Of a DNA stretch of 64,000 bases, positions 1 through 64,000 are shown piece after piece (the stretch's first letter is position 1; the number at the start of each line of letters is the position of its first letter). The notes below the pieces were generated by a model that ran no database searches, was not told the origin of the DNA, and worked only from the letters and a program-made list of their open reading frames with translations. Both the position numbers and the translations under genes were made by a program. Source of the stretch: Cephalotus follicularis (taxonomy: Eukaryota > Streptophyta > Magnoliopsida > Oxalidales > Cephalotaceae); NCBI GenBank assembly GCA_001972305.1, contig BDDD01002110.1, positions 524,312 to 588,311 of the forward strand. The letters are read 5' to 3'.

Positions 1-656
1 AGAGAATAAAATAAAGAATACAAAAACAACCTTAAACCAACCAAAGGAAAAGCAACCAAGGGAGATTACCTCTGTAAACTGATGAAACAACTCCACAAGA
101 GTCACAAACAGGCTTCACAAAGCAGAATTCGACAGTGACGGGTAGAGGAAACATATGGCATATCACAACACAGTAGCTCTCTTAAAACAGGGATGAAAAG
201 AATGACTAGAGGATTTGATAAGGAAGAAGAGGAGACAAGAATCGGTTTAATAAGGAAGAAGAAGATTGAAGACGTGTGGAATTTATGAGGGAAAGAGAGA
301 GTTTCGGGGGAGGAGAGGAGAAGAAAGGAAAGGAAAGAAGAGAGAAAAGGGGAAAAAAAAGAAGGAAAAATATAAATATAAGTAAAATCAAATAAAATAA
401 ATCAAATAAGTTTTATAATAAAAGAAGTGTTTTAATAATTTTAAAAGTTGCAAAATAAAATAGAGTTTTGATAGAATTAAAAGATATAAACATATGCCCA
501 ACCCAACATTGCATTAATATATCCGAAAATTCAGGCTGGTATCAAATAGCCCAAAACACAGGGCAACGGACTTAAAATTAAAACAAATTAACAAGCCCGA
601 AAACAAATATATATATAAAAGTCCGCAACACATATACGAACATGTAGGGTATTACA
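1..656 (-). mobile_element. EL1 3' LTR, 5' part only (runs off window)
   Basis: On the minus strand the LTR begins at 656 with TGTAATACCC and continues leftward past base 1. It aligns closely by eye with 22240-22905, the matching end of the EL1 5' LTR, including the shared purine-rich stretch near 290-370. A polypurine tract lies just inside at 657-672, which fixes this as the 3' LTR of a minus-strand element. The small frame at 206-391 is only the complement of the purine-rich stretch, not a gene. Confidence 0.85.
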
Positions 657-672
657 TCCACCCCCCCTTAAA
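657..672 (-). other. EL1 polypurine tract
   Basis: Read on the minus strand this is a G-run flanked by purines immediately before the LTR start TGTAATACCC. It is the expected plus-strand priming site for reverse transcription, and supports the LTR boundary at 656. Confidence 0.75.
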
Positions 673-709
673 AAGGATTCCGTCCCGAAATCACAAACAT
701 CCACATACC

Positions 710-1690
710 TCAAGCATACAAGTGCGGATATCGCTCCCAAATATGCTCCTCCATCTCCCAAGTGGCCTCACATTTGGGATGATTCCGCCACAGAACTTTC
801 ACGAAAGAAACGGTCCTGCTACGTGTAACCCACTCCTGTCTGTCCAGAATAGCCTCAGCCTCCTCGTCATAAGATAGGTCCTCCCGAATACTGTCCAACG
901 GATAGTGAACCACATGTAGAGGATGATATTGATAACCTCTCAAAAGAGACACGTGGAACACATTGTGGACGTGTGCTAACTGCGGAGGCAAAAGCTCATC
1001 ATCATCACTCTGAGCTGTCTTAATCCGAGATATAAGAGTAGGCTCTACATTCATTGCAGCAACACAACCTTCAGAACCCCGAACATACAGATGTAAATCC
1101 ATCCGCTCCATATCAGCTATCAACAGCGGCTGAGTAAGCAAGGCCGCTACACTCCCAGAACTCTTCCGACTAAGAGCATCAGCTACCACATTTGCTTTAT
1201 CAGGATGGTACTGAATATTCAGATCATAGTCTTTTAGAAATTCCAACCACCTTCTCTGACGCATGTTCAACTCTTTCTGCGTAAAGATGTACTTGAGACT
1301 TTCATGATCGGTAAAGACGTCACAAGTTTCCCCGTACAAGTAGTGCCTCCAGATCTTCAACGCAAACACCACTGCTGCCAAATCAAGATCATGTGTAGGA
1401 TAGTTTACTTCATAAGGCTTTAACTGTCTTGAAGCATAAACTATCACAGGACTGTGCTGCATCAAAACACACCCCAAACCCTTCTTAGAAGCATCGCTGT
1501 ATATCTGGTATCCACCCGACCCATATGGTAAACGAAGAATCATTGCTGACACAAGACCATTCTTCAGTTTCTCAAAACTTTCTTCACGCTCTTCATTCCA
1601 TTCAAACTTAGCTCCCTTTCTCATAAGCTGAGTTAGTTGTAAGGCTATAGAGGAAAATCCCTCCACAAACCGCATATAGTATCCAGCCAA
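710..1690 (-). pseudogene. EL1 pol: RNase H fused in frame to chromodomain end, integrase deleted
   Basis: This 326-codon open frame starts in the connection domain ([13 protein letters not shown]) and carries Ty3/gypsy RNase H ([29 protein letters not shown]). About residue 227 it jumps from SDDDEL straight into [17 protein letters not shown], which belongs to the integrase C-terminal part, and ends with a chromodomain-like tail ([31 protein letters not shown]). Compared with the sister element EL7 (about 37905-38985) roughly 1.08 kb is missing: the HHCC zinc domain and whole DDE core. The deletion is in frame. The element cannot make an integrase itself. Confidence 0.9.
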
Positions 1691-2581
1691 ACCCTAGAAG
1701 CTCCTAACCTCCGTCACTGTGGTAGGCCTCGGCCATTTAGTAATAGCCTCTACTTTAGCAGGATCCACACAGATACATTCAGCTGTAACCACATGACCCA
1801 AAAACGCCACCTATTCCAACCAAAACTAACACTTCGAGAACTTCGCATATAGCTGATTGTTCCTCAGAATACCCAGCACAATACGAAGCTGTTCTTCATG
1901 TTCTTCCTTCGACTTGGAATACACAAGAATGTCATCTATGAACACAATCACAAACTGGTCCAAGTACTCATGAAACACCCTATTCATCAGATCCATGAAA
2001 ACTGTCGGTGCATTAGTGAGTCCGAACGGCATCACCAGAAACTCATAATGTCCATACGGAGTACGGAAAGCAGTTTTAGGCACACCTTCATCCTTTATAC
2101 GAAGCTGATGATATCCCGATATTAAATCAATCTTAGAGAAATACCGAGCACCTTGGAGTTGATCAAACAGGTCATCAATCCTAGGCAGAGGGTATTTATT
2201 CCGAACAGTAATCCGATTCAACTCTCTATAGTCTATGCATAGCCTCATAGACCCGTCTTTCTTCTTCACAAAAAGGACCGAAGCACCCCACGGCGATACA
2301 ATAGGCCGAATGAAACCCCGATCTAACAGCTCTTGCAATTGTTCCTTTAACTCTTGCAGTTCCAACGGTGCCATCCTGTAAGGTGCCTTAGATAAAGGTG
2401 TCGCTCCAGGAATGAGTTCGATGGTAAACTCCACTTCCCGTTGCGGTGGCAAACCCGGTAACTCCTCCGGAAACACATCTGCAAACTCTCGTACCACAGG
2501 ATAGTCTTCAAGGCGAGGCTCAACCTTTGAGACATCCCTCACAACAGCTAAGAAACCTCCAGCGCCCTTAGCCACTAACAC
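1691..2581 (-). pseudogene. EL1 reverse transcriptase (Ty3/gypsy), broken
   Basis: The frame 1826-2581 encodes the palm and fingers of a gypsy [17 protein letters not shown] lead-in, [43 protein letters not shown], and the catalytic FIDD box ([14 protein letters not shown]). It ends at YAKFSKC followed by a stop, and the same frame goes on through the VAFLGHVVT thumb region to the RNase H frame at 1690, with further stops. Its closest relative in the window is EL7 (36392-37885). Family: Tekay/Del-like chromovirus, judged from sequence style and the long LTRs. Confidence 0.9.
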
Positions 2582-2990
2582 CTAGCCTTCAAAGCAGATA
2601 TAACTTTCACTTCTTTTCTTGGTTGTGAACCCATATAAACAAAATCAGGTCTATTCACATACCCAAATAGAACCCTCTGAGCGTAACAGTCAATCGTAGC
2701 TCGATGATGATCCAACCAGTTCATACCCAGAATCATATCGAAGTCGTACATATCGATAGGAAGAAGATCCGCATCACGAATCCGATCATCAAAAACAAGA
2801 GGACAAGCATAAAAACACTCAGATATCACAACAGATGTACCCGTAGCGAGAGAACCAAAGTTGAATCAAGCAATTGTGAAGACATCCCAAGATACTGAAC
2901 AAAAGACCTCGCTACAACCGAGTGGGTCGATCCAGTATCATACAAAACATAAGCCCTACGGTTACCAACAGAAATAAACCCAAAACAGTA
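2575..2990 (-). pseudogene. EL1 aspartic protease, frameshifted
   Basis: On the minus strand near 2916-2950 one frame reads YVLYDTGSTHS, the retropepsin active site with D-T-G intact. The C-terminal half of the domain is open at 2575-2829 (MYDFDMILGMNWLDHH, the typical flap-to-core motif), but in a different frame, so at least one indel separates active site and body. It lies between the gag zinc knuckle and RT in the normal gag-PR-RT order. Confidence 0.85.
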
Positions 2991-3785
2991 CCTGGTGCAT
3001 TAGCAGCCTGCTGCGTCGTGATAGCAAAAACACGTCCTCCCACATTGCGTTGTCCATGATATGCATTGTTCCCCCTCCTTTCCTTCGCACGAGGATCAGG
3101 ACAATCCTTCACGAAATGCCCTTTCTGACCACATACAAAACAGGCCCCGATGCCCTTATAACACACTCCCTCTGGATGCTGTATGCCCCAAACATCACAC
3201 TTGGAAATCTGGACATCCGCAGCTCCCTGTGTCTGCCTCTAATCATTACCGGGCTATTGTTGTCCCCGGTTATCATTCCTCCTTCCTTGCTTGCCATTTC
3301 TATTCTTACTTTTTGTCCAGAACCTTGCCCCTGAGAATCTCCCCTGTTTCTCTTCTTATCACTTTCCTGACGAGCTGCCTGGAAATCTAGCCTCTTCAAT
3401 TCTATATTCTTTGCTGCATTTGCCACTTCAGAGACATCAGCAAACCTGGTGTTAACCAGCTTACCCCGGAGCTGATAGTGCAACTTCCACTTGAACTTCT
3501 CAGCCTGCTCCAATGTTGTCCCCGCCGCGGACCCAGCAAAACCAGCAAGCCTAGTGAAACAGGTCAAAAACTCCCTGACCGACTTCCATCCTTCTGTCTT
3601 GTATTTATGAACTCCCTGGCATAAGCCTCGTTATCAGCAGCGGGAAAATACTGCTGATAGAAGACTTCGCAAAACTCCGACCAGGTCAAAGTCTCCGCAT
3701 AGTTACCACCCTTAGCCAAACCCAGAGCCTTCCACCATTTATGAGCATCACCCTTGTTCACGTAAAAAGAATATGATGTTTTAAA
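2991..3785 (-). pseudogene. EL1 gag, 5' end missing
   Basis: The capsid-like gag region is readable as DAHKWWKALGLAKGG, WSEFCEVFYQQYF and AYAREFINTRQKDG (3564-3780), continuing in another frame as LAGFAGSAAGTTLEQAEK (3109-3567). A single CCHC zinc knuckle, CFVCGQKGHFVKDC, lies near 3103-3144 and would bind the genomic RNA. The first 100 or so residues seen in EL7 are absent: homology stops near 3785, where an Athila-type LTR end begins. Frameshifts split the gene into three frames. Confidence 0.85.
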
Positions 3786-4195
3786 ATTTATAGCCGCAAG
3801 TGCACGGATCATGCAGTAACGGGTCGAACGCAGGAAACATTAAACTAGTTATAATTTATTCAACCTAGGCGAAGTATACCTAATTTAAGATAAACTATCA
3901 AAAACTACTCCTAATTATGCAAAAATAATAAAACAATTGAAAACGGGCAGGAAATAAATTAAATAAAATAACAGACTAAAATAAAATAACAAAAAATAAC
4001 ACGTGCAAATTAAAACTTATTAAAGCAATAAATAAAACTAAAGAAAATATATAATAGAAAATCGGTTTTAGGGTATAGAAACTCACCATAGATTGTATTG
4101 AACAATTCACTTTAATTAAACGATCATACCTTGATAACCAACGGCAGCTAGGTCGATACGGAGTGCGACTTAAATTTTGCATTGTCCTCAATGCA
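3786..4195 (-). mobile_element. Athila-type 3' LTR end with preceding GGACAATGC motif
   Basis: On the minus strand, CATTGAGGACAATGC at 4195-4179 is the motif that, as I recall, precedes the polypurine tract in Athila/Tat elements. Downstream sequence ends in TGCACTTGCGGCTATAAA near 3786. The same LTR type recurs on the plus strand at 61055-61440 (GTGCACTTGCGG, TAGGAGTAGTTTT, GCCTAGGTT). The two copies are alike but clearly diverged. Confidence 0.7.
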
Positions 4196-4461
4196 ATGAA
4201 AACAACTATAGATATAAAAATGAATGCTCAACAAATATATGAAACAATGCAATCAAATAAAAACAATAGGGGTAGTTATTACCAGATATGAACATGGAGG
4301 CTCGAAATAACGAGGCTCATGAAAGTTCATGGCCTCCTCCACCGATGCAGCTATAAATTTGAGAAATCTTTGCGTTCGCTGCCCGTTTACGTCATTCGCG
4401 TCCCCAATACCGGTCTTAACAAACTCAAACACTCCACGTGAACGCATAGGTTTAACAATAT

Positions 4462-4860
4462 AAGCATCATCCCAAAAGGATGTCCACCAATAAAATCCAT
4501 GATTAGAACAAGAACATTTGAATGCATCTCCTATGCCTATCATGTCAATCTTAAACATACGACATGATAAAACAATTTTAACAATATAAGAGCAATCACA
4601 ACAAGATCTCCACCAATAGAAACCATCAAGAGAAGAATAACAGTGAAAAACGTTGTCAACAAAATGTAGAGATTGCTAAGAAACATTGTAAGCATCATCC
4701 CAATAGGATTTCCACCAGTAAAAACCATCTAGAGAACAAAAACATTCAAATGCATCACCTAAACCTATCTTAGCAACCTTACACACACAATGGGAGAAAA
4801 CAATTTTTACAATTTTAGAACCATCCCAACACGATCTCCACCAGTAGAAACAAACAAGAG
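4462..4860 (-). repeat. Degenerate tandem repeat in Athila-like fragment
   Basis: Four related units begin near 4462, 4588, 4690 and 4816 (steps of 126, 102 and 127 bp). Each carries a variant of CATCCCAA..GGAT.TCCACCA followed by AACATTYRAATGCATC in the better copies. The units lie between the protease end and the LTR, where an autonomous element would carry RT and integrase. Short open frames here (FYWWKSYWDDAY and relatives) simply follow the repeat and are not convincing proteins. Confidence 0.65.
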
Positions 4861-4910
4861 AATCACAAAAATCGTGGCCAACCAACCATTGACTATCCAA
4901 AAAAAAAATC

Positions 4911-5640
4911 GATGATCCCATCGTCTAACCAACTCAATATCTCCTTTTGCGTAACCTTTAATTCCTCGAATTCTCTCAAGCATTCCATGAAGTTGTTATC
5001 GAAATCTTCGTCAAAGTACGTTTGGTCAGGCGTGGAAATTTTGTGAGTGTAATGGGATAGATTATCCCATTCACTATTCGAATTTGGCTCATCGAGCTTA
5101 TTTTCTAACCACATTAACGCTTCCTCATTTTCTAGCCACGTCAATCTATCCTTTTGGTTAGCTTCCTCTACCTCTAATTCTCTCCTGAAATTGCGATCAA
5201 AGTCGATATTAAAATGCGAATCAATGGTATCAGGAATCGAGTGAATCACGTAGACATAATCAAAGTCAGATTGATGCTTTTCCAATCGAAAAATGTTAAA
5301 GTCCATCGACGACTTTCCAAAACTCAACTTCATGAGACCATTTCGGCAATTGATCAATGCATTACTTGTGGCCAAGAATGGTCTACCAAGGATAACTGGG
5401 ATTTGGTCTTTTATATTTACAACATGCTGGGTATCTAATACGATAAAATCGACAGGAAAGAAAAACTCACCAACCTTTATGAAAACATCCTCAATCTTAC
5501 CTGTAGGAACTTTTACCGATCTATCAGCTACTTGCAGACTCGTGTTGGTCGGGCGCAACTCTCCTAAACCTAGTTGCTCAAAAACTGACGAAGGTAACAA
5601 ATTCACACTTGCTCCTAAATCGAGCAAGGCATAATCAATT
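4911..5640 (-). pseudogene. Athila-like aspartic protease
   Basis: The open frame encodes ALLDLGASVNLLPSSVF at its start; DLG in place of DSG/DTG is the usual active site in the Athila/Tat lineages. It continues with a retropepsin body (IPVILGRPFLATSNALINC) and an acidic linker (EEANQKDRLTWLENEEAL) that normally leads into RT. The frame ends at 4893-4911 where repeat DNA begins, so RT never follows. The upstream join to gag needs frame changes near 5640-5790. Confidence 0.85.
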
Positions 5641-5716
5641 TTGGTGTTACCAATTACACAAGAGATTGTCAGGCAGCCAGGATCTTTGTATTTTGGAATC
5701 TTTGGTTGTGAAATGA

Positions 5717-7042
5717 TTACAGTGATGTTGGCTGCCTAGAAAGCCTTTTTCGGAGTTTGAAGGATCCTCTTTTTCGTGCATGAGTCTTGTAGGACTTTGC
5801 GTAAGAGGGCACCTGCTCAATGGCATCAAGCAATGGGATATTGATTCGAACTTGTTTAAATGTATTGATTATCTTTTCCATCACTGGGGCTTTCGCATTT
5901 TGCAAACTCCTTGGAAAAGGAACTGGGGGATCAAATGAACGCTTGGGTATTTCCAGTATTTGTTCCTTTTTCTCTTTTTCTTTCTCTTCCCTAACTTCTT
6001 CTTGCGCATTTAAATTTGTTGGTTGCACAAAGGAGTCAACCAACTGTTCTTTTGATTTTTCATGCGCAAATGACTCAACCAACTGCTCGCTTGAATTTTC
6101 TGTTTTATCCGCTGGTTGGTACTCACTTCCACTTCGTAAGGCAAATGCTTGGTCTGATGGGCCGGAAGAAGAGGAGCATTGTGGATTAGATTGCGGTTGG
6201 ATACGATCAGGCTGAATCATATTCGTCCTAGGATTCAGTTCAGGTTGGGAAGGCATCTTCCCTTTTTCTCTTGTATGTTGCGCAGATGCTAGTTGTGAAA
6301 TTTGTTTTTCCATTTTATGCTGACTAGTCATCACAGTGCTCATAAGAAGTTCCATGCTCGTTTCTAGTGATGAAATCCTAGACGTATCTTCCCTTTGGTT
6401 CAACAATCCAGGTGATAGTTGATTTTGGAATTGATTTTGTGGGAAGGAAGGACGAATTTCATTTTGCGGGAACCTTTGAAATGTATGTTGTGGTGCAGAC
6501 TGGCTAGAAAAGTTAGAAGGTTGTCCCGAAAAGTGTGAAGGTGGGGCACCAACGCTGGAAGGCTGCCCAGAAAAGGTGGACGGTTGACCATGAAAATTTG
6601 GTGGTCCTATTTGATTATGCCCTTGACTCCATGAGAAGTTTGGATGATTTCTCCAACCCGGGTTGTAAGTGTTACTATACGGGTTGTATTGGTTCATTGC
6701 GGACACATTCTCATGAGTATATTTATTTTCAATGTAGCTTTGGCATTCTTCGATCACATGACTTGGTGACTGGCACCAAGAACACATAGGGGCACTTTGA
6801 TTGATTTGATTTACTTGTGTGGAACCCCTAAGTAGTGATTCTAGTCTAGTCAAGAGACTTTCTAGCTGTGCCTCCTTAGAAACTGCTCCTTCTAAAAAAT
6901 ACCCTTTATTTCGCAATGCTCTTTCATAAACTTCAGTGGACTCCCACTCCCTAGTTGGCTCACCCAAATCTAAAAGGAAATTCCAAGCCTTGTTTTCATT
7001 CTTGTACGAGGTGAACCCATCGGGACACATTGATTCGACCAA
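5717..7042 (-). pseudogene. Athila-like gag, C-terminal two thirds
   Basis: A 441-codon frame with the Athila/Tat gag hallmarks: VESMCPDGFTSYKNENKAW, WESTEVYERA, MCSWCQSPSHVIEECQ (a C-x2-C...H...C zinc-binding signature), then a long low-complexity Q/P/S/F-rich stretch (repeated GQPS and PPSHF) and a K/E-rich linker (EEVREEKEKEKKEQ). The reading frame is lost near the protease junction around 5780. EL6 at 41515-41820 carries the same MCSWCQSPSH motif, showing two members of one lineage in this window. Confidence 0.85.
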
Positions 7043-7309
7043 TTGCTTGGTTTGGTAGTCGATCCCTTCGTAGATGATTAGGCATAAATGTCACGTGTTT
7101 AAACCATGATGAGAACACTCTAAGAGGATGTCTTTGAAACGTTCCATACATCTAGAGAATGATTCATTGGGTCTTTGGTGAAACTGAAAAATATCGTTCC
7201 TAAGCTTATTGGTTTTATTAAGAGGATAGAATTTCTTAAGGAACGAGACAGTGAACTGATCCCAAGTGGATATGGAATTAGTTGGGAGACTGTAGAGGCA
7301 CTTCTTAGC
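7043..7309 (-). pseudogene. Athila-like gag, N-side fragment
   Basis: Reads AKKCLYSLPTNSISTWDQF, LKKFYPLNKTNKLRNDI and FQRPNESFSRCMERF-type capsid sequence, ending in GLNT then a TGA where EL6 has Trp (GLNTW). Homology starts abruptly at AKK, at the join with EL1 5'UTR near 7309-7310; EL6 shows that about 50 or more residues of gag should precede this point. Confidence 0.8.
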
Positions 7310-7464
7310 TCCAAACATGAAACAACACAAAGAACAAAAACTGAAACAGAAAACATATCATAAAAGCCTAACGGAGCAGCCTAACCCAGTGTCTACCCAA
7401 GATCACAGGTCAAACCTAGTTAGGTCTGCTAAGGAAACAAAGCCTATCCTCTGATACCACAATC
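7310..7464 (-). other. EL1 5'UTR remnant and primer binding site
   Basis: On the minus strand the primer site TGGTATCAGAGG lies at 7459-7448, five bases after the LTR end TGTTACA. It matches the initiator tRNA-Met type site of plant LTR elements. The following UTR (TAGGTTTGACCTGTG and a T-rich tract) matches EL7 34593-34735 and breaks off near 7310 at the Athila join. Confidence 0.85.
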
Positions 7465-7476
7465 TGTAACACCCCC
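7465..7476 (-). mobile_element. EL1 5' LTR, last 12 bp
   Basis: TGTAACACCCCC on the plus strand is the reverse of the LTR end GGGGGTGTTACA. The rest of this LTR is displaced 12.7 kb to 20196-22905 by the EL2 and EL3 insertions. CCCCC at 7472-7476 recurs at 20196-20200 and is the likely EL2 target-site duplication, though a homopolymer is weak evidence alone. Confidence 0.75.
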
Positions 7477-8663
7477 TGTCACACCCCGCCTTTCCAATTC
7501 TGTTAGGCACAGCATATAAAGTGATATCAGAAAAAAAAATATAATATTCCAGCATTCCATTCAACAATTCATAAATAAGCGGAAGAATTCAAAAGCCGGA
7601 ATATAAAATACAAGTCATCCGCACGCAGCCCATACTACATGCAGGTATAATCCAACAAATTATCCTTTCATAAGGAAGTACGACAGTAACACGAGGTATG
7701 AACCGTTCGTTACAAATACAGTACAACATCATAAAATAACAACCTTAAATCAAAAATAGAAGCTCCCCAATCTCCAGCAGCAATCTCTGAACGTCCTTGC
7801 TTAATCTGAAATTGTAGGGGTTAGCCGTTGTCCTCACTTGGCTAAGTAGGAAGATAATGCATGTTAAGCAATATATGAATGCAACATGTATGACATTTTA
7901 TTTTAAAATAACATTTAAGTATTCCAATATATAAGCAATCATTCCAAGTGGCCATAGACAATACAAATGCAAGAATACCGCACAAGGGTACAATCAATTC
8001 ATACTGTGGTTGGGTGTCACATGTCGCTAACTCCTAGCACCAACTATGCACCACCTAGATATCACCCTACACTCCGAAGATGATAGATAAGGTAACATTT
8101 ACTACCGGCATTGGCGGGCAATTTACCAATCAAGCTCTGCATTGCAGGCAGTTTTGGTGTGTACTCTAGCCAACTCCTGGCACATAGGACCACCTCCGTT
8201 AGCCAGTGACATCTGCCATTACTCGACTAATCGGCAATAACATAGACAATCGATTCAATCAATTCAGTTCAATAATAATATCGCATATATGTATAATGTG
8301 CAATATAAAAGTTGTGTTCTTTAGAAACATTTAACAATTCATTGATCGTACATCTCATAGGAGGAAAACGATATCAATACAATAATGGTTCCCAGTAGGA
8401 GAACAAAACAGTAGGTACCTCTCATAGGAGGAAAAATCAGTAGTTCTTTTCACAATAAGCTTTCATTTGAAAATGATAGTTGATATCATGAATTGTGCAT
8501 ATAGCACCTAGTTTGTTCAATCTTTGGAAATATGGAACAATTAGGGTTTATAACACCCACTAGTATATGCTAATTAACAGTAGCATATACGGCACAATAG
8601 CAAAGACAGCAGCAATTCAATTGAGCCCAAACAGCACCTATATCAGAACTTTAACCCAGGACA

Positions 8664-8772
8664 GTCGGCTATTCTCAAGAATAGTCAGCTGTTTTGATTA
8701 GGTAGTCGACTGTTTTCTCTTTACAGTCGACTGGATAGGCTGAGTAGTCGACTGTCATGAAGAACAGTTGAC
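8664..8772. repeat. GTCGAC array in EL2, 20-21 bp period
   Basis: Hexamers start at 8664 (GTCGGC), 8684 (GTCAGC), 8705, 8726 and 8747 (all GTCGAC) and 8767 (GTTGAC): steps 20, 21, 21, 21, 20. Sequence between sites varies. Confidence 0.9.
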
Positions 8773-9821
8773 TGCCTTGCCCAGAAAATGTAGGCAGTTT
8801 GCAGGGTATAATCTTTAATATCCAAATGCTAACTCAATTAATACATGCAATCAAACAGAAATTAAACATACATGATATGCATAATATATCTTCCAAAAAC
8901 ATGTCATTACCCCTACCTTAAACGTTATCCCAAGATCAATTGGGATTGATCTCTCGCTTTGAGTTTCCAAGCCTTTTCCACCAACCAATCCTTCAATTCC
9001 AGCAGAATTAATCTATATCGTGCATGCATGAAGGTTAAGTCATCTAAACCAGTAGGTTTATCTAATTGTCCAGTTACAAATATTACTCCACAGTTACTTA
9101 TCACAAGTTCATTAAGCCTCAAACTATCCTTTTACAACCTCTCCTTCACATTATTAAACAACTTCTCATTCCAACTTAATTCCCAGGTTTAGCCATTTGT
9201 TCTTATGTCACCGTGGATATATTATACTATCGCTAATACGTTTAATCCATTAACAACCTAATATCCAACTAGTGGCTCATAAGTTTCAACCTCTATTGAA
9301 CCATTTACCAATTATAACACAATTTAAACTTGTTAACTTTTAATCAAGTTGGCAGAAGGTGTATCTAACCTCCTCCTAGCTACATTATCACATTAGCAGT
9401 GAGTTCGGATTGAGAACTTACTAAGAAAATCCAAGCTTCAATTTCCTCTTGAGCTCTAATCCTTCAACATGCAAGCTCCATCAATTCTCCAGCAATTCTC
9501 CTCTTCTCTCAGTGTTTTCTAACACTCTTACTCTAATCTAGCAGCTGATATAAAGGCTTAGGAGCCTTAGAATTTTCCAGACTCCATTACTCAGCTCTCT
9601 CTCTCTTTTCCTTCTCTCTCTCACATGCCTCTCCTCCTCTTTTCCCTTCTATTTTTGCAGGTTACAGGTCTGCAAATCTTGCAGAAGGAATAGAGGACAT
9701 GCAAGGCACTCCCCTTGCATGTTATGGCAGCTGGTGACACGCATCTCACATGCATGCCACGATTAGAACACTTCTCATCACTTTCTCTGCGCCTACCAGA
9801 CGCCTGTTCTGTACCATTCCA

Positions 9822-9896
9822 GTCGACTGTCATTAACAGGCAGTTGACTGTCCACTCACGCATCAAACAGTCGACTATTCCCCTGTGACAGTCGAT
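9822..9896. repeat. Second GTCGAC array in EL2
   Basis: Sites at 9822 (GTCGAC), 9843 (GTTGAC), 9870 (GTCGAC) and 9891 (GTCGAT): steps 21, 27, 21. The EL3 3' LTR has the same 21-28-21 layout. Confidence 0.85.
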
Positions 9897-10039
9897 TATC
9901 GATGGCTGTTTTTGGATATTTTAGGTTCATTTGCTCAATTAAATTAACAACCACAATCCGTATAATAGTTGGACATTAAATTCAAGCAAGTGCACATTTT
10001 ATTCATCAAAAGTACAATGTACAGATTGAATTTGCGGTC

Positions 10040-10044
10040 ATTAC
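10040..10044 (+). other. EL3 target-site duplication, left copy (ATTAC)
   Basis: ATTAC directly precedes the LTR start TGTAATAACC. The partner copy is 20190-20194, directly after the LTR end. Confidence 0.85.
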
Positions 10045-10218
10045 TGTAATAACCGCAACTTCAATTAATGTATATTGATCCAATTTAAATTAAATATACA
10101 TTTTAATTGAGTTATTTGTCCAATTATATTAATTTCTATGATTGGTAAATGTTTGGGATGAATGGATGTGCAATTGGTGAAGTATCAAAATTTAAGAAGC
10201 CCTAAACCAGCCCAAAAA

Positions 10219-10273
10219 GCTGACTATCACAGGGCAACAGTCGACTGTTTGATACGTGTTGGAGGCAGTCGAC
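10219..10273. repeat. GTCGAC array in EL3 5' LTR, first cluster (3 sites)
   Basis: Sites at 10219 (GCTGAC), 10240 and 10268 (both GTCGAC), steps 21 and 28. The 3' LTR has one more site 21 bp further on. Confidence 0.85.
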
Positions 10274-11304
10274 TGGATTTGTCCAGGACAGACTCTTGGC
10301 ATGTGCAAGGACAAGAATGACAGGTGGGTAGGTGTGGTACATGCATTTCACCACCTGCCAGAACATGCAAAAGGGAATGCTTGCATGTTCTCTGCATACC
10401 CACAACCTACAAATTGAAAAATAATGAGAGAAAGGTGAAGAGAGGGATGCATGTGATGGAAAGAAAAGAGAGAAAAGTGAGTGCATGTGACTTGGAGAAG
10501 GAATTTGACGAATTCAAAAGACTTTTGACATTATGTCAGCTTATTGAATGGTGAAATGAGTGTTAGAGAACACTGAGTGAAGCAAGAAGTTGCTAAGGAT
10601 TATTGAAAGCTTGCATTGGAGGATGATTTAGAGAGCTCAAAGGAGGACTTGGAAGCTTAGACTCTTGGTAAGTTTCTAAACTCGAACTCACTGCCATGTG
10701 TTGATAAAATAGCTAGGAGGATATGGAATATCTTCTGTTAATATTAGGATTAACAACCTCTTGAATTGAAATGGAAAGTAGTAATTGGATCAAGTGGAAT
10801 TGGTGACTATAACCTCTAGGATGGATTTTAGTTGTTGTTAATGTCATGAATATGCTTACTGGTTTCCTAAAAATAAATGCATCTTCTGTCAAACATGTTA
10901 AGATCAATGAACCCGAAATTTAATGATATTTGGCAATGAGTTCAAAGAAGAAAGTGGTAGAATGGTAAGAGTAATGTTAAGACTCAATGAGCTAGTGATT
11001 AAGCTACTGTTAGAATTATTGAAATCTACTTGTACTGATGCATGTGTCCATAAACATGCATACATAGATTGAACTTGCAGGATTGAAAGATTGTTGATGA
11101 AGAAGGCTTGAAAATCAAAGAGAAAGATCAAACTCAATTGATCTTGGGATAGCGATTTGAGGTAGGGGTAATGATATGTTATGGAAGATATAGTATGCAT
11201 ATTGTGTATGTCTATTTTCTGCATGATTACATGTGTTGAAATTCATTGGAAATTGAACTTGAAGTGCATGACTTGCTACTGCCTACATTTTCTGGGTAGA
11301 GGCA

Positions 11305-11413
11305 ATCAACTTCTCCTCATGGCAGTCGACTACTCAACCTATCCAGTCGACTGCCATGACAAAGCAGTCGACTACTAAACCAAAACAGTCGACTATTCTT
11401 GAGGGCAGCCGAC
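11305..11413. repeat. GTCGAC array in EL3 5' LTR, second cluster
   Basis: Perfect GTCGAC at 11325, 11346, 11367 and 11388, then GCCGAC at 11408: steps 21, 21, 21, 20. A weak preceding site (ATCAAC, 11305) keeps the phase. Confidence 0.95.
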
Positions 11414-12743
11414 TATTCTGGAAATTTTACAGGTATAAGTCTTGTTAAGGCCTCAATTTTGAATGTAATGAACCTGGCCTCAATTTGGATGACTAGAACA
11501 GTTAATCCTGGCCTCATATACAATTACATTCATGATTAAAACAATGTACGCACTTCTTGTAAGCGTGCATATGAATTGACTATGTAATGCTATTCTTTGA
11601 GAATCTTTGCATTACCGCTGAATTGTGATATTGTTTCTGTATATGCTGCTGATGATTAGTATATACCAATGACTGTTATAAACCTACTGTTTCATATTCC
11701 AATGATTGAATCAACTATGTGCTATATGCACAATACATGATAATATCTATCATTTTCAAATGAACACTTATTGTTTAAAAGGAACTACTGATTTTCCTCC
11801 TATATGAGAGGTACCTACTATTTTGTTTCCCAAACTGGAAACCATTATTGAATTGATATCGTTTTCCTCCGAAGAGATGTACGATAAATGTCTTGTTAGA
11901 TGTGTCTAAAGAAAACAACCTTTATATTGCATATTATTGATATATGTAATATTATTATTGAAATGCTTGAGTTGATTGTCTATGTTATTGCCATGGTTGA
12001 GTGATGGAGGATGTCACTGATTACGGATGTGATTCTGGGTGCCAGGAGTTGGCCAGAGTATCACCCAAACTATTCTGCAACGTAGAGATTGATTGTTAAA
12101 CTACCCGCCAACGCCGGTAGCAAGTGTTACCTAATCTATCATCTTCGGAGCGTAGGGTGATAGATAGGTGGTGCACAGTTGGTGCTAGGAGTTAGCGACA
12201 TGTGACACCCAAGTGATGGATGAATTGATTGTACCCTTGTGCGGTATTCTTGCATATGTATTGTTTATGGCCAATTGGAATGATTGCTCATATATTGTCT
12301 CATTAAAATGTTAATTTGATATAAACTATCATACATGTTGCATTCATATATTCCTTAGCATGCATTATCTTCCTACTTAGCCAAGTGAGGACAACGTCTA
12401 ACCCCTACAATTACAGATTAAGCGAAGATGTGTGGAGATTTCTGCTGAAGCTTGGAGAACTTCTATTGTCAATTTAAGGTTGTTATTTACTTTATGATGT
12501 ATTGTATTGTATCGAACGGATCACATCCCGTGTTGTGTTGTATTTCCTTTTATGTAAGGATAATTGTTGGTTTTACCCGCACGTAGTATGGGATGCGTGC
12601 GAATGGCGTGTATTTATATTTCGGCTTATCGAATGCTTCCGCAAATTTATTTATGAATTTTACTGGAATATTATTTATGCTTATTCTGATATCACCACAT
12701 ATGCTTGTCTTATCGTGAACCAAAATAACGGGGTGTGACAGCA

Positions 12744-12755
12744 TGGTATCAGAGC
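12744..12755 (+). other. EL3 primer binding site
   Basis: TGGTATCAGAGC three bases after the LTR end matches the 3' end complement of initiator tRNA-Met, the usual minus-strand primer in plant gypsy and copia elements. Confidence 0.9.
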
Positions 12756-12845
12756 ATATTCCATATATGCTAAGCTGGGATAAGTTTCTCAGAAATTAAG
12801 TGAATTGTTTCCTAATGATTTTTGTCATTCCATATAGGAAACAGA

Positions 12846-13960
12846 ATGGATCTCCGAAGAGGACGAAAGGGAAGGCGCAGAGCAGATGAAGGTGTCAACG
12901 CACCGCCGGTACCTGGAAATGACCCTGCAATGAATGAAGGAGTTAATGTTCCCCCAGTGTATGACGAGAGAAGTCACTTTGACCGCATGGCTGATCTCTT
13001 TCAGCAACAGAGGCAGGCGAATGCGGCAACATAGCATAGATTCGGCAAATGTACAAGGCTAACCGTACACATCCGCAAGTACCTGACGCTTGCCATGCCG
13101 ATGGATTTGGCCGAGATCTGGAGCGGTTCATGAGACAGAATCCTCCAACTTTCAATGGTGAACTAAATGCTACTGCGGCCGAACGATGGATTAAGGACAT
13201 GGAAAAGATATTTGTTGCTCTAGAGTGTACCGATGATCAGAAACTCAGTTTTGCTGTGTACCGCCTATGGGGCGAGGCGACTTACTGGTGGGAAAGGACT
13301 GAAACAAAATCCGAAGCCCGTGGACTTGACAGGACATGGGACAGATTCCAGTCTTAGTTTCTTGATACTTATGTACCGCAGATTGAGCGTGACCGATGGG
13401 AGACTGAACTGATGGAGTTACGTCAATGAGATATGACTGTAGCTCAATACTAGACTAGATTCATGGAGCTGGCGAGACACACACCTTATCTTGTGGAGGA
13501 TGAGTCATGGATCATCCGGAGGTTCTTGAAAGGCCTTCAACCAGACATCAGGTCTAAATTTTTATTGTTAAAGCTGACCACTTTTGTTGATGTTGCTGAG
13601 AAAGCAATGATTCTGGAAGCTGACGCGAACGAGAGAAGAGCAGAACGGACTCGTACAAATCAACCGAGGGCCGTACAGTCACGAGGGCAGGGAAGTAATA
13701 ATCCTGCTAAGTCAACCAAATTTGACAACAGTGGTCAAGGAGGTTCTCGACGCACACGATCAAGGACACCTAACCGAAACAGTCAACAGAATGCATGTGG
13801 ATGTACCTTCTGTGGTCGCCTGAATCATGATGAGTCTGAATGCTGGAAGAAGATGGGAAAGTGCCTGAAGTGTGGTTCACAAGATCACATGCTGGGTAAT
13901 TGCCCAATGATTAGGGAACAAGTACGCAGCCAACAAGGGAGTGCTGGTGCTAGTGGTAGT
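12846..13960 (+). pseudogene. EL3 gag, broken
   Basis: Starts at MDLRRGRKGRRRADEG (12846); this frame stops at 13034 and a 1-bp loss nearby shifts the rest to the main polyprotein frame (from 13049). The capsid-like part reads RNPPTFNGE-type sequence, AERWIKDMEKIF and EATYWWERTE. In-frame stops lie at 13355 (TAG), 13427 (TGA) and 13451 (TAG). Two CCHC zinc knuckles follow, [14 protein letters not shown] (13802-13843) and [14 protein letters not shown] (13862-13903); the other gypsy elements here show fewer clear knuckles. Gag would form the virus-like particle. Confidence 0.9.
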
Positions 13961-14520
13961 GTTGCGGTGGCTCAACCGCGGAGAGACACCGGAAAGGGGA
14001 TCGTGAAAGGTAGGGCTTATACCTTATCTAAAGATGATATGCCAGAATCTACTACTGTTGTGAGAGGTACTATTTACATATCTGAAATATTAGCTCATGT
14101 ATTGATTGATCCTGGTGCGACGCATTCAATCATTGCATCTGAATTTGCTCACAATTTGCATGGCATTACTACTAGACTATCATATGTTTTGGAAGTGAGT
14201 ACTCCTACGGGTACTTGTCTTTTATCTGATACTGTTATGAAAGACTGTGAAATCGTGATAGCTGGGTTTGAACTATCCGCTGACTTGATAGTGTTACCTA
14301 TCCGATATTTTGATGTAATCTTGGGGATGGATTGGTTGTATGCTCATCATGCTTGTGTTGATTGCTACAACAAGATGATGACCTTTTATCTACAAGATGG
14401 GACTGAGTGCAAGTTTATAGGGGAGAAGAATGTTACTACTCTGATCATTTCATATACACGAGCACAGAGATATCACAAGCAAGGATGTGAAGGCTATTTG
14501 GCGTATCTGATTGACCATAC
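13961..14520 (+). pseudogene. EL3 aspartic protease with altered active site (DPG)
   Basis: The retropepsin domain reads [16 protein letters not shown] with D at 14108, P at 14111 and G at 14114; the family motif is D-S/T-G, so the serine or threonine has become proline, which should spoil activity. The rest is normal: [34 protein letters not shown]. It is in frame with downstream RT. Confidence 0.9.
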
Positions 14521-15421
14521 GAAAGGTACGCCTAGTATTGAACAAGGGCCTGTTGTATGTGAATTTCCTGATGTGTTTCCAGATGAACTCACTTCGTTGC
14601 CACCGGAGAGAGATATCGAGTTCAGTATTGAATTATTGCCTGGAACTGCTCCTATATCCAGAGCACCATACAGAATGGCTCTTGCTGAATTAAAGGAGTT
14701 GAAAGTTCAACTGCAAGATTATCTTGACAAAGGATTTATCAGACCAAGTGTATCACCGTGGGGCACACCGGTTTTGTTTGTGAAGAAGAATGATGGATCA
14801 ATACGGCTATGCATTGATTACAGGCTACTGAATCAGGTGACGGTGAAAAACAAATATCCTCTACCACATATTGAGGAGTTGTTCGACCAATTGCAAGGCT
14901 CAACTGTATACTCCAAACTTGACCTGAGAACAGGTTACCATCAGTTGAGGATTAGAGAAGGTGATGTGGAGAAAACTGCATTTCGATCCAGATATGGGCA
15001 TTAAGAATTTTTGATACTGCCATTTGGTTTAACTAATGCTCCTGCAACCTTTATGTGTTTAATGAACAAAGTGTTCCAACCTTACCTGGACCAGTTTGTC
15101 GTTATATTCTTAGATGACATCCTGATCTACTCAAAGAACATTGAGGAACACATGCAGCATTTGCGGATTGTACTACAGACTCTACGGAAGGAACAGTTGT
15201 ACGCCAAATTTAGCAAGTGTGAATTTTGGCTGGATCATGTGACTTTCTTAGGTCACATAGTGTCGAGTGAAGGATTGTCAGTGGATCCTTCAAAGATTGA
15301 AAGTATTGTTGATTGGCCCCAACCGAAGAACGTGACGGATGTTCATAGTTTCTTGGGATTGGCTGGCTACTACCGAAGGTTCATCAAGGGATTTTTGAAA
15401 CTTGCTACACCACTGACATAG
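14521..15421 (+). pseudogene. EL3 reverse transcriptase
   Basis: Gypsy RT in one frame: [21 protein letters not shown]-type lead-in, [72 protein letters not shown], and the catalytic FLDD (Asp pair at 15113-15118). A TAA at 15002 follows YGH, and a TAG at 15419 follows ATPLT. No indel is needed to read through from protease to RNase H. Confidence 0.93.
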
Positions 15422-16963
15422 TTGACTCAGAAGAAGTCCAGTTTTGTGTGGGATGATTCCTGTGAAGCGAGTTTCCAAGAGTTAAAGAGTCAGTTGATTT
15501 CGGCTCCAGTGTTGGCATTACCGAAAGGTAATGAGGGTTTTACTGTCTACACAGATGCTTCTGGGAAAGGATTGGGATGCGTTCTGAGGCACCATGGTAG
15601 GGTGATTGCATACGCATCAAGGAAGTTAAAACCGTACGAGAAAAATTATCCCGTACACGATCTTGAGTTGGCAGCCATAGTGTTTGCTTTGCAGAAATGG
15701 AGGCACTATCTCTATGGGGCACAGTTTGAGATCTTTACTGATCACAAAAGCTTGAAATATTTGTTTTCCCAGAAGGAGCTCAACATGAGACAAAGGCGAT
15801 GGGTGGAATTCTTCAATGACTATAACTGCAATATTCAATACCACCCGGGGAAGGCGAATGTAGTGGCTGATGCGCTGAGTCACAAGGCAATGATTGCTGG
15901 AGCTATGGTTTCACAGTGGAAGCTATTGGAGGAATTTCAGAGATGGAATCCGTTCACGGTTTCCCAAGGGGTTATTGTAGCAAGTATGAGAGTACAATCG
16001 GAACTTCTGGAATGTATTCTGACTGCTCAGTACGGTGATTATGAATTGTGGGGTATTCGTGAGAACCTAGACACTGATTCTGAGTTCTCCATTCATACTG
16101 ATGGCATATTAAGGTTCCGAGGGAGGATATGTGTTCCGGATGACAAGGCTATCAAGAATGAGCTACTGCAACAAGCTCACAAATCAAAGTACAGTGTTCA
16201 CCCAGGGAGTTCCAAAATGTGGGACAACCTGAAGAAGAATTACTGGTGGAACGGTATGAAGAGAGAAATTGTTGAATATGTAGCAAGATGTTTGACCTGT
16301 CAGAGAGTGAAGGTTGAACATCAGAAACCTGCGAGATTGCTACAATCGCTACCAGTGGTTGAATGGAAATGGGAGCATGTGACCATGGACTTCGTGTCGG
16401 GATTACCAAGGTCACGAAACCAGCATGAGGCAGTGTGGGTTGTTGTGGACAGACTTACTAAGTCCGCACACTTTCTTCCGATAAACATGACGTATTCTAT
16501 CGAGAAGCTTGCTCGATTGTATATTCGGGAGATAGTGAGATTGCATGGGGTGCCGGTCAGTATTGTCTGCGACCGAGATGCTAGATTTACTTCAAGGTTC
16601 TGGAAGAAGTTACAAATAGCAATGGGAACAACCTTGAACTTTAGCACTGCATTCCACCCACAGACCGATGGACAGTCCGAGCGTACTATCCAGACTCTAG
16701 AGGATATGTTACGGGCTTGTATGATTGATTTTGCTGGGAGTTGGGAGGATCATCTTGCATTGATTGAGTTCTCCTACAACAACAGTTTTCATACCAGCAT
16801 TGGAATGGCTCTGTATGAAGATTTGTACGGAAGAAAATGCAGATCACCTATTTGCTGGGACGAGGTTGGTGAGAGACAAGTACTTGGACCAGATTTGGTA
16901 CAAGAGACCACCGATAAAGTAGAGATGATCAAGAAGAGATTGCTAGCTGCACAAAGTCGGTAG
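15422..16963 (+). pseudogene. EL3 RNase H and integrase
   Basis: A 513-codon open stretch. RNase H: TVYTDASGKGLGCVL (first Asp near 15554), [32 protein letters not shown]. Integrase: HHCC zinc domain ending CLTCQRVKVEH (Cys at 16289 and 16298), then the DDE core with Asp near 16388 (MDFVSGLPRS), Asp near 16571 (VCDRDARFTSRFW) and Glu at 16679 (GQSERTIQTLEDML). All three catalytic acids are present. It ends at a TAG (16961) after AAQSR, in the same frame as what follows. Confidence 0.93.
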
Positions 16964-17427
16964 AAGAATCACGCCGATAGCAAGAGAAGGAAGCTGGAAT
17001 TCGATAAGGGAGATCATGTTTTCTTGAAGATTTTGCCTTCGAAGGGGATATACCGTTTTGGCCTTAAAGGGAAGTTGGCTCCAAGATATATTGGACCTTA
17101 CGAGATACTGGAGAGAGTGGGGGAGATAGCATACCACATCGCACTACCGCCTAGCTTGTCAGACATGTATAACGTATTTCATGTTTCCATGTTACGGAAA
17201 TACGTACCCGACCCATCTCAATTTCTGAGCTACGACCCTGGATTCATTAGTCCGAGATTAACATATGAAGAAAGACCGACGAGGATTGTTGATCGAATGG
17301 AAAAGGTTCTGAGGAACAAGACCATCCCTATGGCAAAGTGCTATGGCGTTTTCACGGAGCGGAGGAAGCTACGTGGGAGCGTAAGGATGAAATGAGGGAG
17401 ACATTTCCCCACCTATTCGGAATGTGA
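16964..17427 (+). pseudogene. EL3 integrase C-terminus and chromodomain-like tail
   Basis: Reads GDHVFLKILPSKGIYRFG, KLAPRYIGPYEILERVG and YNVFHVSMLRKYVPDPS, then a chromodomain-like tail LTYEERPTRIVDRMEKVLR. A one-base loss after IPMAK (about 17338) scrambles the last 28 codons; in the shifted frame the tail continues to a stop at 17425-17427. Chromodomains of this type are thought to steer chromoviruses to heterochromatin. Confidence 0.88.
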
Positions 17428-17458
17428 TGTGAGGGCTAAATTCGAGGATGAATTTTCT

Positions 17459-17473
17459 TCAAAGAGGGGGGAA
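17459..17473 (+). other. EL3 polypurine tract
   Basis: A purine run containing AGAGGGGGGAAG directly abuts the 3' LTR. The LTR's first base here is G instead of T (GGTAATAACC), a point change relative to the 5' LTR. Confidence 0.85.
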
Positions 17474-17647
17474 GGTAATAACCGCAACTTCAATTAATGT
17501 ATATTGATCCAATTTAAATTAAATATACATTTTAATTGAGTTATTTGTCCAATTATATTAATTTCTATGATTGGTAAATGTTTGGGATGAATGGATGTGC
17601 AATTGGTGAAGTATCAAAATTTAAGAAGCCCTAAACCAGCCCAAACA

Positions 17648-17723
17648 TTCGACTGTCACAGGGCAACAGTCGACTGTTTGATACGTGTTGGAGGCAGTCG
17701 ACTGCCCACTATAGCCAGTCGAC
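17648..17723. repeat. GTCGAC array in EL3 3' LTR, first cluster (4 sites)
   Basis: Sites at 17648 (TTCGAC), 17669, 17697 and 17718 (GTCGAC): steps 21, 28, 21. The 5' LTR lacks the last unit. Confidence 0.9.
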
Positions 17724-18773
17724 TGGATTTGTCCAGGACAGACTCCTGGCATGTGCAGGGAGAAGAATGACAGGTGGGTAGGTGTGGCACATGCATTTCA
17801 CCACCTGCCAGAACATGCAAAAGGGAATGCTTGCATGTTCTCTACAGACCTACAACCTACAAATTGAAAAATAATGAGAGAAAGGTGAAGAGAGGGATAC
17901 ATGTGATGGAAAGAAAAGAGAGAAAAGTGAGTACATGTGACTTGGAGAAGGAATCTGACGAATTCAAAAGACTTTTGACATTATATCAGCTGATTGAATG
18001 GTGAAATGAGTGTTAGAAAACACTGAGTGAAGTGAGAAGTTGCTAAGGATTATTGAAGCTTTCATTGGAGGATGATTTAGAGAGCTCAAAGGAGGACTTG
18101 GAAGCTTGGACTCTTTGTAAGTTTCTAAACTCGAACTCACTGCCATGTGTTGATAAAATAGCTAGGAGGATATGGAATATCTTCTGTTAATATTAGGATT
18201 AACAACCTCTTGAATTGAAATGGAAAGTAGTAATTGGATCAAGTGGAATTGGTGACTATAACCTCTAGGATGGATTTTAGTTGTTGTTAATGTCATGAAT
18301 ATGCTTACTAGTTTCCTAAAAAAAAATGCATCTTCTGTCAAACAAGTTAAGATCAATGAACCCGAAATTTAATGATATTTGGCAAAGAGTTCAAAGAAGA
18401 AAGTGGTAGAATGGTAAGAGTAATGTTAAGACTCAATGAGCTAGTGATTAAGCTACTGTTAGAATTATTGAAATCTACTAGTACTGATGCATGTGTCCAT
18501 AAACATGCATACATAGATTGAACTTGCTGGATTGAAAGATTTTTGATGAAGAAGGCTTGAAAAACAAAGAGAAAGATCAAACTCAATTGATCTTGGGATA
18601 GCGATTTGAGGTAGGGGTAATGATATGTTATGGAAGATATAGTATACATATTATGTATGACTATTTTCTGCATGATTACATGTGTTGAAATTGATTGGAA
18701 ATTGAACTTGAAGTGCATGACATGCTACTGCCTACATTTTCTGGGAAGAGGCAATCAACTACTCCTCATGGCA

Positions 18774-18862
18774 GTCGACTACTCAACCTATCCAGTCGAC
18801 TGCCATGACAAAGCAGTCGACTACTCAACCAAAACAGTCGGCTATTCTTGAGGGCAGCCGAC
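18774..18862. repeat. GTCGAC array in EL3 3' LTR, second cluster
   Basis: Sites at 18774, 18795, 18816 (GTCGAC), 18837 (GTCGGC) and 18857 (GCCGAC): steps 21, 21, 21, 20. Confidence 0.93.
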
Positions 18863-20195
18863 TGTTCTGGAAATTTTACTGGTATAAGTCCTGTTAATGC
18901 CTCAATTTTGAATGTAATGAACTTGGCCTCAATTTGGATGACTAGAACAGTTAATCCTGGCCTCATATACAATTACATTCATGATTAAAACAATGTACGC
19001 ACTTCTTGTAAGAGTGCATATGAATTGACTATGTAATGCTATTCTTTGAGAATCTTTGCATTACCACTGAATTGTGATATTGTTTCTGTATATGCTGCTG
19101 ATGATTAGTATATACCAATGACTGTTATAAACCTACTGTTTCATATTCCAATGATTGAATCAACTATGTGCTATATGCACAATACATGATATTATCTATC
19201 ATTTTCAAATGAACACTTATTGTTTAAAAGGAACTACTGATTTTCCTCCTATATGAGAGGTACCTACTGTTTTGTTTCCCAAACTGGAAACCATTATTGA
19301 ATTGATATCGTTTTCCTCCGAAGAGATGTATGATAAATGACTTGTTATATGTTTCTAAAGAAAACAACCTTTATATTGCATATTATTGATATATGTAATA
19401 TTATTATTGAAATGCTTGAATTGATTGTCTATGTTATTGTCGTGGTTGAGTGATGGAGGATGTCACTGATTACGGATGTGATTTTGGGTGCCAGGAGTTG
19501 GCCAGAGTATCACCCAAACTGTTCTGCAACGCAGAGATTGATTGTTAAACTACCCGCCAACGCCGGTAGTAAGTGTTACCTAATCTATCATCTTTGGAGC
19601 GTAGGGTGATAGATAGGTGGTGCACAGTTGGTGCTAGGAGTTAGCGACATGTGACACCCAAGTGATGGATGAATTGATTGTACCCTTGTGCGGTATTCTT
19701 GCATATGTATTCTTTATGTCCAATTGGCATGATTGCTTATATATTGGCTCATTAAAATGTTAATTTTATATAAACTGTCATACATGTTGCATTCATATAT
19801 TCCTTAGCATGCATTATCTTCCTACTTAGCCAAGTGAGGACAACGGCTAACCCCTACAATTACAGATTAAGCGAAGACGTGTGGAGATTTCTGTTGAAGC
19901 TTGGAGAACTTCTATTGTCAATTTATGGTTGTTATTTACTTTATGATGTATTGTATTGCATCGAACGGATCACATCCCGTGTTGTGTTGTATTTCCTTTT
20001 ATGTAAGGATAATTGTTGGTTTTACCTGCACGTAGTATGGGATGCGTGCGGATGGCTTGTATTTATATTCCGGCTTATCGAATGCTTCCGCAAATTTATT
20101 TATGAATTGTGCTGGAATATTATTTATGCTTATTTTGATATCACCACATATGCTTGTCTTATCGTGAACCGAAATAACGGGGTGTGAAAATTACC

Positions 20196-22905
20196 CCCCC
20201 GGACGGCGTGTGTCGCTACAGGTCATAATACAGAACCTATCATAACATAGCATAATTTATCTGAACAAAAACATAACTTTAACTAAACATAAACGTTAAT
20301 TTATTAGCCAAAACGTGGCGGACATAGCATAACTGAAAAAGACTGTTCAAACTTAAAACTTAACATAATTCAAAAGTCAGAATACTGAAACATTAACCAA
20401 ATACCATATTGTTCATGACCACTAAAAATCAAAGACACTTAAGGATCACACTCCTAGGGATCCATGACATAAGGTGGTCAACTCTCATTCACACATTCCC
20501 CCGTTGCTCCTGATAACCTGCCGCATGGAAAACAAAAACGCTGCTGAGCAAACCTCAGTACGGATAAGGAAAGAAAAAGCAGTAAACAATAAGTTTAAAA
20601 GCAGTAAAATTTCAATAAAATCCATAACAGAAATCTTAAGCAATTAAAACAATTTAATCGTATTCGAATTTCTATAAAATACCAATTTTCATATATGAAA
20701 CATCTCAAAACATCATTTCATGATTGATAATGTCATACTGAGCCACATACATATCACATTTCATCACATAGATTGGCAAGGGTGGCGCTAATTCCACATG
20801 CCCAATAGAATTGAAGTGTACGGCACTACACAAGTCAATTATCACATATCATTTCATATCACATAACCATATACTAGAATCGATTCATATGCCTCTATCA
20901 TACATAGCGGATCCATAAATCCACCTCATGGGATTTATTCATAACATTCAGAGACTACTTAGACTAATCACACCGCTACGGAAGTGTCATATCCCCGTGC
21001 CAGGACTACGACATGCCTATGGTACGCCCCATAGGTGGGTACAATACTCAGTATTCGATCATTTCGAACACATCACTTTAAAACACATCAATATGCTTTC
21101 TCAAAACATATTTGAAAATCCTTCACAACGATATCATAACATACATTTCATAGTCAAAACATCAACTCATTTATTTTTCGTGATAAAGAGATGATCATTT
21201 CATAACATATCGTAACGTATCTTAGCATAAGAATAAAGTCAGGAACATTTAATTTCATAAAATGTCAAAAACCAACTTCATTTTCGAAATATAATCCAAT
21301 TCATAAATCGAAAGAACATAGCATAAAACAAAACTGATTTCAGTTCGATAACCAGATAGCCAAGGAACGATAGAAATCCATACCTTATGCGTTCACAAAA
21401 GCACTTACGAAAAGATTGTTAATTCAACTCCCCTTTTGAAGCACAACAATCTAAAAGACACCCAAAACCATTCATATAAGGGTCTAAGAAATATTAGAGA
21501 CATTAAACAGACTCATTACAGTGTTTAGAAAAGACCCGGATTGATTCGTAGAACAAATGGATCAAAATAGTTGAAAACAAAAATTTTATGGGCAAAACAG
21601 CCAACTGTCACAGAGTTCTAGTCGACTGTTGAAGCTTGGCAGCCGACTGTTCAACAGGGCCAGCCGACTACTCAACAGAAACAGTCGACTGCTTTCATAT
21701 GGCAGCCGACTGCTCAACAAAACTAGCTAACTGTTCAAAAAAAAACAGCCAACTGTTCTGGACAACAGAACAGCAGAAACTTGACATTTTCAACACAAAA
21801 ATTGCCCAATCATGAATAACATCATACCAGAGACATATGAACATATTCCCAAGACATTATATGATGTGTAGATCACGCAAAAACACATAATTGACATGAA
21901 GAAGCATACAGGTAGTGATTAACTTCAAGAGATATGGAAGAACCTTTAAACATATGCATATTTACAAGTCCAAATTTATGCCCATAATCATTAAAACATA
22001 TTTAAAACCATATTACAGTTTATGTGATGTGTCCAAAGACTGACCAATCGATTTAGAACAACAATTCTAACATGACATGAATTGACAGGAAACCAAATAA
22101 CTCCTAACAACCTATTTAGCATGAATACAACGTAACAAAGTGAAATAAACCATCACAGCGGGATTTACTAACCTGTAATGGTATTGGAAACACAGAAAAC
22201 AGTAGAAGAACACCACAGTTCAAGGATTACTTGGCTGTTTGCAGGAAAACGAAGACAATAAAGTAAACAATACACAAACAACCTTAAGCCAACCAAAGGA
22301 AAAGGAACCAAAGGAGATTACCTTTGTAATCTGTTGAAACAACTCCACAAGAGTAACAAACAGGCTTCACAAAGCAGAATTTGGCAGTGACAGGTAGAGG
22401 AAACGGATTGCATATCACAACACTGTAGCTCTCTTAAAACAGGGATGAAAAGAATGACTGGAGGAATTGATAAGGAAGAAGAGGAGACAAGAATCAGTTT
22501 AATAAGGAAGAATAAGATTGAAGACGTGTGGATTTGTTGAGGGAAAGAGAGAGTTTCAGGAGAGGAGAGGAGAAGAAAGGAAAGAAAAGAAGAGAGAAAA
22601 GGAAAAAAATGAAGGAAAAATAAAAATAAAAATAAAAGAAATATGTTTTATAATAAAAGAAGTGTTTTAATAATTTTTAAAGCTGCAAAATAAAATAGAG
22701 TTTTGATAAAATTAAAAGATATAAACATAGTCCCAACCCAACATTGCATACTATATCCAAAAAATCAGGCTGGTATCAAACAACCCAAATCACATAAGCC
22801 CAAAACACAGGGCAACGGACTTAAATTTAAAACAAATTAAAAATCCCGAAAACAAATATATATATAAAAGTTCGTAACACATATACGAACAAGTAGGGTA
22901 TTACA
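20196..22905 (-). mobile_element. EL1 5' LTR, main part
   Basis: Its right end TGTAATACCC (minus strand, starting 22905) and following 650 bp match the 3' LTR at 1-656. Its left end completes the 12 bp left at 7465-7476 once EL2 and EL3 are taken out. Length about 2.7 kb. Just outside, CTGCT (22906-22910) should be the target-site duplication; the partner is off-window. Confidence 0.85.
21600..21753. repeat. GTCGAC-type array in EL1 LTR, 21 bp period, 8 sites
   Basis: Sites at 21600 (GCCAAC), 21621 (GTCGAC), 21642 (GCCGAC), 21663 (GCCGAC), 21684 (GTCGAC), 21705 (GCCGAC), 21726 (GCTAAC) and 21748 (GCCAAC): six exact 21-bp steps, then 22, where an A-run has gained a base. The LTR ends differ from those of EL2/EL3. 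Confidence 0.95.
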
Positions 22906-23640
22906 CTGCTGATGTACTGGCTTTGGGAAAGTCCAAGCAATCTACTAGATCTACTCTTTAGATCTTCATTCTCTAAAACGTAGAAAGTCTCTCCCAAATC
23001 CTTTTTGGAGAAGTTCTTGCTTAACTGTACTTCAACATACCTACATCATTCTCTAGGTGTAGTATGTCTTTCACATACAATGCCAAGAAAGTGATTTCTG
23101 GGTTATCCTGTTTCCGGTAGACATTAGTCTTATCCATATTTTTAATAAAATCAAAATGAATATTTCAACTACGGGATGCTTGCTTAAGGTCATAGACCTT
23201 TGGATCTTGCACCTCTTGCGCAAATTCTCCTCGGATGTAAACATCTTGGGTTTGGGACATAAAGATGTCCTCTTCAAGATAGTCACTCTTTCAGACTGTC
23301 TTGATATCCATTTGTCATAGCTCATTATCACAATGGACAAAGCAAGCATAATCCGAATGGACTAAAGCATTGCAACTGGTCAGAAAGTTCTCAGTATACA
23401 GACCTCTTGTCTTAGTGTATATCCTTTTGCGAAAAATTGTGCTTTAAAAAGGTTTCAACCTTTACCATTAACGCCAATCTTCCTCTTGAAGATTTACTTG
23501 CATCTTATAGGATTTTAAGCCTTCGGGTGCGTGTACCAAGTCCCTCACTTGGTAGGCGTATATGGAGTCATTTTCGGATTTCATGATCTATTATCGTGTC
23601 CTGGAATCAGTGCTCTTCACTGCTTCCTTGTAGCTGACAG
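22906..23640 (-). pseudogene. EL4 copia reverse transcriptase, heavily frameshifted
   Basis: Mixed frames on the minus strand give recognisable copia RT pieces: EAVKSTDSR-like and ENDSIYAYQ near 23560-23630, AQFFAKGYT near 23430, then VAML.SIRIML (23330-23360), FTSEE-AQEVQDPKVYDLKQASRSWNIHF (in pieces, 23150-23250), FLALYVKDILHLENDVGML (YVDD box as YVKD, near 23060-23110) and SRLLGLSQ-like sequence near 22920-22960. The catalytic box is mutated and the reading frame changes repeatedly. Confidence 0.75.
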
Positions 23641-24324
23641 GCTCGTCATCTCGCTGACGTTAGGTTTATCAGTGCCTTAATGAGAAAACCTTATTTTTCA
23701 AGCGTTGTCAAAAACCTTTGCCTGATCTCCTCTCTAGAGGAGTGCCTTACCGAGACTCTATCTCAGATTGGGATCATTTCCCAATTATGTCTTTAGAAGA
23801 ATAAACTTCTACTTCCTTATCATCCTGTGGGTTTCTACCTGGTGGAAACTCTCTTTGTTTCACCTAACTCCCATTGCTTCCTGCAATCAGGTGTTCCTTC
23901 TCTAGGAATTTTTGCAGTACGCAAAATAAAACCATATTTGTTCGTAGGGATGGTAGAAGTAATATCCTAAGCACATCTTAGAATATTCCACAAACCGGCA
24001 ATGTCTCAATCTTGCCTCCAGCTTAGAAGGTTTTTGCCTTCTTATATAAACTGGACATCCTTAACCCTCAAACGATTTAGACCGGGTTTCCTCCATTTAT
24101 GATCTCCTTGATCATATGATATCCTCTCAATATTAGAGGAAACAGATTTCAAAGGAATCCAGATTAGGATATGCTCTGCCAACTACAGTGCATTACCCAG
24201 ACTAAGATTTTGGAAGATGTGTAAAAGACATAATGGACCTTACCATTCTCTACTTCTTGTCATAAATCCATGACTCTTTCATATGATTTTAGACTTGTTT
24301 TCCTCTTGAAACACTTACCCAAAA

Positions 24325-24534
24325 TCATGATAAAACACCGATGATGGTATTGACGTAGTCAAAATCTCCGTTTGCATTAACCGATATTGGTTCACTACCG
24401 TCGGTGTGGACTAAACCTAATATGTCCACCATCCTATCTCCTCGTACGGAGAAGGGAGATTTGGTCATCACACCAATCACACATGGTGCACACGTTGGAG
24501 AGGACCACATGTCCTGGATGTCCTCATAGATCAT
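24325..24534 (-). pseudogene. EL4 copia integrase core, start
   Basis: Reads CAPCVIGVMTKSPFS, then VDILGLVHTDGSEPISV and GDFDYVNTIIGVL, matching the copia integrase pattern in which a C-x2-C zinc end (GK-TK-PF) precedes LxLVHTDVCGP with the first catalytic Asp (HTD). The frame closes at 24325; the rest of the core up to RT (23640-24320) is only faintly readable. Confidence 0.75.
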
Positions 24535-25130
24535 CCTTAACCATTGTGTCTTCCTATCATCTCTAGGATGACCTAATCAACAATGCAATAATAATGAAGC
24601 ATTTATATCTTTTATTAATTTGTTCCTTTGAATTGTCAATATAATGTTATGGTAATTGTATAAGACATAGTTCTCTTCTGTCCACGTGCCTCTTACATTA
24701 ACTTGAACATTGAAATGTATAAGACTAAAAATTTATACCAAAAATTTGAGCTTCCAGCTCATCTTATACATATATCACACAGAAGTTCATGACCTCTCTT
24801 GGTCAAAATCCACCTTTACAGTCCTCGACTGGGTGCCATACAACTCCTCGAGTTGTGTAAGCACGACACACAAGGTTTGTGAGTGCATAACTTCATCATG
24901 CAGAATTGTGGCAACATGCCAACAATTGATAGGGTACGAGCTCGATAATCTTCGTTCCACCATTTAGCCCAACTGGACTTGTGATGGTCGGATACATCGT
25001 TCACTAGCTCGGGGTTATCTAAGTCATCACATGAGCGACTCTCATGCTCGTGAGAATGTTACGCTAAACGCGTTTCCATTCAGTGAAATACGGATGTTCG
25101 AGTTTTGGAGTGTTAAACGTGTTTGATGTT
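24535..25130. other. Unassigned interval inside EL4
   Basis: No coding sequence, repeat or signal I can name. Position suggests decayed copia gag or early pol. Short frames here show no family motif. Confidence 0.4.
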
Positions 25131-25179
25131 GGTTTGTGTTGTTTGCCAATTTGAGTATATAATCAAGTATGTAAAACTA

Positions 25180-26040
25180 GCAACCTATATGAGGAAAAAG
25201 AAACACAATATTAACATATCATTCCATTTATATTTTTACCATAATCCTTGGTCTTTTGCAATTATGGCTCCTCCCACTATTCTAATCGTATCCCACACCT
25301 CCAATGTCGAACTCGAGAAGCCTCTTACCTCCTAGTAGGGATCGGAATCTATCCCTCCCTGTCATGATTTCAGCTTTGGCATGACAAATAACAATAGGGA
25401 ATAGTTAGGCTTAAAGCACCATATTTACATTAGGGCCTCTTGCCCAAAATGTAAGATCCGATACAAATTGCGGCCTCCCAGCCCATACAATCCACAGCTT
25501 TGGCGTGCCAATAGTATGACCCCATTATAAGTCCAAACCCACAATCCTCAAAGAAATGAACCCGTTTTGACACCCACACGCTTTGGCCTGTCAGAGTGCC
25601 AAAACATGATTATTTCCTTCCAGTGCACCTCACAATGAAATTGAACAAAAATGGTCATACGGGGGACCTCTGCTTTGGCAGTGCTATCCCTAATATGTCC
25701 ACACCATTCAACGAAAACTATGGAAGGCCAACGACGGGACAACCTTATGTCCCACCGGTTATGGACTTATTATTTCACAAGTTGGAGGAATTTGGTCTCA
25801 TCAAATTTTATATATTACCATGCCGTTAATTAGATTGATTTTATCTTCCAAACCAATTGAGCGGCTTAGCATGCTTGACGTGTTTGGATTGTTTGCAAAA
25901 AAGAAAACATCCATCTCATGCAACCTATTTCCCACGTAGAAATAAATAAGGTCTGGCCAGGGACTAAATCTATGAGTGATCACACATGCCAATGTGATCG
26001 CTCGATCTCCTAGGTGAATTATTTAAAACTACTTTATTAC
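25180..26040 (+). repeat. Dispersed repeat R1, copy 1
   Basis: Shares an ordered set of blocks with 61540-62290 on the same strand: CTCCCACTATTCTAATCGTA, TCAAAGAAAT near a CCCACAATCCTC block, CAAAACATGATTATTTCCTTCCAG, AATTTGGTCTCATCAAATTTT and CATCCATCTCAT. Divergence is high. No coding capacity. It may be part of an LTR or a non-autonomous element; class unknown. Confidence 0.6.
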
Positions 26041-26601
26041 AAAATGCACCACGCATACATGGCCTTCACTTGGTCTTGTAACTTCCTTTATCTTCCTCTA
26101 CATGCTCCTTTGTTATTCTTCTCTTCTTTGTTTACAAAAAGAAATTTCTCAAAATACATTTAAAAATAAAGAACAGAATACAAAATGGAGGGAGAGAGAA
26201 TAAAACAAATAAGGAATCAATGGTGCTCGCAGGCAACCAAATTACAGACCAAATAAAAGCACAAGCTAACAAAGCAAATTAAACCATCCACAAAAGAAAT
26301 CAAAAGCTAGGTCCAGTCCCATAACCAGCCATCATGCATAAGACATTTAAAATCTACATCCACTATAGACTTTAAATAAACACAAGTAATTTCAATTTCC
26401 GATGGCCAATCGAAATAATTCCACAAGTCCGCCGACACTCCAATAAACCTCCCATTAGATTATTTAAAACCTAGTTTCCCGGAAAAAAATTATTTTATAA
26501 AACAACTATGGGAAGGGAATTGAACCAGAATTTTAGGTACTTTAAATTTTCCAAAATAGCCACCAAAACCGAAATTAAAGTCCAATTGAAATTAAACGGA
26601 T

Positions 26602-26614
26602 CGCTTTGATGCCA
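26602..26614 (-). other. EL4 primer binding site (putative)
   Basis: On the minus strand, TGGCATCAAAGCG follows the presumed LTR end by two bases. It resembles the tRNA-Met site TGGTATCAGAGC with two changes. Confidence 0.5.
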
Positions 26615-26616
26615 CT

Positions 26617-29170
26617 TGGTGGAAACCTGGAAAGGGTTCCCAGTCGATTTGGTCCTAGGACGCAACTGTGTATAATTTTAATTTTTTTAAAACACCAAGA
26701 CTGGAAGTCATGGTCCACAGTTACATCTTAGTACCAAATTGAAAAGCCTAGGATCTCCGTTCAATTAACAATCAAACTAAAAACAAGAACAAGCATGCAC
26801 AAAAAGATAAACCGAACACACGTCGGTAACAATAAAAGTAAGAGCGAAGCAATCATACCAATGTTGGAGGCTCCACCACTTTGCCGCTACATGCTTACAG
26901 TAGCAACTACCAGTCACCAGTAACACCGCTTGATTTCGGACAGTCCACGTTAGGTTCGATCTTGACATCACCGGACTCCAAAAAAACTGCTCTATCCATT
27001 TCTGGCGGAGACACGCCGGGAAGCACCCCGGAAGACGGCGAACAGCGGCGGCGACTCACTGAGTTCGGACTCAGTAAGTCTCGGTCAACACGCCATTGAC
27101 CGTCCTTGACATATGTTGACACCAACACCCCAACGAACACACTGGTGGCTGAGACTCGGCCTGGAACGCAGAGAACGCCCAGCGGCGAGTCACGGGGTTG
27201 ACTCGCCATTCGTCATCAGCGGCCGTAAAGCCACCAAACGGCTCAGCGACACCAGCTTGACACACCCTAACCCAAGACTCGTCGTGACTCGGCATGGAAC
27301 GCCAAGTCACAGTAGCCCGACGCATCAACTCAACCAGTTGACTCACCACGCACAAACACAGGCCAAAACATACGGGAAACGCAAAACAAAGATCAAAATG
27401 GATATAGCCATTGATTGGCTCCACCCACTGTGATCAACGGCGGTGGAAGAGACGCCGGGAGCAATCGGAGGAAGAAAAGGCGATCTGCTGCCAGAGAGAA
27501 AAGAGGGGAGAAAACGGGAGAGATGAGGGAGGAGACATACCGGGGAAGGACGCTCGACTCCACCAGAACACCGGCGTGAAGCGCCATCACCTTCTCCGGC
27601 AGAAACGCGCCCCTTAGGAAGGCTGCGCACAAAGCGCAGTCTCTCGGTCGGCATATGGCGCACGAATGCGGGAGAGAATTTGAGGGAGAGAGTGTGAGAG
27701 AGATTAAGAGAGAGATTTTTAAAAATTGATTTTAAAATACATTTTTGACTTAATAAAAATTAAGTCGCTCTCTCTTTCTCTTATATTTCTTTTCTCCTTT
27801 ATAATTTTAAAGTCTCTTTCAAAATTAAAATGTTTCTCCCTTTTTTTGTAAATTAAAGACACTCTCTTCAATTTTGATTTAATAAAATTAAATCATGCTC
27901 CGGTTTCAAATCTCTTATATATCAAGATGACTATTAGTGGAACGAAAAACAAACCACTAATGTCAAAATAATATATACTAGTTAAAAAAACTAGATTTAC
28001 CACCAAGCGAGCATGTGTGAAGCATGCTCACTTTTCCAATAATCAGGCGGGACCCGAAAGCCCGGTGGAATTCCGGTACGATGATAAATTTCTCAGAACA
28101 TCCCAAAGTTCAGGTACGACTATCCAGCTAATAGTCCCGGTGTGATTTATAATCACCCCCGGATCCGCGGACCAAAAAGTACCACGTCTATCATTCGTTA
28201 ACCGGTTCCCTAGTACTTTATCACTATCATCGGTTTGCGTGCCATGTATCCTTCATCATCTCGGCTTTGATCGCGGACTAGGGTTTGGATAAATTTCACC
28301 CCTAGGAAAACCGCAATAACTATAATTCTATCAATGCAACGAGACTATGGGAGATATCCCCGTAAACCTCTTGTTCCCAATCTCCCATACCCGGCCAGGA
28401 TTTTAAGTCTTCAACAATCATAGATGTTATAGAGCCTGTAACCCTCAACACGGGTGTGACGATCCCATCTTGCGAACTCACCCATACATCTCAATGCAGC
28501 TCCCACAAGGCCCAAAGACAACCCTTTTGCCAGCAAGTGGCTAGTGCTGGGGAAGGCAGAAATCAAAGCCAAGAAGTTATTGCACAATGTATTCCTACCG
28601 CTCAGGTCTAACGATACAACGTAAATCAAGTATGATCTACTAGTCAACTTTGAGTAAGCACTACCGCGACAATAAGAACTCTATTGACAGAAGTGTTGAC
28701 TCTCCAAATAGATAACCTATGGTGGGTCAGTTCAGTGTCGTCCCTCTGCACGTACCCTGCATCAGCTTTAGGGTAAAACCTAAATGGCAATGAGATGATC
28801 CATCCTCCTTTACCATTCAGAGCAAGCATAACACGGCAAGTCTTTGCGGTTCATCAATTTTCCTAAGAAAGTGAACCTATAACTTGGAACTTCTGTCACA
28901 AGGGAGTAAGGATCTCATTCTCATAACCTCTCAGGCACGAGATCCAACCCTTTATGGATAGGGCGCTATATGTGTATTCTGTTGACATGGTGATCAACTG
29001 ATCCATTGAAACGGTTTGGGATTCTACATATAGCAAGATGCCAATATTTTATTTAAAATGCACAATAAAACATGAATGGAACTAAGAATGTACGATTCAA
29101 GAGTGTGTCATATGTCAACAACATATGCCTGCAGCCTTCTCGTGGCTTGCAGGGACACCCTAATCCAACA
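26617..29170 (-). mobile_element. EL4 5' LTR (about 2.55 kb)
   Basis: On the minus strand it opens with TGTTGGATTAGGGTGTCC at 29170 and closes with TTTCCACCA at 26617, a near-matching TGTTGG/CCACCA end pair, followed by a primer-like site. It joins EL5 coding sequence abruptly at 29171. It contains a GC-rich, pyrimidine-biased stretch at 27000-27660 with overlapping frames on both strands, which I do not take as genes. No second copy lies in the window, so the boundaries rest on the ends alone. Confidence 0.55.
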
Positions 29171-29416
29171 GTTTTCATGATACAGAAATACGTACCTGAC
29201 CCTTCTCATATATTGAGCTATAACCCTAGTTTTATCAGTGATGACCTATCGTATGAAGAAAGGCCGATACAGATTTTGGACAGAAAGGAGAAAGTTTTGA
29301 GGAACAAGACTATTCCTATTGTGAAGGTATTGTGGCAGTTTCACGGGGTAGAAGAAGCTACATGGGAACGTGAAGCTGATATGATAGAGACATTTCCTCA
29401 CATGTTTGGAATGTAA
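29171..29416 (+). pseudogene. EL5 pol end: chromodomain-like tail
   Basis: Starts mid-domain at KYVPDPSHILSYNPSF, then LSYEERPIQILDRKEKVLR, TIPIVKVLWQFHG and EEATWEREADMIETFPHMFGM, stop at 29416. It closely parallels EL3 17200-17427, here with an intact 3' end. The upstream pol is missing: EL4 LTR begins immediately at 29170. The rest should lie left of the window beyond EL4. Confidence 0.88.
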
Positions 29417-30321
29417 AGCTAAATTCGACGACGAATTTTCTGTAAGGATGAGGGAATGTAATGACCGCAATTTCAATTCGATGTATAATGTATAATTCAT
29501 GAATAAAATTATACATTTATCTAAGATTTAATTGGTAAGTGTCCTTTTATTTGGCTATTGTTATTGTGGTTATGAAAGGATGAGTTAAGTGATGGAAATT
29601 ATAAGGAATCAGGGCACTTGTGTGTCAACGCCATGCATTGATGTCGACGCCAAGTAACAATGAAACGTACTTAAGGCTTCTTGCCTTAAGGCGTTGACAC
29701 CATGTGAGGACGTTAACGTCCATTGCTGGTGAACTGAAGGGGATAGGCGTTAACGCGACTAGGGGTAGATTGTTAATTCAAAGGCATGAAGTCAACGCGT
29801 CGATGCCCAGCATTGACGTTGACACCTAAGCTGTCAACAGAGTAAGTTAAACAAGGACAGAAGATGCGTGACGGATGGCACTTCTCATTCCCCATGCTCT
29901 ATACTAACGAAAAGTGAGAGGGAGGAGATTGATGGAGGTCACATCGACCTGCCATCCCTACCATGCCGTGAGGAAAGAGAGAGAGGGGTTAAGACTCCAT
30001 TAAAAACACCCTTCACATCTTCTCCAAAAGGCTACCGTTAATGGAAGTGAGGGAGAGATATTGTCCCGCCATTGTTGAACCGAGAGAAGGAGCTTGAGAA
30101 CCAAAGGTTAGAACCTGGACTTGGAGAAATTGAAAAGCTTAAAGTAGAGGACTTTCGATTCCTACCGTGGAATCAAAGGTTGGGTTTATGACATGTTTTT
30201 GAAAATATGGCATGTATATTGTGTTATGGTGATTGTGAATGCTTGCATGTTGATCATAAGTGTGAATCCATGCCTGATTGAAGTGATTTTGGAACAAATT
30301 GTCTTGCAGCATTTGATTTAC

Positions 30322-30594
30322 GTCGACGCCTAAGTGATTGACGTTAATGCCATACTGGAAATAATCGATGATTCGTACTGTTAGGATGATTTACATCGAC
30401 GCCTAAGTGGTTGACATTAACGCCTTAGTGGAAACAGTTGATGTTTTGTACTGTTAGGATGATTTACGTTGACTCCTAAAAGGATGACGTTGACGCATAA
30501 ACCTACTAGTTTCTAGGACATCAACGCCTAAAAGGATGACGTTGACGCCTCAGGTTCCTACCTTAACGCGTCGACGACAATATTGAATGTTGAC
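30322..30594. repeat. GTCGAC/GTTGAC array in EL5 LTR
   Basis: Sites include 30322 (GTCGAC), 30343 (GTTAAT), 30395 (ATCGAC), 30416 (ATTAAC), 30468 and 30489 (GTTGAC), 30520 (ATCAAC), 30541 (GTTGAC), 30562 (CTTAAC), 30570 (GTCGAC) and 30589 (GTTGAC). Many steps are 21, but the phase is broken in places (52, 31, 8, 19). Confidence 0.75.
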
Positions 30595-31354
30595 GCCTAA
30601 GGTCCTTCCTTAGTGCGTTAACGCCCATTGTTGAATATTGATGCGTGAATGACATTAAGGCCTAAGATACACGTTGACGCCTAATATGCACGTCGACTCC
30701 AATAGTGGCTGTTTTACATTCTGAGCATATGGTTGCTTGCATTTTGCTTGTTTGATTCTTAGAATCATCCAATGATTGTAATGCTTGAGTGATTGCACAT
30801 TATTGAAAGTAATATATTGTTATAGATATTATAAATCTATCTAGTGATTTCAAGGGATTTATTATTGATGCTATATGCATAATCAAAGGTTTTCTATTAC
30901 TGCTTTAAAAGAAAACTAGGTGTATTGTTTTGTTTCCTCAAAAAGGGAACTTAGTGAAGTGTTTTGTTGTTCCCTCCAAGTGAGGTACAGTTAGTGAAGT
31001 GTTTTATCCTTTCCCAAATGGGATCTTATCAAGTGTTTATAGTTTTCTCAAAAGAGATTTTATTGAAATGTTTGCCGTTTTCTCAAAAGAAAACTAGTGT
31101 TATTTTACATATTATATATGTAATTTCAGTGATTGATTGTGATTGAAGTGATGTCGATAGTTTAGTGAACGGACTGTATCGGATGTGCCAGGAGTTGGCT
31201 CTAGCTTATTCACCAAATTTATCTGCCATGCAGACAATGAGTGTTACATTGCCTGCCAAGTGCCGGGTGGTTGTCAGGTGGTACATCGATTGAGCTAGGA
31301 GGTAGCAGGAGATTAGTGATTGATTGTACCCTTGTGCGGTATTCTTGATAAGTG

Positions 31355-31378
31355 ATATATATATATATATATGTGTGT

Positions 31379-31424
<46 letters not shown>
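31355..31424 (+). repeat. (AT)n-(GT)n microsatellite
   Basis: An AT run passes into a GT run with one GTAT interruption. It lies in the EL5 LTR and is absent from the homologous place in EL3. Frames across it (poly His-Thr or Val-Cys) are artefacts. Confidence 0.95.
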
Positions 31425-31425
<1 letters not shown>

Positions 31426-31797
31426 CATTTATACATATATCTAGTGTTTAAAGATATAATTGTCATGCATGATTACATTCATATATTCATTGACGAAGAC
31501 TATTGGACAAGTGCTGCTGAAGCTCTACTTGGAGGCTTCTTATCTTAAGGTTGTTAAGTGAGTGTATTGTAATAAGTCATACTCTGTTGTTATATTTTAC
31601 ATTCTGAACATGTATTATGTAACTTGTATTGTAGTAAGCTTAAACACGTAGTATGGGCTGCGTGTGCATGCGAATACTTATGTAATCCAGTATTATAGAA
31701 GTCTTCCGCTAAAGTTTTAAAATTATTGGATTTTTATAAATGTTAGATTAATTGATAACAATGTTTAATAAATGGTAATTGAGAACGGGGTGTGACA

Positions 31798-32259
31798 TTA
31801 TTAGCATGCTCCCTCACTTCCATGGGTTACCCAATTAGGATGAATATATCTTCCTTCGTGAGTTTGAGGAGGTATGTGCTCTCATGAAACTCCAGCAATT
31901 ATCCGATGATACTGTCAAATTGAGATTCATAAACTTTTCTCTTAAGGAATGAGCCAAGAAGTGGCTCTATAGTCTGCCCAATGGTTCCATCTCTACATGG
32001 GATCATTTCACTATTTCATTCCTAAAGAAATTCTTTCCTCTCCATAAAACCAATAAGCTTAGGAACGACATTCTCCAGTTTCGTCAGCGACCCAATAATT
32101 ATTCTCTCGATGTATGGAACATTTTAAAGACCTCCTCTTAGGGTGTCCTCATCATGGTCTAAACACCTGGCATTTATACCAAATCATCTGTGAAGGCATT
32201 GATTACCAGACTAAGCAATTGGTCGAGTCGATGTGTCCTAATGAGTTCACCTCAGATAC
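31798..32259 (+). pseudogene. EL6: Athila-like gag, left part
   Basis: Reads MLPHFHGLPN, FLREFEEVCALMKLQQLSDD, then AKKWLYSLPNGSISTWDHF, SFLKKFFPLHKTNKLRNDI, GLNTWHLYQIICEGIDYQ and LVESMCPNEFTS, the same gag as the Athila-like fragment in EL1 but reaching further upstream. Stops and one frame change break it. It ends at EL7's left end; GATAC (32255-32259) against TATAC (41515-41519) is a 5-bp target-site duplication with one mismatch. Confidence 0.85.
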
Positions 32260-34575
32260 TGTAATATCCCGTTTCGTTGCCTATGTGTTTATCGTCATAT
32301 GTTATGTTTTGTCATATGCCATATGTTATGTTCCATTGGACCGTTTAATTTCGTTTTGATAAACTCTTTCATTTTATGTTATGGGCGTTAAGGGTCGACG
32401 CCTTTGCCTTAAGCATCGATGCCTTAGTGTTGTTGTTTCTCGTTTTTCTTCCAGTATTGAAAACATCGCTTTTGTATGAAAAGGCTTAAGTGCTGACACT
32501 TTTGAGTTACCGTCGACGCTTTAGTCAATTTTCCTTATTTGTGTGGTCGGTGGCCTTGTAAGGAAAGTGGGATTTTCTTGCCATAATCTGGTTATTTGTT
32601 TCCTTTTGTGTTTGCCGCATTTTCTGCTCATAAGGAAAGCTTTAATCCTACACGTTTTTTCCGTCAAAACCCACGGATTCTCTTTTCAAACTCCATCACC
32701 TGCATTTTTCAAAAACCTGTGCAACCATCCTTTTTGCCATCGTTCTCCCTATTGTTTTTATATCACCTGAAGGTATAGTTTTTTCTATTGTTGTATATCG
32801 TTATTTTCTTGAATACAAAGGTTATAGATTGTTCAAAAACTCTACTGCTAAATCTATAAAACTTCTATAAATCCTGTAATGTATAAAATTTGTTTTAAGC
32901 ATGGAGCTATGTTTTGAAAAGTCATTGTTGCTACATTCAATCTGTAAATCAATATGTTTATGCTTTCAAATTGTTACACTGGTATTTACAAACAGAAAAG
33001 TTATGATTTAAAACCTATATACTACAGTTTTATTGATTTATGTCTCAGAAAACTGGATTCCTACAACGGTTTTAACGTCCTGCTCTTATTAAAGCGTCGA
33101 CTGTTTTTGTTTTCTGTCGATGCTTATGTTTTAACCATCAACACTTTGCTTTGAGCGTCGACACTTTTGTCGTAAAATGTCATGTTTTCTTCGACGCATT
33201 GTCCTGTGCTTGTGTTAACGTTTTGCTTTAAAGCGCCAACGCTATGTCTTAAGCGCCAACGTTTTGTCTTGAACGTTGACGCTTTTGATGCGAAGCTTGA
33301 CACTTTCTTCTAGCAGTTAGTAATTAACGTCTTTTATTTTGTAATATGGATTGGTTTGTGTATTAGGGTTCCAAAACATCTGTGGTGGAGATTAGGGTGA
33401 TTCCTTGAGTGCTTTTGATTCGATCTTGTGATTATTAGGTTTGAACAACTAAGGTAAGGATTTTCCTTTCTTGGATACTTCCTTTGGTTTTATTTGAATA
33501 AATATAAATTTATCACTTTTATGAATAAAGTTGAATATCCTTGATTTTATGAATTCAGTTTTGATGAATAAAATGCAAATTTTATTATTATCATCTCTTT
33601 TAATTATTTGTGGAATTAATTGAGTATGCTTTTCAATTGTAAAAGTATATTGACTTTTTATAATACGAATATGATATCGATTTAGGAACTGTTCGGAAAC
33701 ACCGTATATATGTGTGTATGTTTTAAATTGGTTTTGGAATAAATCAATATTTTGGAATAATGACATACAGAGTTATACCAACCTATGAGTTCCCATAGGC
33801 ATGTTCTTTGGCATGGAGGACATGGCACCATCCGTGATGGTGTGATCAATCTACAGCCTCTCTCACTGTTTTGATATCCTGTGAATAGGATTATATCCGA
33901 TTTTTGGTCACCTGAGTGTGATAATTCTGATAGAGGCGTATGGGTCGACCCTAGGAATATATGTTCTGCTCGGATATGGGAATTGATTGTGTAGTGCCAT
34001 ACATGTTATTCCGACCGGCATGTGGGCATCGCGAACCCCTTGCATATATGTATATATTTTTTTTTTTTTACACCGAAGCTCTGTATAGAATTATGAAATT
34101 ATGAAATTCAAAAATTTATGAAATTTTACAGTTGTTTTATATGAGTATTTTGTTTAACTTTATGAAAGAATATTTAATCATGTTACGCATGAGATTTCTG
34201 ATTTTAAAATTCTGACACATTTCTATCTTTTAAATTAACGTTTATTGTTTTATATTCTATATCCATACTGAGGTTTGCTCAGCCGTATTTTCTTTCTATG
34301 CGGCATGTTATCAGGAGCATCCAGGGAATGTGTTATGAGAGAAGTACCCTACGTCAGATGATCACTTAGGAGCTTGATCATGTTAGATTTTAATTGTTTT
34401 GTGGTCATGTGTAGACCGTTATTGTCAATAGTATTTTTTTTTTAATTTGGAACTTATGTTATTATTTTGTTTTCTTCAGATTTTGAGCCACCATGTTATC
34501 TGAATAAAGGTTGATTTATGTTTTGATAAGTTTTATATATCCTATAGGCACTCCCAACCGTATAGGGGTGTTATA
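32260..34575 (+). mobile_element. EL7 5' LTR (2316 bp)
   Basis: Starts TGTAATATCCCG and ends GGGGTGTTATA (last bases changed from TTACA). The length difference from the 3' LTR is largely explained by two segments absent there, near 33632-33680 and 34045-34110. Arrays at 32394-32420 and 33096-33310. Confidence 0.9.
33096..33162. repeat. GTCGAC array in EL7 5' LTR
   Basis: Sites 33096 (GTCGAC), 33116 (GTCGAT), 33137 (ATCAAC), 33157 (GTCGAC): steps 20, 21, 20; further degenerate sites run to about 33310. Confidence 0.85.
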
Positions 34576-34580
34576 GATTG

Positions 34581-34592
34581 TGGTATCAGAGA
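34581..34592 (+). other. EL7 primer binding site
   Basis: TGGTATCAGAGA lies five bases after the LTR end, as in EL1 (one base off the tRNA-Met site). Confidence 0.88.
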
Positions 34593-34754
34593 ATATGTTT
34601 TTCTTTCCTTGGAAGACCTATCTAGGTTTCACCTGTGAGTTGGGTAGAAACTTGGGTTAGGGTTACTTCTATAGTCGTTTCAGTATGTCTTTGTTTGAAG
34701 TTTTTTTTTTGTTTCTTTTCGTTATTTCATGTTTCGGTTTCTGTTTCATAGATT

Positions 34755-35990
34755 GCACGAACAAGGAATACCCCTCAGGAAACTGAACAAGTTGTGGCGC
34801 GGGAAGAAGTACGAAATGAGCCTATTATTGATGAATTGGTACGACATGAAGTTGGACAGACTGTACCACAAGTGGTGAATCAAGTGATTCGCGCTAAGCA
34901 GTAGCAAAATCCAGAACGGGGTCGTCAAGAACATGTTGCTAAGGAGAATGCACCGGTTAATGCTCAAGCTAATGGGGGAGTTGAGGACCGGCCCGACCTT
35001 CCTGTATATGCCTGGCTTGAGAGGTTCTAGAAGCAGAGGCCCCAATCCTTCAGTTTAGCACCGACACCTGTAGAGGCTGAACACTGGATTGCTCACATGG
35101 AGAAAATATTTGATGTGTTGGGGTGTAGTGATGAGCAGAAAGTGTGATTGACTATGTATAAGCTGGAAGGCGATGCTCAACGATGGTGGAAGACGTTGAG
35201 GATAGCTAAGGGTGGAGGCTTTATTGATGCTCTATCGTGGTCTGAGTTTTGTAAAGTCTTTTATCAGCAATATTTTCCCACTTCTGATAAAGAGGCTTAT
35301 GCAAGGGAGTTTATGACCACAAGACAGAAGGATGGTGAATCAGTCACCGAGTTCCTGGCACGGTTCAACAGACTGGCTGGTTTTGCTGGACCTACAATGG
35401 GGACTGCGGCAGACCAAGCTAAGAATTTTAAGTGGAAGCTATATTATCAACTCAGGGGAAAGCTGATAAATTCAAAATTTTCTGGCGTATCTAAGGTTGC
35501 AAATGCTGCAAAGAATACAAGATGGAAAGGTTGGACTTTTTGGCAGCCTGGCAAAAATGGGAGAGAAAGCGGAACAGAGGTGATGCTCAAGGTCAGAATT
35601 CCAGACAGCAGAGTAAGGGTCAAGGCGGCCAATGGAACAAGGGCCGTGGCGGTTAGCTACATAAGCAAGAACATAATCAGAACATTGATGGAGGCCAACA
35701 GCGACAGTCGGGTAATGATCAGAGGCATGTTTAGGGAGCTGCAAGTGGGGGAAACCCCAATAGCGTACAAGTTGCACTGTGTGATATTTATGGGAAGTGG
35801 CATCCTGACGGGACATGTTATAAGGCCTTTGGGGCTTGCTTTGTATGTGGTTAGATGGGTCACTTATTTAAAGATTGTCCAGATCCTCGTGCAAAGAATA
35901 GAAGAGGAAATGGTAATGATGCGGGACAGCGCAACATGGGAGGCAAAGTCTTCGCCATGACAACACACTAGGCTGCAGATGCTCTAGGTA
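34755..35990 (+). pseudogene. EL7 gag
   Basis: Frame opens with ARTRNTPQETEQVVAREE, has stops at about 34902, 35028 and 35145, then a long open run with SLTMYKLEG-like capsid sequence: DAQRWWKTLRIAKGG, WSEFCKVFYQQYFP, AYAREFMTTRQKDG, TEFLARFNRLAGFAG. Around 35520 the frame shifts; the zinc knuckle CFVCG-x-MGHLFKDC near 35830-35880 is read in another frame and holds a TAG in its centre. It supplies the 5' gag section missing in EL1. Confidence 0.88.
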
Positions 35991-35999
35991 CAGTTTCGG

Positions 36000-36360
36000 G
36001 TTTTCTTTCTGTTTGTAATCATAAGGCTTTTGTATTGTATGATACTGGATCGACTCATTCTGTGATAGCAAGATCTTTTGTTCGACATCTTAGGGTGCCT
36101 TCCCAGTCTCTTGATCTGGTTTTGGTTCTTTCGACCCCTATGGGGACTTCTGCTGTTATATCTGAGTATTTTTGTGGTTGTCCTGTTACGTTCGATGACA
36201 AAATTCGTGCAGCGAACCTTCTCCTGATGGATATGCATGATTTCGATATGATTCTTGGCATGGATTGGTTGGATCATCACCGAGCTTCGATTGATTGTCA
36301 CACTCGGAGAGTTCTTTTTAGAGATGTGGATTGACTTGAATATGTTTATCAGGGTTCATA
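36000..36360 (+). pseudogene. EL7 aspartic protease
   Basis: Reads FVLYDTGSTHSVIARSFV with D-T-G intact (36041-36049), then LSTPMGTSAVISEYF and HDFDMILGMDWLDHHRA. It is open for over 90 codons and stops after RVLFRDVD (TGA). The best-kept retropepsin of the window. Confidence 0.9.
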
Positions 36361-37160
36361 GCCGAGGAAGGATGTTAAGATCATCTCAGTTTTGAAGGCT
36401 CAAAAGTTGATGGCTAAGGGCGTCGAAGGGTTCTTAGCTATTGTGAGGGATGTCACTAAGGATGAACCTCGCCTTGAGAATTATCCTATTGTTACTGATT
36501 TCCTTTATGTGTTTCGGGAAGAGTTACCGGGATTGCCACTGCAACGGGAGGTTGAGTTTACCATCGAACTCATTCCTAGAGCGGGACCTATATCAAAAGC
36601 ACCATATAGGATGGCACCGCTAGAGTTGCAAGAATTGAAGGAGCAGTTACAAGAATTGTTGGATCGAGGTTTCTTCGGCCTAGTGTTTCACCATGGTACG
36701 CTCTAGTCCTTTTTGTTATGAAGAAAGACAGTTCTATGAGATTGTGTATCTACTACAGGGAATTGAATCAGATTACTATCAGGAATAAATACCCTTTACC
36801 TTAGATTGATGACCTGTTTCATCAATTCCAAGGTGCAAGGTATTTTTCTAAGATATATTTGAGGTCTGGATATCATCAGCTACGAATAAGAGAAGAAGAT
36901 GTACCTAAGACTGCTTTCCGCACATGGTATGGACATTACAAGTTTCTAGTGATGGCTTTTGGACTTAGCAATACACCAGCAGTCTTCATGGATTTGATGA
37001 ATCGGGTGTTTCATGAATTCTTGGATAGGTTTACTATTGTGTTTATTGATGATATCCGTAAAATGTGAGTTCTGGCTAGAGCAAGTGGCATTTTTGGGCC
37101 ACGTGGTAACAGTAGAAGGCATCAGTGTGGATCCTGCAAAGGTTAAGGCTATTACCAAAT
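36361..37160 (+). pseudogene. EL7 reverse transcriptase with deletion after FIDD
   Basis: Open stretch 36392-36706 covers the fingers ([38 protein letters not shown]); the next part is broken by stops near 36705 and 36802. The palm returns at 36859 ([18 protein letters not shown]) to the catalytic FIDDI (Asp pair 37048-37053). Directly after it about 90 bp are missing relative to EL1, joining FIDDI to [16 protein letters not shown] with a frame change. The lost segment is the part between palm and thumb. Confidence 0.9.
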
Positions 37161-38593
37161 GGCCAAGACCTACTTCTTTGATGGAGATAAGAAGTTTTCT
37201 GGGTTTGGCTAGCTACTATAGGCAGTTTGTGGAAGGCTTTTCCTCTATAGCCTTGCCATTGACGCAGCTTATGAGAAAGGGGGCTAAATTCGTGTGGAAT
37301 GAGGAACAGGAGAAAAGCTTTGAAAAGTTGAAGAACGGTCTTGTATCTGCACCAGTTCTTTGTTTGTCGTCTGGGTCAGGTGGATACCAGATTTACAGTG
37401 ACGCTTCCAAGAAAGGTTTGGGTTGCGCTTTGACACAGCATGGTCATGTTATAGATTATGCTTCAAGACAGCTTAAGCCTTATGAAAAGAATTACCCTAC
37501 ACATGACCTTGAGTTAGCGGCAGTGGTTTTTGCTTTAAAAATCTGGAGACATTATCTGTACGGAGAAACTTGTGACATTTTCACTGATCACAAGAGTCTC
37601 AAGTACATTTTCACTCAGAAGGAACTGAATATACGTCCGAGACGGTGGTTGGAGCTTCTGAAAGATTATGATGTTAATATTCAGTACCACCCTGGTAAGG
37701 CGAATGTGGTGGATGATGCTCATAGTAGGAAGATTTCTGGGAATGTGGCGGCTTTACTCACACAACCTCAGTTGATTTTGGATATGGAGCGGTTGGAGTT
37801 TGATTTGTTTGTTCGGGGTTCCGGAGGTTTTGTTTCTAGTATGAATGTAGAACCCACTCTTATATCTCGGGTTAAGGCGGCTTAGAGTGGAGATGGTGAA
37901 TTGTGGGCTCTAACCCAGAATGTGGAAGAGGATAAACTGTTGGAGTTTCTTATGGATGATCATGGGGTTATACGGTTGGGTAAACAGTTATGTGTGCCTG
38001 CTGATCCAAAAATCAGAGAGGCCGTTTTGTCTGAGGTGCACTGTTCTCCATTCTCTAAACATTCTGGTTCTACTAAAATGTATGGAGATCTGAAGAGGAA
38101 TTTCTGGTGGAATGGAATGAAGAGGGATGTAGCGGAGTTTGTTGGAAGGTGTTTGATTTGTCAAAAGGTTAAGATCGAACACCAGCGAGCTAGTGGACTA
38201 TTGCAACCTTTGGAGATTCCAATGTGTAAATGGGAGAGCATCGCTATGGACTTTATTACTGGTTGTCCAAGAACATTCAGGAGGAATGATGCTATATGGG
38301 TAGTGGTGGACCGATTGACCAAATCAGCTCACTTCCTAGCTATTCGAGAGGGTTTTTCTGTGGACCGATTGGCAGAGATCTTCCAGCAGGAGATAGTGAG
38401 ACTTCATGGGACACCTGTATCTATTTTTTCAGATAGGGATCCCCGTTTCACTTCTAGATTTTGGAAAGGATCTCAGAATGCGTGGGGTACACGGCTCAAT
38501 TACAGCATAGCTTTCCACCCACAGACGGATGGACAGTCAGAGAGGACCATCCAGACTTTTGAGGACATGTTGAGGTCTTGTGGTTTAGAGTAG
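37161..38593 (+). pseudogene. EL7 RNase H and integrase core
   Basis: One frame. RNase [52 protein letters not shown] at 37883 separates it from integrase. Zinc domain ends GRCLICQKVKIEHQ. DDE acids all present: Asp near 38249 (MDFITGCPR), Asp near 38432 (FSDRDPRFTSRFW) and Glu at 38540 (GQSERTIQTFEDML). A TAG at 38591 ends the open stretch. This shows what EL1 has lost. Confidence 0.92.
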
Positions 38594-39277
38594 ACTAGAA
38601 ACTGGGATGAGTAGTTTGCTTACAACAACAGTTGGCATGCTAGTATTCGGATGGCTCCTTTTGAAGCTTTGTATGGGAGGAAGTGTCAAGCTCCGACGTG
38701 TTGGGATGAGGTAGGAGAAAGAATCATTGAAGGAACCGAGCTACTCCAGATCACTACTGAGAAAGTGACAGTAGCTAGGGAACGATTGAAGGCGGCTAAA
38801 TCTTGACAAAAGGGTTATGCGACCAAACATCGGAGGGATTTGGAATTTAAAGCAGGTGAACATGTGTTTTTGAAAGTATCACCTTGGAAAGGAGTTCGTC
38901 GGTTTGGTTTGAAAGGAAAGTTGAGTCCTTGGTTTATAGGACCTTTTGAAGTTTTAGAGAAAATTGGTGCAATTTCTTATCGGTTAGCTTTGCCTCCACA
39001 ATTAGCTCATGTCCATAATGTGTTCCATATGTATATGTTGAGGGATTATCAGTACCATCCCCTACACGTGGTCCACTATCCTTTGGACAAGATTCGGGAG
39101 GATTTGTGTTGTGCAGAGGAGGCCGAAGCTATTCTGGATCGACAGGAACAGGTTCCGCGTAGTAAGACCATTCCGTTTGTCAAAGTCTTGTGGAAGAACC
39201 ATCCGAAGCGAGAAGCTACATGGGAGTTAGAGGAACAATCCGGGAAGAATACCCTCGTTTGTTTGAATAAGGTATGA
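38594..39277 (+). pseudogene. EL7 integrase C-terminus and chromodomain-like tail
   Basis: Same frame as the core after stops at 38591, about 38612 and 38803. Reads FAYNNSWHASIRMAPFEAL, GRKCQAPTCWDEVGE, then [53 protein letters not shown] and the tail [32 protein letters not shown] few residues are lost before FAYNN. A T-rich then purine-rich run (39306-39324) leads into the 3' LTR. Confidence 0.88.
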
Positions 39278-39324
39278 GTTTATCTATGATTTCGGGACGA
39301 AATCTTTTTTTTAAGGGGTGTGGA

Positions 39325-41514
39325 TGTAATATCCCGTTTCGTTATCTAGGTGTTTATCGTCATATGTTACGTTTTGTCATATGCCATATATTATGTTCCA
39401 TTTGACCATTTAATTTCGTTTTGATAAACTCTTTCATTTTATGTTCTGGGCGTTAAGCGTCGACGCCTTTGTCTTAAGCATCAACGCCTTAGTATTGTTG
39501 TTTCTCCTTTTTCTTCCAGTATTGAAAACGTCGCTTTTGTATGAAAAGGCTTAAGCGCTGACGCTTTTGAGTTACCATCGACGCTTTAGTCAGTTTTCCA
39601 TATTTGTGTGGTCGGTGGCCTTGTAAGGAAAGTGGGATTTTCTTGCCATAATCCGGTTATTTGTTTCCTTCTGTGTTTGCTGCATTTTCTGCTCATAAGG
39701 AAAGCTTTAATCCTACATGTTTTTGCCATCAAAACCCACGAATTCTCTTTTTAAACTCCATCACCTGCATTTTTCAAAAACCAGTGCAACCATCCTTTTT
39801 GCCATCGTTCTCCCTATTGTTTTTACATCACCTGAAGGTATGATATTTGCTATTGTCGTATATCGTTATTTTGTTGAATACAGAGGTTATACATTGTTCA
39901 AAAACTCTACTGCTAAATCTATAAAACTTGTTTAAACCCTGTAATGTATAAAATATGTTTTAAGCATGGAGCTATGTTTTGAAAAGTCATTGTTGCTACA
40001 TTCAATCTGTAAATCAATTTGTTACACTGGTGTTTACAAATAGAAAAGTTATGAATTAGAACATGTATACTACTGTTTTATTGATTTATGTCTGAGAAAA
40101 CTGGATTTCTGCAACTGTTTTAACGTCCTGCTCGCATTAAAGTGTTGACTGTTTTCATTTTCTGTCGACGCTTATGTCTTAACCGTTGATGCTTTTCTTT
40201 GAGCGTCGACACTTTTGTCGTAAAATGTCATGTTTTCTTCGACGCTTTGTCCTACGCTTGTGTTAACGTTTTGCTTTAAAGCGCCAATGCTATGTCTTAA
40301 GCGCCGACGCTTTTGTCTTGAACGTCAACGCTTTTGATGCGAACGTAGACGCTTTCTTCTGGCATTTAGTAATTAACGTCTTTTATATTGTAATATGGAT
40401 TGGTTTGTGTATTAGGGTTCCAAAAACATCTGTGGTGGAGATTAGGGTGATTCCTTGAGTGCTTTTGATTCGATCTTGTGATTATTAGGTTTGAACGGCT
40501 AAGGTACGGATTTTCCGTTCTTGGATACTTCCTTCGGTTTTATTTGAATAAATTTAGTTTTATCACTTTTAAGAATAAAGTTGAATATCCCTCATTTTAT
40601 GAATTCAGTTTTGATGAATAAAATGCAGATTTTATTATTATCATCTCTTTTAATTATTTGTGGAATTAATTGAGTATGATTTCGGAACTTGTCGGAAACA
40701 CAGTATATATGTGTGTATGTTTTAAATTGGTTTTGGATTAAATCAATATTTTGGAATAATGACATACAGAGTTATACCTGCCTATGGGGTCCCATAGGCA
40801 TGTTCTTTGGTACGGAGGACATGACACCGTCCTTGGCAGTGTGATCAGTCTACGGCGTCTCTCACCGCTTTGATATCCTGTGAATAGGATTATGGATCCG
40901 ATTTTTTGTCACCTGAGTGTGATATTTATGATAGTGGCATATGAGTCGGCCCTAGGAAAATATGTTATGTTCGGATATGGGAATTGAATGTGTAGTTCCA
41001 TACACGTCATCTCGACCGTCATGTGGGCGTCACAAACCCCTTGCATTTCAGAAATTTTTAAAATTTTATAGTTGTTTTATATGAATATTTTGTTTTACTT
41101 TATGAAAGAATATTTAATCATGTTACGCATGAGATTTTAGATTTTAAAGTTCTGACACTTTTCTATCTTTTAAATTAACGTTTATTGTTTTATATTCTAT
41201 ATCCGTACTGAGGTTTGCTTAGTCACGTTTTCTTTCTATGCGGCAGGTTATCAGGAGCATCCAAGGAACGTGTGATGACAGATGTACCCTATGTCAGAGA
41301 ATCACTTAGGAGTTTGATCCTGTTAGATTTTAATTGTTTTTTGGTTGTGTGTAGACCAATATTGTGAACGATATTTTTTTTTAATTTGGAACTTATGTTA
41401 TTATTTTGTTGTCTTCGGATTTTGAACCACCACGTTATCTGAATAAAGGTTGATTTATGTTTTGATAAGTTTTATATGTCTTGTAGGCACTCCCAACCGT
41501 ATAGGGGTGTTACA
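39325..41514 (+). mobile_element. EL7 3' LTR (2190 bp)
   Basis: TGTAATATCCCG to GGGGTGTTACA; differs from the 5' LTR by scattered changes and the two missing segments. Followed by TATAC and the resumption of EL6 gag. Confidence 0.9.
40144..40350. repeat. GTCGAC-type array in EL7 3' LTR
   Basis: Sites 40144 (GTTGAC), 40164 (GTCGAC), 40185 (GTTGAT), 40205 (GTCGAC), 40227 (GTCATG), then 40262 (GTTAAC), 40283 (GCCAAT), 40303 (GCCGAC), 40324 (GTCAAC), 40345 (GTAGAC). Within each run the steps are 20-22. Arms here are GCG..CGC rather than CAG..CTG. Confidence 0.88.
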
Positions 41515-41820
41515 TATACCGATGAGAACGAGGCTTAGAATTGTGTACTAGATTTGGGTTAGCGAACTAGGGAGTGGGAGTCCACTCAAGTTTCGGAGAG
41601 AGTCTTGCCTAGTAAGGGGTAATCAATAGAAGGATCAATGGCTAAGAGGGCGTAGTTACACAGTCTCATCAAGCAATTAGAGTCGATAGTTATGGGACCT
41701 GAGCACGCAAATCATATTAATCAAAGCGCCCCTATGTGTTCTTGGTGCCAGTCACCAAGTCATGTTTTGAAGAATGCCCAAATCATTACGACAATCAGTA
41801 CTCTCTTGAGAATGTGCCAA
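41515..41820 (+). pseudogene. EL6: Athila-like gag, right part
   Basis: Continues the gag frame broken by EL7: DENEA, LDLG, TREWEST, then NHINQSAPMCSWCQSPSHV with the zinc-type Cys-Cys-His signature. Several stops. It breaks off near 41820 where tandem repeat DNA begins. Confidence 0.83.
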
Positions 41821-41823
41821 GGG

Positions 41824-42731
41824 TGGCTTCCAGAAGGCTAAATGGCCTTCTTTTGTGCCAAGGGTGAAGTGTTTGACTTAATGAAGGCTTAAATTGACTT
41901 TCTAGACACCAAACATGAGTCCTTTGGCCTCTAGCAGGCCAAATCACTTTTATATGTCACGGTTTAAGTGTTTGACTCAACGAAGGCACATATTGCCTTC
42001 TTAAGTGCAAAACATAAGGATCTTGGCATTTGGAAGGCCAAATGACCTTCATATGTGCCAAGGGTAAAGTGTTTGAGTAAAGGAATGGTCAAATTTCCAT
42101 CCTAAATGCAAAACATGAGTCTCTTGACTTCCGGGAGGCCAAATGCCCTTCTTATGTGCCAAGGGTACAGAGTTTGACTTAAGAAAAGATAAAATTACCT
42201 TCCTGGGTGTCAAAAATGAGGGCATGGCTTCCAAAAGGCTAAATGACCTTCTTATATGCCAAGGGTTAAGTGTTTCAGTGAATGAAGGCTTAAATTGACG
42301 TTCTAGACACCAAACATGAGTCCTTTGGCCTCTAGCAGGCCAAATCATTTTTAAGTGCCACGGTTTAAGTGTTTGACTTAACGAAGGCACATATTGCCTT
42401 CCTATGTACAGAATATAAGGACCTTGGCATCTGGAATGCCAAATGACCTTCATATGTGCCAAGGGGGAAGTGTTTCAGTTAAGGAATTGTTAAATTTTCA
42501 TCGTAAGTGCCAAACATAGTCTCTTGGCTTCCGGGAGGCCAAATGCCCTTCTTATGTGCCAAAGGTTAAGAGTTTGACTTAAGAAATACTGAAATTGCCT
42601 TCCTAAGTAGGAAAAATGAAGCCATGGCTTCCAGAAGGCTAAATGACCTTCTTATGTGCCAAGGGTGAAGTGTTTGACTTAATGAAGGCTTAAATTGATT
42701 TTCTAGACGCCAAACATGAGTCCTTTGGCTT
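41824..42731 (+). repeat. Higher-order tandem repeat: four-monomer unit of 400 bp, 100-bp monomers
   Basis: Monomers start at 41824, 41925, 42024, 42125, 42225, 42326, 42425, 42525, 42625 and 42726 (lengths 101, 99, 101, 100, 101, 99, 100, 100, 101). Each opens with a form of TGGCTTCYGGAAGGCC and includes CTTATGTGCCAAGGG and AAGTGTTTGACTTAA. Monomers four apart are more alike than neighbours (CTCTAGCAGG in the 2nd and 6th; GGCATYTGGAAKGCC in the 3rd and 7th; TTCCGGGAGG in the 4th and 8th), so the true unit is a tetramer of about 400 bp. No coding. Confidence 0.92.
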
Positions 42732-44059
42732 CTATTTCCACCGGTTGCCCATTGTATGACAAATCTTCTTGCACCTGCATTGGTTCGACTCTTAGAACAT
42801 GAGATGGGTTGGCCATATATTTCTGAAGAAGAGATACATGGAACACATTGTGAATGTGGGAGATATTTAGTGGTAATGCAAGCCTATACTCAACCTCCCC
42901 AATTCTTTCTAGAATCTCGAATGGTCCAATGTACTGAGGACTAAGCTTTCCCTTCTGGCCAAATCTCATTACCCATTTCCCTATACTCAACCTCCCCAAT
43001 TCTTTCTAGAATCTCGAATGGTCCAATGTACTGAGGACTAAGCTTTCCCTTCTGGCACAATCTCATTACCCATTTCCAATGTGATACCTTCAGAAATTCA
43101 TAATCTCTCATTTCAAACTTTAACTCCCTTCGTCTCTTATCCGCATAGATTTTCTGTCGACTTTGGGCTGTTAAAGGACATTTTCGAATCAGCTTTACCT
43201 TTTCAGTGGTTACCTGTACCATTTCCGGTCCCAATAGCTTCTTTTCTCCTACTTCCTCCCAACAAATAGGCGTTCGACACCTCCATTCGTATAGTTCTTT
43301 GAAAGATGCCATCTGAATACTAGCTTGGAAGCTATTATTGTAGGCGAATTCAATCAGAGTCACATGCTGCTCCCAACTCCCATGAAAATCTATAATGCTG
43401 GCTCTTAGCATGTCTTCCAATGTTTGAATGGTCCGCTCTAATTGTCCATCGGTCTGGGGGTGGAAAGCCGTACTAAAATTCAATCTTGTGCCCAAAGCAT
43501 TTTGTAGACTCTTCCAAAATCGTGATGTGAAATGGGGATCCCGATCTGAAACAATCGATACAGGTACGCCATGTAACCTGATTATCTCTTGGTCATAAAT
43601 CCTAGCCAATTGGCACAATGAATGACTGTCCTTAACTGGTAGAAAATGAGCAGATTTCGTTAATCGATCCACACTCACCCATATTGCGTTATTCCCCTTA
43701 GCTGTCCTTGGATGTCCAGTTACAAAGTCCATACTGATATGTTCCCACTTCCACTTGGGTATGGGAAGCGATTGCAGAGTCCCTTTCGGCAAATGATGTT
43801 CAGCTTTAACCTGTTGGCAAATAAGACACCTTGACACAAAGTCCGCAATTTCTCTTTTCATATTATTCCACCAATATAGGTCTCGCAAATCCCTATACAT
43901 CTTTGTACTTCCAGGGTGGACTGAAAAATTCGAACTATGTGCTTCGGTCATCACTTCCTTCTTCAAATCTGCATTGGATGGGACGCACAATTTTGAATCA
44001 AATCTCAATACCGACGATTCCCAAGTTAAAACGTGACGCTTTTCCATTCTGCACCTCAT
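42732..44059 (-). pseudogene. EL8 integrase with 97-bp tandem duplication
   Basis: Long open frame 42941-44059: HSSNFSVHPGSTKMY and CLICQQVKAEHH (zinc domain), MDFVTGHPR, VSDRDPHFTSRFW, then GQLERTIQTLEDML (usual GQSER; catalytic Glu kept). After KLSPQYIGPFEILERIG the frame fails because 97 bp are duplicated in tandem (42884-42980 and 42981-43077, two mismatches seen); 97 is not a multiple of three. The second copy continues as [20 protein letters not shown] to QEDLSYNGQPVEI, where the element is cut. Confidence 0.9.
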
Positions 44060-44764
44060 CTACTATCTCCTTAAGCTCCAAGTCATCAAATTGACATTGC
44101 TTTACTCTTTCAACTAGAGATGGTCGAGCTATGACTTAAGATAGGTAAGCTCCTTCTCCTTGTTTTCTAACTTCCAAGTTCAATCTTTGGAAATCTCTTA
44201 CTAATTCTTCCTGTGCGGTAATCGTCATTGCCAAATTTCCCATGCTCTTTCAACTCAAGGCATCCACCACGACATTTGCTTTTCCCGGATGATACTAAAT
44301 AGTGCAGTCATAATCCTTAAGGAGTTCCAACCATCTCCTTTGCCTCACATTTAACTCCTTCTGGGTAAAAATATATTTGAGGCTTTTGTGATCGGTGAAA
44401 ATTTCACACTTTTCTCCATATAGATAGTGTCGCCAAATCTTTAGTGCAAAAATGACTGCTGCCAATTCAAGATCGTGAGTAGGATAATTCTGCTCATGCA
44501 CTTTAAGCTTCCTAGAAGCATAAGCGATCACTTTCCCCTATTGCATCAACACGCAACTAAGCCCTTTGTGAGACGCATCTCTATACACCACAAAACCTTC
44601 TGATCCAGATGGCAAGGCTAATATTGGCGCGCTCATCAATCTCTCCTTCAATTCCAAGAAACTCCTTTTGTATTGGTCAGACTGCGTCAACCTTGTAAGA
44701 GGGTTCACAACACGAGAGAAATTTTTGTCAAATCTTCAATAGTAGTTTGCCAATCCCAGAAAAC
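44060..44764 (-). pseudogene. EL8 RNase H
   Basis: Open part 44295-44531 reads [52 protein letters not shown]. Upstream in the same region GFVVYRDASHKGLSCVL carries an R before the first catalytic Asp (usual TDAS). The connection domain FLGLANYY is cut by the solo LTR at 44765. The interval 44060-44290 is a broken linker. Confidence 0.85.
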
Positions 44765-46977
44765 TGTTAGATGTAGTGACCCAACAAGCCATTGGATGGA
44801 CTGTTGTTTTATATCTATTCTTGTATGAAACAATCTTATTCCTTATATATGATGTGTGCTAATTTGTTATGGCAATATCACTTGTATTTTATCACTTAAT
44901 TGAAGTAGTTTATTATTTACCTGCTTACACTTGTGATGCCCTGACATAAGGTTGGATACCTAGCATGGAGGCTGTGAGATTAGTTACCTTATTCCTTATG
45001 TCAAATTAGTTCCAAGTCGTAGGTTCACTTTGTGGGCATTAGTGAACCGGATAAACTTGCGCGTATGTTGCCTGCTTGTGGAATTGGATGATGGATTCTC
45101 TCACTACCACCTGTGTTGGACAATAGGGCAAATACGGGGTGCGCGCTGGGAGAGTGTACACTGAACTGGACCCGCGTAGGAGACATTATTTGGATAATCG
45201 CTATTCTCATGTCAGTAGTGACTCCTGCTTGTTGCGGTTGTGCATAAGTGATGATCACTTAGCGAGTTATCAAACTCGTCTGATCCTTAGACCTGAGCGA
45301 CTACTCTATATTGTATGGAAACGGTTATGCTTTGATCTCCACCTTACCCAGTCCTTGCGCAGGGCTGGAAATCGGGTGGTCTTTGGGTATGATCGAATCT
45401 ATACGAATATAAGTTAGTGCACAATATGGGATTGTCACACCTGAGCGAAGGTGATCGGCCCTATTATGATCTGATTATACTTTGGACTTATGAAATCCTT
45501 GGCCAAGGTTGAGGTAGACTGGAAATTAGATTTTCGGAGAGTTTACCAAAGGTCCTAGTAATGATCAGATATTTTAGTCATTGAGGTATTATCTAGTGTT
45601 GACACATATCCTTACCCTAGACCTCAATCGGGGCCAAGCATGACAAGGGATTATAGTACACATGAACCGATGACTTAGAAAGTCTTGCATTATGGCAGTG
45701 TGTAATAAATTATGGAAAATTAATTAGATTAATTTTTTTTATCTAGATAATATTAGATATTATTCTGAGAGCATTTAAATTGGACTAGGACCATTTAGAA
45801 TGGCTAAACTGGACCCTAGGGGTATTTCGGTAATTTATAAACACCTCTGATTTTAACCAAGATTTTATAGGGTCCCTGCCTTATAATGATTAATTCTTTA
45901 ATATGTTGGACATATTAAGTCTTGATGTCAAATATCGGTTATGTGGATTTTGTATTTTGTGGAAACACATTTGTTTGATCTTAATTAATCAATATTCAAA
46001 GGGTACTTGATATCACTAAAGGAGTTAGACTCAAATTACCTCACCTGCCAGGAAAAGTGTCGACGACTTCTGGGAAAGGCGTCGAGCGTTATCTTGTTTT
46101 TAGCGTCAACGCCTTCTGGGAAGTGTCAACGCTTAACACTTGTAAAGGCGTCGATATCTTTTAGAAAGCGTCGACGTTTTTAGTGCCATATTACATAAGC
46201 GTCGATGCCTTTTGGAAAGCATCGACGTGTTTTGAGCGGGACGTGTAACCTATGCACGAACTCACTTCGTGGGCACATTTTCTCTCTCATCTCCAGCAGT
46301 TATCTCCCATTCTTGCATGTTATGGAAACGTGGGGATCATGGCCACAGACTCCCTAGGAGTGAGGACCATGATCCTAAGTGAATGGGAGAGTGGGAGAGA
46401 GAAGAAGAAGTCTAGTGATAAGAAAAATCTGCAAAATTTTTGCTTAAAGAGAGAGTTGAGTTTTTGCTGGGAAAGAGGAGTTCGGATTTCTCTCTGCAGA
46501 TAGTGTTCCCTTCACTGTAATACACCAAGCAAGTTCTTATCTAGGGTGGATTCATTTTGGCTAAGTCTTGTCAATGTCAATTTACTCTTCTCAAGCTTAA
46601 AGAGAGAGTGAGAGAACTTTGCTTTTGATCTTGCTGGTTGGAGTAGATTTTGTACCAGGGATTTTGGAAGAACCGAGTTTGGTGTCTTCCCAAGCGTGTA
46701 GCGACAGAGAAAGAAGGAGGCTTCACCCGCTAGTATAATATCCTTGTCTCCTTCTCTTATTGCCATGCTTGTGTGTCACCATTGCATGCTATGGTGACAC
46801 CAATTCAATTATTGTAATGATGTGGTGATCCATGTGGTCTGTGGACATGCCGTAATGGACTGTTTTTGCTATTATTGGGTGTTCTTCCGCTGCCATTATG
46901 TATGATTAATTTTTGTTCTACACCCTACACACCTTAGTCCTTTTATGGCATAGGAATTGGTTATTCCGATTCTAACA
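44765..46977. mobile_element. Solo LTR (2213 bp) inside EL8 pol
   Basis: Begins TGTTAGATGTAG and ends GATTCTAACA, giving a 7-bp inverted end pair TGTTAGA/TCTAACA. AAAAC flanks it on both sides (44760-44764, 46978-46982), and removing it restores the EL8 connection domain (RSF / LGLANYY). No gag, pol or PBS inside, so a solo LTR; orientation is undetermined because the ends are symmetric. Unlike the other LTRs by its ends, yet it also bears GTCGAC-type sites at 46059-46226. The frames at 46252-46503 and 46512-46766 show no family motif. Confidence 0.85.
46059..46226. repeat. GTCGAC sites in solo LTR, pairs 20 bp apart
   Basis: Pairs at 46105/46125 (GTCAAC), 46150 (GTCGAT)/46170 (GTCGAC) and 46201 (GTCGAT)/46221 (ATCGAC), each 20 bp apart, plus 46059 (GTCGAC) and 46081 (GTCGAG), 22 apart. 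Arms read GGCGTCGA and AAAGCGTCGACG. Confidence 0.8.
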
Positions 46978-46982
46978 AAAAC

Positions 46983-47705
46983 TTCTTATCTCTGCTACAA
47001 CGTTGGTCTTTGCCACTCTCTTATTGCCTTCGTTTTAGCGGGGTCTAGAGAAATACCTTCCCTTGAGATTACGTGACCCAAAAAGGACACCTCTTCCATC
47101 TAAAATTGGCATTTACTGAACTTAGCATAAAGCTGTTCCTTCCTCAGTGTTTGCAACACGCTGGTCAAATGCTTTTCATGCTCCTCTCGACTCTTTGAGT
47201 ATACCAATATGTCGTCAATGAAAACTATCACAAACTGATCCAAAAATTTATTGAATATCCTATGCATCAAATCCATAAATGCCGCTAGAGCGTTTGTCAA
47301 CCCAAATGACATTACCAAAAACTCGTAATGACCATATCTTGTTCTAAAAGCAGTTCTTGGCACATCTTCTTTCTTAACCTTCACTTGATGGTAAATATCG
47401 GGCATTCTTGAGCTGATCAAATAAATCGTCGATCCTTGGAAGTGGATACTTATTCTTGATGGTGACTCGATTCAATTCTCGATAATCGATGCAGAGTCTC
47501 ATTGTCCCATCTTTCTTCTTTACAAACAACACCGGTGCACCCCATGGTGATAAACTCGGTCTGACAAACCCTTTATCCAAAGTTCTTGCAATTGATTCTT
47601 CAATTCTTTCAACTCAGTTGGTGCCATACGGTAAAGACTCTTTGAAATAGGAGCCGTTTCAGGTACCAAGTCAATTGCAAACTCTACTTCTCGATCTCGT
47701 GGCAT
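46983..47705 (-). pseudogene. EL8 reverse transcriptase
   Basis: Fragments in order: [72 protein letters not shown], then a small deletion in the ARYFSKI region (reads ARYLPSSEG), [16 protein letters not shown], and the catalytic [36 protein letters not shown] leads to the solo LTR insertion. Confidence 0.88.
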
Positions 47706-48360
47706 GCCAGGTAGATCTTCAGAAATACATCCGTAAACTCCTTAACAACATGCACCTCTTTTATCTTAACCTTTTCCTTATCGGTATCCACCACATAAGC
47801 AAGATAACCTTCACATCCACTTCCTAACAATCGTTTAGCTTGAATTGTTGATATGAATCTTAAAGGTTTACTAACTCCCGTGCTTCGGAAAATAAACTCA
47901 GGTTGATCAGGTATAGCAAACCTAACCTCATTCTTGAAACAGTCAACACTAGCATGATTTGCCGAGAGCCAATCCATGCCTAGTATTACGTTGAAATTCA
48001 GGATTGCTAGAGGTGCTAGGTCTACTAGCATCTTCCTATCACACAGTCTTAGATCACACACCTATGTACTTTATCTACTACCAAGGTATTACCACTTGGC
48101 GTTTCAACTGCTAAACTTATCTCCAAATCTTGTGATGGGGTACTTAAATAATGTAAAAAAGATAAGGACACAAATGAATGTGTTGCTCCCGTATCAAACA
48201 ATATATAAGCAATTTTGGAGCATATAGGTAAAGTACATGTCACCACGTCATTAGGATTCTCCACCTCATCAGTTGTCATAGCATATGTCCTAGTCGGTGC
48301 TCTTTGTTGTGCTCCACCCTCTCCTTGTCCTCCCATCTTTGCTCGAGTGCATTGGTCAGA
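47684..48360 (-). pseudogene. EL8 aspartic protease
   Basis: Reads AYILFDTGATHSFVSLSFL (D-T-G intact, near 48180-48200), VETPSGNTLVVDKV, then after a frame change [20 protein letters not shown] and VDCFKNEVRF. A stop after HRCVI and an indel near 48060 break it. Confidence 0.87.
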
Positions 48361-49317
48361 CATATGCCCTTCCTTACCACGATTATAGCATATGATTGGT
48401 CGTTGATTTTGAGCTTGATTTTGCCCTTGCTGACACTCCCTTGCATGATGTCCCTGTTTCCCACACTTATAGCAAGCTCATGTCCCTTGCAAGCACTTCC
48501 CACGATGAATCTTCCCACATTGTTGACAAGTTTTAGGGTCTCTTCCCCCATCAAATCTTACTTTCTTATTTTTGTTATCAGAGGATTCACCTGCCTTCCT
48601 CTTTCCTTGTCTCTGCTCTGCCCGTTTTTGTTGATACCTTTGGTTGTCAATTTCTATTTTCAGCGCACACTTCAATACTGCTTCGTAGGTTTGCAGGTCT
48701 TGTGCTATCAACAGCCTTCAATTGTGAGGTTTCCGACCCTGGAAAAACCTGTTTGCCCTTCTCCCTTCCGTTGACACCATATGAGTCGCGTATCAAGATA
48801 ACCTCGCAAAATTTGCCTCGTATTAAACCACGGTTTCAGACTCACCCTGCTCCAATAGGAGAAAGTCCTCCTCCATTTTGTCCTTCATCGTCTGAGGAAA
48901 ACATTTGTCGATAAATATTTCCTTAAACCTTTCCCACGTCATTGCTTCAATCTCCCGACATGTCTTTGTCCTCTCGATCATGCTCCACCATTGATCTGCT
49001 TCTCTTTTTAGCTTGTAGATTGAAAACTCTACCTTCTGATGATCCGTGCAATTCATCGCTCTGAAGATCTTTTCAATTCCTTGGATCCATGCCTCGGTTT
49101 CCATAGGATCTAACATTCCCGAAAAGGTTTTCAGATTATGTCTTGCAAACTGCTCTAGGGTTGGCCTTGCTGGAGAAAAAGCTTGATGGTTATTACTGTT
49201 GTTATCAGCAATAACTCGAGGCAACTGACTCAATACCACATTTAGAGAATTATCTTCTCCATTGTCTTGTGCATTCCCGTTCCTTCTTTGACCACGACCT
49301 CCTCTTATGTTAGCCAT
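48361..49317 (-). pseudogene. EL8 gag
   Basis: Starts MANIRGGRGQRRNG at 49317; capsid-like LEQFARHNLKTFSGMLDP, AWIQGIEKIFRAMNC, KREADQWWSMIERT, WERFKEIFIDKCFPQTMKD. A TAA at about 48820 follows ETVV; the same frame continues (YEANFARLSRYATHM) with another stop near 48712. Zinc region: CQQCGKIHRGKC, CYKCGKQGHHAREC (intact CCHC) and CYNRGKEGHMSDQC, where the second Cys is Arg. Frames change between the knuckles. Confidence 0.88.
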
Positions 49318-49508
49318 CTAGTTAGAATACACAAGTTAGTTCTTAATCTTAGACAATTCTATTCATGTTAGATAAACAGAATAAAATTCTAATACTCAAG
49401 GCCTTAGAAGAAAACTCAAAGTTTTATTTATAGCACAACATTCACACTTCTTTGTACTTCTATATACATTCGTGGTACATCTCTTGCATAAGATTTATCG
49501 TTGCTATT

Positions 49509-49877
49509 CTAATCCTCATCACTTGATGCGGCCTCTCCTGGGAACTCCTCTCGAATGTACTTTATCAAGATCTTCAAATTGTGCCTAACCCTTCGAAAGA
49601 TTGTTCCATCCATTCCCAAAATGTAGTTCGAAATAGCCTTAGTTTGTCTAAGATGTTCATACTTGCTTTCTAAATCCTGCCTATATATTTCTCCCATATC
49701 GTATATGTGAGCATAGAATTCATCTCTATTCCTCGCTATCATTTCTCTTAAGTTCTCATTTTGAATGTGAAGCTCTTCATTTTTGCCCATTAAATCCGCC
49801 ATACACCATCCTGGTGGTCCTCCGGATGAACCACAATAAGAGAATCTTGTACTACCAGTTTCATTTCCTGAAGACAT
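49509..49877 (-). CDS. EL8 small ORF ahead of gag, coiled-coil-like
   Basis: An intact 122-residue frame between PBS and gag, on the element strand. It starts MSSGNETGSTRFSYCGSSGG, then PPGWCMADLMGKNEEL, a heptad-like stretch HIQNENLREMIARNRDEFYAHI, YRQDLESKYEHLRQTK, a basic segment FRRVRHNLKILIKYIREE and an acidic end AASSDED. It has no stop or shift while gag and pol around it are broken. I do not recognise the family. It may be an extra element-encoded product, a leader ORF, or chance; the coiled-coil is my reading of the sequence. EL1, EL3 and EL7 show no equivalent. Confidence 0.5.
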   Translation of the reverse strand: MSSGNETGSTRFSYCGSSGGPPGWCMADLMGKNEELHIQNENLREMIARNRDEFYAHIYDMGEIYRQDLESKYEHLRQTKAISNYILGMDGTIFRRVRHNLKILIKYIREEFPGEAASSDED

Positions 49878-49950
49878 CCTTTAAATAAAATCAAATATCA
49901 AGTCAATATTTCAAAAATATCTATCCTCAAGGCATACTAATGTTCAACAC

Positions 49951-49963
49951 CTCTTTGATACCA
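49951..49963 (-). other. EL8 primer binding site
   Basis: On the minus strand TGGTATCAAAGAG, four bases after the LTR end GGCGTTACA; a tRNA-Met type site with one change. Confidence 0.85.
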
Positions 49964-49967
49964 AAAC

Positions 49968-51813
49968 TGTAACGCCCCCGATCCGAGATTACTATTTACT
50001 CATAGAGAGCTACGAGGAAGCGGCGCGTTACTAGGGGGTGACCTTTAACCATTTAAGAACCTCGTTCATTTCATCGCATCTTTCATTGATTTCATAATCT
50101 CAACATATCCATATCTCAATCCTAAAAGCAACCTCAAGGTAAATATCATACACTTGTCTTAACTAGCATATATTACAATAATTCATCTTAATATTCAAGT
50201 TCCATACATGGAAAAACATAATAACTTTACACAGCGGAAATAAAATAATTGTTGCGTTACATCGTAAAAACAATTATTACATAGCATAACTATTCTTGGA
50301 AATTCACAATTTTTCTTCTCAAGCTTGGCATCACACTTCAACTATTTCTTGGCAAATTTTTAAAACAAAACATTGAAAGGGTGAGCTCAAATAGCCCAGT
50401 AAGAAATATCATAATAAAACATTATTGAAATCCATTTTATGGTGACTTTTCACAAAAACCAGAAACATTTTACATTACTGAGGGCCCTTCAGAAACCCAA
50501 TTGAACCATGCTTCAACGGGGCATTGTGCACTCCCCGATTACTATCCTTATATCACATGCATGTTCGAGAGCACTCTCCACTCATAACATTAATCCCTCT
50601 TTGGATCGCAATCCAAGAGTTGTTCATCTCAGTCCATCAACATTTCATCATCCATTAACCATTTCATAACACTTTGAATAATCAATTCCAAAACATTCAC
50701 TGGACAGGATTGTACAGAAATATTAAAGCTAATATTTCACATAGAAACATCCATTTACAGAGGAAACATAAAGCATAAAGTTAAAGTAGACATTTCAAAG
50801 AATTCAGAATGATCAAGTTCATAATTTTTTTGTTGAGAAATGAAGCTGCAGTGAATTTTTAAAGTTGCAGGTTCCATGTGAAAATAGAACATGAGCAGTA
50901 ATTTAGGACACAGTTTTTCATCAAGAAGTTGACAGAATTGTGAAACATACAACGCATAATAGTTATAGAGGACATCATAAAGTTTCCAAAATAGTCAACG
51001 AATTTTCATCAAGAAACGAGAAATTTATGAATAAAACAATCTGCTATAAAATATCAGAAGTAAACAGAACATTTAACTCTTTGGAAAATGAGTGGGAATC
51101 CTTACTTGGATTTTTTTCTCCTTGTTTCTTTCCTGTGCCAATCTCAGCAAAACTAACTGATCCTAAAGTTCTTTTCTGGGTTTATAGCAGCGGAAGTAAG
51201 CTTTCCCTGAGTCATCAAGTTCCTAGCTTAGAGCTTGACACCTAGCCATCTTATCTCCCCATATGTTGACACCTAGCATTCTTACTTCCATTTTGATGAC
51301 ACATGGAGTTTAATTCCTTAGCATACTGACACTTTGCTATATATCAGGAGTCATAACTCCCTAGGGTTTCCACCTGCCCTTAAAAACAAAGTTAACTAAC
51401 AAACAAACAAACAAATTGCAATTTTGGACGTTTCTGCACTGCTCAAGCGTCGACACTTTCGTGTATAGCGTCGTCGGTTTCCTCTAAGTGTTGGCACTCC
51501 AATTCCAAACGTTGCCGCTCTAGCATTTAACATACGATACCTTGCACTCACAAGGCGCTGCCGCTTAAGGAGGAAGCGTCGTCAGTTAATATGAAAGCGC
51601 TACCGCTTTACCTTGAATCGTTGGCGCTTTGAGCTAGACTGTCGACGCCTTCTTCCTGCCAGTCAACGCTTTCAACACAACACATGATACCAAACACACA
51701 AAACATGATGCAAAACAAGATACAATGCAAAACAACATACTCCTCAACAGATAAGACATAGAACAAGCACAGTTCCATAAACAATAACTTCAACAAAAGT
51801 TCTGGTCGTTACA
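49968..51813 (-). mobile_element. EL8 5' LTR (1846 bp)
   Basis: Minus strand TGTAACGACCAGAAC (from 51813) to GGGGGCGTTACA (49968). Flanked at 51814 by an LTR fragment of another family. It carries the most regular GTCGAC-type array of the window. Confidence 0.85.
51449..51667. repeat. GTCGAC-type array in EL8 LTR, exact 21 bp period
   Basis: Sites 51449 (GTCGAC), 51470 (GTCGTC), 51490 (GTTGGC), 51511 (GTTGCC); then 51557 (GCTGCC), 51578 (GTCGTC), 51599 (GCTACC), 51620 (GTTGGC), 51641 (GTCGAC), 51662 (GTCAAC). The last five steps are all exactly 21; I counted each interval base by base. Typical arms: AAGCG before and GCTT after. Confidence 0.95.
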
Positions 51814-53668
51814 GGTTGGAGTTAAAAGAATTTCTGAACACTGAGATAAAATCTCTTTATAACAGACGTTAGAGTGAGTGGAATTGAGAGTAGAAACATT
51901 GAAAAGAGTGGAAGCTATCTACTATTTTGAGTTTTCATGCTGAAATTGGAGTTCAAAGTTGAAAAGGAAGCTTGAATTGGGTTGGTAAGTCTCTAATTGA
52001 GCTCAGCTATTAAGATTAAAGTTAATCAAATTATATATATATACTGATTTATGCATGTTTCTACTGTTAACATGCAAACATAGATTGAATTCTGGAATTG
52101 GAAGTTGAATTGAATTGGTGGAGTATTGGAACTCCAAGGAGAAGAATCAATCAATTGATTCTGGGATAGCAAATTGAGGTAGGGTTTATGACATGATTAT
52201 GAAGATATAGCATGTATATTATGTTAAGATGGTTTATATACGATTGTATATTATTGTTGGATTGAATTGAAAGATGAAAACGCATGCTCTGTTTACTGTA
52301 AAATTGCATGAACGCTAGAAACCGTCGACGCTTAATAAGTGACCGTCGACGCTTAAGTTGAAATTGTTGACGCTTAAGGAGAAATTGTCTGCGCTTTGAG
52401 TTGAGGAAACCGACGACGCTTAGAATAAACTGTCGATGCTTTGGAATTAACTGTCGACACTTAAGACTGGACAGCCGACATTTTGTCATGTTTTAGGTTC
52501 AATTCTCAAGTGATTACAATAGTTCCATATCGGATGATTTGCTATGTGTGGTTAGATTATGGGAATTGAATAACTTAATCACTACTTTTTGATTCGCATA
52601 AATTGATAATGATTGTACTGTTTATTCACTGTTTGATTCTGAATAGCTAATGCTTGTACTGTTATTCAAATTGTCTATTGTTTACTGTTATAGATATACT
52701 GTATCTATCATAGTAATTTTATAATTACTACTATTTAAAAGGGTTTCAAGGACTGAGTGCTATATGCACAAATTAAAGATTTCCACTGTACAGTTTTCTC
52801 CAGCTGAGAATATACTGAACTATTTTACTGTTTTCTCTACAAAAGAGAGCCAATGTTATATTACATTATATATGTTATAACTGTACTTTACTGTTTGTGA
52901 TTGATAGTCTAATGGTCTTGTGATCGGAGTGTATCACGGACTACAGAGGTGGGCCTAGGTGTCAGGAGTTGGCTAGAGCTTATACAGAGTTGGCTAGAGC
53001 TTATACAGAGTTGGCTAGAGCTTATACACCAAACTTATCTGCAATGCAAATCGTGACTGTTAATTGCCCTCTAAGTACCGGCAATATTGTTTACCTTTTT
53101 TGTCATCATCGGAGTGTATGGTGGTAGTTAGGTGGTGCATCGTTGGAGCTATGAGGTAGCGACGTTTGACACCCACTACTAATCTTTGGACAACTGTACT
53201 GATTCATTGTACCCTTTGTGGTATTCCTGATACCTGATTGATTGTAGCCACATGGCCTGGTTGCTTATATATATAGTTTGTACTCGAATATAAATTGTTT
53301 TGCATGATTACATCTTTATATTCATCTTCATGCATACTTCCTACTTAGCCGAGTAGACAAAAGGCTAATACCTACAATTTCGTATTAATGAAGGAAGTGG
53401 AGACGCGCTGTTGAAGCTTTACGTGGAAGGTTTTAATTTAAGGTTGAAATTTTAATTAAGTCATACCCCTTGTTATATATACATTTCCAATATGTAATAT
53501 ATAACTTTGTCTTGTAATAAGCTTAAGCATGTAGTATGGGCTACATGTGTATGCTCTGTTGAACAATCCAGTATTATTTTATGCTTTCGCAAAAGTTTAA
53601 AGTTTTCAGTTATTGGTAAATACTGGATTAAATGCTTAACCATGTGTTAATTAAAGAGGGCTATGACA
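51814..53668 (+). mobile_element. EL9: LTR fragment of the EL3/EL5 superfamily, 5'-truncated
   Basis: Homologous in order to EL3 LTR: AATTGATTCTGGGATAGC, AGGTAGGGTTTATGACATG, GTGTCAGGAGTTGGC, CTTCCTACTTAGCC, CATGTAGTATGGGCT, ending GGGCTATGACA at 53668 (consensus GGGGTGTGACA). The first part is cut by the end of EL8. No pol. GTCGAC-type sites occur at 52320-52480. Confidence 0.8.
52966..53028 (+). repeat. Three identical 21-bp tandem units
   Basis: GAGTTGGCTAGAGCTTATAC plus A repeats perfectly at 52966, 52987 and 53008. Related LTRs carry a single copy at this place, so it is a local triplication. Confidence 0.95.
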
Positions 53669-55026
53669 AGTCATCTCAGTCGGTGACCTATACGGCCATC
53701 TCAGTCGGTGACCATTCATATCAATCCACTTGGTCGATCACTTAACTATTTCGGACTTCAAAGCCCTCACTGAAACTTCACTTGAAGTCTCACATAGGAC
53801 TTCGAAAGGTCTGCCTTCTTGAGGTCAGCCTCCCAAGCAAGCCTAGACTACTTGGCGACCTTAGAAACGGCCTACTCGGTAGCCTTAGATGTTAGCCTGA
53901 CCAGGGAATCCTTTAGGGATGGAAACCCAAGCGAAAATTGGAAGTTTCATAAGAAATAGGGCATTTGGGCATAGACACCATCCTCTAGGCGTCGACGCCA
54001 TCACTGTAGGTGTCAACTCTTCCATTCTAGGCGTTAACGTGTTCGCGCTAAGTTTCAGCAGATACCGTGTTTAGGCGTCAACGCACTGAGCACATATTCA
54101 AGGTGTGCGTCGACGTGTTGACCCTTCTCCTTAGTGTTAACAGGCTCCACGAATGGCGTTAACACGTTGCTCCATTATACAGGGGTTGGGCGTCAACGTG
54201 CAAGTTGCATACCTATTTTGGGCGTCAACATATAGCACTGCCTGCTGCCCAGAAACACGAAGGAATGGACATCGCGTTAACTGGTTCCTTCTAGGCGTCA
54301 AATCCTCACTCATAGGCATCGACTCTATCAACAATGCGTCGACACGTTGACCAAGCAGAGGGATTGACAACTGGGGAGAAATCGCATCGAACCACTTCCA
54401 TTCACTTCAATCCGCCGTTTTCACACTCCACACTCAGCATCCATCTCAAATTTAAATGCAAAAAATATGAAATTGTATATTGTACCTGGAATTTCGATGG
54501 CTGAATTGCGGATTGGAATGGCCTGTTGCAGTGCTCCACTTCCTGTCACGCCACTGCTCTCACTCTTGTGCCACTAGCTTCACTTCCTCTGCTTCAATCG
54601 CCACTCCCGCTGCCTTTGTCGAGCTCAGGAGAAGAGAAGATGGAGTAGGGACGGAGAGTGTCAAACTCTATTCCCCCGTGGCTCTCTTCTTTTCTTCTTT
54701 CTTCCGGCCTTTCTTCTCCCTCCGTCGAACTCTCCCCTCCTCTCTTCTCTTTTCTCTTTCTCTTCTTCCTTTTTGACGAGCCTGGCGGATTTAATAAGAG
54801 GAAATGAGCCGTGTTTGTCTTTTTTACTCAATTATTAAGACATTGGGTCCCCTACACCACAATATACCTTTGTTCCTTCACTTATTTAATGCCACTTGGC
54901 CACAATAATTCATAAAATAATTATACCATATAGCACAATACAATACATCAATAAAATGACATGTCAAGAGCATCATTTCATAATATTATTTATTACAACT
55001 ATTAACAAATAATTGCGGGGCTTACA
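53669..55026 (-). mobile_element. EL10: LTR-like segment, truncated
   Basis: On the minus strand it opens with TGTAAGCCCCGC at 55026, a plausible LTR start, and runs into two GGTCACCGACTGAGATG units (26 bp apart) at 53669-53715, where it joins EL9. The same 25-26 bp unit occurs in the solo LTR at 57883. GTCGAC-type sites sit at 53971-54163 (20-22 bp steps for several). A pyrimidine-rich run at 54660-54775 makes a spurious frame. No coding. The far LTR end is missing. Confidence 0.5.
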
Positions 55027-55116
55027 AAAACATTGTGTTTGTTTTATATTATTGAGTATTGTATTATGGAACAAAAAAATTTCTCTGTTTACAGAAAAGG
55101 TATGGATAAAGTACCG

Positions 55117-55363
55117 GTATTAATAAATTTTCGCAGAGACGGAGATCTTTAACAATATCCGCACAGATATTGGGAGGGTACGGAAAAAATATAAAAAAAA
55201 GGAGACGACGACAAAGACTATGTTATTCATACCCAACCCTCCCCATTACCATCCGTACCTTTAACCCTTGTACATATTGCGATTAGGGATGGCAATGGGG
55301 AGGGTCGGGTAAGAATACTGTAGTCCCCATCCCCGTCCCCGTTTTTCTAATTTTTCCCCGTAC
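55117..55363. mobile_element. Foldback (MITE-like) element, left part
   Basis: The left arm from GTATTAATAAATTTTCGC, through TCTTTAACAATATCC and GGAGGGTACGG, is the inverted repeat of the right arm ending TTATTAATAC at 58956. Arms of about 140 bp meet near 55265-55300 (GGATGGCAATGGGGAGGG). Total length without the inserted LTR is about 314 bp. No transposase. Target-site duplication unclear. Confidence 0.75.
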
Positions 55364-56149
55364 TGTAATACCCGGAATTTTATAAATAATTGAGGAGTGG
55401 AAATTGGGTTCAAAATGTGCTACTGTTATTGGACTGGAAATTGAGTTAATGAATAAATGACATTTTGGACCGAAATGTGATAGATGAATGAATGGAGCCT
55501 TGGGCCAATCTGGTCCAAGGGAAAGAAATGAGATTTGGGCTTGAAATATTATTATGCTATTGGGCTAATAGTGTTAATTTTGGGCTAAATTGAATAAAGG
55601 GAGAATTGGAGAATTGGGCTAATTCTAACCAGTCCTCAGCCCAATCCAGTGAAGGAATGGTCAGATAGCTCCAGGGAATTCTAGAGAATTCCACTGGTAG
55701 CTATAAATAGAGAAGTGGTGAGTGTTGGAGGGACTGTTGGCATTTCGGAAGAGAAAGTGACAAGGAGAAATTGTAGCAGTGACCAAAGGAAGGAAGGCAA
55801 AGGAGGAACCAGTGGTCGAAGAGAGCTCACCATTTTCAGGTAGGTTCTACTACCTACTCAGCGCCTTTATTTGTTAATGTATATTGTTAGGAATACTGTG
55901 ATGAATGTTATAAAGGTAGAATGACTGAGATGGGCAAAAAGGTCCTCTGCAAGTAATGATTTAGATTTAAGGAATACTGTGCATATAATGGAACATGTCC
56001 CATACCATACAATGGGTGTACTACAGCCCAGTCAAGTATGTAAATGATGTGTTATTAACATCCATGTGCGTTTATAAGGCATTCTCATTATGTGCGTGAG
56101 ACACTGCATGTGCCGAGCAAAACATGCAGTCGAGGATATACATTTCAAG

Positions 56150-57560
56150 AGATACCTATAAAGTGTACCGTGGCATACGTCCCTCTACATGCACTGGTGA
56201 TGTGCGTCCTAGCACAATGAGGCACGTGTCCCAGCAAGTGCCGAGCAGTGCATCCAGCGTGCCCTCCATGCGCTGAGCTGGCATGGTGCCAAGATGCTAA
56301 GCTCCCATAGGCTAAGTGCTGAGCTTCCACTTGAGGTGGCCGAGGAGGCTTAGTGCTGAGGTGCGGCGCCGAGCTCCACTGCCAATGCAGAGCATGCGCA
56401 TGCATTCGAGCAACTCCATAGTGTGGGGATTCTCAGGTACCGAGCATGGCTCTCAAGGTGCCTGCTTTCATGGTGGTGAGGTACTGGGTGCCATTCCCGC
56501 GGAGCCAAGCACGAGGTCCCGAGGTACCGAGCATCCACCACTGAGCATCCCTCCAAGCCGAGCATCCGCTGTCGAGCTGCCATGGTGTGCTGAGGAGCTA
56601 CATACCCAAGCTGCCATGGTGCTGAGGTTGAACCAGTGACTTCGTGGCGAGGAGTTATATGTACCGAGGTGATGCGTTGCATGTGCCGTGGTGCCATCCA
56701 TGGTTCTCCATGCCATGCCATGCACCCGTGGTACCGTAGCCTTACGCCGAGGTGCCACCGTTAAGCGTCCGAGGACACACAGCCATGGACGCACTAGTGT
56801 AGTGCGTCACCGTCCTCATGCATGCGTCATCCCCGGCAGCATGCGTTATCCCCTGCCTTGCCCGAGGAGAAGTGTTGAGGTACAAGGGTGTTGGGGAGCA
56901 CAAGTGCCGAGCTCCATGCCTAGGGTTCCACTGCCCTTGCACCCGAGGTACCATCTTCATGCGCCAAGATGCAGAGGAGTCACTATTGAGGTGCGAGGAG
57001 CCACTGCCGAGGTGCTGAGCTCCTTCTGCAATGGCACGCGAGGTGGCACTTGTTGCCCGAGCTCCCCAGGACACACACCCAAGCTCTCCATGCTATATGC
57101 CTGAGGTGGCCACGAGACGGTCACTGACTACAGGCGCTTTGGGTGTGTATAGTTCCAAGCTCCCCATACATGCGTCCTCCGCATGTAACGCCATTGCCAG
57201 AGCTCTCCACCTCATGCCCAAGGTGCCACACTTTGTGCCGAGGAGCATGCCCAAGGTGCCACCCAGTGTGGTCTGAGGTGCTAGCGCTGGCTTGCCAAGC
57301 TGCCGAGCACTTCCTTATGCGAGCAGTGGCCTGACCATAGTGTGGGGATTCTCAGGTACCGACCATGGCTCCCGAGGTGCCTGCTTTCATGGTGCCGAGG
57401 TGTTGGACGCCATTCTCGCGGAGCCAAGCACGAGGTCCTGAGGTACCGAGCATCCACTGCTGAGCATATGGCGCTATATCTTGAACGGGAGCCTCATGAA
57501 TGCGCCAACACTTCACCTTTAGCCTGTGCCCATGCACGTTGCGCCTAAAGACAGAGTGCA
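56150..57560. repeat. GC-rich CCGAGGTGC-type degenerate repeat
   Basis: About 1.4 kb far richer in GC than its surroundings, built from variants of CCGAGGTGCCGAGCTCC with irregular spacing. One 135-bp block at 56416 recurs at 57336 (TGTGGGGATTCTCAGGTACC onward), 920 bp apart. Low stop density gives overlapping frames of 80-140 codons on both strands (for example 56688-57104 plus and 56350-56721 minus); I take these as by-products of composition. Confidence 0.8.
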
Positions 57561-57882
57561 TATTGGCGCACCTCAATTGCGTGTTATGCAAGCGCCTTGC
57601 GTGATCAAGTATGGGCAGTAAATATGGTAAAGTAAATTAAAATAATGATAAGGGTAGTGGGGGATGATAGGAACAGTGTAATGAGAATGGTGATAAGTGT
57701 AGCATAAAAATATTATAGTTAATGTTATATAATTAATGTAGTATAATGAATGATAAAGCGTAGTGTGGTATAGCACAGTGTAAAATAAGGAAGGCAGACC
57801 TTACAGTGAATGGAAATGTAGTGTTAGCATAATGTATTGTTAATGTACTGTTAATATAGTGTCAATGTATTGTACTGTACAA

Positions 57883-58052
57883 GATCACCAACCGAGATGA
57901 GCCTACGGGATCACCGACAGAGATGAGCCGGTAAGGCTATCTTTGAGATGAGCCTGGAGGATCACCGAGATAGCCCAATGGATCACCGACCGAGATGAGC
58001 CGTCGGATCACCAACTGAGATGAGTCGACTGATCACCGACCGAGATGAGCCA
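57883..58052 (+). repeat. GATCACCGACCGAGATGAGC tandem array
   Basis: Units start at 57883, 57909, 57960, 57981, 58006 and 58031; steps 26, 51 (a partial unit between), 21, 25, 25. A reverse-oriented pair of the same unit lies at 53669-53715. Confidence 0.88.
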
Positions 58053-58889
58053 CACTGACTGTTACTGTTAATGTTATTGTATAGTGTATTGAATGACTGT
58101 TACTAATACTGTATAATGTTTGTGTTCCTCTCCTCTGCCTTTAACGTCTAGAGCGTGTATTTTGCTCTTCCTAAAGCCGAGGAACCCGAGGAACCGGTCT
58201 GCCTAAAATGAAATGTTTATTCCTGTCCCGGCTCCTCTGCCTTAACGTCTGGAGTGCGTTATCACTCCTCCTTTAGTAGAGGATGCCGAGGAAGGACTTA
58301 TTGTGACTGTTAATAATTGTGAATGATTGTTATTAACTGTAGTGACTGAATGGACTGTTACACTGATTTCATCGTACTGTATGTTATATGGATTGTACTG
58401 CTATTTAGCATCTCTCATTTGCACTATGCTTGCTGCATCTGCATTTCATAAATGCACGGTAGTAGTTCCTACACGACCCGTGGTCGCTGACCCATTCCAT
58501 TTCAATATAATGGGTCAGGTATAGGTGGAGCTTCACGACAAGCTGAGGACTGAAGCCCCGGGTGAGTCTCCTCCCTTTATTGCAGTTCGACGACCCAGAA
58601 GCCTAAAAATATTGTATTTTTGTTTATGACCTGTCGGTTTGTGGCAGAGCTATATGTTTCACAGTATTGTATAACATTGGGTTTCATTCACATAAGCAAT
58701 GTTTTATCGGACTGTTCCGCATGCATTATTATATTACATAAATGTTTTTAATTTCCGCTGAATATTGAATAATTAATTATATTACATAAATGTTTTAAAT
58801 TTCCGCTGAATATTGAATAATTAATGATACTGTTAGTAGCGAGTTAAAACTTGGGGGTTGACCCTTGGGGTTTGGGGCGTTACACGTAC

Positions 58890-58956
58890 CCTCCCCATAC
58901 CCGTGCGGGTATTGTTAAAGATCCACATCCCCGTCCCCTCAAAAACTTATTAATAC
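58890..58956. mobile_element. Foldback element, right part
   Basis: Reads CCTCCCCATACCCG, GTATTGTTAAAGATCC and CTTATTAATAC, the reverse complement of the left arm at 55117-55183, resuming after the solo LTR. Confidence 0.75.
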
Positions 58957-61054
58957 ACGTAGAGAGCACCAAGGAGGACTAGGAAGCTTTGGACTCTTGG
59001 TAAGTCCTTGATTCGAACTCTCTGTTGTTATGATGATAATGTAGCTAGGAATGTTAATATCTCCTGTTCTTGGAATAGGATTAACAACCTTTTGAATTGA
59101 AATGGAAAGTAGTGATTGGATCAAGTGGAATTGGTGACTATAACCTCTAGAATGGATTTTAGTTGTTTCTAATGTCATGAATATGCTTACTGGTTTCCTA
59201 TATATAAATGCATCTTTTGTCAAAACAAGTTAAGATCAATGAACCGAAAATTAATGACATTTGACATAGAGTTCAAAGAAAAAAGTGGTGGAATGGTAAG
59301 AATGATGTTAAGACTCAATGAGCTAGTGATTAAGGTACTGTTAGAGTTATTGAAACCTACTGGTACTAATGCATGTGTCCATAAACATGCATACATAGAT
59401 GGAACTTGCTGGATTGAAAGATTGTTGGTGAAGAAGGCTTGAAACTTAAAGAGAAAGATCAAACTCAATTGATCTTGGGATAGCGATTTGAGGTAGGGGT
59501 AAGGATATGTTATGGAAGATATAGTATGCATATTGTGTATGTCTATTTTCTGCATGTTTACATGTGTTGAAATTGATTGGAAATTGATTTGGTATTGCAT
59601 GACATGCTACTGCCTGCATTTCTGGGCAGAGGCAGTCGACTACTCAACCTATCCAGTCGACTGCCAAGGCAAAGTAGTCGACTACTCAACTAAGGCAGTC
59701 GGCTATTCTTGAGGGCAGCCGACTATTCTGGGGAAATTTTCTGGTATAAGTCCTATTAAGGCCTCAATTTTGAATGTAATGAACCTGGCCTCAATTTGGA
59801 TGACTAGAATAGTTAATCCTGGCCTCATAAACAATTACATTCCAAAATTTAACAATGTACGTACTCCTTGTGAGAATTGCATATGAATTGACAATGTAAT
59901 GCTATTCTTCGAGAATCCTTGCATTACCACTGAATTGTGATATTGTTTCTGTATATGCTGCTGATGATTAGTATATACCAATGACTGTTATAAACCTACT
60001 TTTCATATTTCAATGAATTAATCAACTATGTGCTATATGCACAATACATGATATTATCTATCATTTTCAAATGGACACTTATTGTTTAAAAGGAACAACT
60101 GATTTTCCTCCTATATGAGAGGTACCTACTGTTTTGTTTCCCAAACTGGAAACCACTATTGAATTGAGATCGTTTTCCTCCTAAGAGATGTACGATAAAT
60201 GACTTGTTATATGTTTCTAAAGAAAACAACTTTTATATTGCATATTATTGATATATGTAATATTATTATTGAATTGCTTGAATGGATTGTCTATGCTTAT
60301 TGCCGTAGCCGAGTGATGGAGGACGTCACTGACTATGGATATGATCCTGGGTGCCAGGAGTTGGCCAGAGTATCACCTAAATGTGTCTGCATTGCAGATC
60401 TTAATTGTTAAACTACCCGCCAACACCGGTAGTAAATGTTACCCTATCTATCATCTTCGGAGCGTAAGGGGGATAGTTAGGTGGTGCGCAGTTGGTGCTA
60501 GCAGTTAGCGACATGTGATACCCAATTGATGGATGAATTGATTGTACCCTTGTGCGGTATTATTGCATCTGTACTGTTTATGGCCACTTGGCATGATTGC
60601 TCATATATTGGCTCATTTAAATGTTATTTTGATATAAACTGTCATTCATATTGCATTCATATATTCCTTATCATGCATTATCTTCCTACTTAGCCAAGTG
60701 AGGACAACGGCTAACCCCTACAATTTCAGATTAAGCAAAGACGTGTGGAGACTGCCGCTGAAGCTTGGAGAGCTTCTATTGTCAATTTAAGGTTGTTATT
60801 TCCTTTATGATGTATTGTATTGTATCGAACGGATCACATCCCGTGTTGTGTTGTATTTCCTTTTATGTTAGGATAATTGTTGGTTTTACCCACACGTAGT
60901 ATGGGATGCGTGCGGACGGCTTGTATTTATATTCCGGCTTATCGAATGCTTCCGCAAATTTATTTATGAATTGTGCTGGAATATTATTTATGCTTATTTC
61001 AGATATCACCACATATGATTGTCTTAACGTGATCCGAAACAACGGGGTGTGACA
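58957..61054 (+). mobile_element. EL11: LTR of the EL3 family, first ~580 bp missing
   Basis: Matches the EL3 LTR from its internal GAGGACT-GGAAGCTT region to the end GGGGTGTGACA at 61054. No pol follows. Next to it lies Athila LTR sequence, so it seems to have inserted there; its left end is lost at the foldback element. Confidence 0.85.
59635..59723. repeat. GTCGAC array in EL11
   Basis: Sites 59635, 59656, 59677 (GTCGAC), 59698 (GTCGGC), 59718 (GCCGAC): steps 21, 21, 21, 20, as in EL3. Confidence 0.93.
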
Positions 61055-61440
61055 TCTATACCCTAAAACAAACTTTAATTTGCATATTTCATTCTGTTTG
61101 ATTTATTGCTTTGATATTTAATTGTTTGCCTGTTTTTATTTCTGTTTATTTTCACATCAGTACCTTAACCGTCGACGCCTACCCTGTAAGCGCTGACGCT
61201 TTCCCGCTTTAGATTTATTCACGTTGACGCCTTTACAAAGCATCGACACTTTCATTTCCTGTTTTTATTATTTAGTTTATTTTTGCACGTTTAGGAGTAG
61301 TTTTGATAAATAACCTTCGATTTTTCATACTATGCCTAGGTTCAATAGATTAAAATTATTTTAATTTGATTTCCTAGTCTTTGACCCGTTACAGCACAAA
61401 CGTGCACTTGCGGTATAAATTTTAATTCTTTTCTAAACAC
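61055..61440 (+). mobile_element. EL12: Athila-type LTR fragment
   Basis: Starts TCTATACCCTAAAAC and ends GTGCACTTGCGGTATAAAT, matching the reverse of 3786-4110. Between AT-rich blocks it has about 100 bp with GTCGAC-type sites (61171, 61192, 61223, 61242) that the other copy lacks. Confidence 0.72.
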
Positions 61441-61539
61441 ATGAACACTGCCAGTGCATGAATTTAGGACCTTCTACCTTGTTTGTCTCTAAGACGTGGG
61501 CTAAAGCGGTGCTGACTACCATTGGGTGTAACAGAAGAT

Positions 61540-62484
61540 ATATATATAAACCTATAAGGAAACAATGGAGGAAAGATTAGCATATTATTCCAGTTTGCTT
61601 ATGTTACAACCACAACAATTAGTCTTTAGTGTATACGGTTTCTCCCACTACTCTAATCGTATCCCGCACCCCCATGTGGAACTCGAGAGACACGAGCCTC
61701 CTAGTGAGGATCAAAATCTATCCCGAATACTATGACCCTCATTGACAGTATGACCGACCACAATACCAAAGATAGGTGGGTACGTTTACCAATTTACAAT
61801 CCACAGGATCCAACCCTACCTTGTAAGATCCAATCATTTCGTTCGGCCTTCCGGCTCAGTATGGTCTCAACAATGGGCCTGACAAGTCATTGAGCTAGTA
61901 TAAATCTAGACCCATAATCCTCAAAGAAATATACCTATTTTGAAACATCGACACGTGTTCATGTCCAAGTGCCAAAACATAGCAATTTCCTTCCAGCGCC
62001 TAGCACTGAAGCCGAATAATAATAATTATACTATAGTACCTCATCGACGGTATGACAGTCTATAGTATGTCTACACCATTATGCAAGAATCATGGAAGGC
62101 CGTCACTCGAAGTGTCCCAATGTGATAGATTTATTATTTTCTTTTGGGGGGATTTAGATCTCACCAATTTTTAATTAACCAAGTCGCTTATTAAAATCAA
62201 ATTTTATCTTCCAATCCAATTGATAACAACTAAGCAAGCTTCACATAAAAGGAAAAAACATCCATCTCATTCATTATAAAAATTGGCCTGACTTACATGG
62301 AAGGCCGTCACTCGAAGTGTCCCAATGTGATAGATTTATTATTTTCTTTTGGGGGGATTTAGATCTCACCAATTTTTAATTAACCAAGTCGCTTATTAAA
62401 ATCAAATTTTATCTTCCAATCCAATTGATAACAACTAAGCAAGCTTCACATAAAAGGAAAAAACATCCATCTCATTCATTATAA
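61540..62484 (+). repeat. Dispersed repeat R1, copy 2, with 189-bp duplication
   Basis: Same block order as 25180-26040. Its last part is duplicated: 62091-62279 and 62296-62484 are identical by eye (189 bp) with a 16-bp spacer. Noncoding. Confidence 0.8.
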
Positions 62485-64000
62485 GATTGACCTCAATCAC
62501 TTACAATTCTCTTGGGTTCACTCCCCAATCTCACTAGGGTTCACTCCCCTATTACAATTAAAGTAAATCAAGTAGTGTTTTGATCTAAACCTCTCACAAG
62601 GTTGGATTTTACAAGATAAGTTTGCTCGAATCAGTGAGAACAAGAAATAGCTTAAAATATAAAATGAAAGCTTTTGGATGAGCTTTGGATTTGAATGCTC
62701 TTTGTATGTTTGCTTTGAATGATCTTTGTATATGTGTTTTGCTTGTGTTGTTCTCATTTCTTTCTTCAAAACTTTCGTGCATTTATAGCTTCTTGCCTCA
62801 TAGATCCGTTGGGATTAGTTTAGGATTAGTTCCATAATGGAATGTCCACTAAACTCTGTCAGAAACTGTTCCAGCCGACTAAAGCGTCGACTGTCACCTT
62901 TAAAGCATCGACGGTCTTGTGACCGTTCGGGATCTCAAATTCAAATTCTCAGCTCAAAGCGCAGGCGTTCAAAACGTTGGAGTCGACCGGCACCTCAAAG
63001 CGCTGACGCTTAGTCTTGGGCGTCGACGCTTAGGCCACTTTTAATTGTAGTTGTGTCCACTGGTTTAGACGGCAGGCGCTTTGCACTAACGGCAGACGCT
63101 TAGTACCTCAAAGCGCAGACGCTTGAATCTGGGCGTCGACGGTTTGAGTGTTTCTTCCACTTCTCCAAACGCTCCACCGGTAGACGCTTAGGCTCTTGTC
63201 TCGACTGCCTGCTAAAGCGCTGACGCTTTAATCTTGGGCGTCGACGGTCTGAGCTGTTTCTGCAGAAATCTTGTTGTTTTGCTCACTTCATGGCTTTCTT
63301 GCACATCAAGAAACTTTGTTAAACACAAATATGTTAGGAAACATGAACTGTCGAACACATTAAAACTGTTACGATAAAACATTACTCAAACAATACAAAA
63401 ACGAGTTGTACATTTTGTATATAATTAGATACGTTACACCGAACAAAAACCATAGGAACCTTACGAACCTTAACTTTACACAATAAACGTCGAACTTTAC
63501 TGTTTTCTAATGGAAAAGTTATACGTCTTACACTACCACAAGATTCAAAACTTTACAAACAAAAATATCGAACAAGTGTTACCATTGTGATAAACAACTT
63601 TTCAATTTTAACCTCGTATCTTATATACGAGTTTACTATAATAAATATTCAAACCTATATCGAAAAATTAGGGAAAAACTCTACTATTGTTTTTCCCCCT
63701 CTTATAACAACCCCTCATAACCCTCTAACCTTTTTCTTTTATTATCCTCTATCGTATTATTACGTATTCCTTTAATTACTGTTTCATTTTATGGGGAATA
63801 CACTGATTCCCCTCCATTATTTAAGTCCCCCTCGTTTACAGAAAAACGTTGTGAATGTTCAAGAGTTTGAAAATGTAAACACGAAATACACAATTACAAA
63901 AATTGAATTGTTAATAATACGAATTTTACTTTGTTTAAAACAGTAGTAGTTTTTCCCCCTCTAACAACTGTAAATACAGAGTTAGGATTCAAAACTACTA
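62485..64000. other. Unclassified LTR-like DNA to window end
   Basis: No coding signature. It holds GTCGAC-type sites at 62874-63245 (for example 62886, 62907, 62982, 63002, 63022, with several 20-21 bp steps) with GCG/CGC arms like EL7 and EL8 LTRs, then AT-rich sequence. Probably part of another LTR; no boundary is visible. Confidence 0.45.

Follow-up and report, generated by a model that had tools for sequence, protein, structure and literature searches.

The window, as we call the whole 64,000-nucleotide stretch analysed here, is plant-like DNA packed with nested LTR retrotransposons. Eight of the ten ORFs scanned gave matches to retroelement families (RVT_1, RT_RNaseH, Integrase_H2C2, aspartic protease and gag). 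When proteins were searched with one pol ORF, the named entries among the best 120 of 7993 matches were mostly plant retrotransposon polyproteins, and one entry among these 120 carries an archaeal name. The typed carriers, elements A, C, D/E and M, have Ty3/gypsy-type domains of RT, RNase H or integrase, while the array-bearing H, J, N and X are untyped. Compared with a Tekay/Del chromovirus, whose Ty3/gypsy pol ends in a chromodomain, the gypsy-type domains are clear but the Chromo match is weak, being found in 1 of the 10 ORFs with an E value of 8.6e-4, weaker than the Pfam cut-off.

The LTRs carry arrays of a dyad unit of about 14 bp, which consists of two abutting 7-bp half-sites in inverted orientation, GACGCTT or GACTGTT plus their inverses. 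The dyad AAGCGTC-GACGCTT is referred to as class K and AACAGTC-GACTGTT as class Q. The elements and their arrays are:

1..7459, minus strand: remainder of element D/E, with the internal region at 657-7459 and a cut 3' LTR at 1-656
1829-2581 and 713-1693, minus strand: ORFs of element D/E holding RT and RNase H, respectively
7459-7476, minus strand: last bases of LTR D and PBS, read on the far side of the nested solo LTR B and of element A
7477..10044, minus strand: solo LTR B, nested in the end of LTR D, probable TSD GGGGG
8660-8776 and 9795-9900: arrays of LTR B, class Q
10045..20189, plus strand: element A, TSD ATTAC, LTRs 96% alike, PBS at 12744
10236-10277, 11321-11417, 17644-17727 and 18770-18866: arrays of element A, class Q
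20195..22905, minus strand: LTR D, starting with TGTAATACCC at 22905, taken as the 5' LTR of D/E
21596..21757, minus strand: class Q array of LTR D, eight units, those at 21659 and 21722 placed by eye and absent from the automatic 14-bp list
29457..31797, plus strand: LTR F, a single LTR related to A and G
29620-29827 and 30318-30701: diffuse sites of LTR F, resembling K only in their right half and for the most part placed by eye
32260..41514, plus strand: element C, LTRs 86.5% alike
32390-32521, 33092-33284, 39455-39586 and 40140-40354: arrays of element C, class K
44766..46978, plus strand: solo LTR H, TSD AAAAC, termini TGTTAGA/TCTAACA
46055-46230: array of LTR H, class K
49968..51813, minus strand: LTR M of a Ty3/gypsy element with pol at 48292-42782, interrupted by solo LTR H
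51445-51671, minus strand: array of LTR M, class K
52320..52483, plus strand: class K array of LTR G (a single LTR at 51814-53668, cut at its start)
53987..54347, plus strand: sites N, class K, assigned to no element
59631..59727, plus strand: class Q array of LTR A1 (A family; LTR to 61054)
61167..61251, plus strand: sites X, class K, assigned to no element
62882..63249, plus strand: array J, class K, several cores CTGA or CAGA in place of TCGA, assigned to no element
10236-10277, 17644-17727, 9795-9900, 32390-32521 and 39455-39586: second, proximal dyad clusters of the LTRs of A and C and of LTR B, about 130-260 bp from the LTR start

Element A adjoins solo LTR B, and both lie within the end of LTR D. 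We infer that LTR D, the internal region at 7459-657 and the LTR start at 656-1 form one minus-strand element, D/E; the cut 3' LTR (1-656) and the beginning of LTR D are 88% alike. On the minus strand at 4896-7090, a Gag-like ORF (457 aa, without a Pfam match) and an aspartic protease ORF fall between the PBS and gag-pol of D/E, a region of Athila-like appearance. Similar DNA is present on both sides of element C (31951-32253 and 41522-41816). Several tandem repeats were also seen. The 3' part of the minus-strand element M holds a tandem array of units of about 100, 200 and 400 bp (41824-42734), a 205-bp tandem duplication lies ahead of array J (62091-62484, TRF 100% matches), and a 73-bp tandem duplication in LTR F (30314-30479) contains several dyad-like units and shows how arrays may grow. 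LTR G has at 52966-53028 an exact three-copy 21-bp repeat, GAGTTGGCTAGAGCTTATACA, which is unlike the dyads and represents a fresh 21-bp minisatellite.

The phased palindrome arrays described in the earlier note are confirmed, and the signal is stronger than reported there. The exact hexamer GTCGAC occurs 52 times in the whole window against 5.69 expected, a number reached in none of 100 shuffles. An automatic scan for non-overlapping sites matching K or Q in at least 10 of 14 letters gave 137 sites in the window, 90 of them phased. The phased sites fall within 26.8 kb of LTR (76 sites) and within 3.9 kb of array-bearing DNA assigned to no element (14 sites). The other 33.2 kb contains 16 unphased matches and no phased site. 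Because the limits were drawn with the arrays in view, the unassigned pieces owe this contrast in part to how they were delimited; the paired LTRs are free of that. Class K gave 86 matches, 33 of them phased, against 5-22 matches and 0-2 phased in 20 scrambled-palindrome controls, and class Q gave 70 matches, 28 phased, against 12-41 and 0-1, respectively, the K and Q match sets overlapping in this comparison.

GTCGAC is not the constant part of the sites. The pattern AAGCG-N4-CGCTT (up to 2 mismatches) occurs 54 times, against 8-18 times for ten other gap lengths, and just 14 of these 54 sites have TCGA at the centre, so the arms matter beyond GTCGAC itself. When dyads were scanned without regard to the core, requiring six of seven pairs, 68 dyads with GC of at least 5 were obtained, with 2 pairs at lag 21 (at most 1 in shuffles); this setting was judged too strict. 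With a softer score, lag 21 outranked every other lag above 10, whichever of the four arm lengths was used.

The period is narrow. All 11 pairs of exact GTCGAC no more than 27 bp apart are at lag 21, with none at lags 1-20 and 22-27, and two pairs stand at lag 28. Allowing one mismatch, there are 30 pairs at 21, 13 at 20, 6 at 19 and 1 at 22. Leaving out the duplicate LTR copies A5, A1 and C5, 112 of the 137 sites remain; among their 55 successive steps of up to 40 bp, 31 are of 21 bp and 13 of 20 bp, 44 of the 55 in all. The individual arrays agree: the eight units of LTR D, two placed by eye, are separated by six steps of 21 bp and then one of 22, the steps 21, 21, 21, 20 were verified in A3 and A1, and the five exact 21-bp steps of M were verified at 51553-51658, with the last unit placed by eye. 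Coding heptads were considered as the source of the period and rejected, since the arrays fall outside ORFs of at least 150 aa. No 10.5-bp rhythm is seen in the larger gaps (n=11, e.g. 45, 46, 77 and 78 bp; Rayleigh p 0.86), hand-placed units included. Thus, the proposal that the sites face the same side of the DNA stands between neighbours but not beyond them. The lack of helical phase in the larger gaps weakens a one-face model for the whole array and confines the proposed contact to neighbouring dimers.

How closely the carriers are related bears on the claim that unlike families share the arrays. By similarity over their length the LTRs form four groups: A, B, F and G; C and D; H; and M. 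Cross-group BLAST (11 of the 21 possible pairs, one strand) gave just two matches, each of them within arrays: A matches D over 30 bp, and G matches M over 40 bp. In a self-comparison of the whole window (both strands, at least 100 bp), six matches link the A/B family to D, all over arrays with some flank, and no further match between LTRs of these groups was found. The families had also been said to have different termini, which is true of H and M but not of A, C, D and F, whose LTRs start with TGTAAT..CC and end with GGGGTGT(G/T)ACA or near it.

The two classes cut across these relationships. Within the LTR groups, A and B are Q whereas F and G are K, despite the homology of the F and G LTRs to those of A and B, and D is Q whereas C is K. 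In a pol tree of 15 rows, built on the RNase H-side block only, C (K) is sister to the E part of D/E (Q) with support 95/91, and A stands elsewhere, grouped with P0002 (support 100/99). Class follows neither the pol tree nor the LTR groups, which agrees with the earlier proposal that the arrays were kept or regained by several families. In the Q families 40 of 40 units score Q over K; in the K families 73 of 81 units score K over Q, with 3 Q over K and 5 ties, both counts including duplicate LTRs and hand-placed units. The K array of LTR G sits where the related LTRs A and B hold a Q array: A3 914-2464 aligns with G 136-1639 across both arrays, and the B-G alignment stops 19 bp before the B array and 22 bp before the G array. 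From these alignments and unit scores, arrays at the same position differ in class almost throughout. LTR F is the weakest K case, because its right half fits K but its left arm does not, being 0.21-0.33 alike to those of the five other K arrays.

Exchange of array cassettes between unrelated LTRs was also considered and rejected, as 7330 cross-group flank comparisons against 60 shuffles revealed no clear cassette. Matches exceeded every shuffle at the middle thresholds: 315 with one flank at least 5/7 (shuffle mean 236, max 278), 50 at least 6/7 (mean 25, max 44), 153 with both flanks at least 8/14 (mean 103, max 135) and 40 at least 9/14 (mean 24, max 37). The top thresholds remained within the shuffles, with 2 matches at 7/7 (max 4), 6 at 10/14 or better (max 8) and none at 11/14 or better. 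The middle-threshold excess may reflect a motif slightly over 14 bp or an old exchange. Relatives were also sought elsewhere, in collections that contained no other plant DNA: no pol relative was confirmed in IMG/VR, the Q pattern had 0 matches, and the K pattern had 2, both judged to be chance single sites, in contigs that we take from their proteins to be levivirus-like.

Further information about the arrays came from substitutions. As the earlier note had claimed, the DNA between sites is mostly unlike: in 18 comparisons between arrays of different families (3 Q, 15 K), similarity is 0.23-0.43 for spacers and 0.57-0.88 for the 6-bp core, and the spacer values of 0.40-0.43 belong to the related pair A-B. 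Spacers of different groups are slightly more alike than shuffled spacers. Between A3 and B, differences amount to 5/54 in the core, 14/72 in the arms, 15/54 in the spacers and 608/2304 in the rest of the LTR (core vs rest, p 0.0027); adding the comparison with A1, in which A3 is used again, gives 5/84 in the core against 816/4335 in the rest (p 0.0016). Within single insertions the relation is reversed. The core changed at 4/48 positions between A5 and A3 against 75/2535 elsewhere, and at 15/72 between C5 and C3 against 152/1967 elsewhere; pooled, core changes are 19/120 against 227/4502 in the rest (p 1.4e-5). There were four Fisher tests in total, the counts are small, and the reference sites were picked by motif match in A3 and C3. 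On these counts the core is spared between families, yet decays fast after insertion. The faster core change in C is attributed to CpG decay, as CpG letters of the C LTR pair changed at 10/43 in palindromes against 26/103 elsewhere. Taking CpG letters alone, A3 and B show no clear sparing of palindromes (2/18 differ, against 13/64 elsewhere; small counts).

These data allow the possible origins of the arrays to be weighed. Ordinary 21-bp minisatellites could arise by replication slippage, their palindromes being incidental and merely not yet mutated. TRF reports tandem units of 20-22 bp over array parts of A5, A3, A1, D, C5, C3 and G and the 73-bp duplication in F, and inside single arrays the spacers are somewhat alike (0.14-0.57, with the 6-bp core at 0.58-0.93). 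We nevertheless regard this origin as improbable, since different families agree in most of core and arms but have nearly unlike spacers, the core is spared from family to family and not after insertion, the same dyad and period appear in LTRs without other similarity, and the 33 kb outside LTR-like DNA contains no phased site. Alternatively, the palindromes could act as RNA, with array transcripts that fold and are processed to small RNAs bringing silencing, or with a fold of use to the element. The available text of PMC5311732 and PMC10760457 describes small-RNA hotspots in those parts of maize Sirevirus LTRs that are rich in palindromes, and six of the ten array stretches, folded as RNA, have z from -3.1 to -6.3. 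The other four give -0.67, -0.68, -1.88 and -2.40, folding being near the shuffles in G and part of C. Moreover, no compensatory pairing of arms was found inside units within families (Q: 125/175 arm pairs observed against 123.2 expected, 25 units, P 0.34; K: 212/336 against 218.1, 48 units, P 0.96), and in G the right arm (0.83 alike) is better kept than the left (0.62). Arms without compensation indicate that the hairpin is not the selected property; as 3 of the 10 stretches also fold with z weaker than -2, we rejected hairpin-driven selection and consider a function in RNA unlikely.

Two further explanations name the kind of protein that would bind. One, a special case of a docking array, is a CBF/DREB-type AP2/ERF factor, which would make the elements cold- or drought-inducible. 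In the motif table available from PMC9138379, GTCGAC is CRTDREHVCBF2, a core CRT/DRE hexamer identical to that of the arrays, and RYCGAC is CBFHV, as likewise in the part of PMC4482647 available. RYCGAC is kept on one or both strands in 20 of 28 Q units (two hand-placed), with GCCGAC/GTCGGC as the commonest variants, but in just 33 of 70 K units (12 hand-placed); many K cores lack the CRT/DRE hexamer, and cores in array J are often CTGA or CAGA. Furthermore, RYCGAC does not predict the conserved arms, and the motif as listed in these sources comes without arms or dyad arrays at 20-21 bp. A dimeric docking site is also at odds with this protein family: AP2/ERF proteins mostly bind as monomers. 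CBF/DREB may serve as a lead for the Q arrays, and as the general answer it seems to us improbable. The other explanation, to which we assign very little probability, is that an anti-silencing protein with sequence specificity targets the arrays, as VANC does in VANDAL transposons. In the available text of PMC5735166 and PMC10398659, VANC targets are short tandem-repeat motifs in non-coding DNA that co-diverge between related TEs, much as the K/Q switches do, and the Arabidopsis VANDAL arrays change in concert (PMC5735166). However, VANC is encoded by the TE, and A and C each have about 4.7 kb of internal DNA, most of it gag-pol, which leaves little room for such a gene. PMC5735166 further concerns DNA transposons and the motif YAGTATTAY, not described as palindromic insofar as the word "palindrom" is absent from the available text.

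The dyad itself, its repetition at 20-21 bp, phasing only in LTR or LTR-like DNA and freely changing spacers are all observed directly. From them we think it probable that the arrays are cis-regulatory parts of the LTR at which a dimeric host factor docks, a prediction made from one 64-kb window. The docking array suggested in the earlier note fits best with the inverted half-sites, the spared core, the nearly unlike spacers and the independent arms, and its protein is a predicted one; half-sites that vary independently and lean to one consensus are the trace expected of a dimeric protein. We hypothesize that a dimeric DNA-binding factor of the host would occupy each dyad, and that neighbouring dimers, two helical turns apart, would share one face and bind cooperatively. 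Occupancy would raise transcription of the element, and lineages that lose the sites would cease multiplying. Activation is preferred over repression because the core was spared in the lineages that multiplied. Families would follow one of two half-site preferences, perhaps those of two paralogous factors or of one shifted factor, and turnover of tandem units could carry a whole array from one class to the other.

The arrangement has precedents. SV40 and HTLV-1 have 21-bp repeats, in which the control sites of a viral regulatory region or LTR recur at close to two turns of the helix, although these are animal viruses with other motifs and proteins. The earlier note had found no named element to match the arrays, but palindromic repeated motifs (RMs) are known from Sirevirus LTRs, where regulation has been suggested as their role (Bousios et al. 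2010, PMC2829016). According to the text available from that paper, RMs are Sirevirus-specific among the Ty1/copia elements compared, and one of the 13, that of Vitis, is CGGTCGACCG, with the same GTCGAC centre as the dyads described here. Both systems place many short palindromes of family-specific sequence and divergent flanks in one LTR. Sirevirus elements contain at least eight copies (PMC2829016, as available), and the automatic list gives 12 units in the C3 LTR, 9 in A3 and 6 in D (8 with two by eye). The same text has RMs mostly in the upper LTR half; here the distal arrays of A3, B, D, C3 and F lie 37-54% of the way along the LTR, that of H 58-66% and that of M 8-20%. RM clusters form CpG islands there, and CpG o/e is 1.26-1.95 in the arrays of C3, H, M, G, J and F, 0.83 in A5 and 0.51 in D, against 0.66 for the window, so that the K arrays measured are CpG-rich. 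On the other hand, RM carriers are Ty1/copia while the typed carriers here are Ty3/gypsy, and the half-sites GACGCTT and GACTGTT take the place of the CGG-CCG core that marks 12 of the 13 RMs, Tnd-1 being the one without it. Spacing is fixed at 20-21 bp here, with none given for RMs in the available text. From the end of the distal array to the downstream TATA-like CTTATATATTGG there are 871 bp in A3 and 727 bp in B, farther than for Sirevirus RMs in that text. Array architecture and proposed role would resemble those of RMs by analogy, with two defining features, lineage and the CGG-CCG core, being different.

None of the titles listed from the openly licensed PMC literature reports phased palindrome arrays in Ty3/gypsy LTRs, and the available texts of PMC11963269, PMC6911290, PMC12016029, PMC11302176, PMC5738225 and PMC6317226 contain no such array. 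As far as the text of PMC10760457 goes, the palindrome of maize Copia occurs in Helitrons too, and cis-regulatory regions of other TE families are arrays of sometimes palindromic repeats, a precedent that limits the novelty of the present arrays.

In summary, the arrays occur in several families of the Ty3/gypsy type and in one or more solo-LTR families that are untyped. It is tempting to propose, though we hold this only tentatively and rate it somewhat below an even chance, that LTR lineages without other similarity converged in one plant genome on a common regulatory code. The code would consist of dyads spaced two helical turns apart that serve a single dimeric factor of the host; entire arrays would change over between two half-site dialects, and the elements would keep regaining this shared dependency. 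The dyad offers a ready bait for the host factor, and class switching between sister elements provides a natural experiment on change of regulatory partner. The contrast between sparing among families and decay after insertion is a simple test for any LTR motif. If Ty3/gypsy families share the design of the Sirevirus RMs, at a strict spacing of two turns and under apparent selection, such arrays may be a general route of plant retrotransposons into host transcription.
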